Assembly: GCA_963965975.1 (NCBI GenBank) | Contig: OZ014415.1 | Location: 4,717,001-4,781,000, forward strand | DNA from: Xestospongia bergquistia | Taxonomy: Eukaryota > Porifera > Demospongiae > Haplosclerida > Petrosiidae | Reading direction: 5' to 3' | Length of the DNA: 64,000 bases | Shown: positions 1 to 64,000 of the stretch, piece by piece | Layout: the number at the start of each line of letters is the position of its first letter | Position numbering within the stretch: the stretch's first letter is position 1 | Notes under the pieces: model-generated | Told to the model about the DNA's origin: nothing | What the model saw: the letters and a program-made list of their open reading frames with translations, nothing else | Database searches by the model: none | Made by a program: the position numbers and the translations under genes

Positions 1-1815
1 AAAATATATTGGTTACTAAAGTCTTTATATTACAGAGAAAAGGACTAGTGAGATATTATATTTCAAAAAGACTTACAATAGGCTTAGTTAAGATAACAAA
101 TGCACTAAAACTAAGGACTAAAGCTCACTGAATTTAAAAGTCATGCTACATATACTACAGCACATGGAGTACTGCTTCTCTGACTGTATTTGTTACTACT
201 ATCTTTCCATTTTTAGTACAAACCTTTTCAAGCTGATACTGATACCAAAGCAGACACAATGGGGGTAAAAAGCCTTTTAAAAACACTTGATTAATATTAT
301 TCAGACTTCCTATATTGTACTAAATATACTGGTTATAGGTGCGATATTACATTATAAAATGACATATTACAGGTTTAGTTAAGATAACAAATGCACTAAA
401 ACTAAGGGCTAAAGCTCATTGAATTTAAAGTCAAGCTAGATATACTAATGCACAATGGAACAATGACACAATGGGAGTAAAAAGCCTTTCAAATACACTT
501 TACTAATATTATTCAGATTTCCTACATTGCACTAAATATACTGGTTACTAAAGTATATATTAGAGAGAAAAGAAACAGTCAGATATGTTTTCAAATGACA
601 GGCTTAGTTTTTGTGTGTCTGACTGAATTTGAAATCAAGCTACATATACTAACTCACATGGAGTACTACTTACGTGAACGTATTTGTTACTACTGTCTTT
701 CCCTTTCGTTGTAGCGTTTACTACACAGGAGACAGTCAAATGACTTGGCTGCATGGAATCCAGTTCCTTCTTCCGTCTTGCTAAACAGCCCTGCAGAAGT
801 AATGTCCTGACCCATTTGCTACTAAAGAAGTAATGCTGTCTAAGATTTCTAGTACAAACCTTTACAAGCTGATACTGAAACCAAAGAAGACACAATGGGG
901 GTAAAAAGCCTTTTATACTGGTTATTAAAGTGTATATATTACAGAGACAAGGAAACATGACATATGTTTTAAAATGACTTATTACAGGCTTAGTTAAGAT
1001 AACAAATGCACTAAAACTAAGGACTAAAGCTCATTGAATTTAAAGTCAAGCTAGATATACTAACACAAATGAAGTATTGATACACTGACTGTATTTATTT
1101 CCTAATGGGCTGTAGCGAGGAACATTAGTGTCTCGGATTTACTGCAGAGAACACTGTCAAATGATTTGGCTGGATGGAATCTGGTTCCTTCTTCTATCTT
1201 GCTAAACAGCCCTGTAGAAAGAAAGTCATGAATCTTTGGTTGCTAAAATGAAGTAACGATGCGCTGAACTAAGGGCTAAAGCTCATTGAATTTGAATTTA
1301 AAGTCAAGCTATATATACTAACACACTTGACTGTATTTACTTGCCCTTGGGCTATAGCAAGGAACATTATTGTCTTGGATTTACTGCAGAGAACACTGTC
1401 AAGTGACTTGGCTGAATGGAATCTAGTTCCTTCTTCTGTTTTGCTAAACAGCCCTGTGGAAATAAAGTTGTGAATGATTCGTTGCTAAAATAAAGTCATG
1501 CTGTTTAAGATTTCTTGTACAAACATTTACAAGCTGACACTAATACCAAAGAAAACACGATGGGGGTAAAAATCTTTTAAAAACACTTGACTAATATTAT
1601 TCAGACTTGCTACATTGTACTAAATATACTGGTTATTAAAGTGTATATATTACAGAGACAAGGATAGGTGACATATATGTTTTAAAATGACTTATTACAG
1701 GCTTAGTTAAGATAACAAATGCACTAAACTAACGGCTAAAGCTCATTAAATTTAAAGTCAACCTATATATACTAACACCCTTGACTGTATTTACTTGCCC
1801 TTGGGCTATAGCGAG

Positions 1816-2014
1816 GCTCCAACTGTATAATATCCTCCGGCAACAGCTGGTACAAAAATTACATCTGCTTTTGCTCTTCCAGTAATTGAAATGCCTCCTC
1901 TACGATCTCAACTGAAATACCAGGTATATCAGAACCCACCTAATAATAAAGAATATTTAATGATAATTATTGCTGTGTCACTCACAAATATCACAGTTTT
2001 AGCACCTTCATTTA
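1816..2014 (-). pseudogene. DUF2064/TIGR04282-like glycosyltransferase fragment, copy 1
   Basis: Read on the minus strand this is a spliced gene fragment. The first exon part, ending at 1,986, encodes EGAKTVIF. A 46-nt intron follows (1,985-1,940) with a GTGAGT donor and a TTATTATTAG acceptor. The next exon, from 1,939, encodes VGSDIPGISVEIVEEAFQLL and then, after a phase break near 1,867-1,872, KADVIFVPAVAGGYYTVGA. The pattern G-A-x-x-V-x-x-x-G-S-D-x-P ... D-V-x-x-x-P-A-x-x-G-G-Y-Y is the signature of the DUF2064/TIGR04282 family, a nucleotide-diphospho-sugar transferase-like fold. The rest of the gene is missing. An in-frame TAA lies at 1,861-1,859 if the first frame is kept. The fragment is embedded in satellite A, so it is a passenger and not a functional gene. 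The family assignment is from memory of the motif, without a database search. Confidence 0.72.
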
Positions 2015-2548
2015 GTAAAGCTCATTGAATTTAAAGTCAAGCTATACATACTAACACACTTCACTGTATTTACTTGCCCTTGGGCTATAGCAACGAACAT
2101 TATTGTCTTGGATTTACTGCAGAGAACACTGTCAAATGATTTGGCTGAATGGAATCTAGTTCCTTCTTCTGTTTTGCTAAACAGCCCTGTGGAAATAAAG
2201 TTGTGAATGATTCGTTGCTAAAACAAAGTAATGCTGTTTAAGATTTCTTGTACAAATATTTACAAGCTGATACTAATACCAAAGAAGACACGATGGGGGT
2301 AAAAATCTTTTAAAAACACTTGACTAATATTATTCAGACTTGCTACATTGTACTAAATATACTGGTTATTAAAGTGTATATATTACAGAGACAAGGATAG
2401 GTGACATATATGTTTTAAAATGACTTATTACAGGCTTAGTTAAGATAACAAATGCACTAAACTAAGGGCTAAAGCTCATTAAATTTAAAGTCAACCTATA
2501 TATACTAACACCCTTGACTGTATTTACTTGCCCTTGGGCTATAGCGAG

Positions 2549-2747
2549 GCTCCAACTGTATAATATCCTCCGGCAACAGCTGGTACAAGAATTACATCTG
2601 CTTTTGCTCTTCCAGTAATTGAAATGCCTCCTCTACAATCTCAACTGAAATACCAGGTATCTCAGAACCCACCTAATAATAAAGAATATTTAATGATAAT
2701 TATTGTTGTGTCACTCACAAATATCACAGTTTTAGCACCTTCATTTA
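2549..2747 (-). pseudogene. DUF2064/TIGR04282-like fragment, copy 2
   Basis: This is the second copy of the captured fragment, 733 bp downstream of the first. It has the same intron, the same phase break between LLEE and KADVI, and the same GGYYTVG motif. A few residues differ, for example GSEIPGIS replaces GSDIPGIS and VILVPA replaces VIFVPA. Sharing the phase break means the fragment was already broken before the 733-bp duplication. Confidence 0.72.
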
Positions 2748-4209
2748 GTAAAGCTCATTGAATTTAAAGTCAAGCTATACATACTAACACACTTCACTGT
2801 ATTTACTTGCCCTTGGGCTATAGCGAGTAACATTATTGGTTTGGATTTACTGCAGAGAACACTGCCAAGTGATTTGGCTGAATGGAATCTGGTTCCTTCT
2901 TCTATTTTGCTTAACAGCCCTGTGAAATAAAGTCATGAATCTTTGGCTGCTAAAACGAAGTAACGATGAACTAAACTAAGGGCTAAAGCTCCTTGAATTT
3001 AAAGTCAAGCTATATATACTAACACACTTCACTGTATTTACTTGCCCTTAGGCTATAGCGAGGAACATTATTGTCTTGGATTTACTGCAGAGAACACTGT
3101 CAAATGATTTGGCTAAATGGAATCTGGTTTCTTCTTCTATCTTGCTAAACAGCCCTGTAGAAATGAAGTCATGAATCTTTGGTTGCTAAAACGAAGTAAC
3201 GATGCACTAACACACTTGACTGTATTTACTTGCCCTTGGGCTATAGCGAGGAACATTATTGTCTTGGATTTACTACAGAGAACACTGTCAAATGATTTGG
3301 CTGAATAGAATCTGGTTCCTTCTTCAATCTTGCTAAAAGCCCTGTAGAAATAAAGTCATGAATCTTTGGTTGCTAAAACAAAGTAATGCTGTCTAAGATT
3401 TCTAGTACAAACCTTTACAAGCTGATACTGATACAAAAGCAGACACAATGGGGGTAAAAAGCCTTTTAAAAACACTTGACTAATATTATTCAGACTTGCT
3501 ACATTGTACTAAATATACTGGTTATCAAAGTGTATATATTACACAGACAAGGAAAGGTGAGATATATATTTTAAAATGACTTATTACAGGCTTAGTTAGA
3601 GATAACAAATGCACTAAAACTAAGGGCTAAAGCTCATTGAATTTAAAGTCAAGCTAGATATACTAACACAAACGAAGTATTGATACTCTGACTGTATTTA
3701 TTGGCCCATGGGCTGTAGCAAGAAAAATTAGTGTCTTGGATTTACTGCAGAGAACACTGTCAAATGACTTCCCTGCATGGAATACAGTTCCTTCTTCAGT
3801 CTTGCTCCACAGCCCTGCAGAAGTAAAGTCCTGACACATTGATTGCTAAAATGAAATAAACCAATGCAGTCTAAGATTTCTAGTAGAAACCATTACAAGC
3901 TGATACTGATACATAAGTAGACACAATAAGTTTAAAGTCAAGCTAGATATACTAACACACATGAAGTATTGACACTTGACTGTATTTATTTATTTACCCT
4001 TGGGCTGTACCGAGGAACATCATTGTCTCGGATTTACTGTCAAATGACTTCCCTGCATGGAATACAGTTCCTTCTTCTAAAAAGCCCTGCAGAATAATCG
4101 TTGCTTGCTAAAAGGAAGTAATGCTGTCTAAGATTTCTAGTACAAACTATTACAAGTTCATACTGATACAAAAATAAAGACAATGGGGGTAAAAAGGCTT
4201 GTACAAAAT

Positions 4210-4352
4210 TAGCCTTGTAGCCAAGCTTTCGCAATAGAAAAGAGCCTGGTAACTACTGTTTGCGTGTCAATGTGATGTCAATAATTACGCGAAAGCACAA
4301 GCAGTAATGACCAGGGTTTCTTTTCTATCGCAAAAGTCTGGGTACGAGGCTA
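4210..4352. mobile_element. MITE with long imperfect terminal inverted repeats, copy 1
   Basis: A 143-bp non-satellite insert starts TAGCCTTGTAGCCAAGCTTT and ends CTGGGTACGAGGCTA. The first and last roughly 50 bases are imperfect inverted repeats: AGCCTTGTAGCCAAGC against the reverse complement AGCCTCGTACCCAGAC, followed by the shared GATAGAAAAGA/AATAGAAAAGA and CCTGGT..TACTG blocks. It has no coding capacity. The match in length to the 143-bp satellite monomer is a coincidence, because the sequences are unrelated. The right flank has lost the target duplication that is visible in copy 2. Confidence 0.75.
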
Positions 4353-7300
4353 AATAAATAAAAACACTTGTCCAATTTTATTTACCCTTAGGCTGTAGTG
4401 AGGAACATCATTGTCTCGGATTTACTGCAGAGAACACTGTCAAATGATTTGGTTGAATGAAATCCAGTTCCTTCTTCTGTCTTGCTAAATAAAGTCATGA
4501 TTCATTGCTTGCTAAAAGGAAGTAATGCTGTCTAGCGCAAACTAATACAAGTTGATACTACAAAAGCACTAAACTAAGGGCTAAAGCTCATTGAATTTTT
4601 AAGTCAAGGTAGATAAGGCTAAAGCTCATTGAATTTAAAGTCAAGGTAGATAGGGCTAAAGCTCATTGCTGATACTGATACAAAAGTAGACACAATAGTT
4701 TAAACTCAAGCTAGGTATACTAACGCACATGAAGTATTGACACTTGACTGTATTTATTTACCCTTGGGCTGTACCGAGGAACATTATTGTCTCGGATTTA
4801 TTGCAGAGAACACTGTCAAATGATTTGGCTGAATTAAATCCAGTTCCTTCTTCTGTCTTGCTAAATAAAGTCATGATTCATTGCTTGCTAAAAGGAAGTA
4901 ATGCTGTCTAGCACAAACTATTACAAGCTGATACTACAAAAGCACTAAACTAAGGGCTAAAGCTCATTGAATTTAAAGTCAAGGTAGATAAGACTAAAGC
5001 TCATTGAATTTAAAGTCAAGGTAGATAGGGCTAAAGCTCATTGAATTTAAAGTCAAGGTAGATAGGGCTAAAGCTCATTGAATTTAAAGTGAAGGTAAAT
5101 ATACTAATGCACATGAAGTATTGACACTATTTATTTGCCTTTGGGTTGTAGCGAGGAACATTATTGTCTCGGATTTACTGCAGAGAACACTGTCAAATGA
5201 TTTTGCTGAATGGAATCCAGTTCCTTCTTCTGTCTTGTTAAACAGCCCTGCAGAAATTAAGTCGTGATTCATTGGTTGCTAAAATGAAGTAATGCTGTGT
5301 AAGATTTCTAGTACAGACCATTACAAGCTGATACTACAAATGCACTAAAACTAAGGGCTAAAGCTCATTCAATTTAAAGTCAAGGTGGATATACTAACGC
5401 ACATGAAGTAATGACATTCTGATTGTATTTATTTGCCTTAGGGCTGTAGAGAGGAACGTTATTTACTGCAGAACACTGTTAAATGACTTGGCCAAATGGA
5501 ATCCAGTTCTTTCTTCTGTCTTGCTCCACAGCCCTGTAGATGTAAAGTCCTAACACATTAGTTGCTAAAATGAAGTAATGCATTTCTAATGATTTGTAGT
5601 ACAACCATTACAAACACATGATATAGGACAATACTCAAGACTCAAAAAAATCTCCACAATATGCACATTTTATAATACATAGTGCATAGATAACTTACGG
5701 GACAGGAAGTCTACACATCATAATCATATTCATAAGTATACACAATACAACAACCAACCAATAATACAGCACAAGCTGATACCAACACAAATGTAGAGAC
5801 AGTGAGGGTAAATAGCCCTGCAGAAATAAAGTTGTGACAAACCATTACAAGCTGATACTGATACAAAAGTAGAAACAATAGGTTTAAATGGGCTTGTACT
5901 AAATAAAGGTAGACATGATGGGGCTAAATAGGCTTGTAGTGATAAAACATTTGACAAATATTATTCAGACTTCCTACATTGTACTAAATATATTGGTTAC
6001 TGAAGTTTATATATTAGAGAAAAGGAAGTCAGATATGTTTCCATATGACTTATTACAGGCTTAGTTTGCATAAAAGATGCACTAAAACTAAGGGCTAAAT
6101 CTGACTCAATTTCTTTTGTTCTAGCTAATAACATCATCGTCTAAGATTTATTGCAGACAAGACTGTCAAATCACTTGGCTGCATGGAATACAGTTCTTTC
6201 TTTTGTCTTGTTAAACAGCCCTGCAGAAATAAAGTCCTGACACATTCATTGCTAAAATGAAGTAATGCAGTCCATGATTTCTAGTACAAACCATTACAAG
6301 CTGATACTGATGCAAAAGTAGACACAATAGGTTTAAATGGGCTACATTGTACTAAATATACTGGAAAAGGACTAGTCAGATATGTTTCCAAATGACTTAT
6401 GACAGGCTTAGTTCAGATAACAGATGCGCTAAACCTAGGGGCTAAAGATCACTGAATATACTAACACACATGGAGTACTGCTACTCTGACCATATTTATT
6501 TGCCCTTGGGCAGTAGCAAGGAACTGCAAAAACGCTGTCAAATGACTTGGTTGAATGGAATCCAGTTCCTTCTTCCGTCTTGCTAAACAGCCCTGCAGAA
6601 GTAAAGTCCTGAAACGTTGGCTGCTAAAGTAGTAATGTTGCCTAAGATTTCTAGTACAAACCTTTTCAAGCTGATACTGATACCAAAGCACACACAATGG
6701 TGGTAAAAAGCCTTTTAAAAACACTTGACTAATATTATTCAGACTTACTATATTGTACTAAACATACTGGTTATTAAAGTGTATATATTATAGAGACAAG
6801 GAAAGGTGAGATATTATGTTTTATAATGACTTAATACAGGCTTTAACAAATGCACTAAACTAAGGGCTAAAGCTCATTAAGGTCAAGCTAGTCATACCAA
6901 CACACATGAAGTATTGATACTCTGACTGTATTTACTTGCCCATGAGCTGTAGCAAGGAACATTATTTACTGCAGAACACTGTCAACTGACTTGGCAGAAT
7001 GGAATCCAATTCCTTCTTCTGTCTTGCTAAACAGCCCTGCAGAAATAAAGTCGTCACTCATTGGTTGCTAACGAAGTAATGCTGTCTAAGATTTCTACTA
7101 CAAACCATTACAAGCTGATACTACAAATGCACTAAACTAAGGGCTAAAGCTCATTCAATTTGAAGTCAAGCTAGATATACTAACGCACATGAAGTATTGA
7201 CACTTGACTGAATTTATTTGCCCATGGGCTGTAGCAAGGAACATTAGTGTCTCGGATTTACTGCAGAGAACACTGACAAATGATTTGGCTGAATGGAATC

Positions 7301-7987
7301 CAGTTCATTCTTCTGTCTTGCTAAACAGCCCTGCAGAAATAAAGTCGTGACTCATTGTACTAAATATACTGGTTACTAAAGTCTATATATTAGAGAGGAA
7401 AGGAATAGTCAGATATGTTTCCAAATGACTTATGACAGGCTTAGTTTTAGTGCATCTGACTGAATTTCAAAGTCAAGCTACATAAACTAACACACATGGA
7501 CTACTGTTTACGTGAACGTATTTGTTACTACTGTCTTTCCCTTTTTTGTAGCGTTTACTTCAGAGAAGATTGCAAATGACTTGGGTGCATGGAATCCAGT
7601 TCCTTCTTCAGTCTTGACATTTGCTACTAAAGAAGTAATGCTGTCTAAGATTTCTAGTACAAACCTTTACAAGCTCATGGAATTTAATGTCAAGCTAGAT
7701 ATACTAACACAAATGAAGTGTTGATACTCTGACTCAATTTATTTGCCCATGGGCTGTAGTGAGGAACATTAGTGTCTCGGATTTACTGCAGGGAACACTG
7801 TCAAATGACTTAGGTGAATGGAATCCAGTTCATTCTTCTGTCTTGCTAAAAAGCCCTGCAGAATTAAAGTCGTGACTCATTGCTTGCTAAAAGGAAGTAA
7901 TGCTGTCTAAGATTTCTAGTACAAACTATTACATGCTCATACTGATACAAAAGTAAAGACAATGGGGTAAAATGGCTTGTACTAAAT

Positions 7988-8130
7988 TAGCCTTGTAGCC
8001 AAGCTTTCGCAATAGAAAAGAGCCTGGTAACTACTGTTTGCGTGTCATTGTGATGTCAATAATTACGCGAATGCGCAAGCAGTAATGACCAGGGTTTCTT
8101 TTCTATCGCAAAAGTCTGGGTACGAGGCTA
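7988..8130. mobile_element. MITE copy 2 with 9-bp target duplication
   Basis: This is a second copy of the element at 4,210, also 143 bp. It is flanked on both sides by GTACTAAAT (7,979-7,987 and 8,131-8,139), a 9-bp target-site duplication. Long terminal inverted repeats with a 9-bp duplication fit a non-autonomous Mutator-like (MULE) element. It sits at the same point of a satellite unit as copy 1, so the two probably come from one insertion that was later copied with the satellite. Confidence 0.75.
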
Positions 8131-8344
8131 GTACTAAATAAAAACAATCGTCCAATTTATTGAGACTTGCTACAAAATATACCGGTTACTAAATTTCAAG
8201 AAGACTTACGATAGGTTAGTTAAGATACAAATGCACTAAAACTAAGGGCTAAAGCTCACTGAATTTAAAAGTCATGTTAGATATACTACAGCACATGGAG
8301 TACTGCTTCTCTGACTGTATTTGTTACTACTGTCTTTCCTTTTT

Positions 8345-9960
8345 GTTGTAACGAGGAATTTCATTGTCTTGGAATTACTGCAGAGAACACTGTCAAATGA
8401 CTTTCCTGCATGGAATACAGTTCCTTCTTCTGTCTTGCTCCACAGCCCTGAAGAAGTAAAGTCCTGACACATTGATTGCTAAAATGAAATGAAGCAATGC
8501 AGTCTAAGATTTCTAGTACAAACCATTACAAGCTGATACTGATACAAAAGTAGAGTTTAAAGTCAAGCTAGATATACTAACGCACATGAAGTATTGACAC
8601 TTGACTGTATTTATTTACCCTTGGGCTGTAGCGAGCAATATTATTGTCTTGGATTTACTGCAGAGAACACTGTCAAATGACTTCCCTGTATGGAATACAG
8701 TTCCATCTTCTGTCTTGCTCCACTGCCCTGCAGAAGTAAAGTCCTGACACATTGATTGCTAAAATGAAATGAAGCAATGCAGTCTAAGGTTTCTAGTACA
8801 AACCATTACAAGCTGATACTGGTACAAAAGTAGACAGAATAAGTTTAAAGTCAAGCTAGATATAATAACGCAAATGAAGTATTGAGACTTGACTGTATTT
8901 ATTTACCCTTGTGCTGTAGCGAGGAACATTATTGTCTTGGATTTACTGCAGAGAACACTGTCAAATGACTTTCCTGCATGGAATACAGTTCCTTCTTCTG
9001 TCTTGCTCCACAGCCCTGCAGAAGTAAAGTCCTGACACATTGATTGCTAAAATGAAATGAAGCAATGCAGTCTAAGATTTCTAGTACAAACCATTACAAG
9101 CTGATACTGATACAAAAGTAGAGTTTAAAGTCAAGCTAGATATACTAACGCACATGAAGTATTGACACTTGACTGTATTTATTTACCCTTGGGCTGTAGC
9201 GAGGAATATTATTGTCTTGGATTTACTGCAGAGAACACTGTCAAATGACTTCCCTGTATGGAATACAGTTCCCTCTTCTGTCTTGCTCCACTGCCCTGCA
9301 GAAGTAAAGTCCTGACACATTGATTGCTAAAATGAAATGAAGCAATGCAGTCTAAGGTTTCTAGTACAAACCATTACAAGCTGATACTGGTACAAAAGTA
9401 GACAGAATAAGTTTAAAGTCAAGCTAGATATAATAACGCAAATGAAGTATTGAGACTTGACTGTATTTATTTACCCTTGTCCTGTAGCGAGGAACATTAT
9501 TGTCTTGGATTTACTGCAGAGAACACTGTCAAATGACTTTCCTGCATGGAATACAGTTCCTTCTTCTGTCTTGCTCCACAGCCCTGCAGAAGTAAAGTCA
9601 TGACACATTGATTGCTAAAATGAAATGAAGCAATGCAGTCTAAGATTTCTAGTACAAACCATTACAAGCTGATACTGATACAAAAGTAGAGTTTAAAGTC
9701 AAGCTAGATATACTAACGCACATGAAGTATTGAGACTTGACTGTATTTATTTATCCTTGGGCTGTAGCGAGGAATATTATTGTCTTGGATTTACTGCAGA
9801 GAACACTGTCAAATGACTTCCCGGTATGGAATACAGTTCCCTCTTCTGTCTTGCTCCACAGCCCTGCAGAAGTAAAGTCCTGACACATTGATTGCTAAAA
9901 TGAAATGAAGCAATGCAGTCTAAGGTTTCTAGTACAAACCATTACAAGCTGATACTGGTA
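8345..9960. repeat. 568-bp higher-order repeat in satellite A
   Basis: Two alternating subunits of about 284 bp repeat with a 568-bp period. TAGAGTTTAAAG occurs at 8,551, 9,119 and 9,687. One subunit has TTTCCTGCATGGAATACAG and the other CTTCCCTGTATGGAATACAG. Identity between periods is very high, so this is a recent expansion. Confidence 0.85.
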
Positions 9961-10344
9961 CAAAAGTACACACAATAGTTTAAAGTCAAGCTAGATATAC
10001 TAACAAACATGAAGTATTGACACTTGACTGTATTTATTTACCCTTGGGCTGTAGTGAGGAACATTATTGTCTCGGATTTATTGCAGAGAACACTGTCAAA
10101 TGATTTGGCTGAATTAAATCCAGTTCCTTCTTCTGTCTTGCTAAATAAAGTCATGATTCATTGCTTGCTAAAACGAAGTAATGCTGTCTAGCACAAACTA
10201 TTACAAGCTGATACTACAAAAGCACTAAACTAAGGGCTAAAGCTCATTGAATTTTTAAGTCAAGGTAGATAAGGCTAAAGCTCATTGAATTGAAAGTCAA
10301 GGTAGATAGGGCTAAAGCTCATTATTGATACTGATACAAAAGTA

Positions 10345-13300
10345 GACACAATACTTTAAACTCAAGCTAGAGATACTAACGCACATGAAGTATTGACACT
10401 TGACTGTATTTATTTACCCTTGGTCTGTACCAAGGAACATTATTGTCTCAGATTTACTGCAGAGAACACTGTCGAATGATTTGGCTGAATGAAATCCAGT
10501 TCCTTCTTCTGTCTTGCTAAATAAAGTCATGATTCATTGCTTGCTAAAAGGAAGTAATGCTGTCTAGCACAAACTATTACAAGCTGATACTACAAAAGCA
10601 CTAAACTAAGGGCTAAAGCTCATTGAATTTAAAGTCAAGGTAGACAAGACTAAAGCTCATTGAATTTTAAGTCAAGGTAGATAGGGATAAAGCTCATTGA
10701 ATTTAAAGTCAAGGTAGAGAGGGATAAAGCTCATTGAATTTAAAGTCAAGGTAGATAGGGCTAAAGCTCATTGAATTTAAAGTGAAGGTAGATATACTAA
10801 TGCACATGAAGTATTGACACTATTTATTTGCCTTAGGGCTGTAGTGAGGAACGTTATTTACTGCAGAACACTGTTAAATGACTTGGCAAAACGGAATTCA
10901 GTTCCTTCTTCTTTCTTGCTAAATGGCCCTGCAGAAGTAATGTCCTAAGTTTTCTAGTATAAACCATTACAAAGTCATACTCATACAAAAGTAAACACTA
11001 TGGGGGTAAAAAGGCTTGTACTAAATAAAAACGCTCGACTAATTTTATTGAGACTCGCTATATATATTTTACAAAATATACCAGTTACTGAAGTCTTTAT
11101 ATTACGGACTAGTGAGATATTATATTTCAAAAAGACTTACGATAAGCTTAGTTAAGATAACAAAACACTAAAACTAAGGGTTAAAGCTCACTGAATTTAA
11201 AAGTCATATACTACAGTACATGGAGTACTGCTTCTCTGACCGTGTTTGTTACTACTGTCTTTCCCTTTCTTGTAGCGAGGAATTGCCTTCATGGAATACA
11301 GTTCCTTCTTCTGTCTTGCTCCACAGCCCTGTAGAAGTGAAGTCCTAACACATTAGTTGCTAAAATGAAGTAATGCATTTCTAATGATTTGTAGTACAAC
11401 CATTACAAACACATTCACGTATGATATAGGACAATACTCAAGACTCAAAAAACTCTCCACAATATGCACATTTTATAATACATAGTGCATAGATAACTTA
11501 CGGGACAGGAAGTCTACACATGATAATCATATTCATAAGTATACACAATACAACAACCAACCAATAATAATGCAGCACAAGCTGATACTGACACAAACGT
11601 AGAGACAGTGAGGGTAAATAGCGCTGCAAAAAAAATTGTGACAAACCATTACAAGCTGATACTGATACAAAAGTAGACACAATAGATTTAAATGGGCTAC
11701 ATTGTACTAAATATACTGGAAAAGGACTAGTCAGATATGTTTCCAAAAGACTTACGACAGGCTTAGTTCAGATAACAGATACGCTAAACCTAGGGGCTAA
11801 AGATCACTGAATATACTAACACACATGGAACTGCATGGAATACAGTTCCTTCTTATGTCTTGTTAAACAGCCCTGCAGAAATAAAGTCCTGACACATTGA
11901 TTGCTAAAATGAAGTAATGCAGTCCATGATTTCTAGTACAAACCATTACAAGCTGATACTGGTACAAAAGTAGACACAATAGTTTAAACTCAAGCTAGAT
12001 ATACTAACGCACATGAAGTATTGACACTTGACTGTATTTATTTACCCTTGGGCTGTACCAAGGAACATTATTGTCTCGGATTTACTGCAGAGAACACTGT
12101 CAAATGATTTGGCTGAATGAAATCCAGTTCCTTCTTCTGTCTTGCTAAATAAAGTCATGATTCATTGCTTGCTAAAAGGAAGTAATGCTGTCTAGCACAA
12201 ACTATTACAAGCTGATACTACAAAAGCACTAAACTAAGGGCTAAAGCTCATTGAATTTAAAGTCAAGGTAGACAAGACTAAAGCTCATTGAATTTTAAGT
12301 CAAGGTAGATAGGGATAAAGCTCATTGAATTTAAAGTCAAGGTAGAGAGGGATAAAGCTCATTGAATTTAAAGTCAAGGTAGATAGGGCTAAAGCTCATT
12401 GAATTTAAAGTGAAGGTAGATATACTAATGCACATGAAGTATTGACACTATTTATTTGCCTTAGGGCTGTAGCGAGGAACATTATTTACTGCAGAACACT
12501 GTTAAATGACTTGGCAAAACGGAATTCAGTTCCTTCTTCTTTCTTGCTAAATGGCCCTGCAGAAGTAATGTCCTAAGTTTTCTAGTATAAACCATTACAA
12601 AGTCATACTCATACAAAAGTAAACACTATGGGGGTAAAAAGGCTTGTACTAAATAAAAACGCTCGACTAATTTTATTGAGACTCGCTATATATATTGTAC
12701 AAAATATACCAGTTACTGAAGTCTTTATATTACGGACTAGTGAGATATTATATTTCAAAAAGACTTACGATAAGCTTAGTTAAGATAACAAAACACTAAA
12801 ACTAAGGGCTAAAGCTCACTGAATTTAAAAGTCATATACTACAGCACATGGAGTACTGCTTCTCTGACCGTGTTTGTTACTACTGTCTTTCCCTTTCTTG
12901 TAGCGAGGAATTGCCTTCATGGAATACAGTTCCTTCTTCTGTCTTGCTCCACAGCCCTGTAGAAGTGAAGTCCTAACACATTAGTTGCTAAAATGAAGTA
13001 ATGCATTTCTAATGATTTGTAGTACAACCATTACAAACACATTCACGTATGATATAGGACAATACTCAAGACTCAAAAAACTCTCCACAATATGCACATT
13101 TCATAATACATAGTGCATAGATAACTTACGGGACAGGAAGTCTACACATGATAATCATATTCATAAGTATACACAATACAACAACCAACCAATAATAATG
13201 CAGCACAAGCTGATACTGACACAAACGTAGAGACAGTGAGGGTAAATAGCGCTGCAAAAAAAATTGTGACAAACCATTACAAGCTGATACTGATACAAAA

Positions 13301-13590
13301 GTAGACACAATAGATTTAAATGGGCTACATTGTACTAAATATACTGGAAAAGGACTAGTCAGATATGTTTCCAAAAGACTTACGACAGGCTTAGTTCAGA
13401 TAACAGATGCGCTAAACCTAGGGGCTAAAGATCACTGAATATACTAACACACATGGAACTGCATGGAATACAGTTCCTTCTTATGTCTTGTTAAACAGCC
13501 CTGCAGAAATAAAGTCCTGACACATTGATTGCTAAAATGAAGTAATGCAGTCCATGATTTCTAGTACAAACCATTACAAGCTGATACTGA
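10345..13590. repeat. 1,628-bp tandem duplication in satellite A
   Basis: Positions of about 10,345-11,972 are repeated at about 11,973-13,590, offset 1,628 bp, with near identity. The minus-strand open frame at 11,498-11,746 reappears unchanged at 13,126-13,374. The duplicated block also contains five or six short 40-bp steps of AAAGCTCATTGAATTTAAAG with AAGGTAGATAGGG. Confidence 0.88.
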
Positions 13591-14398
13591 TACCACAGCA
13601 GACACAATGGTGGTAAAAAGCCTGTAAAAACACGTGACTTGCTACATTATACTAAATATACTGGTTACCAAAGTGTATATATTATATAGACAAGGACAGG
13701 TAAGATATTATGTTTTAAAATGACTTATTACAGGCTTAGTTAAGGTAATAAATGCACTAAAACTAAGAGCTAAATCTCACTGAATTAAAAGTCAAGCTAG
13801 ATATACTAACATACATGAGTACTGCTACTCTGACCATATTTGTTACTACTGTCTTTCCCTTTTGTTGCAGTGAGGAACATCATTATCAAACAAGCTGATA
13901 CTGATACAAAAGTAGACGCAATGGGGGTAAATAGGCTTGTAGTAAATAAAACACGTGACTAATATTATTCAGACTTGCTACATTGTGCTAAATATACTGA
14001 TTACTAAAGTGTATATATTACAGAGAAAAGACTAGTGAGATATTTTTGACTTATCACAGGGTTAGTTCAGATAACAGATGCACTAAAAGTACTGAATTTA
14101 AAACTTAAGTTGGGCAAGCTAGATATACACACACACGTGGAGTACTGCTACTCTGACCGTATTTGACTACTGTCTTTCCCTTTTGTTGTAGCGAGGAACA
14201 TCACTGTCAAATGACTTGTCTGTATGGAATCCAGTTCCTTCTTCTGTCTTGCTAAGCAGCCCTGCAGAAGTAAAGTCGAGACACACGGTTGCTAAAATGA
14301 AGGAATGGCATCTAAATTTATTAATTTCTAGTACAAATTTGGTGCCAGTAGTCTTGCTAAACAGCCCTGCAGAAGTAAAATGCTGACACACTGTAGAA

Positions 14399-15242
14399 AT
14401 GTGGCACCACTATTGTGAACTGAGAATGTTCAGTTGATGATGGATATTGCGCCATGATAATAACAACTATATAACTCCGTATATCTTATCTATAGTACAC
14501 AATGAACATTGTCTGTCTGAATATACGTTTATTAATCAGTTGTAGAGAACTAGGGGGCAGGGGGATGGAGCCCCCCACTTTTGAAATTGGGGGGGGGGGG
14601 CTCTGCCCCCTTACTGTTTGATTTTTGTCTGTGTGATATACAAGTATGCATGATGAATTCCACTCCTCACTAACAAACTGGGTGAAAAATAATTTGATTA
14701 TTCAAACAATCAACCACCTGTATATGAATCAATGACATTCACGAATTGGTATGCTAAAGTTAATTGCTCAAAGAAGCTAAGTGTGAAAATAATCGTTTCA
14801 CCAAAGTGTCTGGAGTGATCAAAGCTTTTGGTACAAATATGAGTACTTATAGAGGAGAGGTCAACTGTGTTGTCACTACTGCTAAGGTATAATAATATTA
14901 TTAAAGGTGCATATTGTCACATTTGAATGCAGCTTAACAACAAATTATACTATTATGAAATCGCGAATGCCAAGGTTTAGTTGGAGTCCATATAAATGGA
15001 GACAATGATTTAACTGACATATTAGACAAGATGAGAAAAAGAGTGAGTGAGCTAGAGTGAGTGCATGAGAGAGGAGGAAAGAGCTTTAGTATGTAAGATA
15101 CTGTCTTATAAAGTCTCAGTATATTGAATTAAAGAATACTTAATAGAGCAGTTTACAACAAATACTATCGAATCAGCCACAGTCCCATTCTAGTAAACAA
15201 CAACAGCACAACGTCTTGTAATGGTGGCTTTCAAAAAGCCAT
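14399..15242. other. Non-repetitive AT-rich spacer
   Basis: I see no gene here. It marks the end of satellite A. The only notable structure is the G-rich inverted repeat at 14,552-14,611. Confidence 0.6.
14552..14611. repeat. G-rich inverted repeat with a run of 12 G
   Basis: AGGGGGCAG at 14,552-14,560 is the exact reverse complement of CTGCCCCCT at 14,603-14,611. Between them are GGAGCCCCCC and a run of twelve G (14,589-14,600). The stretch can form a strong hairpin or a G-quadruplex and stands out in AT-rich surroundings. It may be the remnant of a mobile-element end, but I found no matching partner. Confidence 0.6.
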
Positions 15243-15492
15243 TTAGGAGAGCAGAGCAGGAGTAATTTTGCTGCAATCGCAGTTAACATTAAGGGTGTCT
15301 GTTGTTTCTTTTACAGGAAACACATTAAAAGAGGTAAAACAAATTTTAATTTCTCTGATATAAAGTACATTATATGCGTTATCTAATATAAAGTGCTGAT
15401 GATGAGTGATTTGGTATGGTAGTCCACCTCCCAGTAGGTCAAGGCACTGCAATTCTTTGGGCACTTGTTCTTCCTAGCATAGTTGAGTACAA

Positions 15493-15717
15493 TCAAACTT
15501 GATAAAATTCATGAGAGGAGTAGTTTCGAAAACCAGCTACAGTACAAAGATATGCAAGTGCATATATTACAAAAAATAATGGATTATTAGGGCAATAAGC
15601 TGATAATAAAACACACACCAGAAGTGTCCAAGAAAAAAAGCACAAGAAGATGCCAGTAACAAAGATCTTATAATATCCTGTCCACACATTAACTATCTGT
15701 CTAGATAATGAGAACAA
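15493..15717 (-). CDS. Candidate exon of a small membrane protein
   Basis: On the minus strand a TCTCATTATCTAG acceptor-like site is followed by an open frame that begins RQIVNVWTGYYKIF. It contains two hydrophobic stretches (VTGIFLCFFSWTLLVCVLL and PLFFVIYALAYLCTV) and ends AGFRNYSSHEFYQV before a TGA. The composition resembles a real two-helix membrane segment and not random AT-rich DNA. I do not recognise the family. It could be the last exon of a minus-strand gene whose upstream exons lie near 15,976-16,209. No polyadenylation signal was seen just downstream. Confidence 0.33.
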   Translation of the reverse strand: MFSLSRQIVNVWTGYYKIFVTGIFLCFFSWTLLVCVLLSAYCPNNPLFFVIYALAYLCTVAGFRNYSSHEFYQV

Positions 15718-15975
15718 AGAAAACTCATAAAATATTCATTATTTAAAAGTAGTATTACTGGCACTATTTGATGTCTGAGTTTGCTGTACATAGTATATCT
15801 AAAATATCTTTATAATATAATGTAGTGATACATTAGAACATCCCAGACAATTACAAAAATAGATGACTGTGAAGACAAATGACAGAAATGACTAAAGAAT
15901 CTTGACTTATGACTTGTTATTTCTCAAATGTTATACTTGAAAACAGAGAAACCTAAAAATATAAAATTCTATTTA

Positions 15976-16209
15976 TCAACTCTTATAATTCCCAATTGTA
16001 ACAATGACCTGATATGAACATAACAGACTATACACTTTAGATATATGAAGTACTTCACAGCAATACTTGGGATAAATCTGATATTCAACAGTATAATTAC
16101 CACTAGTTATATGTACAGATTGCAATTGCAAATTTATTTTTACTGAAAATAAGCGTAACCTATTGCTTTTACTAATTCTAGCTATATCACCTTCACTTTC
16201 GTAATACAT
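15976..16209 (-). CDS. Unrecognised minus-strand open frame, possible upstream exon(s)
   Basis: A 77-codon minus-strand frame contains SEGDIARISKSNRLRLFS and later GNYTVEYQIYPKYCCEVLHI. A GTAAAA...ACTAG pair inside it (intron-like, about 44 nt) would join the two parts. The frame lies upstream of the membrane-segment exon on the same strand. I recognise no family, and it may be chance. Confidence 0.2.
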   Translation of the reverse strand: MYYESEGDIARISKSNRLRLFSVKINLQLQSVHITSGNYTVEYQIYPKYCCEVLHISKVYSLLCSYQVIVTIGNYKS

Positions 16210-16336
16210 TAGTAATTAATAGTATTATATGTAGATATTTTTCATAACTATGCAACCTGTATACACTGTATTTAAAATTAAATCAATTTGCAATGAATTA
16301 TCTTTTACAGTTTTGTTACATAATTTATATGTATAG

Positions 16337-16818
16337 CAGGCATGGGGTCAAATACATTGAATAGTATTTAAATACAAATACAAATACTCTCAAAACATGA
16401 AATACAATATACAAATACAAATACTTCTAGCAGGAATGTATTTCAAATACAAATACAAATACTTTGAAAAGTATTTAAATGCTTTCCAAATACTTCTTTA
16501 TACTATCCCAGCAGGAAAATCCCCATTATTTGCTTTACATATAATGAACTAATCATTACAAATTATTGATAATCTCTTCAAATGTTTTGTCAGTTAGGCA
16601 ACATTGATCAGGGCAGGAAAAACTTTTCCTACTATGCTGAATAGTCTTTCCACAGAAACAAACAATTTAAAAAGGAGTATTTAAAGATTTCATGAAGTAT
16701 TTCAAATACAAATACAAATACTTCCTGTTTCAAAATTTCAAAATACAAATACAAATACTCAAAAAAAGTATTTAAATACAGCTAAATACAAATACTCATA
16801 TATTTGACCCCAAGCCTG
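16337..16818. mobile_element. Non-autonomous hAT element with 8-bp target duplication
   Basis: The 482-bp element begins CAGGCATGGGGTCAAATA and ends TATTTGACCCCAAGCCTG. These are terminal inverted repeats of 18 bp with one mismatch. It is flanked by ATGTATAG on both sides (16,329-16,336 and 16,819-16,826), the 8-bp duplication typical of hAT. Both subterminal regions are packed with AAATACAAATAC-type repeats and AGTATTTAAATAC palindromes. A decayed hAT C-terminus lies in the middle. The element cannot encode a complete transposase. Confidence 0.9.
16549..16656 (-). pseudogene. hAT transposase C-terminal dimerisation remnant
   Basis: On the minus strand the translation reads SVERLFSIVGKVFPALIN, then a stop, then LTKHLKRLSIICND and a second stop. 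In the hAT dimerisation (hATC) region the conserved sequence is SVERLFS-x-x-G ... L.....E.L..+..N, so the match is clear although short. The rest of the transposase has been lost, leaving an internally deleted, non-autonomous element. Confidence 0.8.
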
Positions 16819-16826
16819 ATGTATAG

Positions 16827-17871
16827 TATATAATAATGGATCACATATGATCTGTTTTGTAATAATGAACCACTTCTGTCAACCTGTTTCTATATGAGAT
16901 ACAACTATTTGAGACTCATGCAAGGTATTTGTGTGTAATTTAGTCTATCTTTAAATCTATAACCACATTTTCTTTGAATCATTTAAGTGTTAATTAAGTG
17001 TGTGTAAGCCTGCCTCATTCCTGATTTCTGTAATAGTTCTTATCTTTGTTCATTGTCCTTCCATTTAGTTTGATCTTTGTTCTTTATTCAATTTCAGATA
17101 AATACCTGATTTTGTTTGTTCCTGACTGTATCAATTTCGTTTAAATACAACTTCTACTTAAACTTAGTTGTGACGAGAACAGAGCTGCATATTCAACTGC
17201 AGTCTTGCCATAGAACTATACAAAAACTTTCAACAGTTACTAGTGACACTGATAGTCTAAAAGGCTATATAGAAAAGATTCTCCATATTTTCAAATGTAA
17301 TGTCAAAGTTTATGTCACAAAGAGTGTGACATAATTCTTTTACAACTTACTAAAGTGTATTGTATAGGCTTATTTAACTAAACTCACCATTGCCACTTTC
17401 TTATTTGTAGAATTTATTTTTTCAAGAGATTAGAAGTATTTGATAAGGTGCTACTTTTGCACATTACGAACGTTTTAGCGCTATATTCAATATTCTCCAG
17501 TAAAAATGGTACTTTTATTTGGCTAATGGTTGATTAAGGCATTACAAACATTTGTTGATCATTTGTCTTTTGTGCATATTGCTAAAAATAGAGAAAAGGG
17601 AGCTTCATTACTGTATTGTCAAAATAACTTAAATCCCAACTTATGTATTGTTAGTACTCATCAATAGACCTGATTTAATAACATTATTTAATATATTTGG
17701 GTTGATGTAGCCAGCATTTTACCATGACTGTTTGATTTTATAGAGATAAGGTGAGCTTGTATTCACTTCTTAACTTTTTTCTGGAGCAGAAGAAATTCCT
17801 CCCATGGGATTTCCATGTGATCCTGTAATGTGTTTTAATGCTTAGTGATTTTTCTGTTAGTAGGTATATTG
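16827..17871. other. Spacer without a recognisable gene
   Basis: This is AT-rich sequence. A 72-codon plus-strand frame at 17,116-17,334 contains TELHIQLQSCHRTIQKLS but resembles no family I know. I consider it unproven. Confidence 0.45.
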
Positions 17872-18190
17872 TGTAGTGGTTGCTAGTCGATAAACTGTAG
17901 ACGTTGTTAGTAGATAGACTATAGAGGTTGCTAGTAAGTAGGCTACATTGTAGAGGTTGCTAGTAGATAGACTGTATAGGCTGCTAGTGGTTATGTATAC
18001 ATTGCCTGCAGAAGTCTCTTGTAAGTAGACTGTAGTGGTTGCTAGTAGAAAATTTGTTGAGGCTTTTAGTAGAAAGACTGTAGAAGTTGCTAGTAGGTAG
18101 GTTTATAAAGGCAAGTAGTAGATAGACTTTAGAAACTGCTATAGTAGATGGACTGTAGAGGTTGCCAGTAGATAGATTGTAAATGTAGAG
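17872..18190. repeat. Diverged minisatellite, about 28-bp unit
   Basis: About eleven diverged copies of GTTGCTAGTAGATAGACTGTAGAG occur with variable unit length of about 24-34 bp. Open frames on the minus strand across this stretch are by-products of the repeat. Confidence 0.8.
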
Positions 18191-19394
18191 GAACCATAAG
18201 CTTAGACGTTGATTCAGGAAAGTTAGAAAGAAATGTGGTTGTAAAATCCACAGTGGCCATAATATTTGTGCCAATAGCGGCAATACTGTGTTCATGATAT
18301 TTGATATACACATACAATACAGGTAGAAGTTACACATATCTTATTGTCTTGTAATTTTTATGTTTTACTGAAGAATGAAATGTTCTGATATAATTACATT
18401 TTCTTAACTACAGTAATTGATCAATAAATGTATAGGGTTGATTTTGCTAAAGATGTCTTCATGATTTTGGTATAAAATTAAATCAGGAGATAACATAAAT
18501 TGTCGGAGTCCTGGTTGCAGTAAAACTAGAGTATAGAGACAAAAAATGTTACTCCAGAAAAAAAATTTGAGAGAGAATCAATTCTTTGAAGGAATTAAGA
18601 ATGTTGAGTGTTGGGGAATTATCAAATAGATATTTTTTGAAAGTGTAGTCTAGTAAGAATAATACTATAATATATATCATTCCACCTGGCATGTTTGCAT
18701 CTTATAACTAGGTAGTACTAAATTTGCTTTGAATTATTTTTATGTACATACACATGTATTGCATATGTTAGCTTTGCATCATATTCTGCAACAATTTGTA
18801 ATCTTGTGAAGACTTTGACAAGTACTATCTAGAAAGGCCATCTTCAATTGTAAAGATTATTTGGGATGGTGCTATTGGAATTGGGTAATTGACTTTGAAC
18901 ACACAAAGACCATAGCTGATCAAATATACATGAAAAGCACATACTTCTGCTATGAAAAACTTTCAAAATTAACTTAAATTAGGTGGCACAAATTCATTCA
19001 TTTTAAAGGACTTTAAGATAAATTTTAAAATAATATATTTATGTACATAAAGATTCCAGGAGCTACACGAGTGACATCTCAACTTCAATTATATGTATAG
19101 CTTTCTTAGAAATAGGCACAGTAAAGAGATGTTTACATGGAGATAAAATAAATTTGTCTATACCAGCTGTAAGACAAATGCTCTATATTAAGGGTACTAC
19201 CCTCTCCTCTTGCTAGATTTGTTAAGATGAAGATAAAATATAAAGAACGGGTCAAATCATGAAAAAGAAATAAATAAAATTCAAATTTAACTTTTCTAAA
19301 TTCCTTTTAAATTTTAACAAAATCCCAAACAACGTTGTTGCCTTAAACACAGATTTGACAAGAAAACGATATTTATTAATTGCTATCCTTGGGC
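18191..19394. other. AT-rich spacer, nothing recognised
   Basis: I found no open frame with coding character, RNA gene or repeat in this stretch. Confidence 0.5.
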
Positions 19395-19402
19395 CTTGGC
19401 TG

Positions 19403-20212
19403 CATAGGCGTATTTAGACCCGGGCCAGCACGGGCTTTGCCCGGGTAAACTTGGCCAGACCAAAATTAATTACATTTTTTCAAAGATAAATTTATTGCTT
19501 TTATTTACACAAAAAGATTAACCACTAACACATGCCATGTATGACTTCACAGTTAGCAATTAGCACCTCTTTTATGAACTGTGATCTGAGTCAGACTGAG
19601 TGCCAATATGAAAAGACTCTTGTAGACTTGGGCCTCTAGTAATAGTAGCAGTAGTGGTGTAGGCTGGTCCATCAAAAAAATCATACAATGTTCCAGAGAG
19701 TGAGGAATATGACACTGGAAATGACAGCAATGAAGAAATTGACAGAGAAATTAGAGGATTATTCTTTCTACTTTTCTTGTACTCTGCAGACACAGATGGT
19801 GATGGTATTGATCTACAGATTCATAGGGTATAGGTAATGATTTATCCACAATACCAGGAGTTAACGTAAATGTACATGTTGGTGATGTAGCATCAACCTC
19901 AAGCCGAGAGTAGATGGTCCTGCAGACATAGCTAAAGATAAATCCGAAAAGCCTATTCAACCAGTCGGCATTGATTTTCCACTTTCTGTTTTAGTCGATT
20001 GTTTAAACCTAGATGGTACCAAGCAACAGTAGGTTTTCTAGTATAGCAATCCAAATGATGCATTCATTCAGAACGGGTTCAGGGACAGGAAACATACCTT
20101 GTTTTTGGTTGAGTAAAAGTTTAAAATTGTTAATAACTATTAATAACTACTAATTCATAATGATGAATAATTAATAAGCCCTAGTACTTTTAGAGACCTA
20201 GATACGCCTATG
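19403..20212. mobile_element. Second non-autonomous hAT element, 810 bp
   Basis: The element starts CATAGGCGTATTTAGAC and ends GAGACCTAGATACGCCTATG. Its termini share a 10-bp perfect inverted repeat (CATAGGCGTA) with further imperfect matches. It is flanked by CTTGGCTG on both sides (19,395-19,402 and 20,213-20,220), an 8-bp duplication as expected for hAT. Just inside the left end is a GC-rich hairpin, CCCGGGC (19,419-19,425) pairing with GCCCGGG (19,439-19,445). Two overlapping minus-strand frames of about 70 codons (19,572-19,960) contain no motif I recognise. They may be the remains of the N-terminal part of a transposase or captured sequence. Confidence 0.88.
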
Positions 20213-20843
20213 CTTGGCTGATTTTGTACTGTCCAGGAGTTTGTCCCTGCTCACCCACTCTATTGACATTCCTCAGGTACTAGAAAACCACGCCTTATTA
20301 AATATTTGTGGTTTCAAGTGTTTTGATAGGGTGGAGCTGCAGTTGCTGTATACGGAAAACTTACAACAACATTGTATATAGGGTGGAGTTGCAGATACGG
20401 AAAACTTACAACATTGTGTGTAGACAGAACATTCTTTCGATTTAGCTAATATATTATAAATGATAGCTAATTAAATCCTTTCTAAACAGTTTGTTTACTA
20501 ATTTTTTTAAAAATCACTTTTCATATTTTCTTTAAAAAAATTTTTTTAGCATAACCTTGTTAGTATAAACAATAATCAAGAAACTAGCACTGCAGTTACT
20601 GGTCTCCAGGAACGTTTGTCCTTAATTTCTTACACTAGATTGTTTTGCATACAAATTTAAAAAACATTAGGCTATTATAAACATTTACATGAATTTTATT
20701 ACCGAGTTTAAAATAGTGACAAGCTTCACATTCTTATTTGCAAATATAAAATCATAATGACTTGCAATATACAAGGTGACAACATCATTCAATGTGACTT
20801 CTTAATATACATCATTACAATGGTTCACAAAAAATGGACTCAA
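20213..20843. other. Spacer with a short tandem duplication at 20,329-20,422
   Basis: GGGTGGAG(C/T)TGCAG ... ACGGAAAACTTACAAC occurs twice in tandem, from 20,329 and 20,381, with units of about 52 and 42 bp. An exon carrying the catalytic Cys box of the downstream USP gene should lie somewhere upstream of 21,203. I could not find it here. Confidence 0.5.
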
Positions 20844-21139
20844 TAGCCAGCAATAAGGGGAAATGTACTAAAATGAACAAATGGCCTTGTTGCTGGGTGG
20901 GAAAGACACACCCATATCAAAACAACTGACAATAGTATTTGTACTAACCTGACACACTTGAATATCATATCGTCGTTCACATTCAAAGTCTCAAAAGCCA
21001 GCAATAAGAGGAAATGTACTAAAAAATGAACAAATGGCCTTATTGCTGGGTGGGAAAGACACACCCATATCAAAACAACTGACAATAGTATTTGTACTAA
21101 CCTGACACACTTGAATATCATATCGTCGTTCACATTCAT
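20844..21139. repeat. 152-bp tandem duplication covering a minus-strand exon end
   Basis: AGCCAGCAATAAG...CGTTCACATTCA is present at 20,844-20,986 and again at 20,996-21,139 with very high identity. On the minus strand the unit carries GAATGTGAACGACGATATG ... GTGTGTCAG followed by GTTAGTAC, which resembles an exon end with a splice donor. The upstream part, outside the duplication, encodes SKAQLQCYECERRYDIQVCQ with a CxxC pair. The exon end would therefore be duplicated. I do not recognise the protein. Confidence 0.6.
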
Positions 21140-21202
21140 AGCACTGGAGTTGTGCTTTAGACCTAACAAGGCTTTTGAAAATCAAACCAGCAACCTATGT
21201 AG

Positions 21203-22450
21203 GATAAACTGTGTCCTCCAGTTATTGCATGTAACACCCCTGGCAAAACATCTGTGTGGAAATTAGAAACCCCAAACTTTGTTGAAGCATTGATGAATTA
21301 TTTTAATAGGTATACCACAAGCAGAATTAACACCAGTACAGAAAGAATACTTAAACATTGAGTGTGCAGTAGAAGATAACGTTGTTAATTCACAGATGAT
21401 AACAGTACTCATTTATTTCTAGGCAATATGATATAATATATGTAATTTAATAGACATTGATGACATCAACACACATAGATTTTGGTGGCCAGAATGATGT
21501 AATAGAAGGAATAGAATTACTTGATGATCCCTTACTGTTCAATCAATGGAGGTAATAGAGATTTAAGAAATATACAACTGTAATCAAGTAAGATGTTTGT
21601 CTAATTAACAGAAACTGTTTAATATGTATACAATCACTGAGAAACAATGTCCTATATGCAAGGAGGTCTGTTATAGTGTGTGTCGTTTATATTAACAATT
21701 AGATAGATGTTGGAGAAGAGTACACAAAAATACTACTAATTTCAGTAGTGGACATAAAGAAGACCGCATATCAGAATTGTGGTGGAAGAAAATATCTTGT
21801 TAATCAGATGAATCATCCCATCATTTGTAAGCTGTTTATTGTGGACAATAATGTCATAATAAAGCCTACAATGCATACCTTGCAATGAACGTCTAATGAC
21901 TGTTAGCACAAAAGTTGCTTCATTACCTGATGTACAGATAATAGGCATTTCTCGAAACACACATTCAAGTAAAAAATCAAACAAGCCATTGTTGCTACAA
22001 GAGTAAGATGCAGGCAATGTAATCCATCTGATATTATATCTGATAGGTCAATTACAATTGAAAGTACTACCAGACATGATTACACCTCAAGAACGTACAG
22101 ATTACTTGGAATAGCTGTTAGTACTGATGACAATGAAAGTATCCTTTTAATCTTGCTTCCATTTAGGTTCATCATGGACATCCATCCAACATCTGTAGAT
22201 ACAGGTCACTGTAAGTTATTATACAGCTATAAGATACCTACATTAAAACAAACACAATAGACACTGCATTAGTGAAAACACCAGGTGGAGAATGGATTGA
22301 ATATGATGACAATAATGTAAATACTAACTACGATTACAACAGAAATATAGATTACATTTCAGTGAGTAAAGATAATGAAAACAATGCATCATTATGATTA
22401 CCTCTTAGAGAAATGTATGTCTAGCTATATACAAGTCTGATGAGTCTGAG
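21203..22450 (+). pseudogene. USP (peptidase C19) half of a USP-Ulp1 fusion gene
   Basis: Short exons separated by introns of about 40-50 nt encode the blocks of a ubiquitin-specific protease in order. INCVLQLLHVTPLAKHL (21,204 on) follows the Cys box, whose catalytic Cys would be in an earlier exon I did not find. Next come GGQNDVIEGIELLDDPLL (21,454-21,551, like Q-x-D-A-x-E-F) and EKQCPICKE, the first knuckle of the zinc finger (21,612-21,665). They are followed by DVGEEYTKILLISV (21,703 on), PDVQIIGISRN (21,907-22,002), YRLLGIA and VHHGHPS (22,047-22,210), and then DTGHYTALVKTPGGEWIEYDD (22,192-22,316), the catalytic His box. The domain ends with RNVCLAIYKSDESE (22,409-22,450). From 22,261 on the splice phases agree and lead into the Ulp1 exons. 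Upstream, at least four junctions or exons are one base out of phase, one of them between HHGHPS and DTGHY. This suggests decay or assembly indels. USPs remove ubiquitin from proteins. Confidence 0.8.
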
Positions 22451-22611
22451 GTTAGCATGCAATTATTGTATATCACATAATACATATTGTAATTCATTTT
22501 GCTAACGATAGACTGTATTAAAAGTGATTGATTGTCCACCAATTTTAACATGGAGCGAAGTCAGTCTGTTGTTAAAATGTGCATACTTTACTGTTCTAAT
22601 ATTTCTATCAG

Positions 22612-22786
22612 AGTCCACTTGTTGTTGTTAATGAAGACAAGGAAATAGTAAGTGCATTGCTAGCAAAGAATTTATTCTATATATTTGAATAAAGGACTGG
22701 AAAGAGATTAAGGCACCATACAATACTTTACAGCCAGGAGTGTGGCTAACTGCAAAAGCAAACAGTGTATATATTATGTATAAATA

Positions 22787-22862
<76 letters not shown>

Positions 22863-23614
22863 CAGTATATATAATAGTATATACTTGTGTAGGTGATAAT
22901 GAATTACTTAATATTGTTAGCAAAAGATGTAAGTCAAATCATTTTACATGCACGTCACAGAAATTGTTAAAACAAGAGAAACATAGCCATTGTCAACTCC
23001 ACATTCCTTCCATTATTAAGAGCAAGAGGCTTTAGTGGTGTTATAAAATATGTAAGGCTTTTACAATTTTAACAAAGTATGAAAAGTAATAAATTATAGG
23101 GCAAAAATCTGTTAGAGAAAGACATGATCATATTTCCTATTCATTGTCCACAACATTGGATTCTCATCGTCAGTGCCTTAATCAACACAATATATGTTTG
23201 GGATACATTACATAGGTTGTTGATGTAAATGATAAGGTCATATATGAAGTTGATTCATATCATAATAGTCGGCCTCATTTAATAAATAGCATATGGTAAG
23301 AAATTATTACATAAGATAACATTTAAAAAAAACATAGGCTATATTTGTGTACATTGTCAAAGTTTAAACTATCCGTTAGTAAGTGGAGATACTATCATTC
23401 CAAAGTACATTACACATCCGCAAATGTACTTTTATGGTACTTATATACACACAGATGTGCAACAGTGGACACATGCCATGACATCTACAGAAATGTATAT
23501 ATATGTAAGGTATGTGAAAAGCATAGCTAAGATTTAACATTTACATTAGTCAATTAAACTTAACAGTATGTGGCAAGTTATCTCAGATTATCATATGATG
23601 AGGATGATTTTGAG
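22612..23614 (+). CDS. Ulp1/SENP-like (peptidase C48) half of the USP-Ulp1 fusion gene
   Basis: Consecutive exons join with matching phase: SPLVVVNEDKEI (22,612-22,647), DWKEIKAPYNTLQPGVWL.. (22,695-22,766), VIMNYLILLAKD (22,893-22,928), RNIAIVNSTFLPLLRARGF.. (22,977-23,051), GKNLLEKDMIIFPIHCPQHW.. (23,100-23,168), VVDVNDKVIYEVDSYHNSRP.. (23,216-23,295) and WLYLCTLSKF..SKWRYYHSK (23,338-23,404). These are the PGxWL, NSxF, PIHxxxHW and xVDSx motifs of Ulp1 de-SUMOylases. The catalytic His is in QHW and the Asp lies 17 residues later, the same spacing as in yeast Ulp1. The catalytic Cys motif (Q..N..DCG) is not clear. TGC at 23,474-23,476 (VDTCHDIY) is the best candidate, but the following Gly is absent and splicing around it is uncertain. 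YVASYLRLSYDEDDFE (23,567-23,614) probably follows it. The intron at 22,767-22,892 carries a long TA repeat. Confidence 0.82.
22784..22860. repeat. (TA)n microsatellite inside an intron
   Basis: A nearly pure TA run of about 75 bp with a single C interruption lies within the intron between the PGVWL exon and the VIMNYL exon of the USP-Ulp1 gene. Confidence 0.95.
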
Positions 23615-23754
23615 GTAGAGACTGTTTATTACATGTTGACATTATTTTTAAAAAATAGCTGACAACTTACAAGAAATGGATCCTTAAAATTAGGTATGCT
23701 GTTCATGAAATGAGTACACTCATTATACATTAATACATTGCCTGTTAATATCTA

Positions 23755-24300
23755 GCTGTTCAGTAGCAGAAGTGCATATGGAAAATGTTCCACCAGATTA
23801 TATAGAAACCATCAAAACTTATGTCAACTCAGGTACATAATAAATTACATAAATACTGAGTGATTATAATTTCAATCTTTGGTAACTTTAGGCTGGGATG
23901 GAGACAATGAAGTTAATTATATAATGGATCGTAAGCATACTGTTCTATAAATTCTATGTTGTGATTGATATTTAGTAGAAGATTTAGAGGACAATGACAT
24001 ACTACTTCCATCATTTACATCTGAACCAGTAATAGATAAGGATGATATATTTTGTACTGAACAAAAATGGGGCAAGGAATTTTACCTTAAAAGTTATCCA
24101 AACTTCAGACGTGACAAATCAGATCAGTATGTTTTTCATATATGTGAATACTATAGATAATATTCTATCATTGTATCAGTGACTGCATATTTACAAGAGG
24201 GTTCATTAGAACAACAATCAAAGCAAATGAAGTGTGTTTACAAATATCATATAAAATTCATGTTTTTATGATACAAAATAGCACACAATCAGACAACTAT
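23755..24300 (+). CDS. C-terminal region of the USP-Ulp1 gene, before the piggyBac insertion
   Basis: Exons continue in phase after the protease domain: VAEVHMENVPPDYIETIKTY (to about 23,831), GWDGDNEVNYIMD (23,893-23,931), LEDLEDNDILLPSFTSEPVI.. ending FYLKSYPNFRRDKSDH (about 23,977-24,127), DCIFTRGFIRTTIKANE (about 24,180-24,232) and HTIRQLL (24,282-24,300). The last exon is cut by piggyBac at a TTAA. The region is acidic (a run of Asp/Glu near 23,980) and resembles no domain I know. It is probably a family-specific tail. Confidence 0.7.
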
Positions 24301-24494
24301 TAACCCTTTGACGCACGCGGATGCAAAATTGCATCCACCCGGGCGGTTCGAACTCGGGCGCGGATGCAAATTTGCATCCACCACTATGAACACGTCTCAA
24401 GCAACTTATTCTTTTGTAAAACGCGAACTAAACTTGTCAAAGCATCATTACTGTATTCTATCTAACTGGCCATTGCTCAATCTAACAGAAGAAA

Positions 24495-25858
24495 CGAGCG
24501 CTTACCCCCTCATCCTGAGTTTTTTAACGAGTACATGGATGGTATTCCTAGCGAGGATTAGGATGATGATTTGATGGCTACGTGGACAATCCTTTAATCC
24601 TCAATGATGGAGAGGCAGCAGAACTATTCCATTAGACATAATCCTGTACCAGATGATACTATTTTGTAAGCATTAGCCCCACCTAATTAAGATAATGAGC
24701 ATTCCATCAGCCACAATATTGCTGATACTGATGCAGGCAACACCAGCTCCCTCCATTCCATTCCATTCGTCTATCCCATGCACTCACTTCCTACTAAGCC
24801 TACACCTACTTTAGTTCAAAAGTTATCAGAAACTACACCTATCAGTGCTGTTACTCCTGAGCAACTACTTATAGGTCCTATCAATCCTTGTCATCAACAA
24901 CGAGACCAAACACCTCCTACTTGTAAACCTGATAGGTACTTATATAATACATGGTTTTTACACAGAAATGGTAAATAATAATAATCTTTTATAGTACAAG
25001 CATTTACTGCTGTACCAGGCATCACTGATAACATCATGTGCACACTATTGGCGTTTTTTCAATCAGTTCTTTACTTCTGAAGTGAAAGATCGCATTTATA
25101 CTGCGACAGTCTGATTTGATGAACAAGAGCTTGCATCATCTGAGGAATACCTGGATATGCATCGTCATGCATGTGGTAATGAGTGGAGAAGAAACCCTAT
25201 GGACAGAAGTGAAGTCAATCCTTTCTTGGCAATCATTATAACAATGGGTGTTATTGGTTATCCAACTTTGAGGTAATTATATAAAAAGGCTAATTTAATT
25301 GTATTCATCTCTGGTAATTAATTCATTGTCTGGTAATAATGTTCATTGTATTTTAATAATATTATAAATCATCACCAATGAATACTGTTATCAAAGAATA
25401 TAAATATGAAAGCTTTATTATAAAGTACAGCTTTATTAGCTAATTAAGCGACTATGAATTTTATTAGCTCTTTTCTAAAAAAAACTTTAGGCATTTGTAA
25501 TTAGAAATACATATAGTACAAATAATTAGATCTTACTGGAGTACGAAGTGGCCATTTTACAATGAGTCACTCACAGCAATTATGTCTGTTAGAAGATTCG
25601 AGTTATTAATGAAGTACTTTCATTTAAATGATTCAACCAAAATGCGAGAACGAGGTAGCACCAACTACGATAAGTTGTACAAGATTCATCCTCTACCTGA
25701 CCTTATCATTACAGCGTTTAAATGAGCCTACACACCAGAAAAAATATATCAGTGGACGAGAGTATTATAGGATTCATAGGGACGCTTAGTTGGATTCAAT
25801 ATATGGCAAAAAGGCCTACTAAGGGGGGGATCAAAGTCTGGGTAGCTGCACGATGTAA
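24495..25858 (+). pseudogene. piggyBac transposase (DDE_Tnp_1_7), N-terminal half, broken
   Basis: The acidic N-terminus appears as PHPEFFNEYMDGIPSED followed by a stop (near 24,560). A Pro/Thr-rich stretch follows at 24,778-24,978. The core starts near 25,060 with EVNPFLAIIITMGVIGYPTLR. After an apparent intron it continues YWSTKWPFYNESLTAIMSVR.. FELLMKYFHLND and YDKLYKIHPLPDLIITAFK. It ends with NISVDESIIGF, which carries the first catalytic Asp (25,755-25,757), and GGIKVWVAARC. In-frame stops lie at 25,112-25,114 and 25,723-25,725. The last two catalytic Asp residues and the Cys-rich C-terminal domain are absent. The enzyme cannot be active. Confidence 0.87.
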
Positions 25859-26066
25859 GATATGCAAAACATCTTTACATGTACATTAATGTTTTAAGAT
25901 TTAAATACTTAAATTATCTACAATCAACCCTTACTCAATATTCAGACTTCATTTATTTCTTCATGTACTATATACTTATATATATTACCTACTGATAATA
26001 AGAAACCACAAACACAGACACACACACAAAATTATCTACTGATAACAAGAAACCACAAACACACAC

Positions 26067-26560
26067 CTTACATTATACATACACTAGCAAACAATTGCCA
26101 CTCTTTGCCTGACTATATGTTGTATCTATATGTACATGCTTCTCTTCCTGGCTGTGTGTGCATGTTGTGTATGTACACACGCACACACACATACACTTAC
26201 ATTATACATACACTAGCAAACAGTTAGCCACACATTGCCTGACTGAATGTTGTGTGTATATGTAGATGCTTCTCTCTTGGCTGTGTGTATGTGCACACAC
26301 ACATACACTTACATTATACATATACTAGCAAACAGTTATAATATATTGCCACTCATTGCTTGACGGTATGTTATGTCTATATGTAGATGCTTCTCTTTTA
26401 GCTGTGTGTATATGCACACACACATACACTTACATTATACATACACTAGCAAACAGTTATAATATATTGCCACACTTTGCCTGACTGTATGTTGTGTCTA
26501 TACATACATGCTTCTCTTCCTGCCTGTGTCTTTGTGTGTGTACGTTAGTGGTGTGTCTTT
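26067..26560. repeat. Minisatellite inside piggyBac, 112-129-bp unit
   Basis: CTTACATTATACATACACTAGCAAACA starts units at 26,067, 26,196, 26,308 and 26,429, giving four copies. Each also holds a TTGCCTGACTGTATGTTGTG-like segment and a GATGCTTCTCT segment, and units are separated by CA-rich stretches. It occupies the place where the second half of the transposase would be expected. Confidence 0.85.
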
Positions 26561-27145
26561 ATAGAAGATACTATACTCACCTAGTTATAAATCATCCAAA
26601 AGGAAGATTAGAAGACTCATTTTAAGGTTATAATACTATAAGTGAAGAAACAGCAGGTAGAATACTACAAGAAACAAATACTTACTTCAGTCAATTGCTT
26701 TCTTCCCCAATTGAAAGCTCCACCCAAATAAATTGACAGGATGTGATTGTGTCATTATGAGATGTGTCCAAGAAAACCTTCGTTGTGCACTTAGTTTACA
26801 TCGTTTGGCTAAGAACAAAGTGTCAACAGACTCACCACACAACAAATAAATCAACTGTATGTTCATAAAAATGATCACTCGAGCTCTACTGCTTCAGAAC
26901 TGGCTTCGAAATGTAAGCGTTTTTTGTCGTAGTATACTACAGAGTTTAGCTTTCATTTTATGGTTTTTCTTGTTGTTAAGGTAACAACAACAGCCTACCT
27001 ACACCCTCACACTAGCTACTAACCTGAAAGCGTCGTCTTGTTGCTACAGTAAGCTTTTAAAGCGTTGCTATTGTTGAAAAACATTATTCAAAAAGTAGCC
27101 GCCCATGGGCGTGATTACAATTAATTTGCCCCGCCCGTCAAAGGG
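26561..27145. other. Right part of piggyBac, non-coding
   Basis: No transposase motif is seen. TTGTTGTTA (26,970-26,978) and TAACAACAA (26,982-26,990) form a perfect 9-bp inverted repeat with a 3-nt loop. A 63-codon minus-strand frame at 26,687-26,878 has no recognisable motif. Confidence 0.5.
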
Positions 27146-27149
27146 TTAA

Positions 27150-27548
27150 ATGGAGAATGTTATAGTGACTTTGTTAAAGTAAAGTATGTGGATGATGATT
27201 GGCCAATTGACCTTGATGATATGGTGAGAATATCAGTCTAACAAACAATTACTTCATACAGTTTCATGTAGGTAATGGAAATTAATTACTATTTACTTGC
27301 TTTGGCGAGTGATTGTCTAAAAAACCTGTTTTCTATTTAAATGATTTTATGAAATCAATTGTCTGGCCACAGGTAATTCCAGATAATAAGTCGTAACCTA
27401 TAACCTCATTGAATTATACTTACAGATTCTCACTTTGTCAATAACGGAGAAATTTCACTTTTCACATGAAAAGGCAGTTAAGTGCCTCGTACAAAGACAG
27501 CTTCCCTTATCCAAACACAAAGTTCTTGATTTTAAGTTATTAACTTGA
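27150..27548 (+). CDS. 3' exons of the USP-Ulp1 gene, after the piggyBac insertion
   Basis: The interrupted exon resumes with NGECYSDFVKVKYVDDDWPI.. and ends DLDDM at 27,223. A 48-nt intron follows (27,224-27,271). The next exon gives VMEINYYLLALASDCLKNLF and then a TAA at 27,338-27,340. If one base is shifted, NDFMKSIVWPQ continues to a donor near 27,371. A last exon (27,426-27,548) then encodes ILTLSITEKFHFSHEKAVKC.. and ends with TGA. The gene therefore ends either at 27,340 or at 27,548. The composition and the short introns match the upstream exons. Confidence 0.65.
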
Positions 27549-28191
27549 ACTCTATTGTAGTGATAGAAATGACATATTGCTGTATTTTAATATGAATCTG
27601 ATAGTCATATTGATCAAATTTGTACTGAAATGCTTTGAAAGAAAGTCAGAAATTTGAATATTAATTGGAAACCCTGAAGTTATATTGGACTTACAAACCA
27701 ATCTTAAGCCAATAAGAGTCTCATATCCTACAACAATTGCACTTGATGCACAATCAATAATGCTTTGAGCAGAGTATACTACACTAATGTTTGCTATTGC
27801 TGCCTAGGCATCAATACAAAAACACTGACCTTCAGAGATCTTTCAGTGCAGTCTCATATCCAAAATAATACAAATTTCCTTGTAGCATTGTCATGTGGTG
27901 ATGAGACATTAATTAGGCATTAATTAGGCTTCTGCAGCAGCACATACCGCGGTTTTAAGATCCACCTACAGGAATGTGCTGCTAACTTCAACAGAGTTGC
28001 TCACCCTCTCCCAAGTATTATACGAGACTATCTTCAATTTCCTTTAATAAGAACAATACAGTCAAGAATATTAAAACAACCACATGAGCTGAGTTCAACT
28101 ATAATAATTATTATAGTCTCGCGTTGCCAGCCCCTCCCTCTCAGAATTTTAATTTGTGGTTGGATCAGCCAAATACACTAGGCCAACAGTA
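27549..28191. other. Spacer, no gene recognised
   Basis: This is AT-rich sequence between the USP-Ulp1 gene and a retroelement fragment. It may contain the unrecognisable 5' part of that retroelement. Confidence 0.45.
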
Positions 28192-29345
28192 TGGTTACTT
28201 CGGAAGACTCAATTACTTGTAAAACCTGACTTCAACTCTGAGGCAAAGAGGGTCTCTGCTGGTTCTGGGATACAGGTCAGTTCAGATAGATTTGAATATC
28301 TTGGAGGTACTTAGCCTATTGGATCTCACAATTCCATAAGACAAATTGCTAAAAATAAGATTAGTCTTTGGTGTGAAAAGTTTAATTCCCTAAACTTCAT
28401 CGCTACGTCCCATCCTCATGGGATAGAGAAACCGGCTATGTTTGCATTAGGACAATTTTCTTTCTCAAATTCGATTTGTGGTCCCTTCATTGAACTTATT
28501 AACAACCAATCAACATCTGCAAACCCAGTGAACTGTAGCTGGAAACAACTCTGGATCAAAACCTTCATTAAAGAAAAGAGAGGAAGTATAAAAAGGATAA
28601 TGCAGCTTTTTCTTTATAACAAACTAGGCCTATGGATCTTTTCTAATGAAAACGGTGGGTCCATCTGGCTCTCAGTTTTACCAATCAAATCTCATGGATT
28701 CACACTACGTAAGACAGCTTTTCTGGATGCATGATATCTCCTCTATGGTTGGTCCTTTAAGAATTCTCCTTCACATTATAATTGTGGCCAACCCTTTACA
28801 ACTGAGCATGTGCTGTCTTGTTCAATGGGGGGTTCCCTCTATAAGACAGAACGAAATATGCAACATTACTGCCTCCTTCCTTTCTGAAGTGTGTTACAAT
28901 GTGTCGATAGAGCCAAGTCTGCAACAACTATCGGGAGAACAGATAGATTACAACATAGCAAATACCAGCCCTTATGCTACCTTGACATTGCAGGAAATGT
29001 GGTATGGGTGGCCGGTTTGAGAGATATTTTTTTGATGTACAGATGTTAATCGTTTTGTCCCTTTAGACTGTCTCGCTCCACTCGTAGCTGTGTATTGTTG
29101 ACATGAGGATGATAAAATGCAACAATGTGACCAACGGGTACTTGAGATAGAACATTCTACCTTCATCCTACTGATTCTCTCAACTTGTGGACGGATAGGC
29201 AAATGTGCAACATCATTCTATAGCATCTCTTCTAAGTGACAAAAGTGAGACATCCTATAATAAGACCATCGAACAGATTAGATGAAAACTGAATTTTGCT
29301 CTATTGCATTCCTCTATTCTCTACATAAGGGGCAGCAGTTTCTCC
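28192..29345 (+). pseudogene. Retroelement protein C-terminus (RT family of marine invertebrates), broken
   Basis: The translation begins LRKTQLLVKPDFNSEAKRVS, a region that follows the RT core in this family (K-T-x-L-V-x-K), and continues to YLGGT before a TAG at 28,312-28,314. It goes on with NGGSIWLSVLPIKSHGF.. AFLDA, a TGA at 28,732-28,734, then YGWSFKNSPSHYNCGQPF and TEHVLSC, a Cys/His cluster. After a frame change it reads PSIRQNEICNITASFLSEVC.. EPSLQQLSGEQ and GRFERYFFDV. Then come QRVLEIEHSTFILLILSTCG.. and KLNFALLHSSILYIRGSS. This order matches a widespread RT-associated protein of cnidarian and sponge genomes, recalled and not searched. The RT catalytic core itself is absent, so the copy is 5'-truncated, and several stops and shifts make it inactive. 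Confidence 0.72.
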
Positions 29346-29423
29346 AAATCGAAACCAATTAAAGAGTCTTCAATAGACCTTTAAGTCAGTTAAGGCATAT
29401 TTTAATAGCTAACTGAGATATAA

Positions 29424-29645
29424 TGATCATTATTATTATTGTTAATTGTTGTTATTATTATAATTTCAGGATGCATTATGTCTCTGCCTATGGCTGGTCC
29501 AATTTTTAAAAAATAACATTATTATTGTCATTGTTACCGTTGTTGTTCTTTTTATTATTACTATTATCATTATTATTATCATAGCTATTACTATTATTAT
29601 TACTTTTATCATCATTATTATTGTTATTATCATTATTAAGTATTA
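29424..29645. repeat. Imperfect (ATT)n microsatellite
   Basis: Two stretches of ATT/GTT/ATC triplets are separated by a short unique sequence (about 29,468-29,518). Confidence 0.9.
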
Positions 29646-29661
29646 CTATTATCAGCAATAT

Positions 29662-30075
29662 AATACGATATGATTACAATAGCCTTAAACCCTAATTTGC
29701 CAGCATGAAGCCTTAAGATTTCTATTGCAAACCGTAATTGATTCGTCATCTATATGAGTAAAAATTGCGAATGGAGTATGTACTGAAGTTTTAGCACAAT
29801 AGATCTATGAGAAAAATGACATGATCCTAATTGGTACGATTACTACAGACTTAAATCCTAATTGCCAAGGATAAAGTCAGAGATGGCTATGGCATTCCTT
29901 ATACCTTATTTATTTTGCGTGAAAATTTCCAATGAAGTAGATATTGAAGTTCAGGCACAAGGTATCTTTGGAAAGTGATGTTAGTAACCAATTAACTTGA
30001 GAAAAATGACATCATCCTAACTGGCATGATTACAACGGACTTACAGCCTAATCATCAAGCATAAAGCCTTTAACA
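29662..30075. repeat. Diverged tandem repeat, about 180-bp unit
   Basis: Blocks like ACGATTACTACAGACTTAAATCCTAATTGCCAAG followed by ATAAAGTC/ATAAAGCC start near 29,666, 29,840 and 30,023. They are accompanied by repeated GAGAAAAATGACATGATCCTAA and GTAGATATTGAAGTTCAGGCACAA segments. There are about two and a half copies, well diverged. Confidence 0.7.
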
Positions 30076-30811
30076 AGTCTATGGCAGTCCTTAACTCAAA
30101 GTATACAATACTTTGATAAAAAAGGTAAGCTTGATCAACTATTGAACAGACTTCAAACTCTTGGTATGACAGATGCCATGAAGTAACATCAGAATAGTAT
30201 GAAAACCTTTTCACTGCTCCTTCACACCCCCTACTGAATTGACTCCAGGTATTGATTGAATAGAAAAGTCAATAGTACATGTACTTTGTGGTAATGTGTT
30301 TGCTCTTTTATTTCTAATAGTGAGTATCAAGTCACTGTTTCAAAACCGAGTTCGCTACCCTGAGAAATCAAGTCATAGAAAGGAGAAAGACATGTCAACG
30401 TACACACTTTTTGGTGACTATTTAGAGGATTGCAAAAGTAAGTAATCCAGCAACCTTGTATCCAACACCCACTACATGTACTTTTCACTTTCTCACTTAC
30501 TCTACCAACACAATACTACAATGACTATAATCAATTTAAACTCAAGCTGAGTTATCTGTGTATGCAGCAGCTTGATAAGGATGGATGGATGGATTGAAAG
30601 CATAGACAAATTTGAGAAGGAACAGAGAGGATTTAAGAGAATCTATTCCTCGAGATATGTATGCACTAAGAAGGCTCTTATAAGGGAGCTGACCATTTAT
30701 ATGTATGCACCTAGAATTCCTGGTTCCTAATCGCTGGGACTTCACTCCTATAACTGGAGTAGTCCACCAACTTATTGTTCAATTAACTATTGACTAGCAA
30801 TGAAGGTGATT
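30076..30811. other. Spacer, nothing convincing
   Basis: I found no recognisable gene. The sequence just upstream of 30,812 may belong to the N-terminal part of the integrase pseudogene but cannot be read. Confidence 0.45.
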
Positions 30812-31605
30812 ACTTTGGGTGTGAGAGGCCATGGTCGACCACCTTTAGACATATGTGAGGATTAAGTTAGATTCTTGGATTTAAATAAACTTAGATTGCA
30901 GCACTGATAGGTTACTCTACACATATGATTCAAAGAAGACTAACAGAATTTGGAATTGAATGTAATTGATTCAGTGAAATAACTAATCAACATTTGCATG
31001 ACCTGGTTAACGAGATTGTAACACTCTTACTGCTTGTGGTATACGATCAATACAGACCCTGCTTAAAGTTAATGGTGAGATATTGCAAAGAGAAAGAGTA
31101 AAAGAGTCTATTCATTGTGTTGACCCCTTGGGATTTGAAACTAGGGTACATAGAACTTTTCATTGTCAGCAATATAATGTTGGCAGATTGATGGATATCA
31201 CAAAGTTATGAGGCGGCTATTAGTAATACATGAAGGAATAGATGTATATAGCCGAGTTCCAGTTTACTTAAAAGTAGCCTCTACTAACAAAGCTGTGACT
31301 GTTTTTAATGCATTTCTGCAAGGTGTCAAGTGTTATGGATTACCATCTCATGTACATTCGGAGTGTGGAGGAGAAAATGTTCTAGTTGGACACTTCATGC
31401 TTGAGCATTTCAAGAAAGGTCTGGAGAGTGGAAGTTTCATCTGTGGTTGAAGTGTCCACAACCAAAGAATAGAACGTTTATGGAGAGAAGGTTGCATTAG
31501 ATTCTATTACTTCCTGTTCTATTCACTGGAAGAAGTAGGTCTATTAGATTCAGTTAGTGAAGTTGATATATGTGCCCTCAACTTTTTGTTTATCTACCAA
31601 TTATA
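30812..31605 (+). pseudogene. DDE integrase-core gene (rve-like family), decayed and truncated
   Basis: An N-terminal GHGRPPLDI and a broken helix-turn-helix region ending RRLTEFGIE precede GIRSIQTLLKVNGEILQRER.. and ESIHCVDPLGFETRV. The catalytic core reads WQIDGYHKV (first Asp, 31,190-31,192), GIDVYSRVPVYLKV, and YGLPSHVHSECGGENV, where the second catalytic Asp of the usual SDxGGEN has become Glu (31,361-31,363). It ends with SVHNQRIERLW (Glu at 31,472-31,474). The second and third acidic residues are 37 apart. A TGA at 31,448-31,450 replaces the Arg expected before SVHNQR. Other stops and shifts lie upstream of 31,090. The reading ends at LNFLFIYQL, exactly where the 143-bp satellite begins. 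The family is found in cnidarians, sponges and fish, recalled and not searched. Confidence 0.8.
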
Positions 31606-34600
31606 AAGTTAGTTTGCATTAACGCTCTAAAGTCTTTAAGTTAAATACTTTAGAAGGTTTAGACTATTGAGAGAAGTTTATAAAGTAAACTGCTCAGTCC
31701 AAAGACGTTATGGCACTAACTAAATAATCACCTATTAACGGTTTAGTAAGTTTGTTTGCATTAACGCTCTACAGTCCTTAAGTTAAAGACTTTAGAAGTT
31801 TTAGACTATTGAGAGAAGTTGATAAAGTAAACTTCTCTGTCTAAAGGACTTTATGGCACTAAGTAAATAAACAGCTATTAACAGTTTAGTTAGTTAGATT
31901 GCATTATCCCTCTAAAGTCTTTAAATTAAAGACTTTAGTAGGTTTAGACTATGGATAGAAGTTTATAAAGTAAACTGCTCAGTCTAATGGACTTTATGGC
32001 TCTAACTAAATAAACAGCTACTAACAGTTTAGTAAGTTAGTTTGCATTAACGCTCTAAAGTCTTTAAGTTAAAGACTTTCGACGGTTTAGACTATTGAGA
32101 GAAGTTTATAAAGTAAACTGCTCAGTCTAAAGGACTTTATGGCACTAACTAAATAAACAGCTATTAACAGTTTAGTAAGTTTGTTTGCATTAACGCTCTA
32201 AAGTCTTTAAGTTAAAGACTTTAGAAGGTTTAGACTATTGAGAGAAGTTTATAAAGTAAACCGCTCAGTCTAAAGGACTTTATGGCGCAAACTAATTAAA
32301 CAGCTATTAACAGCTTAGTAAGTTAGTTTGCATTAACGCTCTAAAGTCTTTAAGTTAAAGACTTTAGAAGGTTTAGACTGTTGAGAGAAGTTTATAAAGT
32401 AAACTGCTCAGTCTAAAGGACTTTATGGCACTAACTAAATAAACAGCTATTAACAGTTTAGTAAGTTAGTTTGCATTAACGCTCTAAAGCCTTTAAGTTA
32501 AAGACTTTAGAAGGTTTAGACTATTGAGAGAAGTTTATAAAATAAACTGCTCAGTCTGAAGGACTTTATGGCACTAACTAAATAAAGAGTATTAACAGTT
32601 TAGTAAGTTTCTTTGCATTAACGCTCTAAAGTCTTTAAGTTAAAGACTTTAGTAGGTTTAAACTATTGAGACAAGTTTATAAAGTAAACTGTTCAGTCTA
32701 AAGGACTTTATGGCACTAACTAAATAAACAGCTATTAACAGTTTAGTAAGTTTGTTTGCATTAACGCTCTAAAGTCTTTAAGTTAAAGACTTTAGAAGGT
32801 TTAGTCTATTGAGAGAAGTTTAAAAAGTAAACTGCTCAGTGTAAAGGACTTTATGGCACTAACTAAATAAACAGCTATTAACAGTTTAGTAAGTTAGTTT
32901 GCATTAACGCTCTAAAGTCTTTAAGTTAAACACTTTAGAGAGTTTAGACTATTGAGAGATTTTTATAAAGTAAACTGCTCAGTTTATAGGACTTTATGGC
33001 ACTAACTAAATAAGCAGCTATTAACAGTTTAGTAAGTTTGTTTGCGTTAACGCTCTAAAGTCTTTAAGTTAAAGACTTTAGAAGGTTTAGACTATTGAGA
33101 GACGTTTATAAAGTAAACTGCTCAGTCTAAAGGACTTTATGGCACTAACTAAATAAACAGCTATTAACAGTTTAGTAAGTTAGTTTGCATTAACGCTCTA
33201 AAGTCTTTAACTTAAAGACTTTAGAAACTTTAGGCTATTGAAAGAATTTTATAAAGTAAATGCTCAGTCTAAAAGACTTTATGGCACTAAATAAATACAC
33301 AGCTATTAACAGTTTAGTAAGTTAGTTTGCATTAACGCTCTAAAGTCTTTAAGTTAAAGACTTTAGAAGGGTTAGTCTATTGAGAGAAGTTTATAAAGTA
33401 AACTGCTCAGTCTAAAGGACTTTATGGCACTAACTAAATAAACAGCTATTAACAGTTTAGTAAGTTAGTTTGCATTAACGCTCTAAAGTCTTTAAGTTAA
33501 AGACTTTAGAAGGTTTAGACTATTGAGAGAAGTTTATAAAATAAACTGCTCAGTCTAAAGGACTTTATGGCACTAACTAAATAAACAGCTATTAACAGTT
33601 GAGTAAGATTGTCTGCATTAACGCTCTAAAGTCTTTAAGTTAAAGACTTTAGAAGGTTTAGACTATTGAGAGAAGTTTATTAAGTAAACTGCTCAGTCTA
33701 AAGGACTTTATATCACTAACTAAATGAACAGCTATTAACTGTTTAGTAAGTTAGTTTGCATTAACGCTCTAAAGTCTTTAAGTTAAAGAGTTTAGAAGGT
33801 TTCAACTATTGACAGAAGTTTATAAAGTAAACTGCTCAGTCTAAAGGACTTTATGGCACTAACTAAATAAACAGCAATTAACAGTTTAGTAAGTTAGTTT
33901 GCATTAACGCTCTAAAGTCTTTAAGTTAAAGACTTTAGTAGGTTTAGACTATTGAGAGAAGTTTATAAAGTAAACTGCTCTGTCTAAAGGACTTTATGGC
34001 ACTAACTAAATAAACAGCTATTAACAGTTTAGTAAGTTAGTTTGCCTTAACGCTCTAAAGTCTTTAAGTTAAAGACTTTTGAAGGGTTAGACTCATCAGA
34101 GAATTTCATAAAGTAAACTGCTCAGTCTAAAGGACTTTATGGCACTAACTAAATAAACAGCTATTAACAGTTTACAAAGTTTGTTTGCATTAACGCTCTA
34201 AAGTCTTTAAGTTAAAGACTTTAGAAGGTTTAGACTATTGAGAGAAGTTTATAAAGTAAACTGCTCAGTTTAAAGGACTTTATGGCACTAACTAAATAAA
34301 CAGCTATTAACAGTTTAGTAAGTTAGTTTGCATTCACGCTCTAAAGTCTTTAAGATAAAGACTTTAGAAGGTTTAGACTATTGAGAGAAGTTGAAAAAGT
34401 AAACTGCTCAGTCTAAAGCATTTTATGGCACTAACTAAATAAACAGCTATTAACAGTTTAGTAAGTTAGTTTGCATTAACGCTCTAAAGTCTTTAAGTTA
34501 AAGACTTTAGAAGGTTTAGACTATTGAGAGAAGTTGAAAAAGTAAACTGCTTATTCTAAAGGACTTTATGGCACTAACTGAATAAACAGCATTTAACAGT

Positions 34601-36300
34601 TTAGTAAGTTAGTTTGCATTAACGCTCTAAAGTCTTTAAGTTAAAGACTTTAGAAGGTTTAGACTATTGAGATAAGTTTAAAAAGTAAACTGCTCAGTCT
34701 AAAGGACTTTATGGCACTCACTAAATAAACAGCTATTAACAGTTTAGTAAGTTAGTTTGCATTAACGCTCTAAAGTCTTTTAATTAAAGATTTTAGAGAG
34801 TTTAGACTATTGAGAGATTTTTATAAAGTAAACTGCTCAGCTTATAGGACTTTTTGACACTAACTAAATAAGCAGCTATTAACAGTTTAGTAAGTTAGTT
34901 TGCATTAACGCTCTAAAGTCTTTAAGTTAAAGACTTTAGAAGCTTTAGACTATTGAGAGACGTTTATAAAGTAAACTGCTCAGTCTAAAGGACATTATGG
35001 CACTAACTAAATAAACAGCTATTAACAGTTTAGTAAGTTAGTTTGCATTAACGCTCTAAAGTCTTTAAGTTAAAGACTTCAGTAGGTTTAGACTATTGAG
35101 AGAAGTTTATAAAGTAAACTGCTCAGTCTAAAGGACTTTATGGCACTAACTAAATAAACAGCTATTAACAGTTTAGTAAGTTAGTTTGCATTAACGCTCT
35201 AAAGTCTTTAAGTTAAAGACTTTAGAAGGTTTAGACTAATGACAGAAGTTTAGAAAATAAACTGCTCAGTCTAAAGGACTTTATGGCACTAACTAAAGAA
35301 ACAGCTATTAACAGTTTAGTAAGTTAGTTTGCATTAAGACTCTAAAGTCTTTAAGTTAAAGACTTTAGAAGGTTTAGACTATTGAGAGAAGTTTATAAAA
35401 TAAACTGCTAAGTCTAAAGGACTTTATGGCACTAACTAAATAAACAGCTATTAACAGTTGAGTAAGATTGTCTGCATTAACGCTCTAAAGTCTTTAATTT
35501 AAAGACTTTAGAAGGTTTAGACTATTGAGAGAAGTTTATAAAGTAAACTGCTCAGTCTAAAGGACTTTATATCACTAACTAAATGAACAGCTATTAACAG
35601 TTTAGTAAGTTAGTTTGCATTAACACTCTAAAGTCTTTAAGTTAAAGACTTTAGAAGGTTTAGACTAATAAGAGAATTTCATAAAGTAAACTGCTCAGTC
35701 TAAAGGACTTTATGGCACTAACTAAATAAACAGCTATTAACAGTTTAGAAAGTTTGTTTGCATTAACGCTCTAAAGTCTTTAAGTTAAAGACTTTAGAAG
35801 GTTTAGACTACTGAGAGATGTTTAAAAAGTAAACTGCTCAGTCTAAAGGACTTTATGGCACTAACTAAATAAGCAGCTATTAACAGTTTAGTAAGTTAGT
35901 TTGCATTAACGCTCTAAAGTCTTTAAGTTAAAGACGTTAGAGAGTTTAAACTATTGAGAGATTTTTATAAAGTAAACTGCTCAGTTTATAGGACTTTTTG
36001 GCACTAAATAAATAAGAAGCTATTAACTGTTTAGTAAGTTAGTTTGCATTAACGCTCTAAAGTCTTTTAATTAAAGACTTTAGAAGGTGTAGACTATTGA
36101 GAGACGTTTTTAAAGTAAACTGCTCAGTCTAAAGGACTTTATGGCACTAACTAAACAAACAGCTATTAACAGTTTAGTAAGTTAGTTTGCATTAACGCTC
36201 TAAAGTCTTTAAGTTAAAGACTTTAGAAGGTTTAGACTATTGAGAGAAGTTTATAAAGTAAACTGCTCAGTCTAAAGGACTTTATGGCACTAAGTAAATA

Positions 36301-37158
36301 AACAGCTTTTCACAGTTTAGTAAGTTAGTTTAGCATTAACGCTCTAAAGTCTTTAAAATAAAGACTTTAGTAGGTTTAGACTATTGAGAGAACTTTATAA
36401 AGTAAACTGTTCACTCTAAAGGACTTTATGGCATAACTAAATAAACAGCTATTAACAGTTTAGTAAGTTAGTTTGCATTAACGCTCTAAAGCCTTTAAGT
36501 TAAAGACTTTAGAAGGTTTAGACTATCGAGAGAAGTTTATAAAATAAACTGCTCAGTCTGAAAGACTTTATGGCACTAACTAAATAAAGAGCTATTAACA
36601 GTTTAGTAAGTTTGTTTGCATTAACGCTCTAAAGTCTTTAAGTTAAAGACTTTAGAAGGTTTAGACTATTGAGAGAAGTTTATAAAATAAACTGCTCTGT
36701 CTAAAGGACTTTATGGCACTAACTAAATAAACAGCTTTTCACAGTTTAGTAAGTTAGTTTAGCATTAACGCTCTAACGTCTTTAAAATAAAGACTTTAGT
36801 AGGTTTAGACTATTGAGAGAACTTTATAAAGTAAACTGTTCACTCTAAAGGACTTTATGGCATAACTAAATAAACAGCTATTAACAGTTTAGTAAGTTAG
36901 TTTGCATTAACGCTCTAAAGCCTTTAAGTTAAAGACTTTAGAAGGTTTAGACTATCGAGAGAAGTTTATAAAATAAACTGCTCAGTCTGAAAGACTTTAT
37001 GGCACTAACTAAATAAAGAGCTATTAACAGTTTAGTAAGTTTGTTTGCATTAACGCTCTAAAGTCTTTAAGTTAAAGACTTTAGTAGGTTTACACTAGTG
37101 AGACAAGTTTATAAAGTAAACTGTTCAGTCTATAGGACTTTATGGCACTAACTAAATA
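36301..37158. repeat. Trimer (429-bp) duplication in satellite B
   Basis: AACAGCTTTTCACAG occurs at 36,301 and 36,730, 429 bp or three monomers apart. The following monomers share the rare TTTAGCATTAACG, CTTTAAAATAAAG and ATGGCATAACTAAAT variants. Confidence 0.85.
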
Positions 37159-38773
37159 AACAGCTATTAACAGTTTAGTAAGTTAGTTTGCATTAACGCT
37201 CTAACGTCTTTAAGTTAAAGACTTTAGAAGGTTTAGACTATTGAGAGAAGTTTATAAAGTAAACTGCTCAGTCTAAAGAACTTTATGGCACTAACTAAAT
37301 AAACAGCTATTAACAGTTTAGTAAGTTAGTTTGCATTAACGCTCTAAAGTCTTTAAGTTAAATACTTTAGAAGGTTTAGACTATTGAGAGAAGTTTATAA
37401 AGTAAACTGCTCAGTCTAAAGGACTTTATGGCACTAACTAAATAATCACCTATTAACGGTTTAGTAAGTTTGTTTGCATTAACGCTCTAAAGTCTTTAAG
37501 TTAAAGACTTTAGAGGTTTTAGGCTATTGAGAGAAGTTCATAAAGTAAACTTCTCTGTCTAAAGGACTTTATATCACTAACTAAATAAACAGCTATTGAC
37601 AGTTTAGTAAGTTAGTTTGCATTATCCCTCTAAAGTCTTTAAATTAAAGACTTTAGTAGGTTTAGACTATAGATAGAAGTTTATAAAGTAAACTTCTCAG
37701 TCTAATGGACTTTATGGCACTAACTAAATAAACAGCTATTAACAGTTTAGTAAGTTAGTTTGCATTAACGCTCTAAAGTCTTTAAGTTAAAGACTTTAGA
37801 CGGTTTAGACTATTGAGAGAAGATTATAAAATAAACTGCTCAGTCTAAAGGACTTTATGGCACTAACTAAGTAAACAGCTATTAACAGTTTAGTAAGTTA
37901 GTTTCCATTGACGCTCTAAAGTCTTTAAGTTAAAGACTTTAGAAGGTTTAGACTATTGAGAGGAGTTTATAAAGTAAACTGCTCAGTCTAAAGGACTTTA
38001 TGGCACTAACTAAATAAACAGCTATTAACAGTTTAGTAAGTTAGTTTGCATTAACGCTCTAAAGTCTTTAAGTTAAAGACTTTAGAAGGTTTAGACTACT
38101 GAGGGAAGTTTATAAAGTAAACTGCTCAGTCTAAAGGACTTTATGGCACTAACTAAATAAACATCTATTAACTGTTTAGTAAGTTAGTTTGCATTAACGC
38201 TCTAAAGTCTTTAAGTGAAAGACTTTAGAAGGTTTAGACTATTGAGAGAAGTTTATAAAATAAACTGCTCAGTCTAAAGGACTTTATGGCAATAACTAAA
38301 TAAACAGCTATTAACAGTTTAGTAAGTTAGTTGGCATTAACTCTCTAAAGTCTTTAAGTTAAAGACTTTCGAAAGTTTAGACTATTGAGAGAAGTTTATA
38401 AAATAAACTGCTAAGTCTAAAGGACTTTATGGCACTAACTAAATAAACAGCTATTAACAATTGAGTAAGATTGTCTGCATTAACGCTCTAAAGTCTTTAA
38501 TTTAAAGACTTTAGAAGGTTTAGACTATTGAGAGAATTTTATAAAGGAAACTGCTCAGTCTAAAGGACTTTCTATCACTAACTAAATGAACAGCTATTAA
38601 CAGTTTAGTAAGTTAGTTTGCATTAACGCTCTAAAGTCTTTAAGTTAAAGACTTTAGAAGGTTTAGACTAATCAGAGACTTTCATAAAGTAAACTGCTCA
38701 GTCTAAAGGACTTTATGGCACTAACTAAATAAACAGCTATTAACAGTTTAGAAAGTTTGTTTGCATTAACGCT

Positions 38774-38903
38774 CTAAAGTCTTTAAGTTAAAGACTTTAG
38801 AAGGTTTAGACTATTGAGAGAAGTTTATAAAGTAAACTGCTCAGTCTAAAGGACTTTATGGCACTAACTAAATAAACAGCTATTAACAGTTTAGTAAGTT
38901 AGT
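38774..38903. other. Three consecutive hairpins in a canonical satellite B monomer
   Basis: This is one representative monomer. Hairpin 1: CTAAAGTCTTTAA (38,774-38,786) and TTAAAGACTTTAG (38,788-38,800) are exact reverse complements around one G. Hairpin 2: TTTAGACT (38,805-38,812) pairs with AGTCTAAA (38,843-38,850), then GAG with CTC beyond a 3-nt bulge, then GTTTA (38,823-38,827) with TAAAC (38,833-38,837), closing a TAAAG loop. Hairpin 3: ACTAACTAAATAAAC (38,863-38,877) pairs with GTTTAGTAAGTTAGT (38,889-38,903) at 13 of 15 positions around an 11-nt loop. Together they cover about 114 of 143 bases. Confidence 0.9.
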
Positions 38904-41900
38904 TTGCATTAACACTCTAAAGTCTTTAAGTTAAAGACTTTAGAAGGTTTAGACTACTGAGAGATGTTTAAAAAGTAAACTGCTCAGTCTAAAAGACTTT
39001 ATGGCTCTGACTAAATAAACAGCTATTAACAATTTAGTAAGTTAGTTTGCATTAACGCTCTAAAGTCTTTAAGTTAAATACTTTAGAAGGTTTAGACTAT
39101 TGAGAGACTTTTATAAAGTAAACTGCTCAGTTTATCGGACTTTTTGGCACTAACTAAATAAGCATCTATTAACAGTTTAGTAAGTTTGTTTGCATTAACG
39201 CTCTAAAGTCTTTAAGTTAAAGACTTTAGAAGGTGTAGACTATTGAGAGACATTTTTAAAGTAAACTGCTCAGTCTAAAGGACTTTATGGCACTAACTAA
39301 ACAAACAGCTATTAACAGTTTAGTAAGTTAGTTTGCATTAACGCTCTAAAGTCTTTAACTTAAACACTTTAGATAGTTTAGACTATTGAGAGATTTTTAT
39401 AAAGTAAACAGCTCATTTTATAGGACTTTTTGACACTAACTAAATAAACAGCTATTAACAGTTTAGTAAATTAGTTTGCATTAACGCTCTAAAGTCTTTA
39501 AGTTAAAGACTTTAGAAGGTTTAGACTATTGAGAGACTTTTATAAAGTAAACTGCTCAGTCTAAAGGACTTTATGGCACTAACTAAATAAACAGCTATTA
39601 ACAGTTTAGTAAGTTAGTTTGCATTAACGCTCTAAAGTCTTTAAGTTAAAGACTTCAGTAGGTTTAGACTATTGAGAGGAGTTTATAAAGTAAACTGCTC
39701 AGTCTAAAGGACTTTATGGCACTAACTAAATAAACAGCTATTAACAGTTTAGTAAGTTAGTTTGCATTAACGCTCTAAACTCTTTAAGTTAAAGACTTTA
39801 GAAGGTTTAGACTATTGAGAGAATTTTATAAAGTAAACTGCTCAGTCTAAAGGACTTTATGGCACTAACTAAATAAACAGCTATTAACTGTTTAGTAAGT
39901 TAGTTTGCGTTAACGCTCTAAAGTCTTTAAGTGAAAGACTTTAGAAGGTTTAGACTATTGAGAGAAGTCTATAAAATAAACTGCTCAGTCTGAAGGACTT
40001 TATGGCACTAAGTAAATAAACAGCTATTAACAGTTTAGTAAGTTAGTTTGCATTAACGCTCTAAAGTCTTTAAGTTAAAGACTTTAGTAGGTTTAGACTA
40101 TTGAGAGAAGTTTATAAAATAAACTGCTAACTCTAAAGGACTTTATGGCACTAACTAAATAAACAGCTATTAACAGTTGAGTAAGATTGTGAGCATTAAT
40201 GCTCTAAAGTCTTTAATTTAAAGACTTCACAAGGTTTAGACTATGTAGAGAAGTTTATAAAGTAAACTGCTCAGTCTAAAGGACTTTATATCACTAACTA
40301 AATGAACAACTATTAACAGTTTAGTAAGTTAGTTTGCATTAACGCTCTAAAGTCTTTAAGTTAAAGACTTTAGAAGGTTTAGACTAATCAGAGAATTTGA
40401 TAAAGTAAACTGCTCAGTCTAAAGGACTTTATGGCACTAACTAAATAAACAGCTATTAACAGTTTAGTAAGTTAGTTTGCATTAACGGTCTAAAGTCTTT
40501 AAGTTGAAGACTTTAGAGAGTTTAGACTATTGAGAGATTTTTATAAAGTAAACTGCTCAGTTTATAGGACTTTTTGGCACTAAGTAAATAAGCAGCTATT
40601 AACAGTTTAGTAAGTTTGTTTGCATTAACGCTCTAAAGTCTTTAAGTTAAAGACTTTAGAAGGTTTAGACTATTGACAGACGTTTTTAAAGTAAACTGCT
40701 CAGTCTAAAGGACTTTATGGCACTAACTAAACAAACAGCTATTAACAGTTTAGTAAGTTAGTTTGCATTAACGCTCTAAAGTCTTTAAGTTAAAGACTTT
40801 AGAAGGTTTAGACTATTGAGAGAAGTTTATAAAGTAAACTGCTCAGTCTAAAGGACTTTATGGCACTAAGGAAATAAAAAGCTTTTCACAGTTTAGTAAG
40901 TTAGTTTGCATTAACGCTCTAAAGTCTTTAAAATAAAGACTTTAGTAGGTTTAGACTATTGAGAGAAGTTTATAAAGTAAACTGCTCAGTCTAAAGGACT
41001 TTATGGCACTAAATAAATAAACAGCTATTAACAGTTTAGTAAGTTAGTTTGCATTAACGCTCTAAAGCCTTTAAGTTAAAGACTTTAGAAGGTTTAGACT
41101 ATTGAGAGAAGTTTATAAAATAAACTGCTCAGTCTGAAGGACTTTATGGCACTAAATAAATAAAGAGCTATTAACAGTTTAGTAAGTTTGTTTGCATTAA
41201 CGCTCTAAATTCTTTAAGTTAAAGACTTTAGTAGGTTTACACTAATGAGACAAGTTTATAAAGTAAACTGTTCAGTCTAAAGGACTTTATGGCACTAACT
41301 AAATAAACAGCTATTAACAGTTTAGTAAGTTAGTTTACATTAACGCTCTGAAGTCTTTAAGTTAAAGACTTTAGAAGGTTTAGACTATTGAGAGATGTTT
41401 ATAAAGTAAACTGCTCAGTCTAAAGGACTTTATGGCACTAACTAAATAATCACCTATTAACGGTTTAGTAAGTTAGTTTGCATTAACGCTCCGAAGTCTT
41501 TAAGTGAAAGACTTTAGAAGGTTTAGACTATTCAGAGAAGTCAATAAAATAAACTGCTCAGTCTAAAGGACTTTATGGCACTAACTAAATAAACAGCTAT
41601 TAACAGTTTAGTAAGTTAGTTTGCATTAACGCTCTAAAGTCTTTAAGTTAAAGACTTTAGTAGGTTTGGACTATTGAGAGAAGTTCATAAAGTAAACTTC
41701 TCTGTCTAAAGGACTTTATGGCACTAACTAAATAAACAGCTACTAACAGTTTAGGAAGTTTGTTTGCATTATCCCTCTAAAGTCTTTAAATTAAAGACTT
41801 TAGTAGGTTTAGACTATAGATAAAAGTTTATAAAGTAAACTTCTCAGTCTAAAGGACTTTATGGCACAAACTAAATAAACAGCTATCAACAGTTTAGTAA

Positions 41901-44900
41901 GTTTGTTTGCATTAACGCTCTAAAGTCTTTAAGTTAAAGACTTTAGACGGTTTAGACTATTGAGAGAAGTTTCTAAAGTAAACTGCTCAGTCTAAAGGAC
42001 TTTATGGCACTAACTAAATAAACAGCTATTAACAGTTTAGTAAGTTAGTTTGCATTAACGCTCTAAAGTCTTTAAGATAAAGACTTTAGAAGTTTTAGAC
42101 TATTGAGATAAAGTAAACTGTTCAGTCTAAAGGACTTTATGGCACTAACTAAATAAACAGCTATTAACAGTTTAGTAAGTTAGTTTGCATTAACGCTCTA
42201 ATGTCTTTAAGATAATGACTTTAGAAGCTTTAGACTATTGAGAGATTTTTATAAAGTAAACTGCTCAGTCTATAGGAGTTTATGGCACTAACTAAATAAA
42301 CAGCTATTAACAGTTTATGATGTTAGTTTGCATTAACGCTCTAAAGTCTCTAAGTTAAAGAGTTTAGACGGTTTAGACTATTGACAGAAGTTTATAAAGT
42401 AAACTGCTCAGTCTAAAGGACTTTATGGCACTAACTAAATAAACAGCTATTAACAGTTTAGTAAGTTAGTTGGCATTAACGCTCTAAAGTCTTTAAGATT
42501 AAGACTTTATAAGTTTTAGACAATTGAGATAAAGTAAACTGCTCAGTCTAAAGGACTTTATGGCACTAACTATATAAACAGCTATTAAAAGTTTAGTAAG
42601 TTAGTTTGCGTTAACGCTCTAAAGTCATTAAGTTAAAGACTTTAGAAGGGTTAGACTAATGAGAGAAGGTTATAAAGTAAACTGCACAGTCTAAAGGACT
42701 TTATGGCACTAACTAAATAAACAGCTATTAACAGTTTAGTATGTTAGTTTGCATGAACGCTATAAAGTCTTTAAGATAAAGACTTTAGAATGTTTAGACT
42801 ATTGAGAGATTTTTAAAAAGTAAACTGCTCAGTCTAAAGGACTTTATGGCACTAACTAATAAACAGCTATTAACAGTTTAGTAAGTTAGTTTGCATTAAC
42901 GCTCTAAAGTCTTTAATATACACACTTTAGAATGTTTAGACTATTGAGAGATTTTTATAAAGTAAACTGTTCAATCTAAAGGACTTTATGGCACTAACTA
43001 AATAAACAGCTATTAACAGTTTAGTAAGCTAGTTTGCATTAACGCTCTAAAGTCTTTAAGATAAAGACTTTAGAAGGTTTAGACTATTGAGAGAAGTTTA
43101 TAAAGTAAACTGCTCAGTCTAAAGGACGTTATTGCACTGACTAAATAAACAGCTATTAACAGTTTAGTAAGTTAGTTTGCATTAACGCTCTAAAGTCTTT
43201 AAGTTAAAGACTTCAGTAGGTTTAGACTATTGAGAGAAGTTTATAAAGTAAACTGCTCAGTCTAAAGGACTTTATGGCACTAACTAAATAAACAGCTATT
43301 AACAGTTTAGTAAGTTAGTTTGCATTAACGCTCTAAAGTCTTTAAGTTAAAGACTTTAGAAGGTTTAGACTATTGAGAGAAGTTTTTATAAAGTAAACTG
43401 CTCAGTCTAAAGGACTTTATGGCGCAAACTAATTAAACAGCCATTAACAGATTAGTAAGTTAGTTTGCATTAAAGCTCTAAAGTCTTTAAGGTAAAGACT
43501 TTAGAAGGTTTAGACTGTTGAGAGAAGTTTATAAAGTAAACTGCTCAGTCTAAAGGACTTTATGGCACTAACTAAATAAACAGCTATTAACAGTTTAGTA
43601 AGTTAGTTTGCATTAACGCTCTAAAGTCTTTAAGTGAAAGACTTTAGAAGGTTTAGACTATATAGAGAAGTTTATAAAATAAACTGCTCAGTCTGAAGGA
43701 CTTTATGGCACTAAATAAATAAAGAGCTAATAACAGTTTAGTAAGTTTGTTTGCATTAACGCTTTAAGTCTTTAAGTTAAAGACTTTAGAAGGTTTAGAC
43801 TATTGAGAGAAGTTTATAAAGTAAACTGCTCAGTCTAAAGGACTTTATGGCACTAACTAAATAAACAGCTATTAACAGTTTAGTAAGTTAGTTTGCATTA
43901 ACGCTCTAAAGTCTTTAAGTTAAATACTTTAGAAGGTTTAGACTATTGAGAGAAGTTTATAAAGTAAACTGCTCAGTCTAAAGTCGTTATGGCACTAACT
44001 AAATAATCACCTATTAACGGTTTAGTAAGATTGTTTGCATTAATGCTCTACAGTATTTAAGTTAAAGACTTTAGAAGTTTTAGACTATTGAGAGAAGTTG
44101 ATAAAGTAATCTTCTCTGTCTAAAGGATTTTATGGCACTAACTAAATAAACAGCTATTAACAGTTTAGTAAGTTAGTTTGCATTATCCCTTTAAAGTCTT
44201 TAAATTAAAGACTTTAGTAGGTTTAGACTATAGATAGAAGTTTATAAAGTAAACTGCTCAGTCTTATGGACTTTATGGCACTAACTAAGTAAACAGCTAT
44301 TAACAGTTTAGTAAGTTAGTTTGCATTAACGCTCTAAAGTCTTTAAGTTAAAGACTTTAGACGGTTTAGACTATTGAGAGAATTTTATAAAGTAAACTGC
44401 TCAGTTTACAGGACTTTATGGCACTAAATAAATAAACAGCTATTAACAGTTTAGTAAGTTAGTTTGCATTAACAGTCTAATGTCTTTAAGATAAAGACTT
44501 TAGAAGTTTAGACTATTGAGATAAAGTAAACTGTTCAGTCAAAAGGACTTTATGGCACTAACTAAATAAACAGCTATTAACAGTTTAGTAAGCTAGTTTG
44601 CATTAACGCTCTAAAGTCTTTAAGTTAAAAAGTTTAGAAGGTTTAGACTATTGAGAGAAGTTTATAAAGTAAATTGCTCAGACTAAAGGACTTTATGGCA
44701 CTAACTAAATAAACAGCTATTAACAGTTTAGTAAGTTAGTTTGCATTAATGTCTAATGTCTTTAAGATAAAGACTTTCGAAGGTTTAGACTATTGAGAGA
44801 TTCTTATAAAGTAAACTGCTCAGTCTATAGGACTTTATGGCACTAACTAAATAAAGAGCTATTAACAGTTTATTAAGTTAGTTTGCATTAACGCTATAAA

Positions 44901-47900
44901 GTCTTTAAGTTAAAGACTTTAGACGGTTTAGACTATGGAGAGAAGTTTATAAAGTAAACTGCTCAGTCTAAAGGACTTTATGGCACTAAATAAATAAACA
45001 GCTATTAACAGTTTAGTAAGTTAGTTTGCATTAACGCTCTAAAGTCTTTAAGATAAAGACTTTAGAAGTTTTAGACTATTGAGATAAAGTAAACTGTTCA
45101 GTCAAAAGGACTTTATGGCACTAACTAAATAAACAGCTATTTACAGTTTAGTAAGCTAGTTTGCATTAATGCTCTAAAGTCTTTAAGTAAAAAACTTTAG
45201 AAGGTTTAGACTATTGAGAGAAGTTCATAAAGTAAATTGCTCAGTCTAAAGGACTTTATGGCACTAACTAAATAAACAGCTATTAACAGTTTAGTAAGTT
45301 AGTTTGCATTAATTCTATAATGTCTTTAAGATAAAGACATTCGAAGGGTTAGACTATTGAGAGATTTTTATAAAGTAAACAGCTCAGTCTATAGGACTTT
45401 ATGGCACTAACTAAATAAACAGCTATTAACAGTTTATGAAGTTAGTTTGCATTAACGCTCTAAAGTCTTTAAGTTAAAGACTTTAGACGGTTTAGTCTAT
45501 TGAGAGAAGATTATAAAGTAAACTGCTCAGTCTAAAGCACTTTATGGCACTAACTAAATAAACAGCTATTAACAGTTTAGTAAGTTAGTTTGCATTAACC
45601 CTCTAAAGTCTTTAAGATAAAGACTTTAGAAGTTTTAGACTATTCAGAGAAAGTAAACTGCTCAGTCTAAAGGACTTTATGGCACTAACTAAATAAACAG
45701 CTATTAACAGTTTAGTAAGTTAGTTTGCATTAACGCTCTAATGTCTTTAAGTTAAAGACTTTAGAATGTTTAGACTAATGAGAGAAGGTTATAAAGTAAA
45801 CTGCACAGTCTAAAGGACTTTATGGCACTAACTAAATAAACAGCTATTAACAGTTTAGTAAGTTAGTTTGCATTAACGCTCTAAAGTCTTTAAGTTAAAG
45901 ACTTTAGAAGGTTTAGACTAATGAGAGAAGGTTATAAAGTAAACTGCACAGTCTAAAGGACTTTATGGCACTAACTAAATAAACAGCTATTAACAGTTTA
46001 GTAAGTTAGTTTGCATGAACGTTCTAAAGTCTTTAAGTTAAAGACTTTAGAATGTTTAGACTATTGAGAGATTTTTATAAAGTAAACTGCTCAGTCTAAA
46101 GGACTTTATGGCACTAACTAAATAAACAGCTATTAACAGTTTAGTAAGTTAGTTTGCATGAACGCTCTAAAGTCTTCAAGTTAAAGACTTAAAATGTTTA
46201 GACTATTCAGAGGTTTTTATAAAGTAAACTGCTCAGTCTAAAGGACTTTATGGCACTAACTAAATAAACAGCTATTAACAGTTTAGTAAGTTAATTTGCA
46301 TTGACGCTCTAGTCTTTAATATACACACTTTAGAAGGTTTAGACTATTGAGAGAATTTTATAAAGTAAACTGTTCAGTCTAAAGGACTTTATGGCACTAA
46401 CTAAATAAACAGCTATTAACAGTTTAGTAAGTTAGTTTGCATTAACGCTCTAAAGTGTTTTATGTAAAGTCTTTAGAAGGATTAGACTATTGAGAGAAGT
46501 TTATAAAGTAAACTGCTCAGTCTAAAGGACTTTATGGCACTAACTAAATAAACAGCTATTAAAAGTTTAGTAAGTTAGTTTGCATTAACGCTCTAAAGTC
46601 TTTAAGTTAAGACATTAGAAGTTTAGACTATTGAGAGAAGTTTATAAAGTAAACTGCTCAGTCTAAAGGACTTTATGGCGCAAACTAATTAAACAGCTAT
46701 TAACAGCTTTGTAAGTTAGTTTGCATTAACGCTCTAAAGTGTTTAAGTTAAAGACTTTAGAAGGTTTAGACTGTTGAGAGAAGTTTGTAAAGTAAACTGC
46801 TCAATCTAAAGGACTTTGTGGCACTAACTAAATAAACAGCTATTAACAGTTTAGTAAGTTAGTTTGCATTAACGCTCTAAAGCCTTTAAGATAAAGACTT
46901 TAGAAGGTTTAGACTATTGAGAGAATTTTATAAAATAAACTGCTCAGTCTGAAGGACTTTATTGCACTAACTAAATAAAGAGCTATTTACAGTTTAGTAA
47001 GTTTGTTTGCATTAACACTCTAAAGTCTTTAAGTTAAAGACTTTAGTAGGTTTACACTAGTGGGACAAGTTTATAAAGTAAACTGTTCAGTCTAAAGGAC
47101 TTTATGGCACTAACTAAAGAAACAGCTATTAACAGTTTAGTAAATTAGTTTGCATTAACGCTCTAAAGTCTTTAAGTTATAGACTTTAGAAGGTTTAGAC
47201 TATTGAGAGAAGTTTAAAAAGTTAACTGCTCAGTCTAAAGGACTTTATGGCACTAACTAAATAAACAGCTATTAACAATTTAGTAAGTTAGTTTGCATTA
47301 ACGCTCTAAAGTCTTTAAGTAAAACACTTTAGAGAGTTTAGACTATTGAGAGATTTTTATAAAGTAAACTGCTCAGTTTATAGGACTTTATGGCACTAAC
47401 TAAATAAGCAGCTATTAACAGATTAGTAAGTTAGTTTGCATTAACGCTCTAAAGTCATTAAGATAAAGACTTTAGAAGGTTTAGACTATTGAGAGACGTT
47501 TATAAAGTAAACTGCTCAGTCTAAAGGACTTTATGGCACTAACTAAATAAAAAGCTATTAACAGTTTAGTAAGTTAGTTTGCATTAACGCTCTAAAGTCT
47601 TTAAGATTAAGACTTTAGAATTTTTAGACTATTGAGATAAAGTAAACTGTTCAGTCAAAAGGACTTTATGGCACTAACTAAATAAACAGCTATTAACAGT
47701 TTAGTAAGCTAGTTTGCATTAACGCTCTAAAGTCTTTAAGTTAAAAACTTTAGATGGTTTAGACTATTGGGAGAAGTTTATAAAGTAAATTGCTCAGTCT
47801 AAAGGACTTTATGGCACTAAATAAATAAACAGCTATTAACAGTTTAGTAAGTTAGTTTGCATTAATGCTCTAATGTCTTTAAGATAAAGACTTCCGAAGG

Positions 47901-50900
47901 TTTAGACTATTGAGAGATTTTTATAAAGTAAACTGCTCAGTCTATAGGACTTTATGGTACTAACTAAATAAACAGCTATTAACAGTTTATTAAGTTAGTT
48001 TGCATTAAAGCTCTAAAGTCTTTAAGTTAAAGACTTTACACGGTTTAGACTGTTGAGAGAAGTTTATAAATTAAACTGCTCAGTCTAAAGGACTTTATGG
48101 CACTAACTAAATAAACAGCTATTAACAGTTTAGTAAGTTAGTTTGCATTAACGCTCTAAAGTCTTTAAGATAAAGACATTAGAAGTTTTAGACTATTGAG
48201 ATAAAGTAAACTGTTCAGTCAAAAGGACTTTATGGCACTAACTAAATAAACAGCTATTAACAGTTTAGTAAGCTAGTTTGCATTAACGCTCTAAAGTCTT
48301 TAAGTTAAAAACTTTAGAAGGTTTAGACTATTGAGAGAAGTTTTTAAAGTAAATTGCTCAGTCTAAAGGACTTTATGGCACTAACTAAATAAACAGCTAT
48401 TAACATTTTAGTAAGTTAGTTTGCATTAATGCTCTAATGTCTTTAAGATAAAGACTTTCGAAGGTTTAGTCTATTGAGAGATTTTTATAAAATAAACTGC
48501 TGAGTCTATAGGACTTTGTGGCATTAAATAAATAAACAGCTATTAACAGTTTATTAAGTTAGTTTGCATTAATGCCCTAAAGTCTTTAAGTTAAAGACTT
48601 TAGACGGTTTAGACTATTGAGAGAAGTTTATAAAGTAAACTGCTAGTCTAAAGGACTTTATGGCACTAACTAAATAAACAGCTATTAACAGTTTAGTAAG
48701 TTAGTTTGCATTAACGCTCTAAAGTCTTTAATATAAAGACTTTATTTTTTTAGACTATTGAGATAAAGTAAACTGCTCAGTCTAAAGGACTTTATTGCAC
48801 TAACTAAATAAACAGCTTTTAACAGTTTAGTAACTTAGTTTGCATTAACGCTCTAAAGTGATTAAGTTAAAGACTTTAGAAGGTTTAGACTAATGAGAGA
48901 AGGTTATAAAATAAACTGCACAGTCTAAAGGACTTTATGGCACTAACTAAATAAACAGCTATTAACAGTTTAGTAAGTTAGTTTGCATGAACGCTCTAAA
49001 GTCTTTAAGTTAAAGACTTTAGAATGTTTAGACTAATGAGAGATTTTTATAAAGTAAACTGCTCAGTATAAACGACTTTATGGCACTAACTAAATAAACA
49101 GCTATTAACAGTTTAGTAAGTTAGTTTGCATTAACGCTCAAAAGTCTTTAATATACACACTTTAGAAGGTTTAGACTATTGAGAGAATTTTATAAAGTAA
49201 ACTGTTCAGTCTAAAGGACTTTATGGCGCAAACAAATTAAACAGCTATTAACAGCTTAGTAAGTTAGTTTGCATTAACGCTCTAAAGTGTTTAAGTTTAA
49301 GACTTTAGAAGGTTTAGACTGTTGAGAGAAGTTTATAAAGTAAACTGCTCAGTCTAAAGGACTTTATGGCACTAACTAAATAGACAGCTATTAACAGTTT
49401 AGTAAGTTAGTTTGCATTAACGATCTAATGCCTTTAAGTTAAAGACTTTAGAAGGTTTAGACTATTGAGAGATGTTTATAAAATAAACTGCTCAGTCTAA
49501 TGGACTTTATGGCACTAAATAAATAAAGAGCTATTAACAGTTTAGTAAGTTTGTTTGCATTAGCGCTCTAAAGTCTTTAAGTTAAAGACTTTAGTAGGTT
49601 TACACTAGTGAGACAAGTTTATAAAGTAAACTGTTCAGTCTAAAGGACTTTATGGCACTAACTAAATAAACAGCTATTAACAGTTTAGTAAGTTAGCTTG
49701 CATGAACGCTCTAAAGTCTTTAAGTTAAAGACTTTAGAAGGTTTAGACTATTGAGAGAAGATTATAAAGTAAACTGCTCAGTCTAAAGGACTTTATGGCA
49801 CTAACTAAATGAACAGCTATTAACAATTTAGTAAGTTAGTTTGCATTAACGCTCTAAACTCTTTCAGTTAAAGACTTTAAAGAGTTTAGACTATTGAGAG
49901 ATTTTTATAAAGTAAACTGCTCAGTCTAAAGGACTTTATGGCACTAACTAAATAAACAGCTATTAACAGTTTAGTAAGTTAGTTTGCATTAACGCTCTAA
50001 AGTCTTTAAGATAAAGACTTTAGAAGTTTTAGACTATTGAGATAAAGTAAACTGTTCAGTCAAAAGGACTTTATGGCACTAACTAAATAAACTGCTATTA
50101 ACAGATTAGTAAGTTAGTTTGCATTAACGCTCTAAAGTCATTAAGTTAAAGACTTTAGAAGGTTTAGATTATTGAGAGACGTTTATAAAGCAAACTGCTC
50201 AGTCTAAAGGACTTTATGGCACTAACTAAATAAACAGCTATTAACAGTTTAGTAAGTTAGTTTGCATTAACGCTCTAAAGTCTTTAAGATAAAGACTTTA
50301 GAAGTTTTAGACTATTGAGATAAAGTAAACTGTTCAGTCAAAAGGACTTTATGGCACTAACTAAATAAACAGCTATTAACAGTTTAGTAAGCTAGTTTGC
50401 ATTAACGCTCTAAAGTCTTTAAGTTAAAAACTTTAGAAGGTTTAGACTATTGAGAGAAGTTGATAAAGTAAATTGCTCAGTCTAAAGGACTTTATGGCAC
50501 TAACTAAATAAACAGCTATTAACAGTTTAGTAAGTTAGTTTGCATTAATGCTCTAATGTCTTTAAGATAAAGACTTTAGAAGGTTTTACTAATGAGAGAA
50601 TGTTATAAAGTAAACTGCACAGTCTAAACGACTTTATGGCACTAACTAAATAAACAGCTATTAACAGTTTAGTAAGTTAGTTTGCATGAACGCTCTAAAG
50701 TCTTTAATATACACACTTTAGAAGGTTTAGACTATTGAGAGAATTTTATAAAGTAAACTGTTCAGTCTAAAGGACTTTATGTCGCAAACTAATTAAACAG
50801 ATATTAACAGCTTAGTAAGTTAGTTTGCATTAACGCTCTAAAGCCTTTAAGTTAAAGACTGTAGAAGGTTTAGACTATTGAGAGAAGTTTATAAAATAAA

Positions 50901-51006
50901 CTGCTCAGTCTAAAGGACTTTATGGCACAAACTAAATACACAGCTATTAACAGTTTAGTAAGTTAGTTTGCATTAACGCTCTAAAGCCTTTAAGTTAAAG
51001 ACTTTA

Positions 51007-54000
51007 GAAGGTTTAGACTATTGAGAGATGTTTATAAAATAAACTGCTCAGTCTGAAGGACTTTATGGTACTAACTAAGTAAAGAGCTATTAGCAGTTTA
51101 GTAAGTTTGTTTGCATTAACGCTCTAAAGTCTTTAAGTTAAAGACTTTAGTAGGTTTACACTAGTGAGACAAGTTTATGAAGTAAACTGTTCACTCTAAA
51201 GGACTTTATGGCACTAACTAAATAAACAGCTATTAACAGTTTAGAAAGTTAGTTTGCATTAACGCTCTAAATTCTTTAAGTTAAAGACTTTAGAAGGTTT
51301 AGACTATTGAGAGAAGTTTAAAAAGTAAACTGCTCAGTCTAAAGGACTTATGGCACTAACTAAATAAACAGCTATTAAAATTTAGTAAGTTAGTTTGCAT
51401 TAACGCTCTAAAGTCTTTAACTTAAAGACTTTAGAATTTTAGGCTATTGAAAGAAGTTTATAAAGTAAACTGCTCAGTCTAAAAGACATGATGGCACCAA
51501 CGAAATAAAGAGCTATTAACAGTTTAGTAAGTTAGTTTGCATTAACGCTCTAAAGTCTTTAAGTTAAAGACTTTAGAAGGTTTAGACCATTGAGAGAAGT
51601 TTATAAAATAAACTGCTCAGTCTAAAGGTCTTTATGGCACTAACTAAATAAACAGCTATTAACAGTTGAGTAAGATTGTCTGCATTAACGCGCTAAAGTC
51701 TTTAAGTTAAAGACTTTAGAAGGTTTAGACTATTTAGAGAAGGTTATAAAGTAAACTGCTCAGTCTAAAGGACTTTATATCACTAACTAAATGAACAGCT
51801 AATAACAGTTTAGTAAGTTAGTTTGCATTAACGCGCAAAAGTATGTAAGTTAAAGACTTTAGAAGGTTTCAACTATTGACAGAAGTTTATAAAGTAAACT
51901 GCTCAGTCTAAAGGACTTTATGGCAGTAACTAAATAAACAGCAATTAACAGTTTAGTAAGTTAGTTTGCATTAACGCTCTAAGGTCTTTAAGTTAAAGAC
52001 TTCAGTAGGTTTAGACTATTGAGAGATGTTTATAAAGTAATCTGCTCAGTCTAAAGTACTTTATGGCACTAACTAAATAAACAGCTATTAACAGTTTAGT
52101 AAGTTAGTCTGCATTAACGCTCTAAAGTCTTTAAGTTAAAGACTTTAGAAGATTTAGACTCTTGAGACAAGTTTATAAAGTAAACTGCTCAGTCTAAAGG
52201 ACTTATATCACTAACTAAATGAACAGCTATTAACAGTTTAGTAAGTTAGTTTGCATTAACGCTCTAAAGTCTCTAAGTTAAAGACTTTATAAGGGTTAGA
52301 CTAATCAGAGAATTTCATATAGTAAACAGCTCAGTCTAAAGGACTTTATGGCACTAACTAAATAAACAGCTATTAACAGTTTAGAAAGTTTGTTTGCATT
52401 AACGCTCTAAAGTCTTTAAGTTAAAGACTTTAGAAGGTTTAGACTATTGAGAGAAGTTTATAAAGTAAACTGCTCAGTCTAAAGGACTTTATGGCACTAA
52501 CTAAATAAACAGCTATTAACAGTTTAGTAAGTTAGTTTGCATTAACACTCTAATGTCTTTAAGTTGAAGACTTTAAAAGGTTTAGACTATTGAGAGAAGT
52601 TTAAAAAGTAAACTGCTGAGTCTAAAGGACTTTATGGCACTAACTAAATAAACAGCTATTAACAGTTTAGTAAGTTAGTTTGCATTAACGCTCTAAAGTC
52701 TTTAAGTTAAAGACATTAGAGAATTTAGACTATTGAGAGATTTTTATAAAGTAAACTGCTCAGTTTATAGGACCTTTTGGCACTAACTAAATAAGCAGCT
52801 GTTAACAGTTTAGTAAGTTATTTTGCATTAACGCTCTAAAGTCTTTAAGTTAAAGACTTTAAAAGGTTTAGACTATCAAGAGACGTATATAAAGTAAGCC
52901 GCTCAGTCTAAAGGACATTATGGCACTAACTAAAGAAAGAGCTATTAATAGTTTAGTAAGTTAGTTTCCATTAAAACTCTCAACTCTTTAAGTTAAAGAC
53001 TTTAGAAGGTTTAGACTATTGAGAGAAGTTTATAAAGTAAACTGCTCAGTCAAAAGGACTTTATGGCACTAACTAAATAAACAGCTTTTCACAGTTTAGT
53101 AAGTTAGTCTGCATTAACGCTCTAAAGTCTTTAAAATAAAGACTTTAGTAGGTTAGACTACTGAGAGAAGTTTATAAAGTAAACTACTCAGTCTAAAGGA
53201 CTTTATGCACTAACTAAATAAACAGCTATTAACAGTTTAGTAAGTTAGTATGCATTAACGCTCTAAAGTCTCTATGTTAAGACTTTAGTAGGTTTAGACT
53301 ATTGAGAGATGTTTATAAAATAAACTGCTCAGTCTGAAGGACTTTATGGTACTAACTAAGTAAAGAGCTATTAGCAGTTTAGTAAGTTTGTTTGCATTAA
53401 CGCTCTAAAGTCTTTAAGTTAAAGACTTTAGTAGGTTTACACTAGTGAGACAAGTTTATGAAGTAAACTGTTCACTCTAAAGGACTTTATGGCACTAACT
53501 AAATAAACAGCTATTAACAGTTTAGAAAGTTAGTTTGCATTAACGCTCTAAATTCTTTAAGTTAAAGACTTTAGAAGGTTTAGACTATTGAGAGAAGTTT
53601 AAAAAGTAAACTGCTCAGTCTAAAGGACTTATGGCACTAACTAAATAAACAGCTATTAAAATTTAGTAAGTTAGTTTGCATTAACGCTCTAAAGTCTTTA
53701 ACTTAAAGACTTTAGAATTTTAGGCTATTGAAAGAAGTTTATAAAGTAAACTGCTCAGTCTAAAAGACATGATGGCACCAACGAAATAAAGAGCTATTAA
53801 CAGTTTAGTAAGTTAGTTTGCATTAACGCTCTAAAGTCTTTAAGTTAAAGACTTTAGAAGGTTTAGACCATTGAGAGAAGTTTATAAAATAAACTGCTCA
53901 GTCTAAAGGTCTTTATGGCACTAACTAAATAAACAGCTATTAACAGTTGAGTAAGATTGTCTGCATTAACGCGCTAAAGTCTTTAAGTTAAAGACTTTAG

Positions 54001-55568
54001 AAGGTTTAGACTATTTAGAGAAGGTTATAAAGTAAACTGCTCAGTCTAAAGGACTTTATATCACTAACTAAATGAACAGCTAATAACAGTTTAGTAAGTT
54101 AGTTTGCATTAACGCGCAAAAGTATGTAAGTTAAAGACTTTAGAAGGTTTCAACTATTGACAGAAGTTTATAAAGTAAACTGCTCAGTCTAAAGGACTTT
54201 ATGGCAGTAACTAAATAAACAGCAATTAACAGTTTAGTAAGTTAGTTTGCATTAACGCTCTAAGGTCTTTAAGTTAAAGACTTCAGTAGGTTTAGACTAT
54301 TGAGAGATGTTTATAAAGTAATCTGCTCAGTCTAAAGTACTTTATGGCACTAACTAAATAAACAGCTATTAACAGTTTAGTAAGTTAGTCTGCATTAACG
54401 CTCTAAAGTCTTTAAGTTAAAGACTTTAGAAGATTTAGACTCTTGAGACAAGTTTATAAAGTAAACTGCTCAGTCTAAAGGACTTATATCACTAACTAAA
54501 TGAACAGCTATTAACAGTTTAGTAAGTTAGTTTGCATTAACGCTCTAAAGTCTCTAAGTTAAAGACTTTATAAGGGTTAGACTAATCAGAGAATTTCATA
54601 TAGTAAACAGCTCAGTCTAAAGGACTTTATGGCACTAACTAAATAAACAGCTATTAACAGTTTAGAAAGTTTGTTTGCATTAACGCTCTAAAGTCTTTAA
54701 GTTAAAGACTTTAGAAGGTTTAGACTATTGAGAGAAGTTTATAAAGTAAACTGCTCAGTCTAAAGGACTTTATGGCACTAACTAAATAAACAGCTATTAA
54801 CAGTTTAGTAAGTTAGTTTGCATTAACACTCTAATGTCTTTAAGTTGAAGACTTTAAAAGGTTTAGACTATTGAGAGAAGTTTAAAAAGTAAACTGCTGA
54901 GTCTAAAGGACTTTATGGCACTAACTAAATAAACAGCTATTAACAGTTTAGTAAGTTAGTTTGCATTAACGCTCTAAAGTCTTTAAGTTAAAGACATTAG
55001 AGAATTTAGACTATTGAGAGATTTTTATAAAGTAAACTGCTCAGTTTATAGGACCTTTTGGCACTAACTAAATAAGCAGCTGTTAACAGTTTAGTAAGTT
55101 ATTTTGCATTAACGCTCTAAAGTCTTTAAGTTAAAGACTTTAAAAGGTTTAGACTATCAAGAGACGTATATAAAGTAAGCCGCTCAGTCTAAAGGACATT
55201 ATGGCACTAACTAAAGAAAGAGCTATTAATAGTTTAGTAAGTTAGTTTCCATTAAAACTCTCAACTCTTTAAGTTAAAGACTTTAGAAGGTTTAGACTAT
55301 TGAGAGAAGTTTATAAAGTAAACTGCTCAGTCAAAAGGACTTTATGGCACTAACTAAATAAACAGCTTTTCACAGTTTAGTAAGTTAGTCTGCATTAACG
55401 CTCTAAAGTCTTTAAAATAAAGACTTTAGTAGGTTAGACTACTGAGAGAAGTTTATAAAGTAAACTACTCAGTCTAAAGGACTTTATGCACTAACTAAAT
55501 AAACAGCTATTAACAGTTTAGTAAGTTAGTATGCATTAACGCTCTAAAGTCTCTATGTTAAGACTTTA
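51007..55568. repeat. 2,281-bp tandem duplication in satellite B
   Basis: A block of about 16 monomers at about 51,007-53,287 is repeated at 53,288-55,568 (GGTACTAACTAAG at 51,067 and 53,348). All rare variants I checked are shared in order, including CGCGCAAAAGTATGTAAG, ACATGATGGCACCAACG and the truncated GGACTTATGG, so identity is close to 100%. Confidence 0.93.
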
Positions 55569-56224
55569 GTAGGTTTAGACGATTGAGAGAAGTTTATAAA
55601 GTAAACTGCTCAGTCTAAAGGACTTTATGGCACTAACTAAATAAACAGCTATTAACAGTTTAGTAAGTTAGTTTGCATTAACTCTCTAAAGTCTTTAAGT
55701 TAAAGAGTTTAGAAGGTTTAGACTATAGATAGAAGTTTATAAAGTAAACTGCTCAGTCTAAAGGACTTTATGGCACTAACTAAATAAACAGCTATTAACA
55801 GTTTAGTAAGTTAGTTTGCATTAACGCTCTAAAGTCTTTAAGTTAAAGACTTTAGAAGGTTTAGACTATTGAGAGAAGTTTATAAAGTAAACTGCTCAGT
55901 CTAAAGGACTTTATGGCGCAAACTAATTAAACAGCTATTAACAGCTTAGTAAGTTAGTTTGCATTAAAGCTCTACAGTCTTTAAGTTAAAGACTTTAGAA
56001 GGTTTAGACTGCTGAGAGAAGTTTATAAAGTAAACTGCTCAGTCTAAAGGACTTTATGGCACTAACTAAATAAACAGCTATTAACAGTTTAGTAAGTTAG
56101 TCTACATTAACGCTCTAAAGTTTTAAGTTAAAGACTTTAGAAGGTTTAGACTATTGAGAGAAGTTTATCAAATAAACTGCTAAGTCTGAAGGACTTTATG
56201 GCACTAACTAAATAAACAGCTATT

Positions 56225-58137
56225 AACAGTTTAGTAAGTTAGTTTGCGTTAACGCTCTAAAGTCTTTAAGTGAAAGACTTTAGTAGGTTTATACTATTGA
56301 GACAAGTTTATAAAGTAAGCTGTTCAGTCTAAAGGACTTTATGGCACTAACTAAATAAACAGCTATTAACAGTTTAGAAAGTTAGTTTGCATTAACGCTC
56401 TAAACTCTTTAAGTTAAAGACTTTAGAAGGTTTAGACTATTGAGAGAAGTTTATAAAATAAACTGCTCTGTCTAAAGGACTTTATGGCACTAACTAAATA
56501 AACAGCTATTAACAGTTTAGTAGGTTAGTTTGCATTAACGCTCTAAAGTCTTTAAGTTAAACACTTTAGAGAGTTTAGACTATTGAGAGATTTTTATAAA
56601 GTAAACTGCTCTGTTTATAGGACTTTATGGCACTAACTCAATAAGCAGCTATTAACAGTTTAGTAAGTTAGTTTGCATTAACGCTCTAAAGTCATTAAGT
56701 TAAAGACTTTAGAAGGTTTAGACTATTGAGAGACGTTTATAAAGTAAACTGCTCAGTCTAAAGGACTTTATGGCACTAACTAAATAAACAGCTATTAACA
56801 GTTTAGTAAGTTAGTTTGCATTAACGCTCTAAAGTCTTTAAGTTAAAGACTTTAGAAGGTTTAGACTATTGAGAGAAGTTTAAAAAGTAAACTGCTCAGT
56901 CTAAAGGACTTTATGGCACTAACTAAATAAACAGCTACTAACAGTTTAGTAAGTTAGTTTGCATTAACGCTCTAAAGTCTTTAAGTTGAAGACTTTAGAG
57001 AGTTTAGACTATTGAGAGATTTTTATAAAGTAAACTGCTCAGTTTATAGGACTTTTTTGCACTAACTAAATAAGCAGCTATTAACAGTTTAGTAAGTTAG
57101 TTTGCGTTAGCGCACTAAAGTCTTTAAGTTAAAGACTTTGGAAGGTTTAGACTATTGAGAGAAGTTTATAAAGTAAACTGCTCAGTCTAAAAGACACTAT
57201 GGCACTAACTAAATAACCAGCTATTAACAGTTTAGTAAGTTAGTTTGCATTAATGCTCTAAAGTCTTTAAGTTAAAGACTTTACAAGGTTTACACTATTG
57301 AGAGAAGTTAATAAAGTAAACTGCTCAGTCTAAAGGACCTTATGGCACTAACTAAATAAACAGTTATTAACAGTTTAGTAAGTCAGTTTGCATTAACGCT
57401 CTAAAGTCTTTAAGTTAAAGACTTTTGAAGGTTTAGACTCATCAGAGAATTTCATAAAGTAAACTGCTCAGTTTGCAGGACTTTTTGGCACTAACTACAT
57501 AAACAGCTATTAACAGTTAAGAAAGTTTGTTTGCATTAACGCGCTAAAGTCTTTAAGTTAAAGACTTTAGAAGGTTTAGACTATTGAGAGACGTTTATAA
57601 AGTAAACTGCTCTGTCTAAATGTCTTTATGGCACTAACTAAATAAACAGCTATTAACAGTTTAGTAAGTTAGTTTGCATTAACGCTCTAAAGTCATTAAG
57701 TTAAAGACTTTAGAAAGTTTAGACTATTGAGAGACGTTTATAGAGTATACTGGCCAGTCTAAAGGACTTTATGGCACTAACTAAATAAACAGCTATTAAC
57801 AGTTTAGTAAGTTAGTTTGCATTAACGCTCTAAAGTCTTTAAGTTAAGGACTTTAGAAGGTTTAGACTATTGAGAGGGGTTTATAAAGTAAATTGCTCAG
57901 TCTAAAGGACTTTATGGCACAAACTAAATAAACAGCTATTAACAGTTTAGTAAGTTAGTTTGCATTAACGCTCTAAAGTCTTTAAGTTAAAGACTTTTGA
58001 AGGTTTAGACTATTGAGAGAAGTTTATAAAGGAAACTGCTGAGTCTAAAGGACTTTATGGCACTAACTAAATAAACAGCTATTAACTGTTTAGTAAGTTA
58101 GTTTGCATTAACGCTCTAAAGTCTTTAAGTTAAAGAC
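56225..58137. repeat. First copy of a 41-monomer-offset (5,863-bp) duplication
   Basis: This block reappears at about 62,088-64,000 with an exact offset of 5,863 bp, which equals 41 monomers of 143 bp. Markers are GTTTGCGTTAACGC at 56,242 and 62,105, and GAGAGGGGT at 57,872 and 63,735. The second copy runs into the window end. Confidence 0.92.
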
Positions 58138-59284
58138 TTTAGAAGGTTTAGACTATTGAGAGAACTTTATGAAATAAACTGCTCAGTCTAAAGGACTTTA
58201 TGGCAATAACTAAATAAACAGCTATTAACAGTTTAGTAAGTTAGTTTGCATTAACTCTCTAAAGTCTTTAAGTTAAAGAATTTAGAAGGTTTAGACTATT
58301 GAGAGTAGTTTATAAAATAAACTGCTAAGTCTAAAGGACTTTATGGTACTAAATAAATAAACAGCTATTAACTGTTGAGTAAGATTGTCTGCATTAACGC
58401 TCTAAAGTCTTTAATTTAAAGCCTTTAGAAGGTTTAGACTATTGAGAGAAGTTTATAAAGTAAACTGCTCAGTCTAAAGGACTTTATATCACTAACTAAA
58501 TGAACAGTTATTAACAGTTTAGAAAGTTTGTTTGCATTAACGCTCTAAAGTCTTTAAGTTAAAGACTTTGGAAGGTTTAGACTATTGAGAGAAGTTTATA
58601 AAGTAAACTGCTCAGTCTAAAGGACTTTATGGCACTAACTAAATAAACAGCTATTAACAGTTTAGTAAGTTAGTTTGCATTAACACTCTAAAGTCTTTAA
58701 GTTAAAGACTTTAGAAGGTTTAGACTACTGAGAGATGTTTAAAAAGTAAACTGCTAAGTCTAAAAGACTTTATGGCACTAACTAAATAAACAGCTATTAA
58801 CAGTTTAGTAAGTTAGTTTGCATTAACGCTCTAAAGTCTTTAAGTTGAATACTTTAGAAGGTTTAGACTATAGAGAGATTTTTATAAAGTAAACTGCTCA
58901 GTTTATAGGACTTTTTGGCACTAACTAAATAAGCAGCTATTAACAGTTTAGTAAGTTTCTTTGCATTAACGCTCTAAAGTCTTTAAGTTAAAGACTTTAG
59001 AAGGTTAAGACTATTGACAGACGTTTTTAAAGTAAACTGCTCAGTCTAAAGGACTTTATGGCACTAACTAAACAAACAGCTATTAACAGTTTAGTAAGTT
59101 AGTTTGCATTAACGCTCTAAAGTCTTTAAGTTAAACACTTTAGAGAGTTTAGACTATTGAGAGATTTTTATAAAGTAAACTGCTCAGTCTAAAGGACTTT
59201 ATGGCACTAACTAAATAAACAGCTATTAACAGTTTAGTAAGTTAGTTTGCATTAACGCTCTAAAGTCTTTAAGTTAAAGACTTT

Positions 59285-61930
59285 AGAAGGTTTAGACTAA
59301 TGAAAGAAGTTTATAATGTAAACTGCTCAGTCTAAAGGACTTTATGGCACTAACTAAATAAACAGCTATTAACTGTTTAGTAAGTTAGTTTGCATTAACT
59401 CTCTAAAGTCTTTAAGTTAAAGACTTTAGAAGGTTTAGACTATTGAGAGAAGTTTATAAAATAAACTGCTAAGTCTAAAGGACTTTATGGCACTAACTAA
59501 ATAAACAGCTATTAACAGTTGAGTAATATTGTCTGCATTAACGCTCTAAAGTCTTTAATTTAAAGACTTTAGAAGGTTTAGACTACTGAGAGAAGTTTAT
59601 AAAGTAAACTGCTCAGTCTAAAGGACTTTATATCACTAACTAAATGAACAGCTATTAACAGTTTAGTAAGTTAGTTTGCATTAACGCTCTAAAGTCTTTA
59701 AGTTAAAGACTTTAGAAAGTTTAGACTAATCAGAGAATTTCATAAAGTAAACTGCTCAGTCTAAAGGACATTATGGCACTAACTAAATAAACAGCTATTA
59801 ACAATTCAGAAAGTTTGTTTGCATTAACGCTCTAAAGTCTTTTAGTTAAAGACTTTAGAAGGTTTAGACTATTGAGAGAAGTTTATAAAGTAAACTGCTC
59901 AGTCTAAAGGACTTTATGGCACTAACTAAATAAACAGCTATTAACAGTTTAGTAAGTTAGTTTGCTTTAACACTCTAAAGTCTTTAAGTTAAAGACTTTA
60001 GAAGGTTTAGACTAATGAAAGAAGTTTATAATGTAAACTGCTCAGTCTAAAGGACTTTATGGCACTAACTAAATAAACAGCTATTAACTGTTTAGTAAGT
60101 TAGTTTGCATTAACTCTCTAAAGTCTTTAAGTTAAAGACTTTAGAAGGTTTAGACTATTGAGAGAAGTTTATAAAATAAACTGCTAAGTCTAAAGGACTT
60201 TATGGCACTAACTAAATAAACAGCTATTAACAGTTGAGTAATATTGTCTGCATTAACGCTCTAAAGTCTTTAATTTAAAGACTTTAGAAGGTTTAGACCA
60301 CTGAGAGAAGTTTATAAAGTAAACTGCTCAGTCTAAAGGACTTTATATCACTAACTAAATGAACAGCTATTAACAGTTTAGTAAGTTAGTTTGCATTAAC
60401 GCTCTAAAGTCTTTAAGTTAAAGACTTTAGAAAGTTTAGACTAATCAGAGAATTTCATAAAGTAAACTGCTCAGTCTAAAGGACTTTATGGCACTAACTA
60501 AATAAACAGCTATTAACAGTTCAGAAAGTTTGTTTGCATTAACGCTCTAAAGTCTTTTAGTTAAAGACTTTAGAAGGTTTAGACTATTGAGAGAAGTTTA
60601 TAAAGTAAACTGCTCAGTCTAAAGGACTTTATGGCACTAACTAAATAAACAGCTATTAACAGTTTAGTAAGTTAGTTTGCTTTAACACTCTAAAGTCTTT
60701 AAGTTAAAGACTTTAGAAGGTTTAGACTAATGAAAGAAGTTTATAATGTAAACTGCTCAGTCTAAAGGACTTTATGGCACTAACTAAATAAACAGCTATT
60801 AACTGTTTAGTAAGTTAGTTTGCATTAACTCTCTAAAGTCTTTAAGTGAAAGACTTTAGAAGGTTTAGACTATTGAGAGAAGTTTATAAAATAAACTGCT
60901 AAGTCTAAAGGACTTTATGGCACTAACTAAATAAACAGCTATTAACAGTTGAGTAATATTGTCTGCATTAACGCTCTAAAGTCTTTAATTTAAAGACTTT
61001 AGAAGGTTTAGACTACTGAGAGAAGTTTATAAAGTAAACTGCTCAGTCTAAAGGACTTTATATCACTAACTAAATGAACAGCTATTAACAGTTTAGTAAG
61101 TTAGTTTGCATTAACGCTCTAAAGTCTTTAAGTTAAAGACTTTAGAAAGTTTAGACTAATCAGAGAATTTCATAAAGTAAACTGCTCAGTCTAAAGGACT
61201 TTATGGCACTAACTAAATAAACAGCTATTAACAGTTCAGAAAGTTTGTTTGCATTAACGCTCTAAAGTCTTTTAGTTAAAGACTTTAGAAGGTTTAGACT
61301 ATTGAGAGAAGTTTATAAAGTAAACTGCTCAGTCTAAAGGACTTTATGGCACTAACTAAATAAACAGCTATTAACAGTTTAGTAAGTTAGTTTGCTTTAA
61401 CACTCTAAAGTCTTTAAGTTAAAGACTTTAGAAGGTTTAGACTAATGAAAGAAGTTTATAATGTAAACTGCTCAGTCTAAAGGACTTTATGGCACTAACT
61501 AAATAAACAGCTATTAACTGTTTAGTAAGTTAGTTTGCATTAACTCTCTAAAGTCTTTAAGTTAAAGACTTTAGAAGGTTTAGACTATTGAGAGAAGTTT
61601 ATAAAAAAAACTGCTAAGTCTAAAGGACTTTATGGCACTAACTAAATAAACAGCTATTAACAGTTGAGTAATATTGTCTGCATTAACGCTCTAAAGTCTT
61701 TAATTTAAAGACTTTAGAAGGTTTAGACTACTGAGAGAAGTTTATAAAGTAAACTGCTCAGTCTAAAGGACTTTATATCACTAACTAAATGAACAGCTAT
61801 TAACAGTTTAGTAAGTTAGTTTGCATTAACGCTCTAAAGTCTTTAAGTTAAAGACTTTAGAAAGTTTAGACTAATCGAAGAATTTCATCAAGTAAACTGC
61901 TCAGTCTAAAGGACTTTATGGCACTAACTA
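59285..61930. repeat. Pentamer higher-order repeat (715 bp, about 3.7 copies)
   Basis: The variant TGAAAGAAGTTTATAATG occurs at 59,301, 60,016, 60,731 and 61,446, exactly 715 bp (five monomers) apart each time. The four intervening monomer types also recur in order. The last copy degrades after about 61,880. Confidence 0.95.
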
Positions 61931-62087
61931 AATAAACAGCTATTAACAGTTTAGAAAGTTTGTTTGCAGTAACGCTCTAAAGTCTTTAAGTTAAAGACTT
62001 TGGAAGGTTTAGACTATTGAGAGAAGTTTATAAAGTAAACTGCTCAGTCTAAAGGACTTTATGGCACTAACTAAATAAACAGCTATT

Positions 62088-64000
62088 AACAGTTTAGTAA
62101 GTTAGTTTGCGTTAACGCTCTAAAGTCTTTAAGTGAAAGACTTTAGTAGGTTTATACTATTGAGACAAGTTTATAAAGTAAGCTGTTCAGTCTAAAGGAC
62201 TTTATGGCACTAACTAAATAAACAGCTATTAACAGTTTAGAAAGTTAGTTTGCATTAACGCTCTAAACTCTTTAAGTTAAAGACTTTAGAAGGTTTAGAC
62301 TATTGAGAGAAGTTTATAAAATAAACTGCTCTGTCTAAAGGACTTTATGGCACTAACTAAATAAACAGCTATTAACAGTTTAGTAGGTTAGTTTGCATTA
62401 ACGCTCTAAAGTCTTTAAGTTAAACACTTTAGAGAGTTTAGACTATTGAGAGATTTTTATAAAGTAAACTGCTCTGTTTATAGGACTTTATGGCACTAAC
62501 TCAATAAGCAGCTATTAACAGTTTAGTAAGTTAGTTTGCATTAACGCTCTAAAGTCATTAAGTTAAAGACTTTAGAAGGTTTAGACTATTGAGAGACGTT
62601 TATAAAGTAAACTGCTCAGTCTAAAGGACTTTATGGCACTAACTAAATAAACAGCTATTAACAGTTTAGTAAGTTAGTTTGCATTAACGCTCTAAAGTCT
62701 TTAAGTTAAAGACTTTAGAAGGTTTAGACTATTGAGAGAAGTTTAAAAAGTAAACTGCTCAGTCTAAAGGACTTTATGGCACTAACTAAATAAACAGCTA
62801 CTAACAGTTTAGTAAGTTAGTTTGCATTAACGCTCTAAAGTCTTTAAGTTGAAGACTTTAGAGAGTTTAGACTATTGAGAGATTTTTATAAAGTAAACTG
62901 CTCAGTTTATAGGACTTTTTTGCACTAACTAAATAAGCAGCTATTAACAGTTTAGTAAGTTAGTTTGCGTTAGCGCTCTAAAGTCTTTAAGTTAAAGACT
63001 TTAGAAGGTTTAGACTATTGAGAGAAGTTTATAAAGTAAACTGCTCAGTCTAAAAGACACTATGGCACTAACTAAATAACCAGCTATTAACAGTTTAGTA
63101 AGTTAGTTTGCATTAACGCTCTAAAGTCTTTAAGTTAAAGACTTTACAAGGTTTACACTATTGAGAGAAGTTAATAAAGTAAACTGCTCAGTCTAAAGGA
63201 CCTTATGGCACTAACTAAATAAACAGTTTTTAACAGTTTAGTAAGTCAGTTTGCATTAACGCTCTAAAGTCTTTAAGTTAAAGACTTTTGAAGGTTTAGA
63301 CTCATCAGAGAATTTCATAAAGTAAACTGCTCAGTTTGCAGGACTTTTTGGCACTAACTACATAAACAGCTATTAACAGTTAAGAAAGTTTGTTTGCATT
63401 AACGCGCTAAAGTCTTTAAGTTAAAGACTTTAGAAGGTTTAGACTATTGAGAGACGTTTATAAAGTAAACTGCTCTGTCTAAAGGTCTTTATGGCACTAA
63501 CTAAATAAAAAGCTATTAACAGTTTAGTATGTTAGTTTGCATTAACGCTCTAAAGTCATTAAGTTAAAGACTTTAGAAAGTTTAGACTATTGAGAGACGT
63601 TTATAGAGTATACTGGCCAGTCTAAAGGACTTTATGGCACTAACTAAATAAACAGCTATTAACAGTTTAGTAAGTTAGTTTGCATTAACGCTCTAAAGTC
63701 TTTAAGTTAAGGACTTTAGAAGGTTTAGACTATTGAGAGGGGTTTATAAAGTAAACTGCTCAGTCTAAAGGACTTTATGGCACTAACTAAATAAACAGCT
63801 ATTAACAGTTTAGTAAGTTAGTTTGCATTAACGCTCTAAAGTCTTTAAGTTAAAGACTTTTGAAGGTTAGACTATTGAGAGAAGTTTATAAAGGAAACTG
63901 CTGAGTCTAAAGGACTTTATGGCACTAACTAAATAAACAGCTATTAACTGTTTAGTAAGTTAGTTTGCATTAACGCTCTAAAGTCTTTAAGTTAAAGACT
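62088..64000. repeat. Second copy of the 5,863-bp-offset duplication
   Basis: This matches 56,225-58,137 monomer for monomer with only scattered differences, for example AAGGTTAGAC against AAGGTTTAGAC near the end. It is cut by the window boundary. Confidence 0.92.

Follow-up and report, generated by a model that had tools for sequence, protein, structure and literature searches.

Does a sponge genome encode a single protein that joins a ubiquitin-specific protease (USP) to a SUMO-protease-like (Ulp1) domain, and if so, does the gene belong to the host or to a transposon? The question is raised by a window of 64,000 nucleotides from contig OZ014415.1 of Xestospongia bergquistia, which was analysed together with the rest of this eukaryotic genome of 146.5 Mb. 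An earlier note on the window, made from its letters alone, described the two domains in successive exons of a gene at 21203-27548 and left its nature undecided between a host gene and a transposon-encoded protein. We find that positions 20257-27997 are a single copy of a multi-copy DNA transposon. The reading that we favour, with a probability of about 0.72 and on sequence evidence, is a dead, internally deleted cut-and-paste transposon of MULE type (Rehavkus-like), the fuller copies of which are predicted to encode a PHD finger, a DDE-like transposase, a USP and an Ulp1-like deSUMOylase, all on one strand.

Results

Limits and damage of the window copy

Terminal inverted repeats, which the earlier note had suggested looking for around related copies, were found: the window copy and c2_11.87 both have inverted ends of 28 nt flanked by 9-bp duplications. 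The duplication is thus present in two of the three copies with both ends in hand, and was not found in the third, c4_2.92. The left end of the second copy of c10_3.47 matches the right end in the window over 28 nt with one mismatch. The limits of the window copy and its rearrangements are as follows.

20248-20256: target-site duplication, left copy TGCTCACCC, 9 bp; identical bases at 27998-28006
20257-20273, + strand: left inverted end, 11 nt shorter here (ACTCTATTG + ACATTCCT); the second copy of c10_3.47 has all 28 nt
20839-21138: 153-bp minisatellite, near the left (5') end of the element; 2 units in the window copy, many in other copies (TRF and copy comparison)
21139-21142: junction where segment A is deleted, which holds the PHD finger and the transposase-like region and is as long as 4.3 kb in c2_11.57
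23466-23467: junction where segment B is deleted (about 1.34 kb; in other copies it holds the Ulp1 Cys motif SPTQSNACDCGVFVCM)
24300-27149: piggyBac insertion with TTAA on either side (DDE_Tnp_1_7, 3.6e-9)
27970-27997, - strand: right inverted end, 28 nt (end comparison among copies)
27998-28006: target-site duplication, right copy, 9 bp, matching the left copy

The window copy is dead. The locus does not hold an intact gene, since a 4-nt insertion breaks the frame ahead of the USP His and the segment with the catalytic Cys of Ulp1 is absent, nor can one gene extend to 27548, as had been drawn, because the piggyBac element lies in between. The empty TTAA site of this insertion was seen at five of eight loci, the window being one of the eight, and in 7 of 10 copies in a separate comparison.

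The Ulp1 exon has 47 matches in the genome (25 of them at 100%), and 44 of these 47 copies have a USP-His exon 547-893 nt ahead of it. Of the 47 copies, 27 have the same right flank as the window copy (counted from 29 long flank matches among 48 listed), as might be seen with a host dual-protease gene that lies by chance inside duplicated centromere-like blocks. However, the inverted ends, the 9-bp duplications, the copies dispersed elsewhere between different flanks and the presence of a transposase-like region within the same ends make such a gene highly improbable. On the basis of the ends, the duplications and the copy number we ruled out a host gene at this locus, which leaves the transposon as the half of the earlier alternative that stands.

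USP and Ulp1 exons

The protease exons of the window copy, read on the basis given with each, are listed below.

21192-21254, +: USP Cys box NLCRINCVLQLLHVTPLAKHL; motif found in 7 of the 20 sequences, all 7 with the Cys
21478-21522, +: USP QQD-type box DFGGQNDVIEGIELL; in-frame splicing in c1_19.57 and c2_11.57
21633-21665, +: USP CxxC exon part ITEKQCPICKE; motif reading
21875-21952, +: USP part IPCNERLMTVSTKVASLPDVQIIGIS; motif reading
22057-22116, +: USP exon part ending in YRLLGIA; splice positions
22167-22210, +: USP exon bearing the catalytic His, which fuller copies show as VHHGHP...DTGH; frame broken in the window copy by the 4-nt insertion
22261-22361, +: USP exon YTALVKTPGGEWIEYDD... 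carrying the catalytic Asp motif; profile match and splice positions
22409-22450, +: last USP exon RNVCLAIYKSDESE; splice positions
22612-22647, +: linker exon SPLVVVNEDKEI; splice positions
22695-22754, +: Ulp1 start (DWKEIKAPYNTLQPGVWLTA), exon end approximate; motif reading and splice positions
23100-23216, +: Ulp1 His exon (PIHCPQHW...VWDTLH); PF02902 1.9e-4; 47 genomic places

The USP and Ulp1 motifs reported earlier are present in the reported order and on one strand; the Cys box, QQD-type box and CxxC of the USP are upstream motifs that had been overlooked. The hand-joined YRL and His-box exons of the window match Pfam UCH (PF00443) at 7.1e-4 (19.7 bits, below the cut-off of 23.9), and the spliced part of c2_5.42 does so at 8.2e-8; the Cys, His and Asp boxes of this peptidase C19 are present in the fuller copies. 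Peptidase_C48 (PF02902) matches the window His exon alone at 1.9e-4 (21.8 bits) and with the preceding exon at 3.9e-5 (24.0 bits), both above the cut-off of 20.7, and matches a string hand-joined from several copies at 8.3e-9. The Ulp1 Cys motif occurs in 12 of the 20 sequences, though not in the window copy, and 10 of these 12 have an undamaged D-C-G. Only one of the 14 matches of the C48 profile in the genome falls within a copy of the window's element, so that the profile evidently misses split exons. As the Asp of Ulp1, WDTLH, 17 residues past the His, fits better than the EVDSYH proposed before, to judge by the spacing in yeast Ulp1.

Are the two domains read in one frame? The junctions 22210/22261, 22361/22409, 22450/22612 and 22647/22695 all preserve phase, and GT or AG is found at these four in 15-18 of the 16-18 sequences where they could be located (20 examined). 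The 161-nt intron said to link the domains corresponds exactly to 22450/22612. The continuous phase claimed from 22,261 to 23,404 therefore holds through 22647/22695 but not to its end: of the 19 sequences scored for both WDTLH and VDVNDKVIYEVDSYHN, 17 show a frame change of +2 between them, with no evident intron.

Single-protein reading was traced over two joins. From the USP to the Ulp1 start, 4 of 20 sequences (c2_5.42, c1_11.65 and the c10 tandem pair) have a spliced frame that stays open across five introns; from the acidic tail, which sits behind the transposase-like region, to the USP, splicing is in frame over four introns in two of the five copies keeping the donor (c1_19.57 and c2_11.57, the latter with GA as one USP donor). 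The PHD finger, DDE-like region, USP and Ulp1 of the fuller copies are probably parts of one long spliced protein. The transposon might instead carry two genes, a transposase and a separate USP-Ulp1 gene, or even separate USP and Ulp1 genes; against this stand the in-frame GT-AG joins on both sides of the USP, and no start or stop signal is required between the joined parts.

PHD finger and transposase-like region

Upstream of the USP, the fuller copies have a PHD finger (PF00628, 5.7e-8 in c2_11.57; motif also in c2_11.87 and c10a) and a transposase-like region, a 245-aa ORF with YLDATGTV, VPKCIIID and C-x2-H patterns. This DDE-like region gave no match in Pfam (PF10551 included) or PDB, and HHalign against two MULE transposases gave nothing (probability 0.2%). 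In relatives on C1 at 73-76% (L033-L036), what is shared is limited to about 0.8-0.9 kb within the transposase-like region, and the viral and prokaryotic collections yielded pattern matches, with no relatives found among them. A PF10551 match 4.6-4.9 kb downstream of c1_11.65 was set aside as the element's transposase, because it lies beyond the end of element similarity, where a right end was looked for and not found.

A second family with USP and Ulp1

The earlier note would have doubted the joined gene if the domains never occurred together in homologues. They do so in a second family of the same genome (L038, C12:2674501-2678900), where USP is followed by Ulp1 with a phase 0 join by eye, and where the pair is followed in turn by a canonical MULE transposase (PF10551: 2.7e-7 in L038, 2.8e-11 in L037). 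The USP -> Ulp1 order is that of the window's family, but the pair is upstream and not downstream of the transposase. This reversal shows that the parts can be separated, and lends some weight to the two-gene arrangement, which given the in-frame joins we nevertheless consider unlikely.

A USP match lies upstream of the second family's Ulp1 exon at 6 of 15 places, with 0.02 expected. USP and MULE matches on the same strand lie within 5 kb of each other in 3 cases against 0.24 expected (2 of 1000 shifts gave as many), and within 16 kb in 3 against 0.71 (33 of 1000 shifts), in searches where 149/166 and 150/195 candidates were scored. Over 363 codons, L038 and L039 differ by 0.060 at synonymous and 0.028 at non-synonymous sites, with similar ratios in shifted frames and one linker exon misframed. 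Given a Rehavkus-like first family and a second, canonical MULE family with both proteases, the USP-Ulp1 pair has the look of a module that two MULE-type transposons carry.

The module might have been captured passively, pieces of host USP and host Ulp1/SENP genes having been picked up in Pack-MULE fashion as passengers without a role in transposition. MULE-type elements do acquire host gene fragments, according to the available text of PMC6446971; most copies of the window's element are broken, none of those fetched being intact from end to end, and variants among copies appear neutral, with no codon-phase bias found. However, most sequences still holding the two proteases retain the active-site residues, and a second MULE family has the same USP-Ulp1 order, with USP upstream far more often than expected; we regard passive capture as rather improbable.

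Discussion

In the transposon that we favour, cutting by the transposase at the inverted ends would give rise to the 9-bp duplications observed there. The USP and Ulp1 might take ubiquitin and SUMO off the transposase, or off silencing or repair proteins at the element's ends, and such removal might favour expression or transposition of the element. The proteases may protect the transposase, or counter silencing or repair control. More tentatively, and with somewhat less than even odds, USP-Ulp1 could be a mobile two-protease cassette, behind the transposase in one and before it in the other of two distinct MULE-type lineages of one animal, serving as an anti-degradation or anti-silencing device. 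If so, a transposon would be able to remove ubiquitin and SUMO alike.

The available text of PMC2836005 describes MULEs with Ulp1 as well as one C19-transposase protein, and proposes that ubiquitin and SUMO pathways act in transposition. An element with both proteases beside a transposase, together with a second such MULE family, makes this idea testable, and suggests that certain animal transposons may come equipped to undo host ubiquitin and SUMO tags. Ulp1 alone was already known in MULEs; no report of USP and Ulp1 together in them was found in the literature searched.

Among known systems, the Trichomonas protein with Transposase_11 and peptidase C19 likewise has a C19 deubiquitinase adjoining a transposase, of another superfamily and with Ulp1 unmentioned in the available text of PMC2836005. 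Ginger1 transposases with Ulp1, PHD or OTU domains (Table 1 of PMC2836005) share the order of transposase then ubiquitin/SUMO-type cysteine protease, once with PHD; they differ in an integrase-like transposase, in other ends and, in that table, in one protease domain per element. Ulp1 in Mutator/MULE elements is reported for plant KIU genes and for hydra, lancelet, rice and melon (PMC2836005, PMC13317346). The likeness is Ulp1 in a MULE-type element and the difference is the USP that precedes it here; plant KIU, in the available text of these sources, is a separate gene of its element, linked to anti-silencing according to the review.

By its published features, catalytic domains apart, the window's family resembles Rehavkus. 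These MULE-related elements (Rehavkus-1_TC, Rehavkus-1_HR) are described in the available text of PMC6446971 and PMC10218199 as having a 9-bp target duplication, ends of 26-400 bp, within which our 28 nt fall, a PHD finger with the transposase, and a minisatellite before the 3' inverted end, with units of 164 bp in Rehavkus-1_TC against 153 bp here. In the window's family the minisatellite is instead near the left end, and USP and Ulp1 are added. If the kinship is true, the group reaches past the arthropods and annelids given as hosts in that part of PMC6446971.

A repeated element carrying two protease domains

The locus that carries a ubiquitin protease (USP) domain and a SUMO-protease-like (Ulp1) domain is a repeat. 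It has ends, target duplications and dispersed copies, and many copies keep the active-site residues of the proteases. The features of the window are as follows.

Features of the window
1-14300, dense degenerate tandem-like repeats, the units roughly 190-290 bp long, besides a 37-bp unit
20257-27997, the window copy of the element, its left and right borders placed by comparison of copies
21139-21142 and 23466/23467, points at which segments are missing from the window copy
23467-24303 and 27146-27918, open stretches (e.g. VEDLEDNDILLPSFTSEPVIDKDD) kept downstream of Ulp1, one of them giving no Pfam match
24300-27149, a piggyBac copy that interrupts the window copy, with TTAA on both sides
26227-26536, a 121-bp tandem repeat within the piggyBac insert, rich in CA and TG runs
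31606-64000, a 143-bp satellite of 227 units occupying the right half, with a steady GC skew

The earlier note had described USP and then Ulp1 motifs at 21.2-27.5 kb. The motif observation is genuine, and Pfam scores UCH at 7.1e-4 (19.7 bits, below the cut-off) for two window exons joined by hand, and Peptidase_C48 above the cut-off for the Ulp1 His exon, both alone (1.9e-4) and with the preceding exon (3.9e-5). The reading frame, however, is not continuous, because a 4-nt insertion lies directly ahead of the USP catalytic His in the window copy and because, in 17 of the 19 sequences scored, the frame shifts by +2 after the Ulp1 Asp motif (23210-23225 in the window, between WDTLH and VDVNDKVIYEVDSYHN). 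No intron was found at this frame change. The claimed 161-nt intron at 22451-22611 was borne out; it is one of the introns between 22210 and 22695, whose splice sites could each be located in 16-18 of the 20 sequences examined, with GT or AG retained in 15-18 of those.

Ends, insertions and spread in the genome

The right inverted end is 28 nt long and differs by one base from the full left end, found in the second copy of a tandem pair, c10_3.47; the left end of the window copy is short by 11 nt. Target duplications flank the window copy on both sides (TGCTCACCC) and another copy, c2_11.87 (TGTTATTTC), and none was seen in the last of the three copies that have both ends, c4_2.92. Within the left end lies a 153-bp minisatellite, with two units in the window copy and many in others. 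Where the piggyBac element sits, an empty TTAA site was present at 5 of 8 loci in one comparison and in 7 of 10 dispersed copies in another.

The window corresponds to C5:4717001-4781000 of a 146.5-Mb genome in 21 contigs. This genome contains the Ulp1 exon at 47 places, 25 of them at 100% identity, the window's own included. At 44 of the 47, a USP-His exon precedes it by 547-893 nt on the same strand; of 52 USP-His places, 8 are without the Ulp1 exon. DNA adjoining the right end of the element accompanies no fewer than 27 of the 47 copies, and therefore many near-identical copies arose together with duplicated blocks. None of the 10 dispersed copies fetched first (L009-L028) had window-like sequence adjoining the element past its ends; a separate match in c2_11.87, to window 16337-16819, lies about 5 kb off, and c1_19.68 and c1_19.57 have a flank in common.

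The spacing in 12 of the 47 copies is compatible with a piggyBac insert. Copies with the same right flank also occur every 110-185 kb or so near the middle of C5, C7, C11 and C15, resembling a giant repeated block, perhaps centromeric. Exact genomic matches to a 52-nt piece of the 143-bp satellite consensus number 1800 forward and 884 reverse.

Segments present in fuller copies

The first segment missing from the window copy is 4.3 kb long in the copy c2_11.57. It has a PHD finger (5.7e-8) and open frames bearing YLDATGTV, VPKCIIID and C-x2-H patterns, all within a single 245-aa ORF in c12_4.16. From pattern and context we read this segment as a putative DDE transposase of the MULE type; neither Pfam, PDB nor HHalign gave a match for the DDE-like region. 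Its DNA occurs at 12 genomic places, 3 of them at 94% or more, including the query's own. The second missing segment holds the Ulp1 Cys motif, found in 12 of the 20 sequences read, with D-C-G intact in 10 of the 12.

Behind the transposase-like region, an acidic tail splices in frame over four introns in c2_11.57 and c1_19.57 (two of the five copies keeping the donor, of 14 looked at), passing the USP Cys box, a QQD-type box and a CxxC exon for 148 aa without a stop; one donor in this chain is GA in c2_11.57. Farther on, an in-frame chain of 113 aa leads from the USP His part over five introns into the Ulp1 start in 4 of 20 sequences, namely c2_5.42, c1_11.65 and both members of the c10_3.47 tandem pair. 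Stops, shifts, deletions or sites that could not be located mark the rest. Variants among the copies showed no codon-phase bias and so gave no sign of present selection. One protein may comprise all parts, and the transposase would bring USP and Ulp1 along; the two proteases would protect from degradation or relieve SUMO-linked silencing.

A second family with USP, Ulp1 and MULE transposase

At three places in the same genome, USP matches lie 1.5-3.5 kb upstream of MULE matches on the same strand, with 0.24 expected. On one strand, L038 on contig C12 has USP, Ulp1 (motifs WLNDNV, AHW and QQNSIDCGIF), a C2H2 finger and a MULE transposase, in that order. The transposase matches PF10551 at 2.7e-7, and the USP exons, joined by hand, reach 1e-28 across the whole UCH profile; the Ulp1 string (0.0018) and the C2H2 finger (1.1e-4) both fall short of the cut-off. 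Read by eye, the USP end and the Ulp1 start form a phase-0 join. By our own count the Ulp1 exon of this family occurs at 15 distinct places, 6 with a USP match within 4 kb upstream and 4 with a MULE match within 5 kb downstream (mean for random places 0.02 in each case); only L038 has both. A further locus, L037 (C2:788001-791500), has a USP Cys box ahead of a MULE transposase, and neither a USP His box nor Ulp1 was seen there.

Comparison with known elements

Rehavkus elements, as described in PMC6446971, occur in arthropods and annelids and have a 9-bp duplication, ends of 26-400 bp, a minisatellite located before the 3' end, and a PHD finger; for Rehavkus-1_TC, PMC10218199 states a length of 9.5 kb and units of 164 bp in its inverted termini. 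The window-type element shares three of the features listed in PMC6446971, and its minisatellite sits elsewhere than before the 3' end. We call it Rehavkus-like and not a proven member. In the literature searched, which was without most subscription journals and apparently without Repbase Reports, we found no published transposon with both USP and Ulp1. PMC2836005 reports Ginger1 elements with Ulp1 or OTU, Mutator elements with Ulp1, Helitrons with OTU, and a C19-Transposase_11 protein, and suggests a role in transposition for the ubiquitin and SUMO pathways. In plant MULEs, KIU genes that bear Ulp1 are placed in an anti-silencing setting by PMC13317346.
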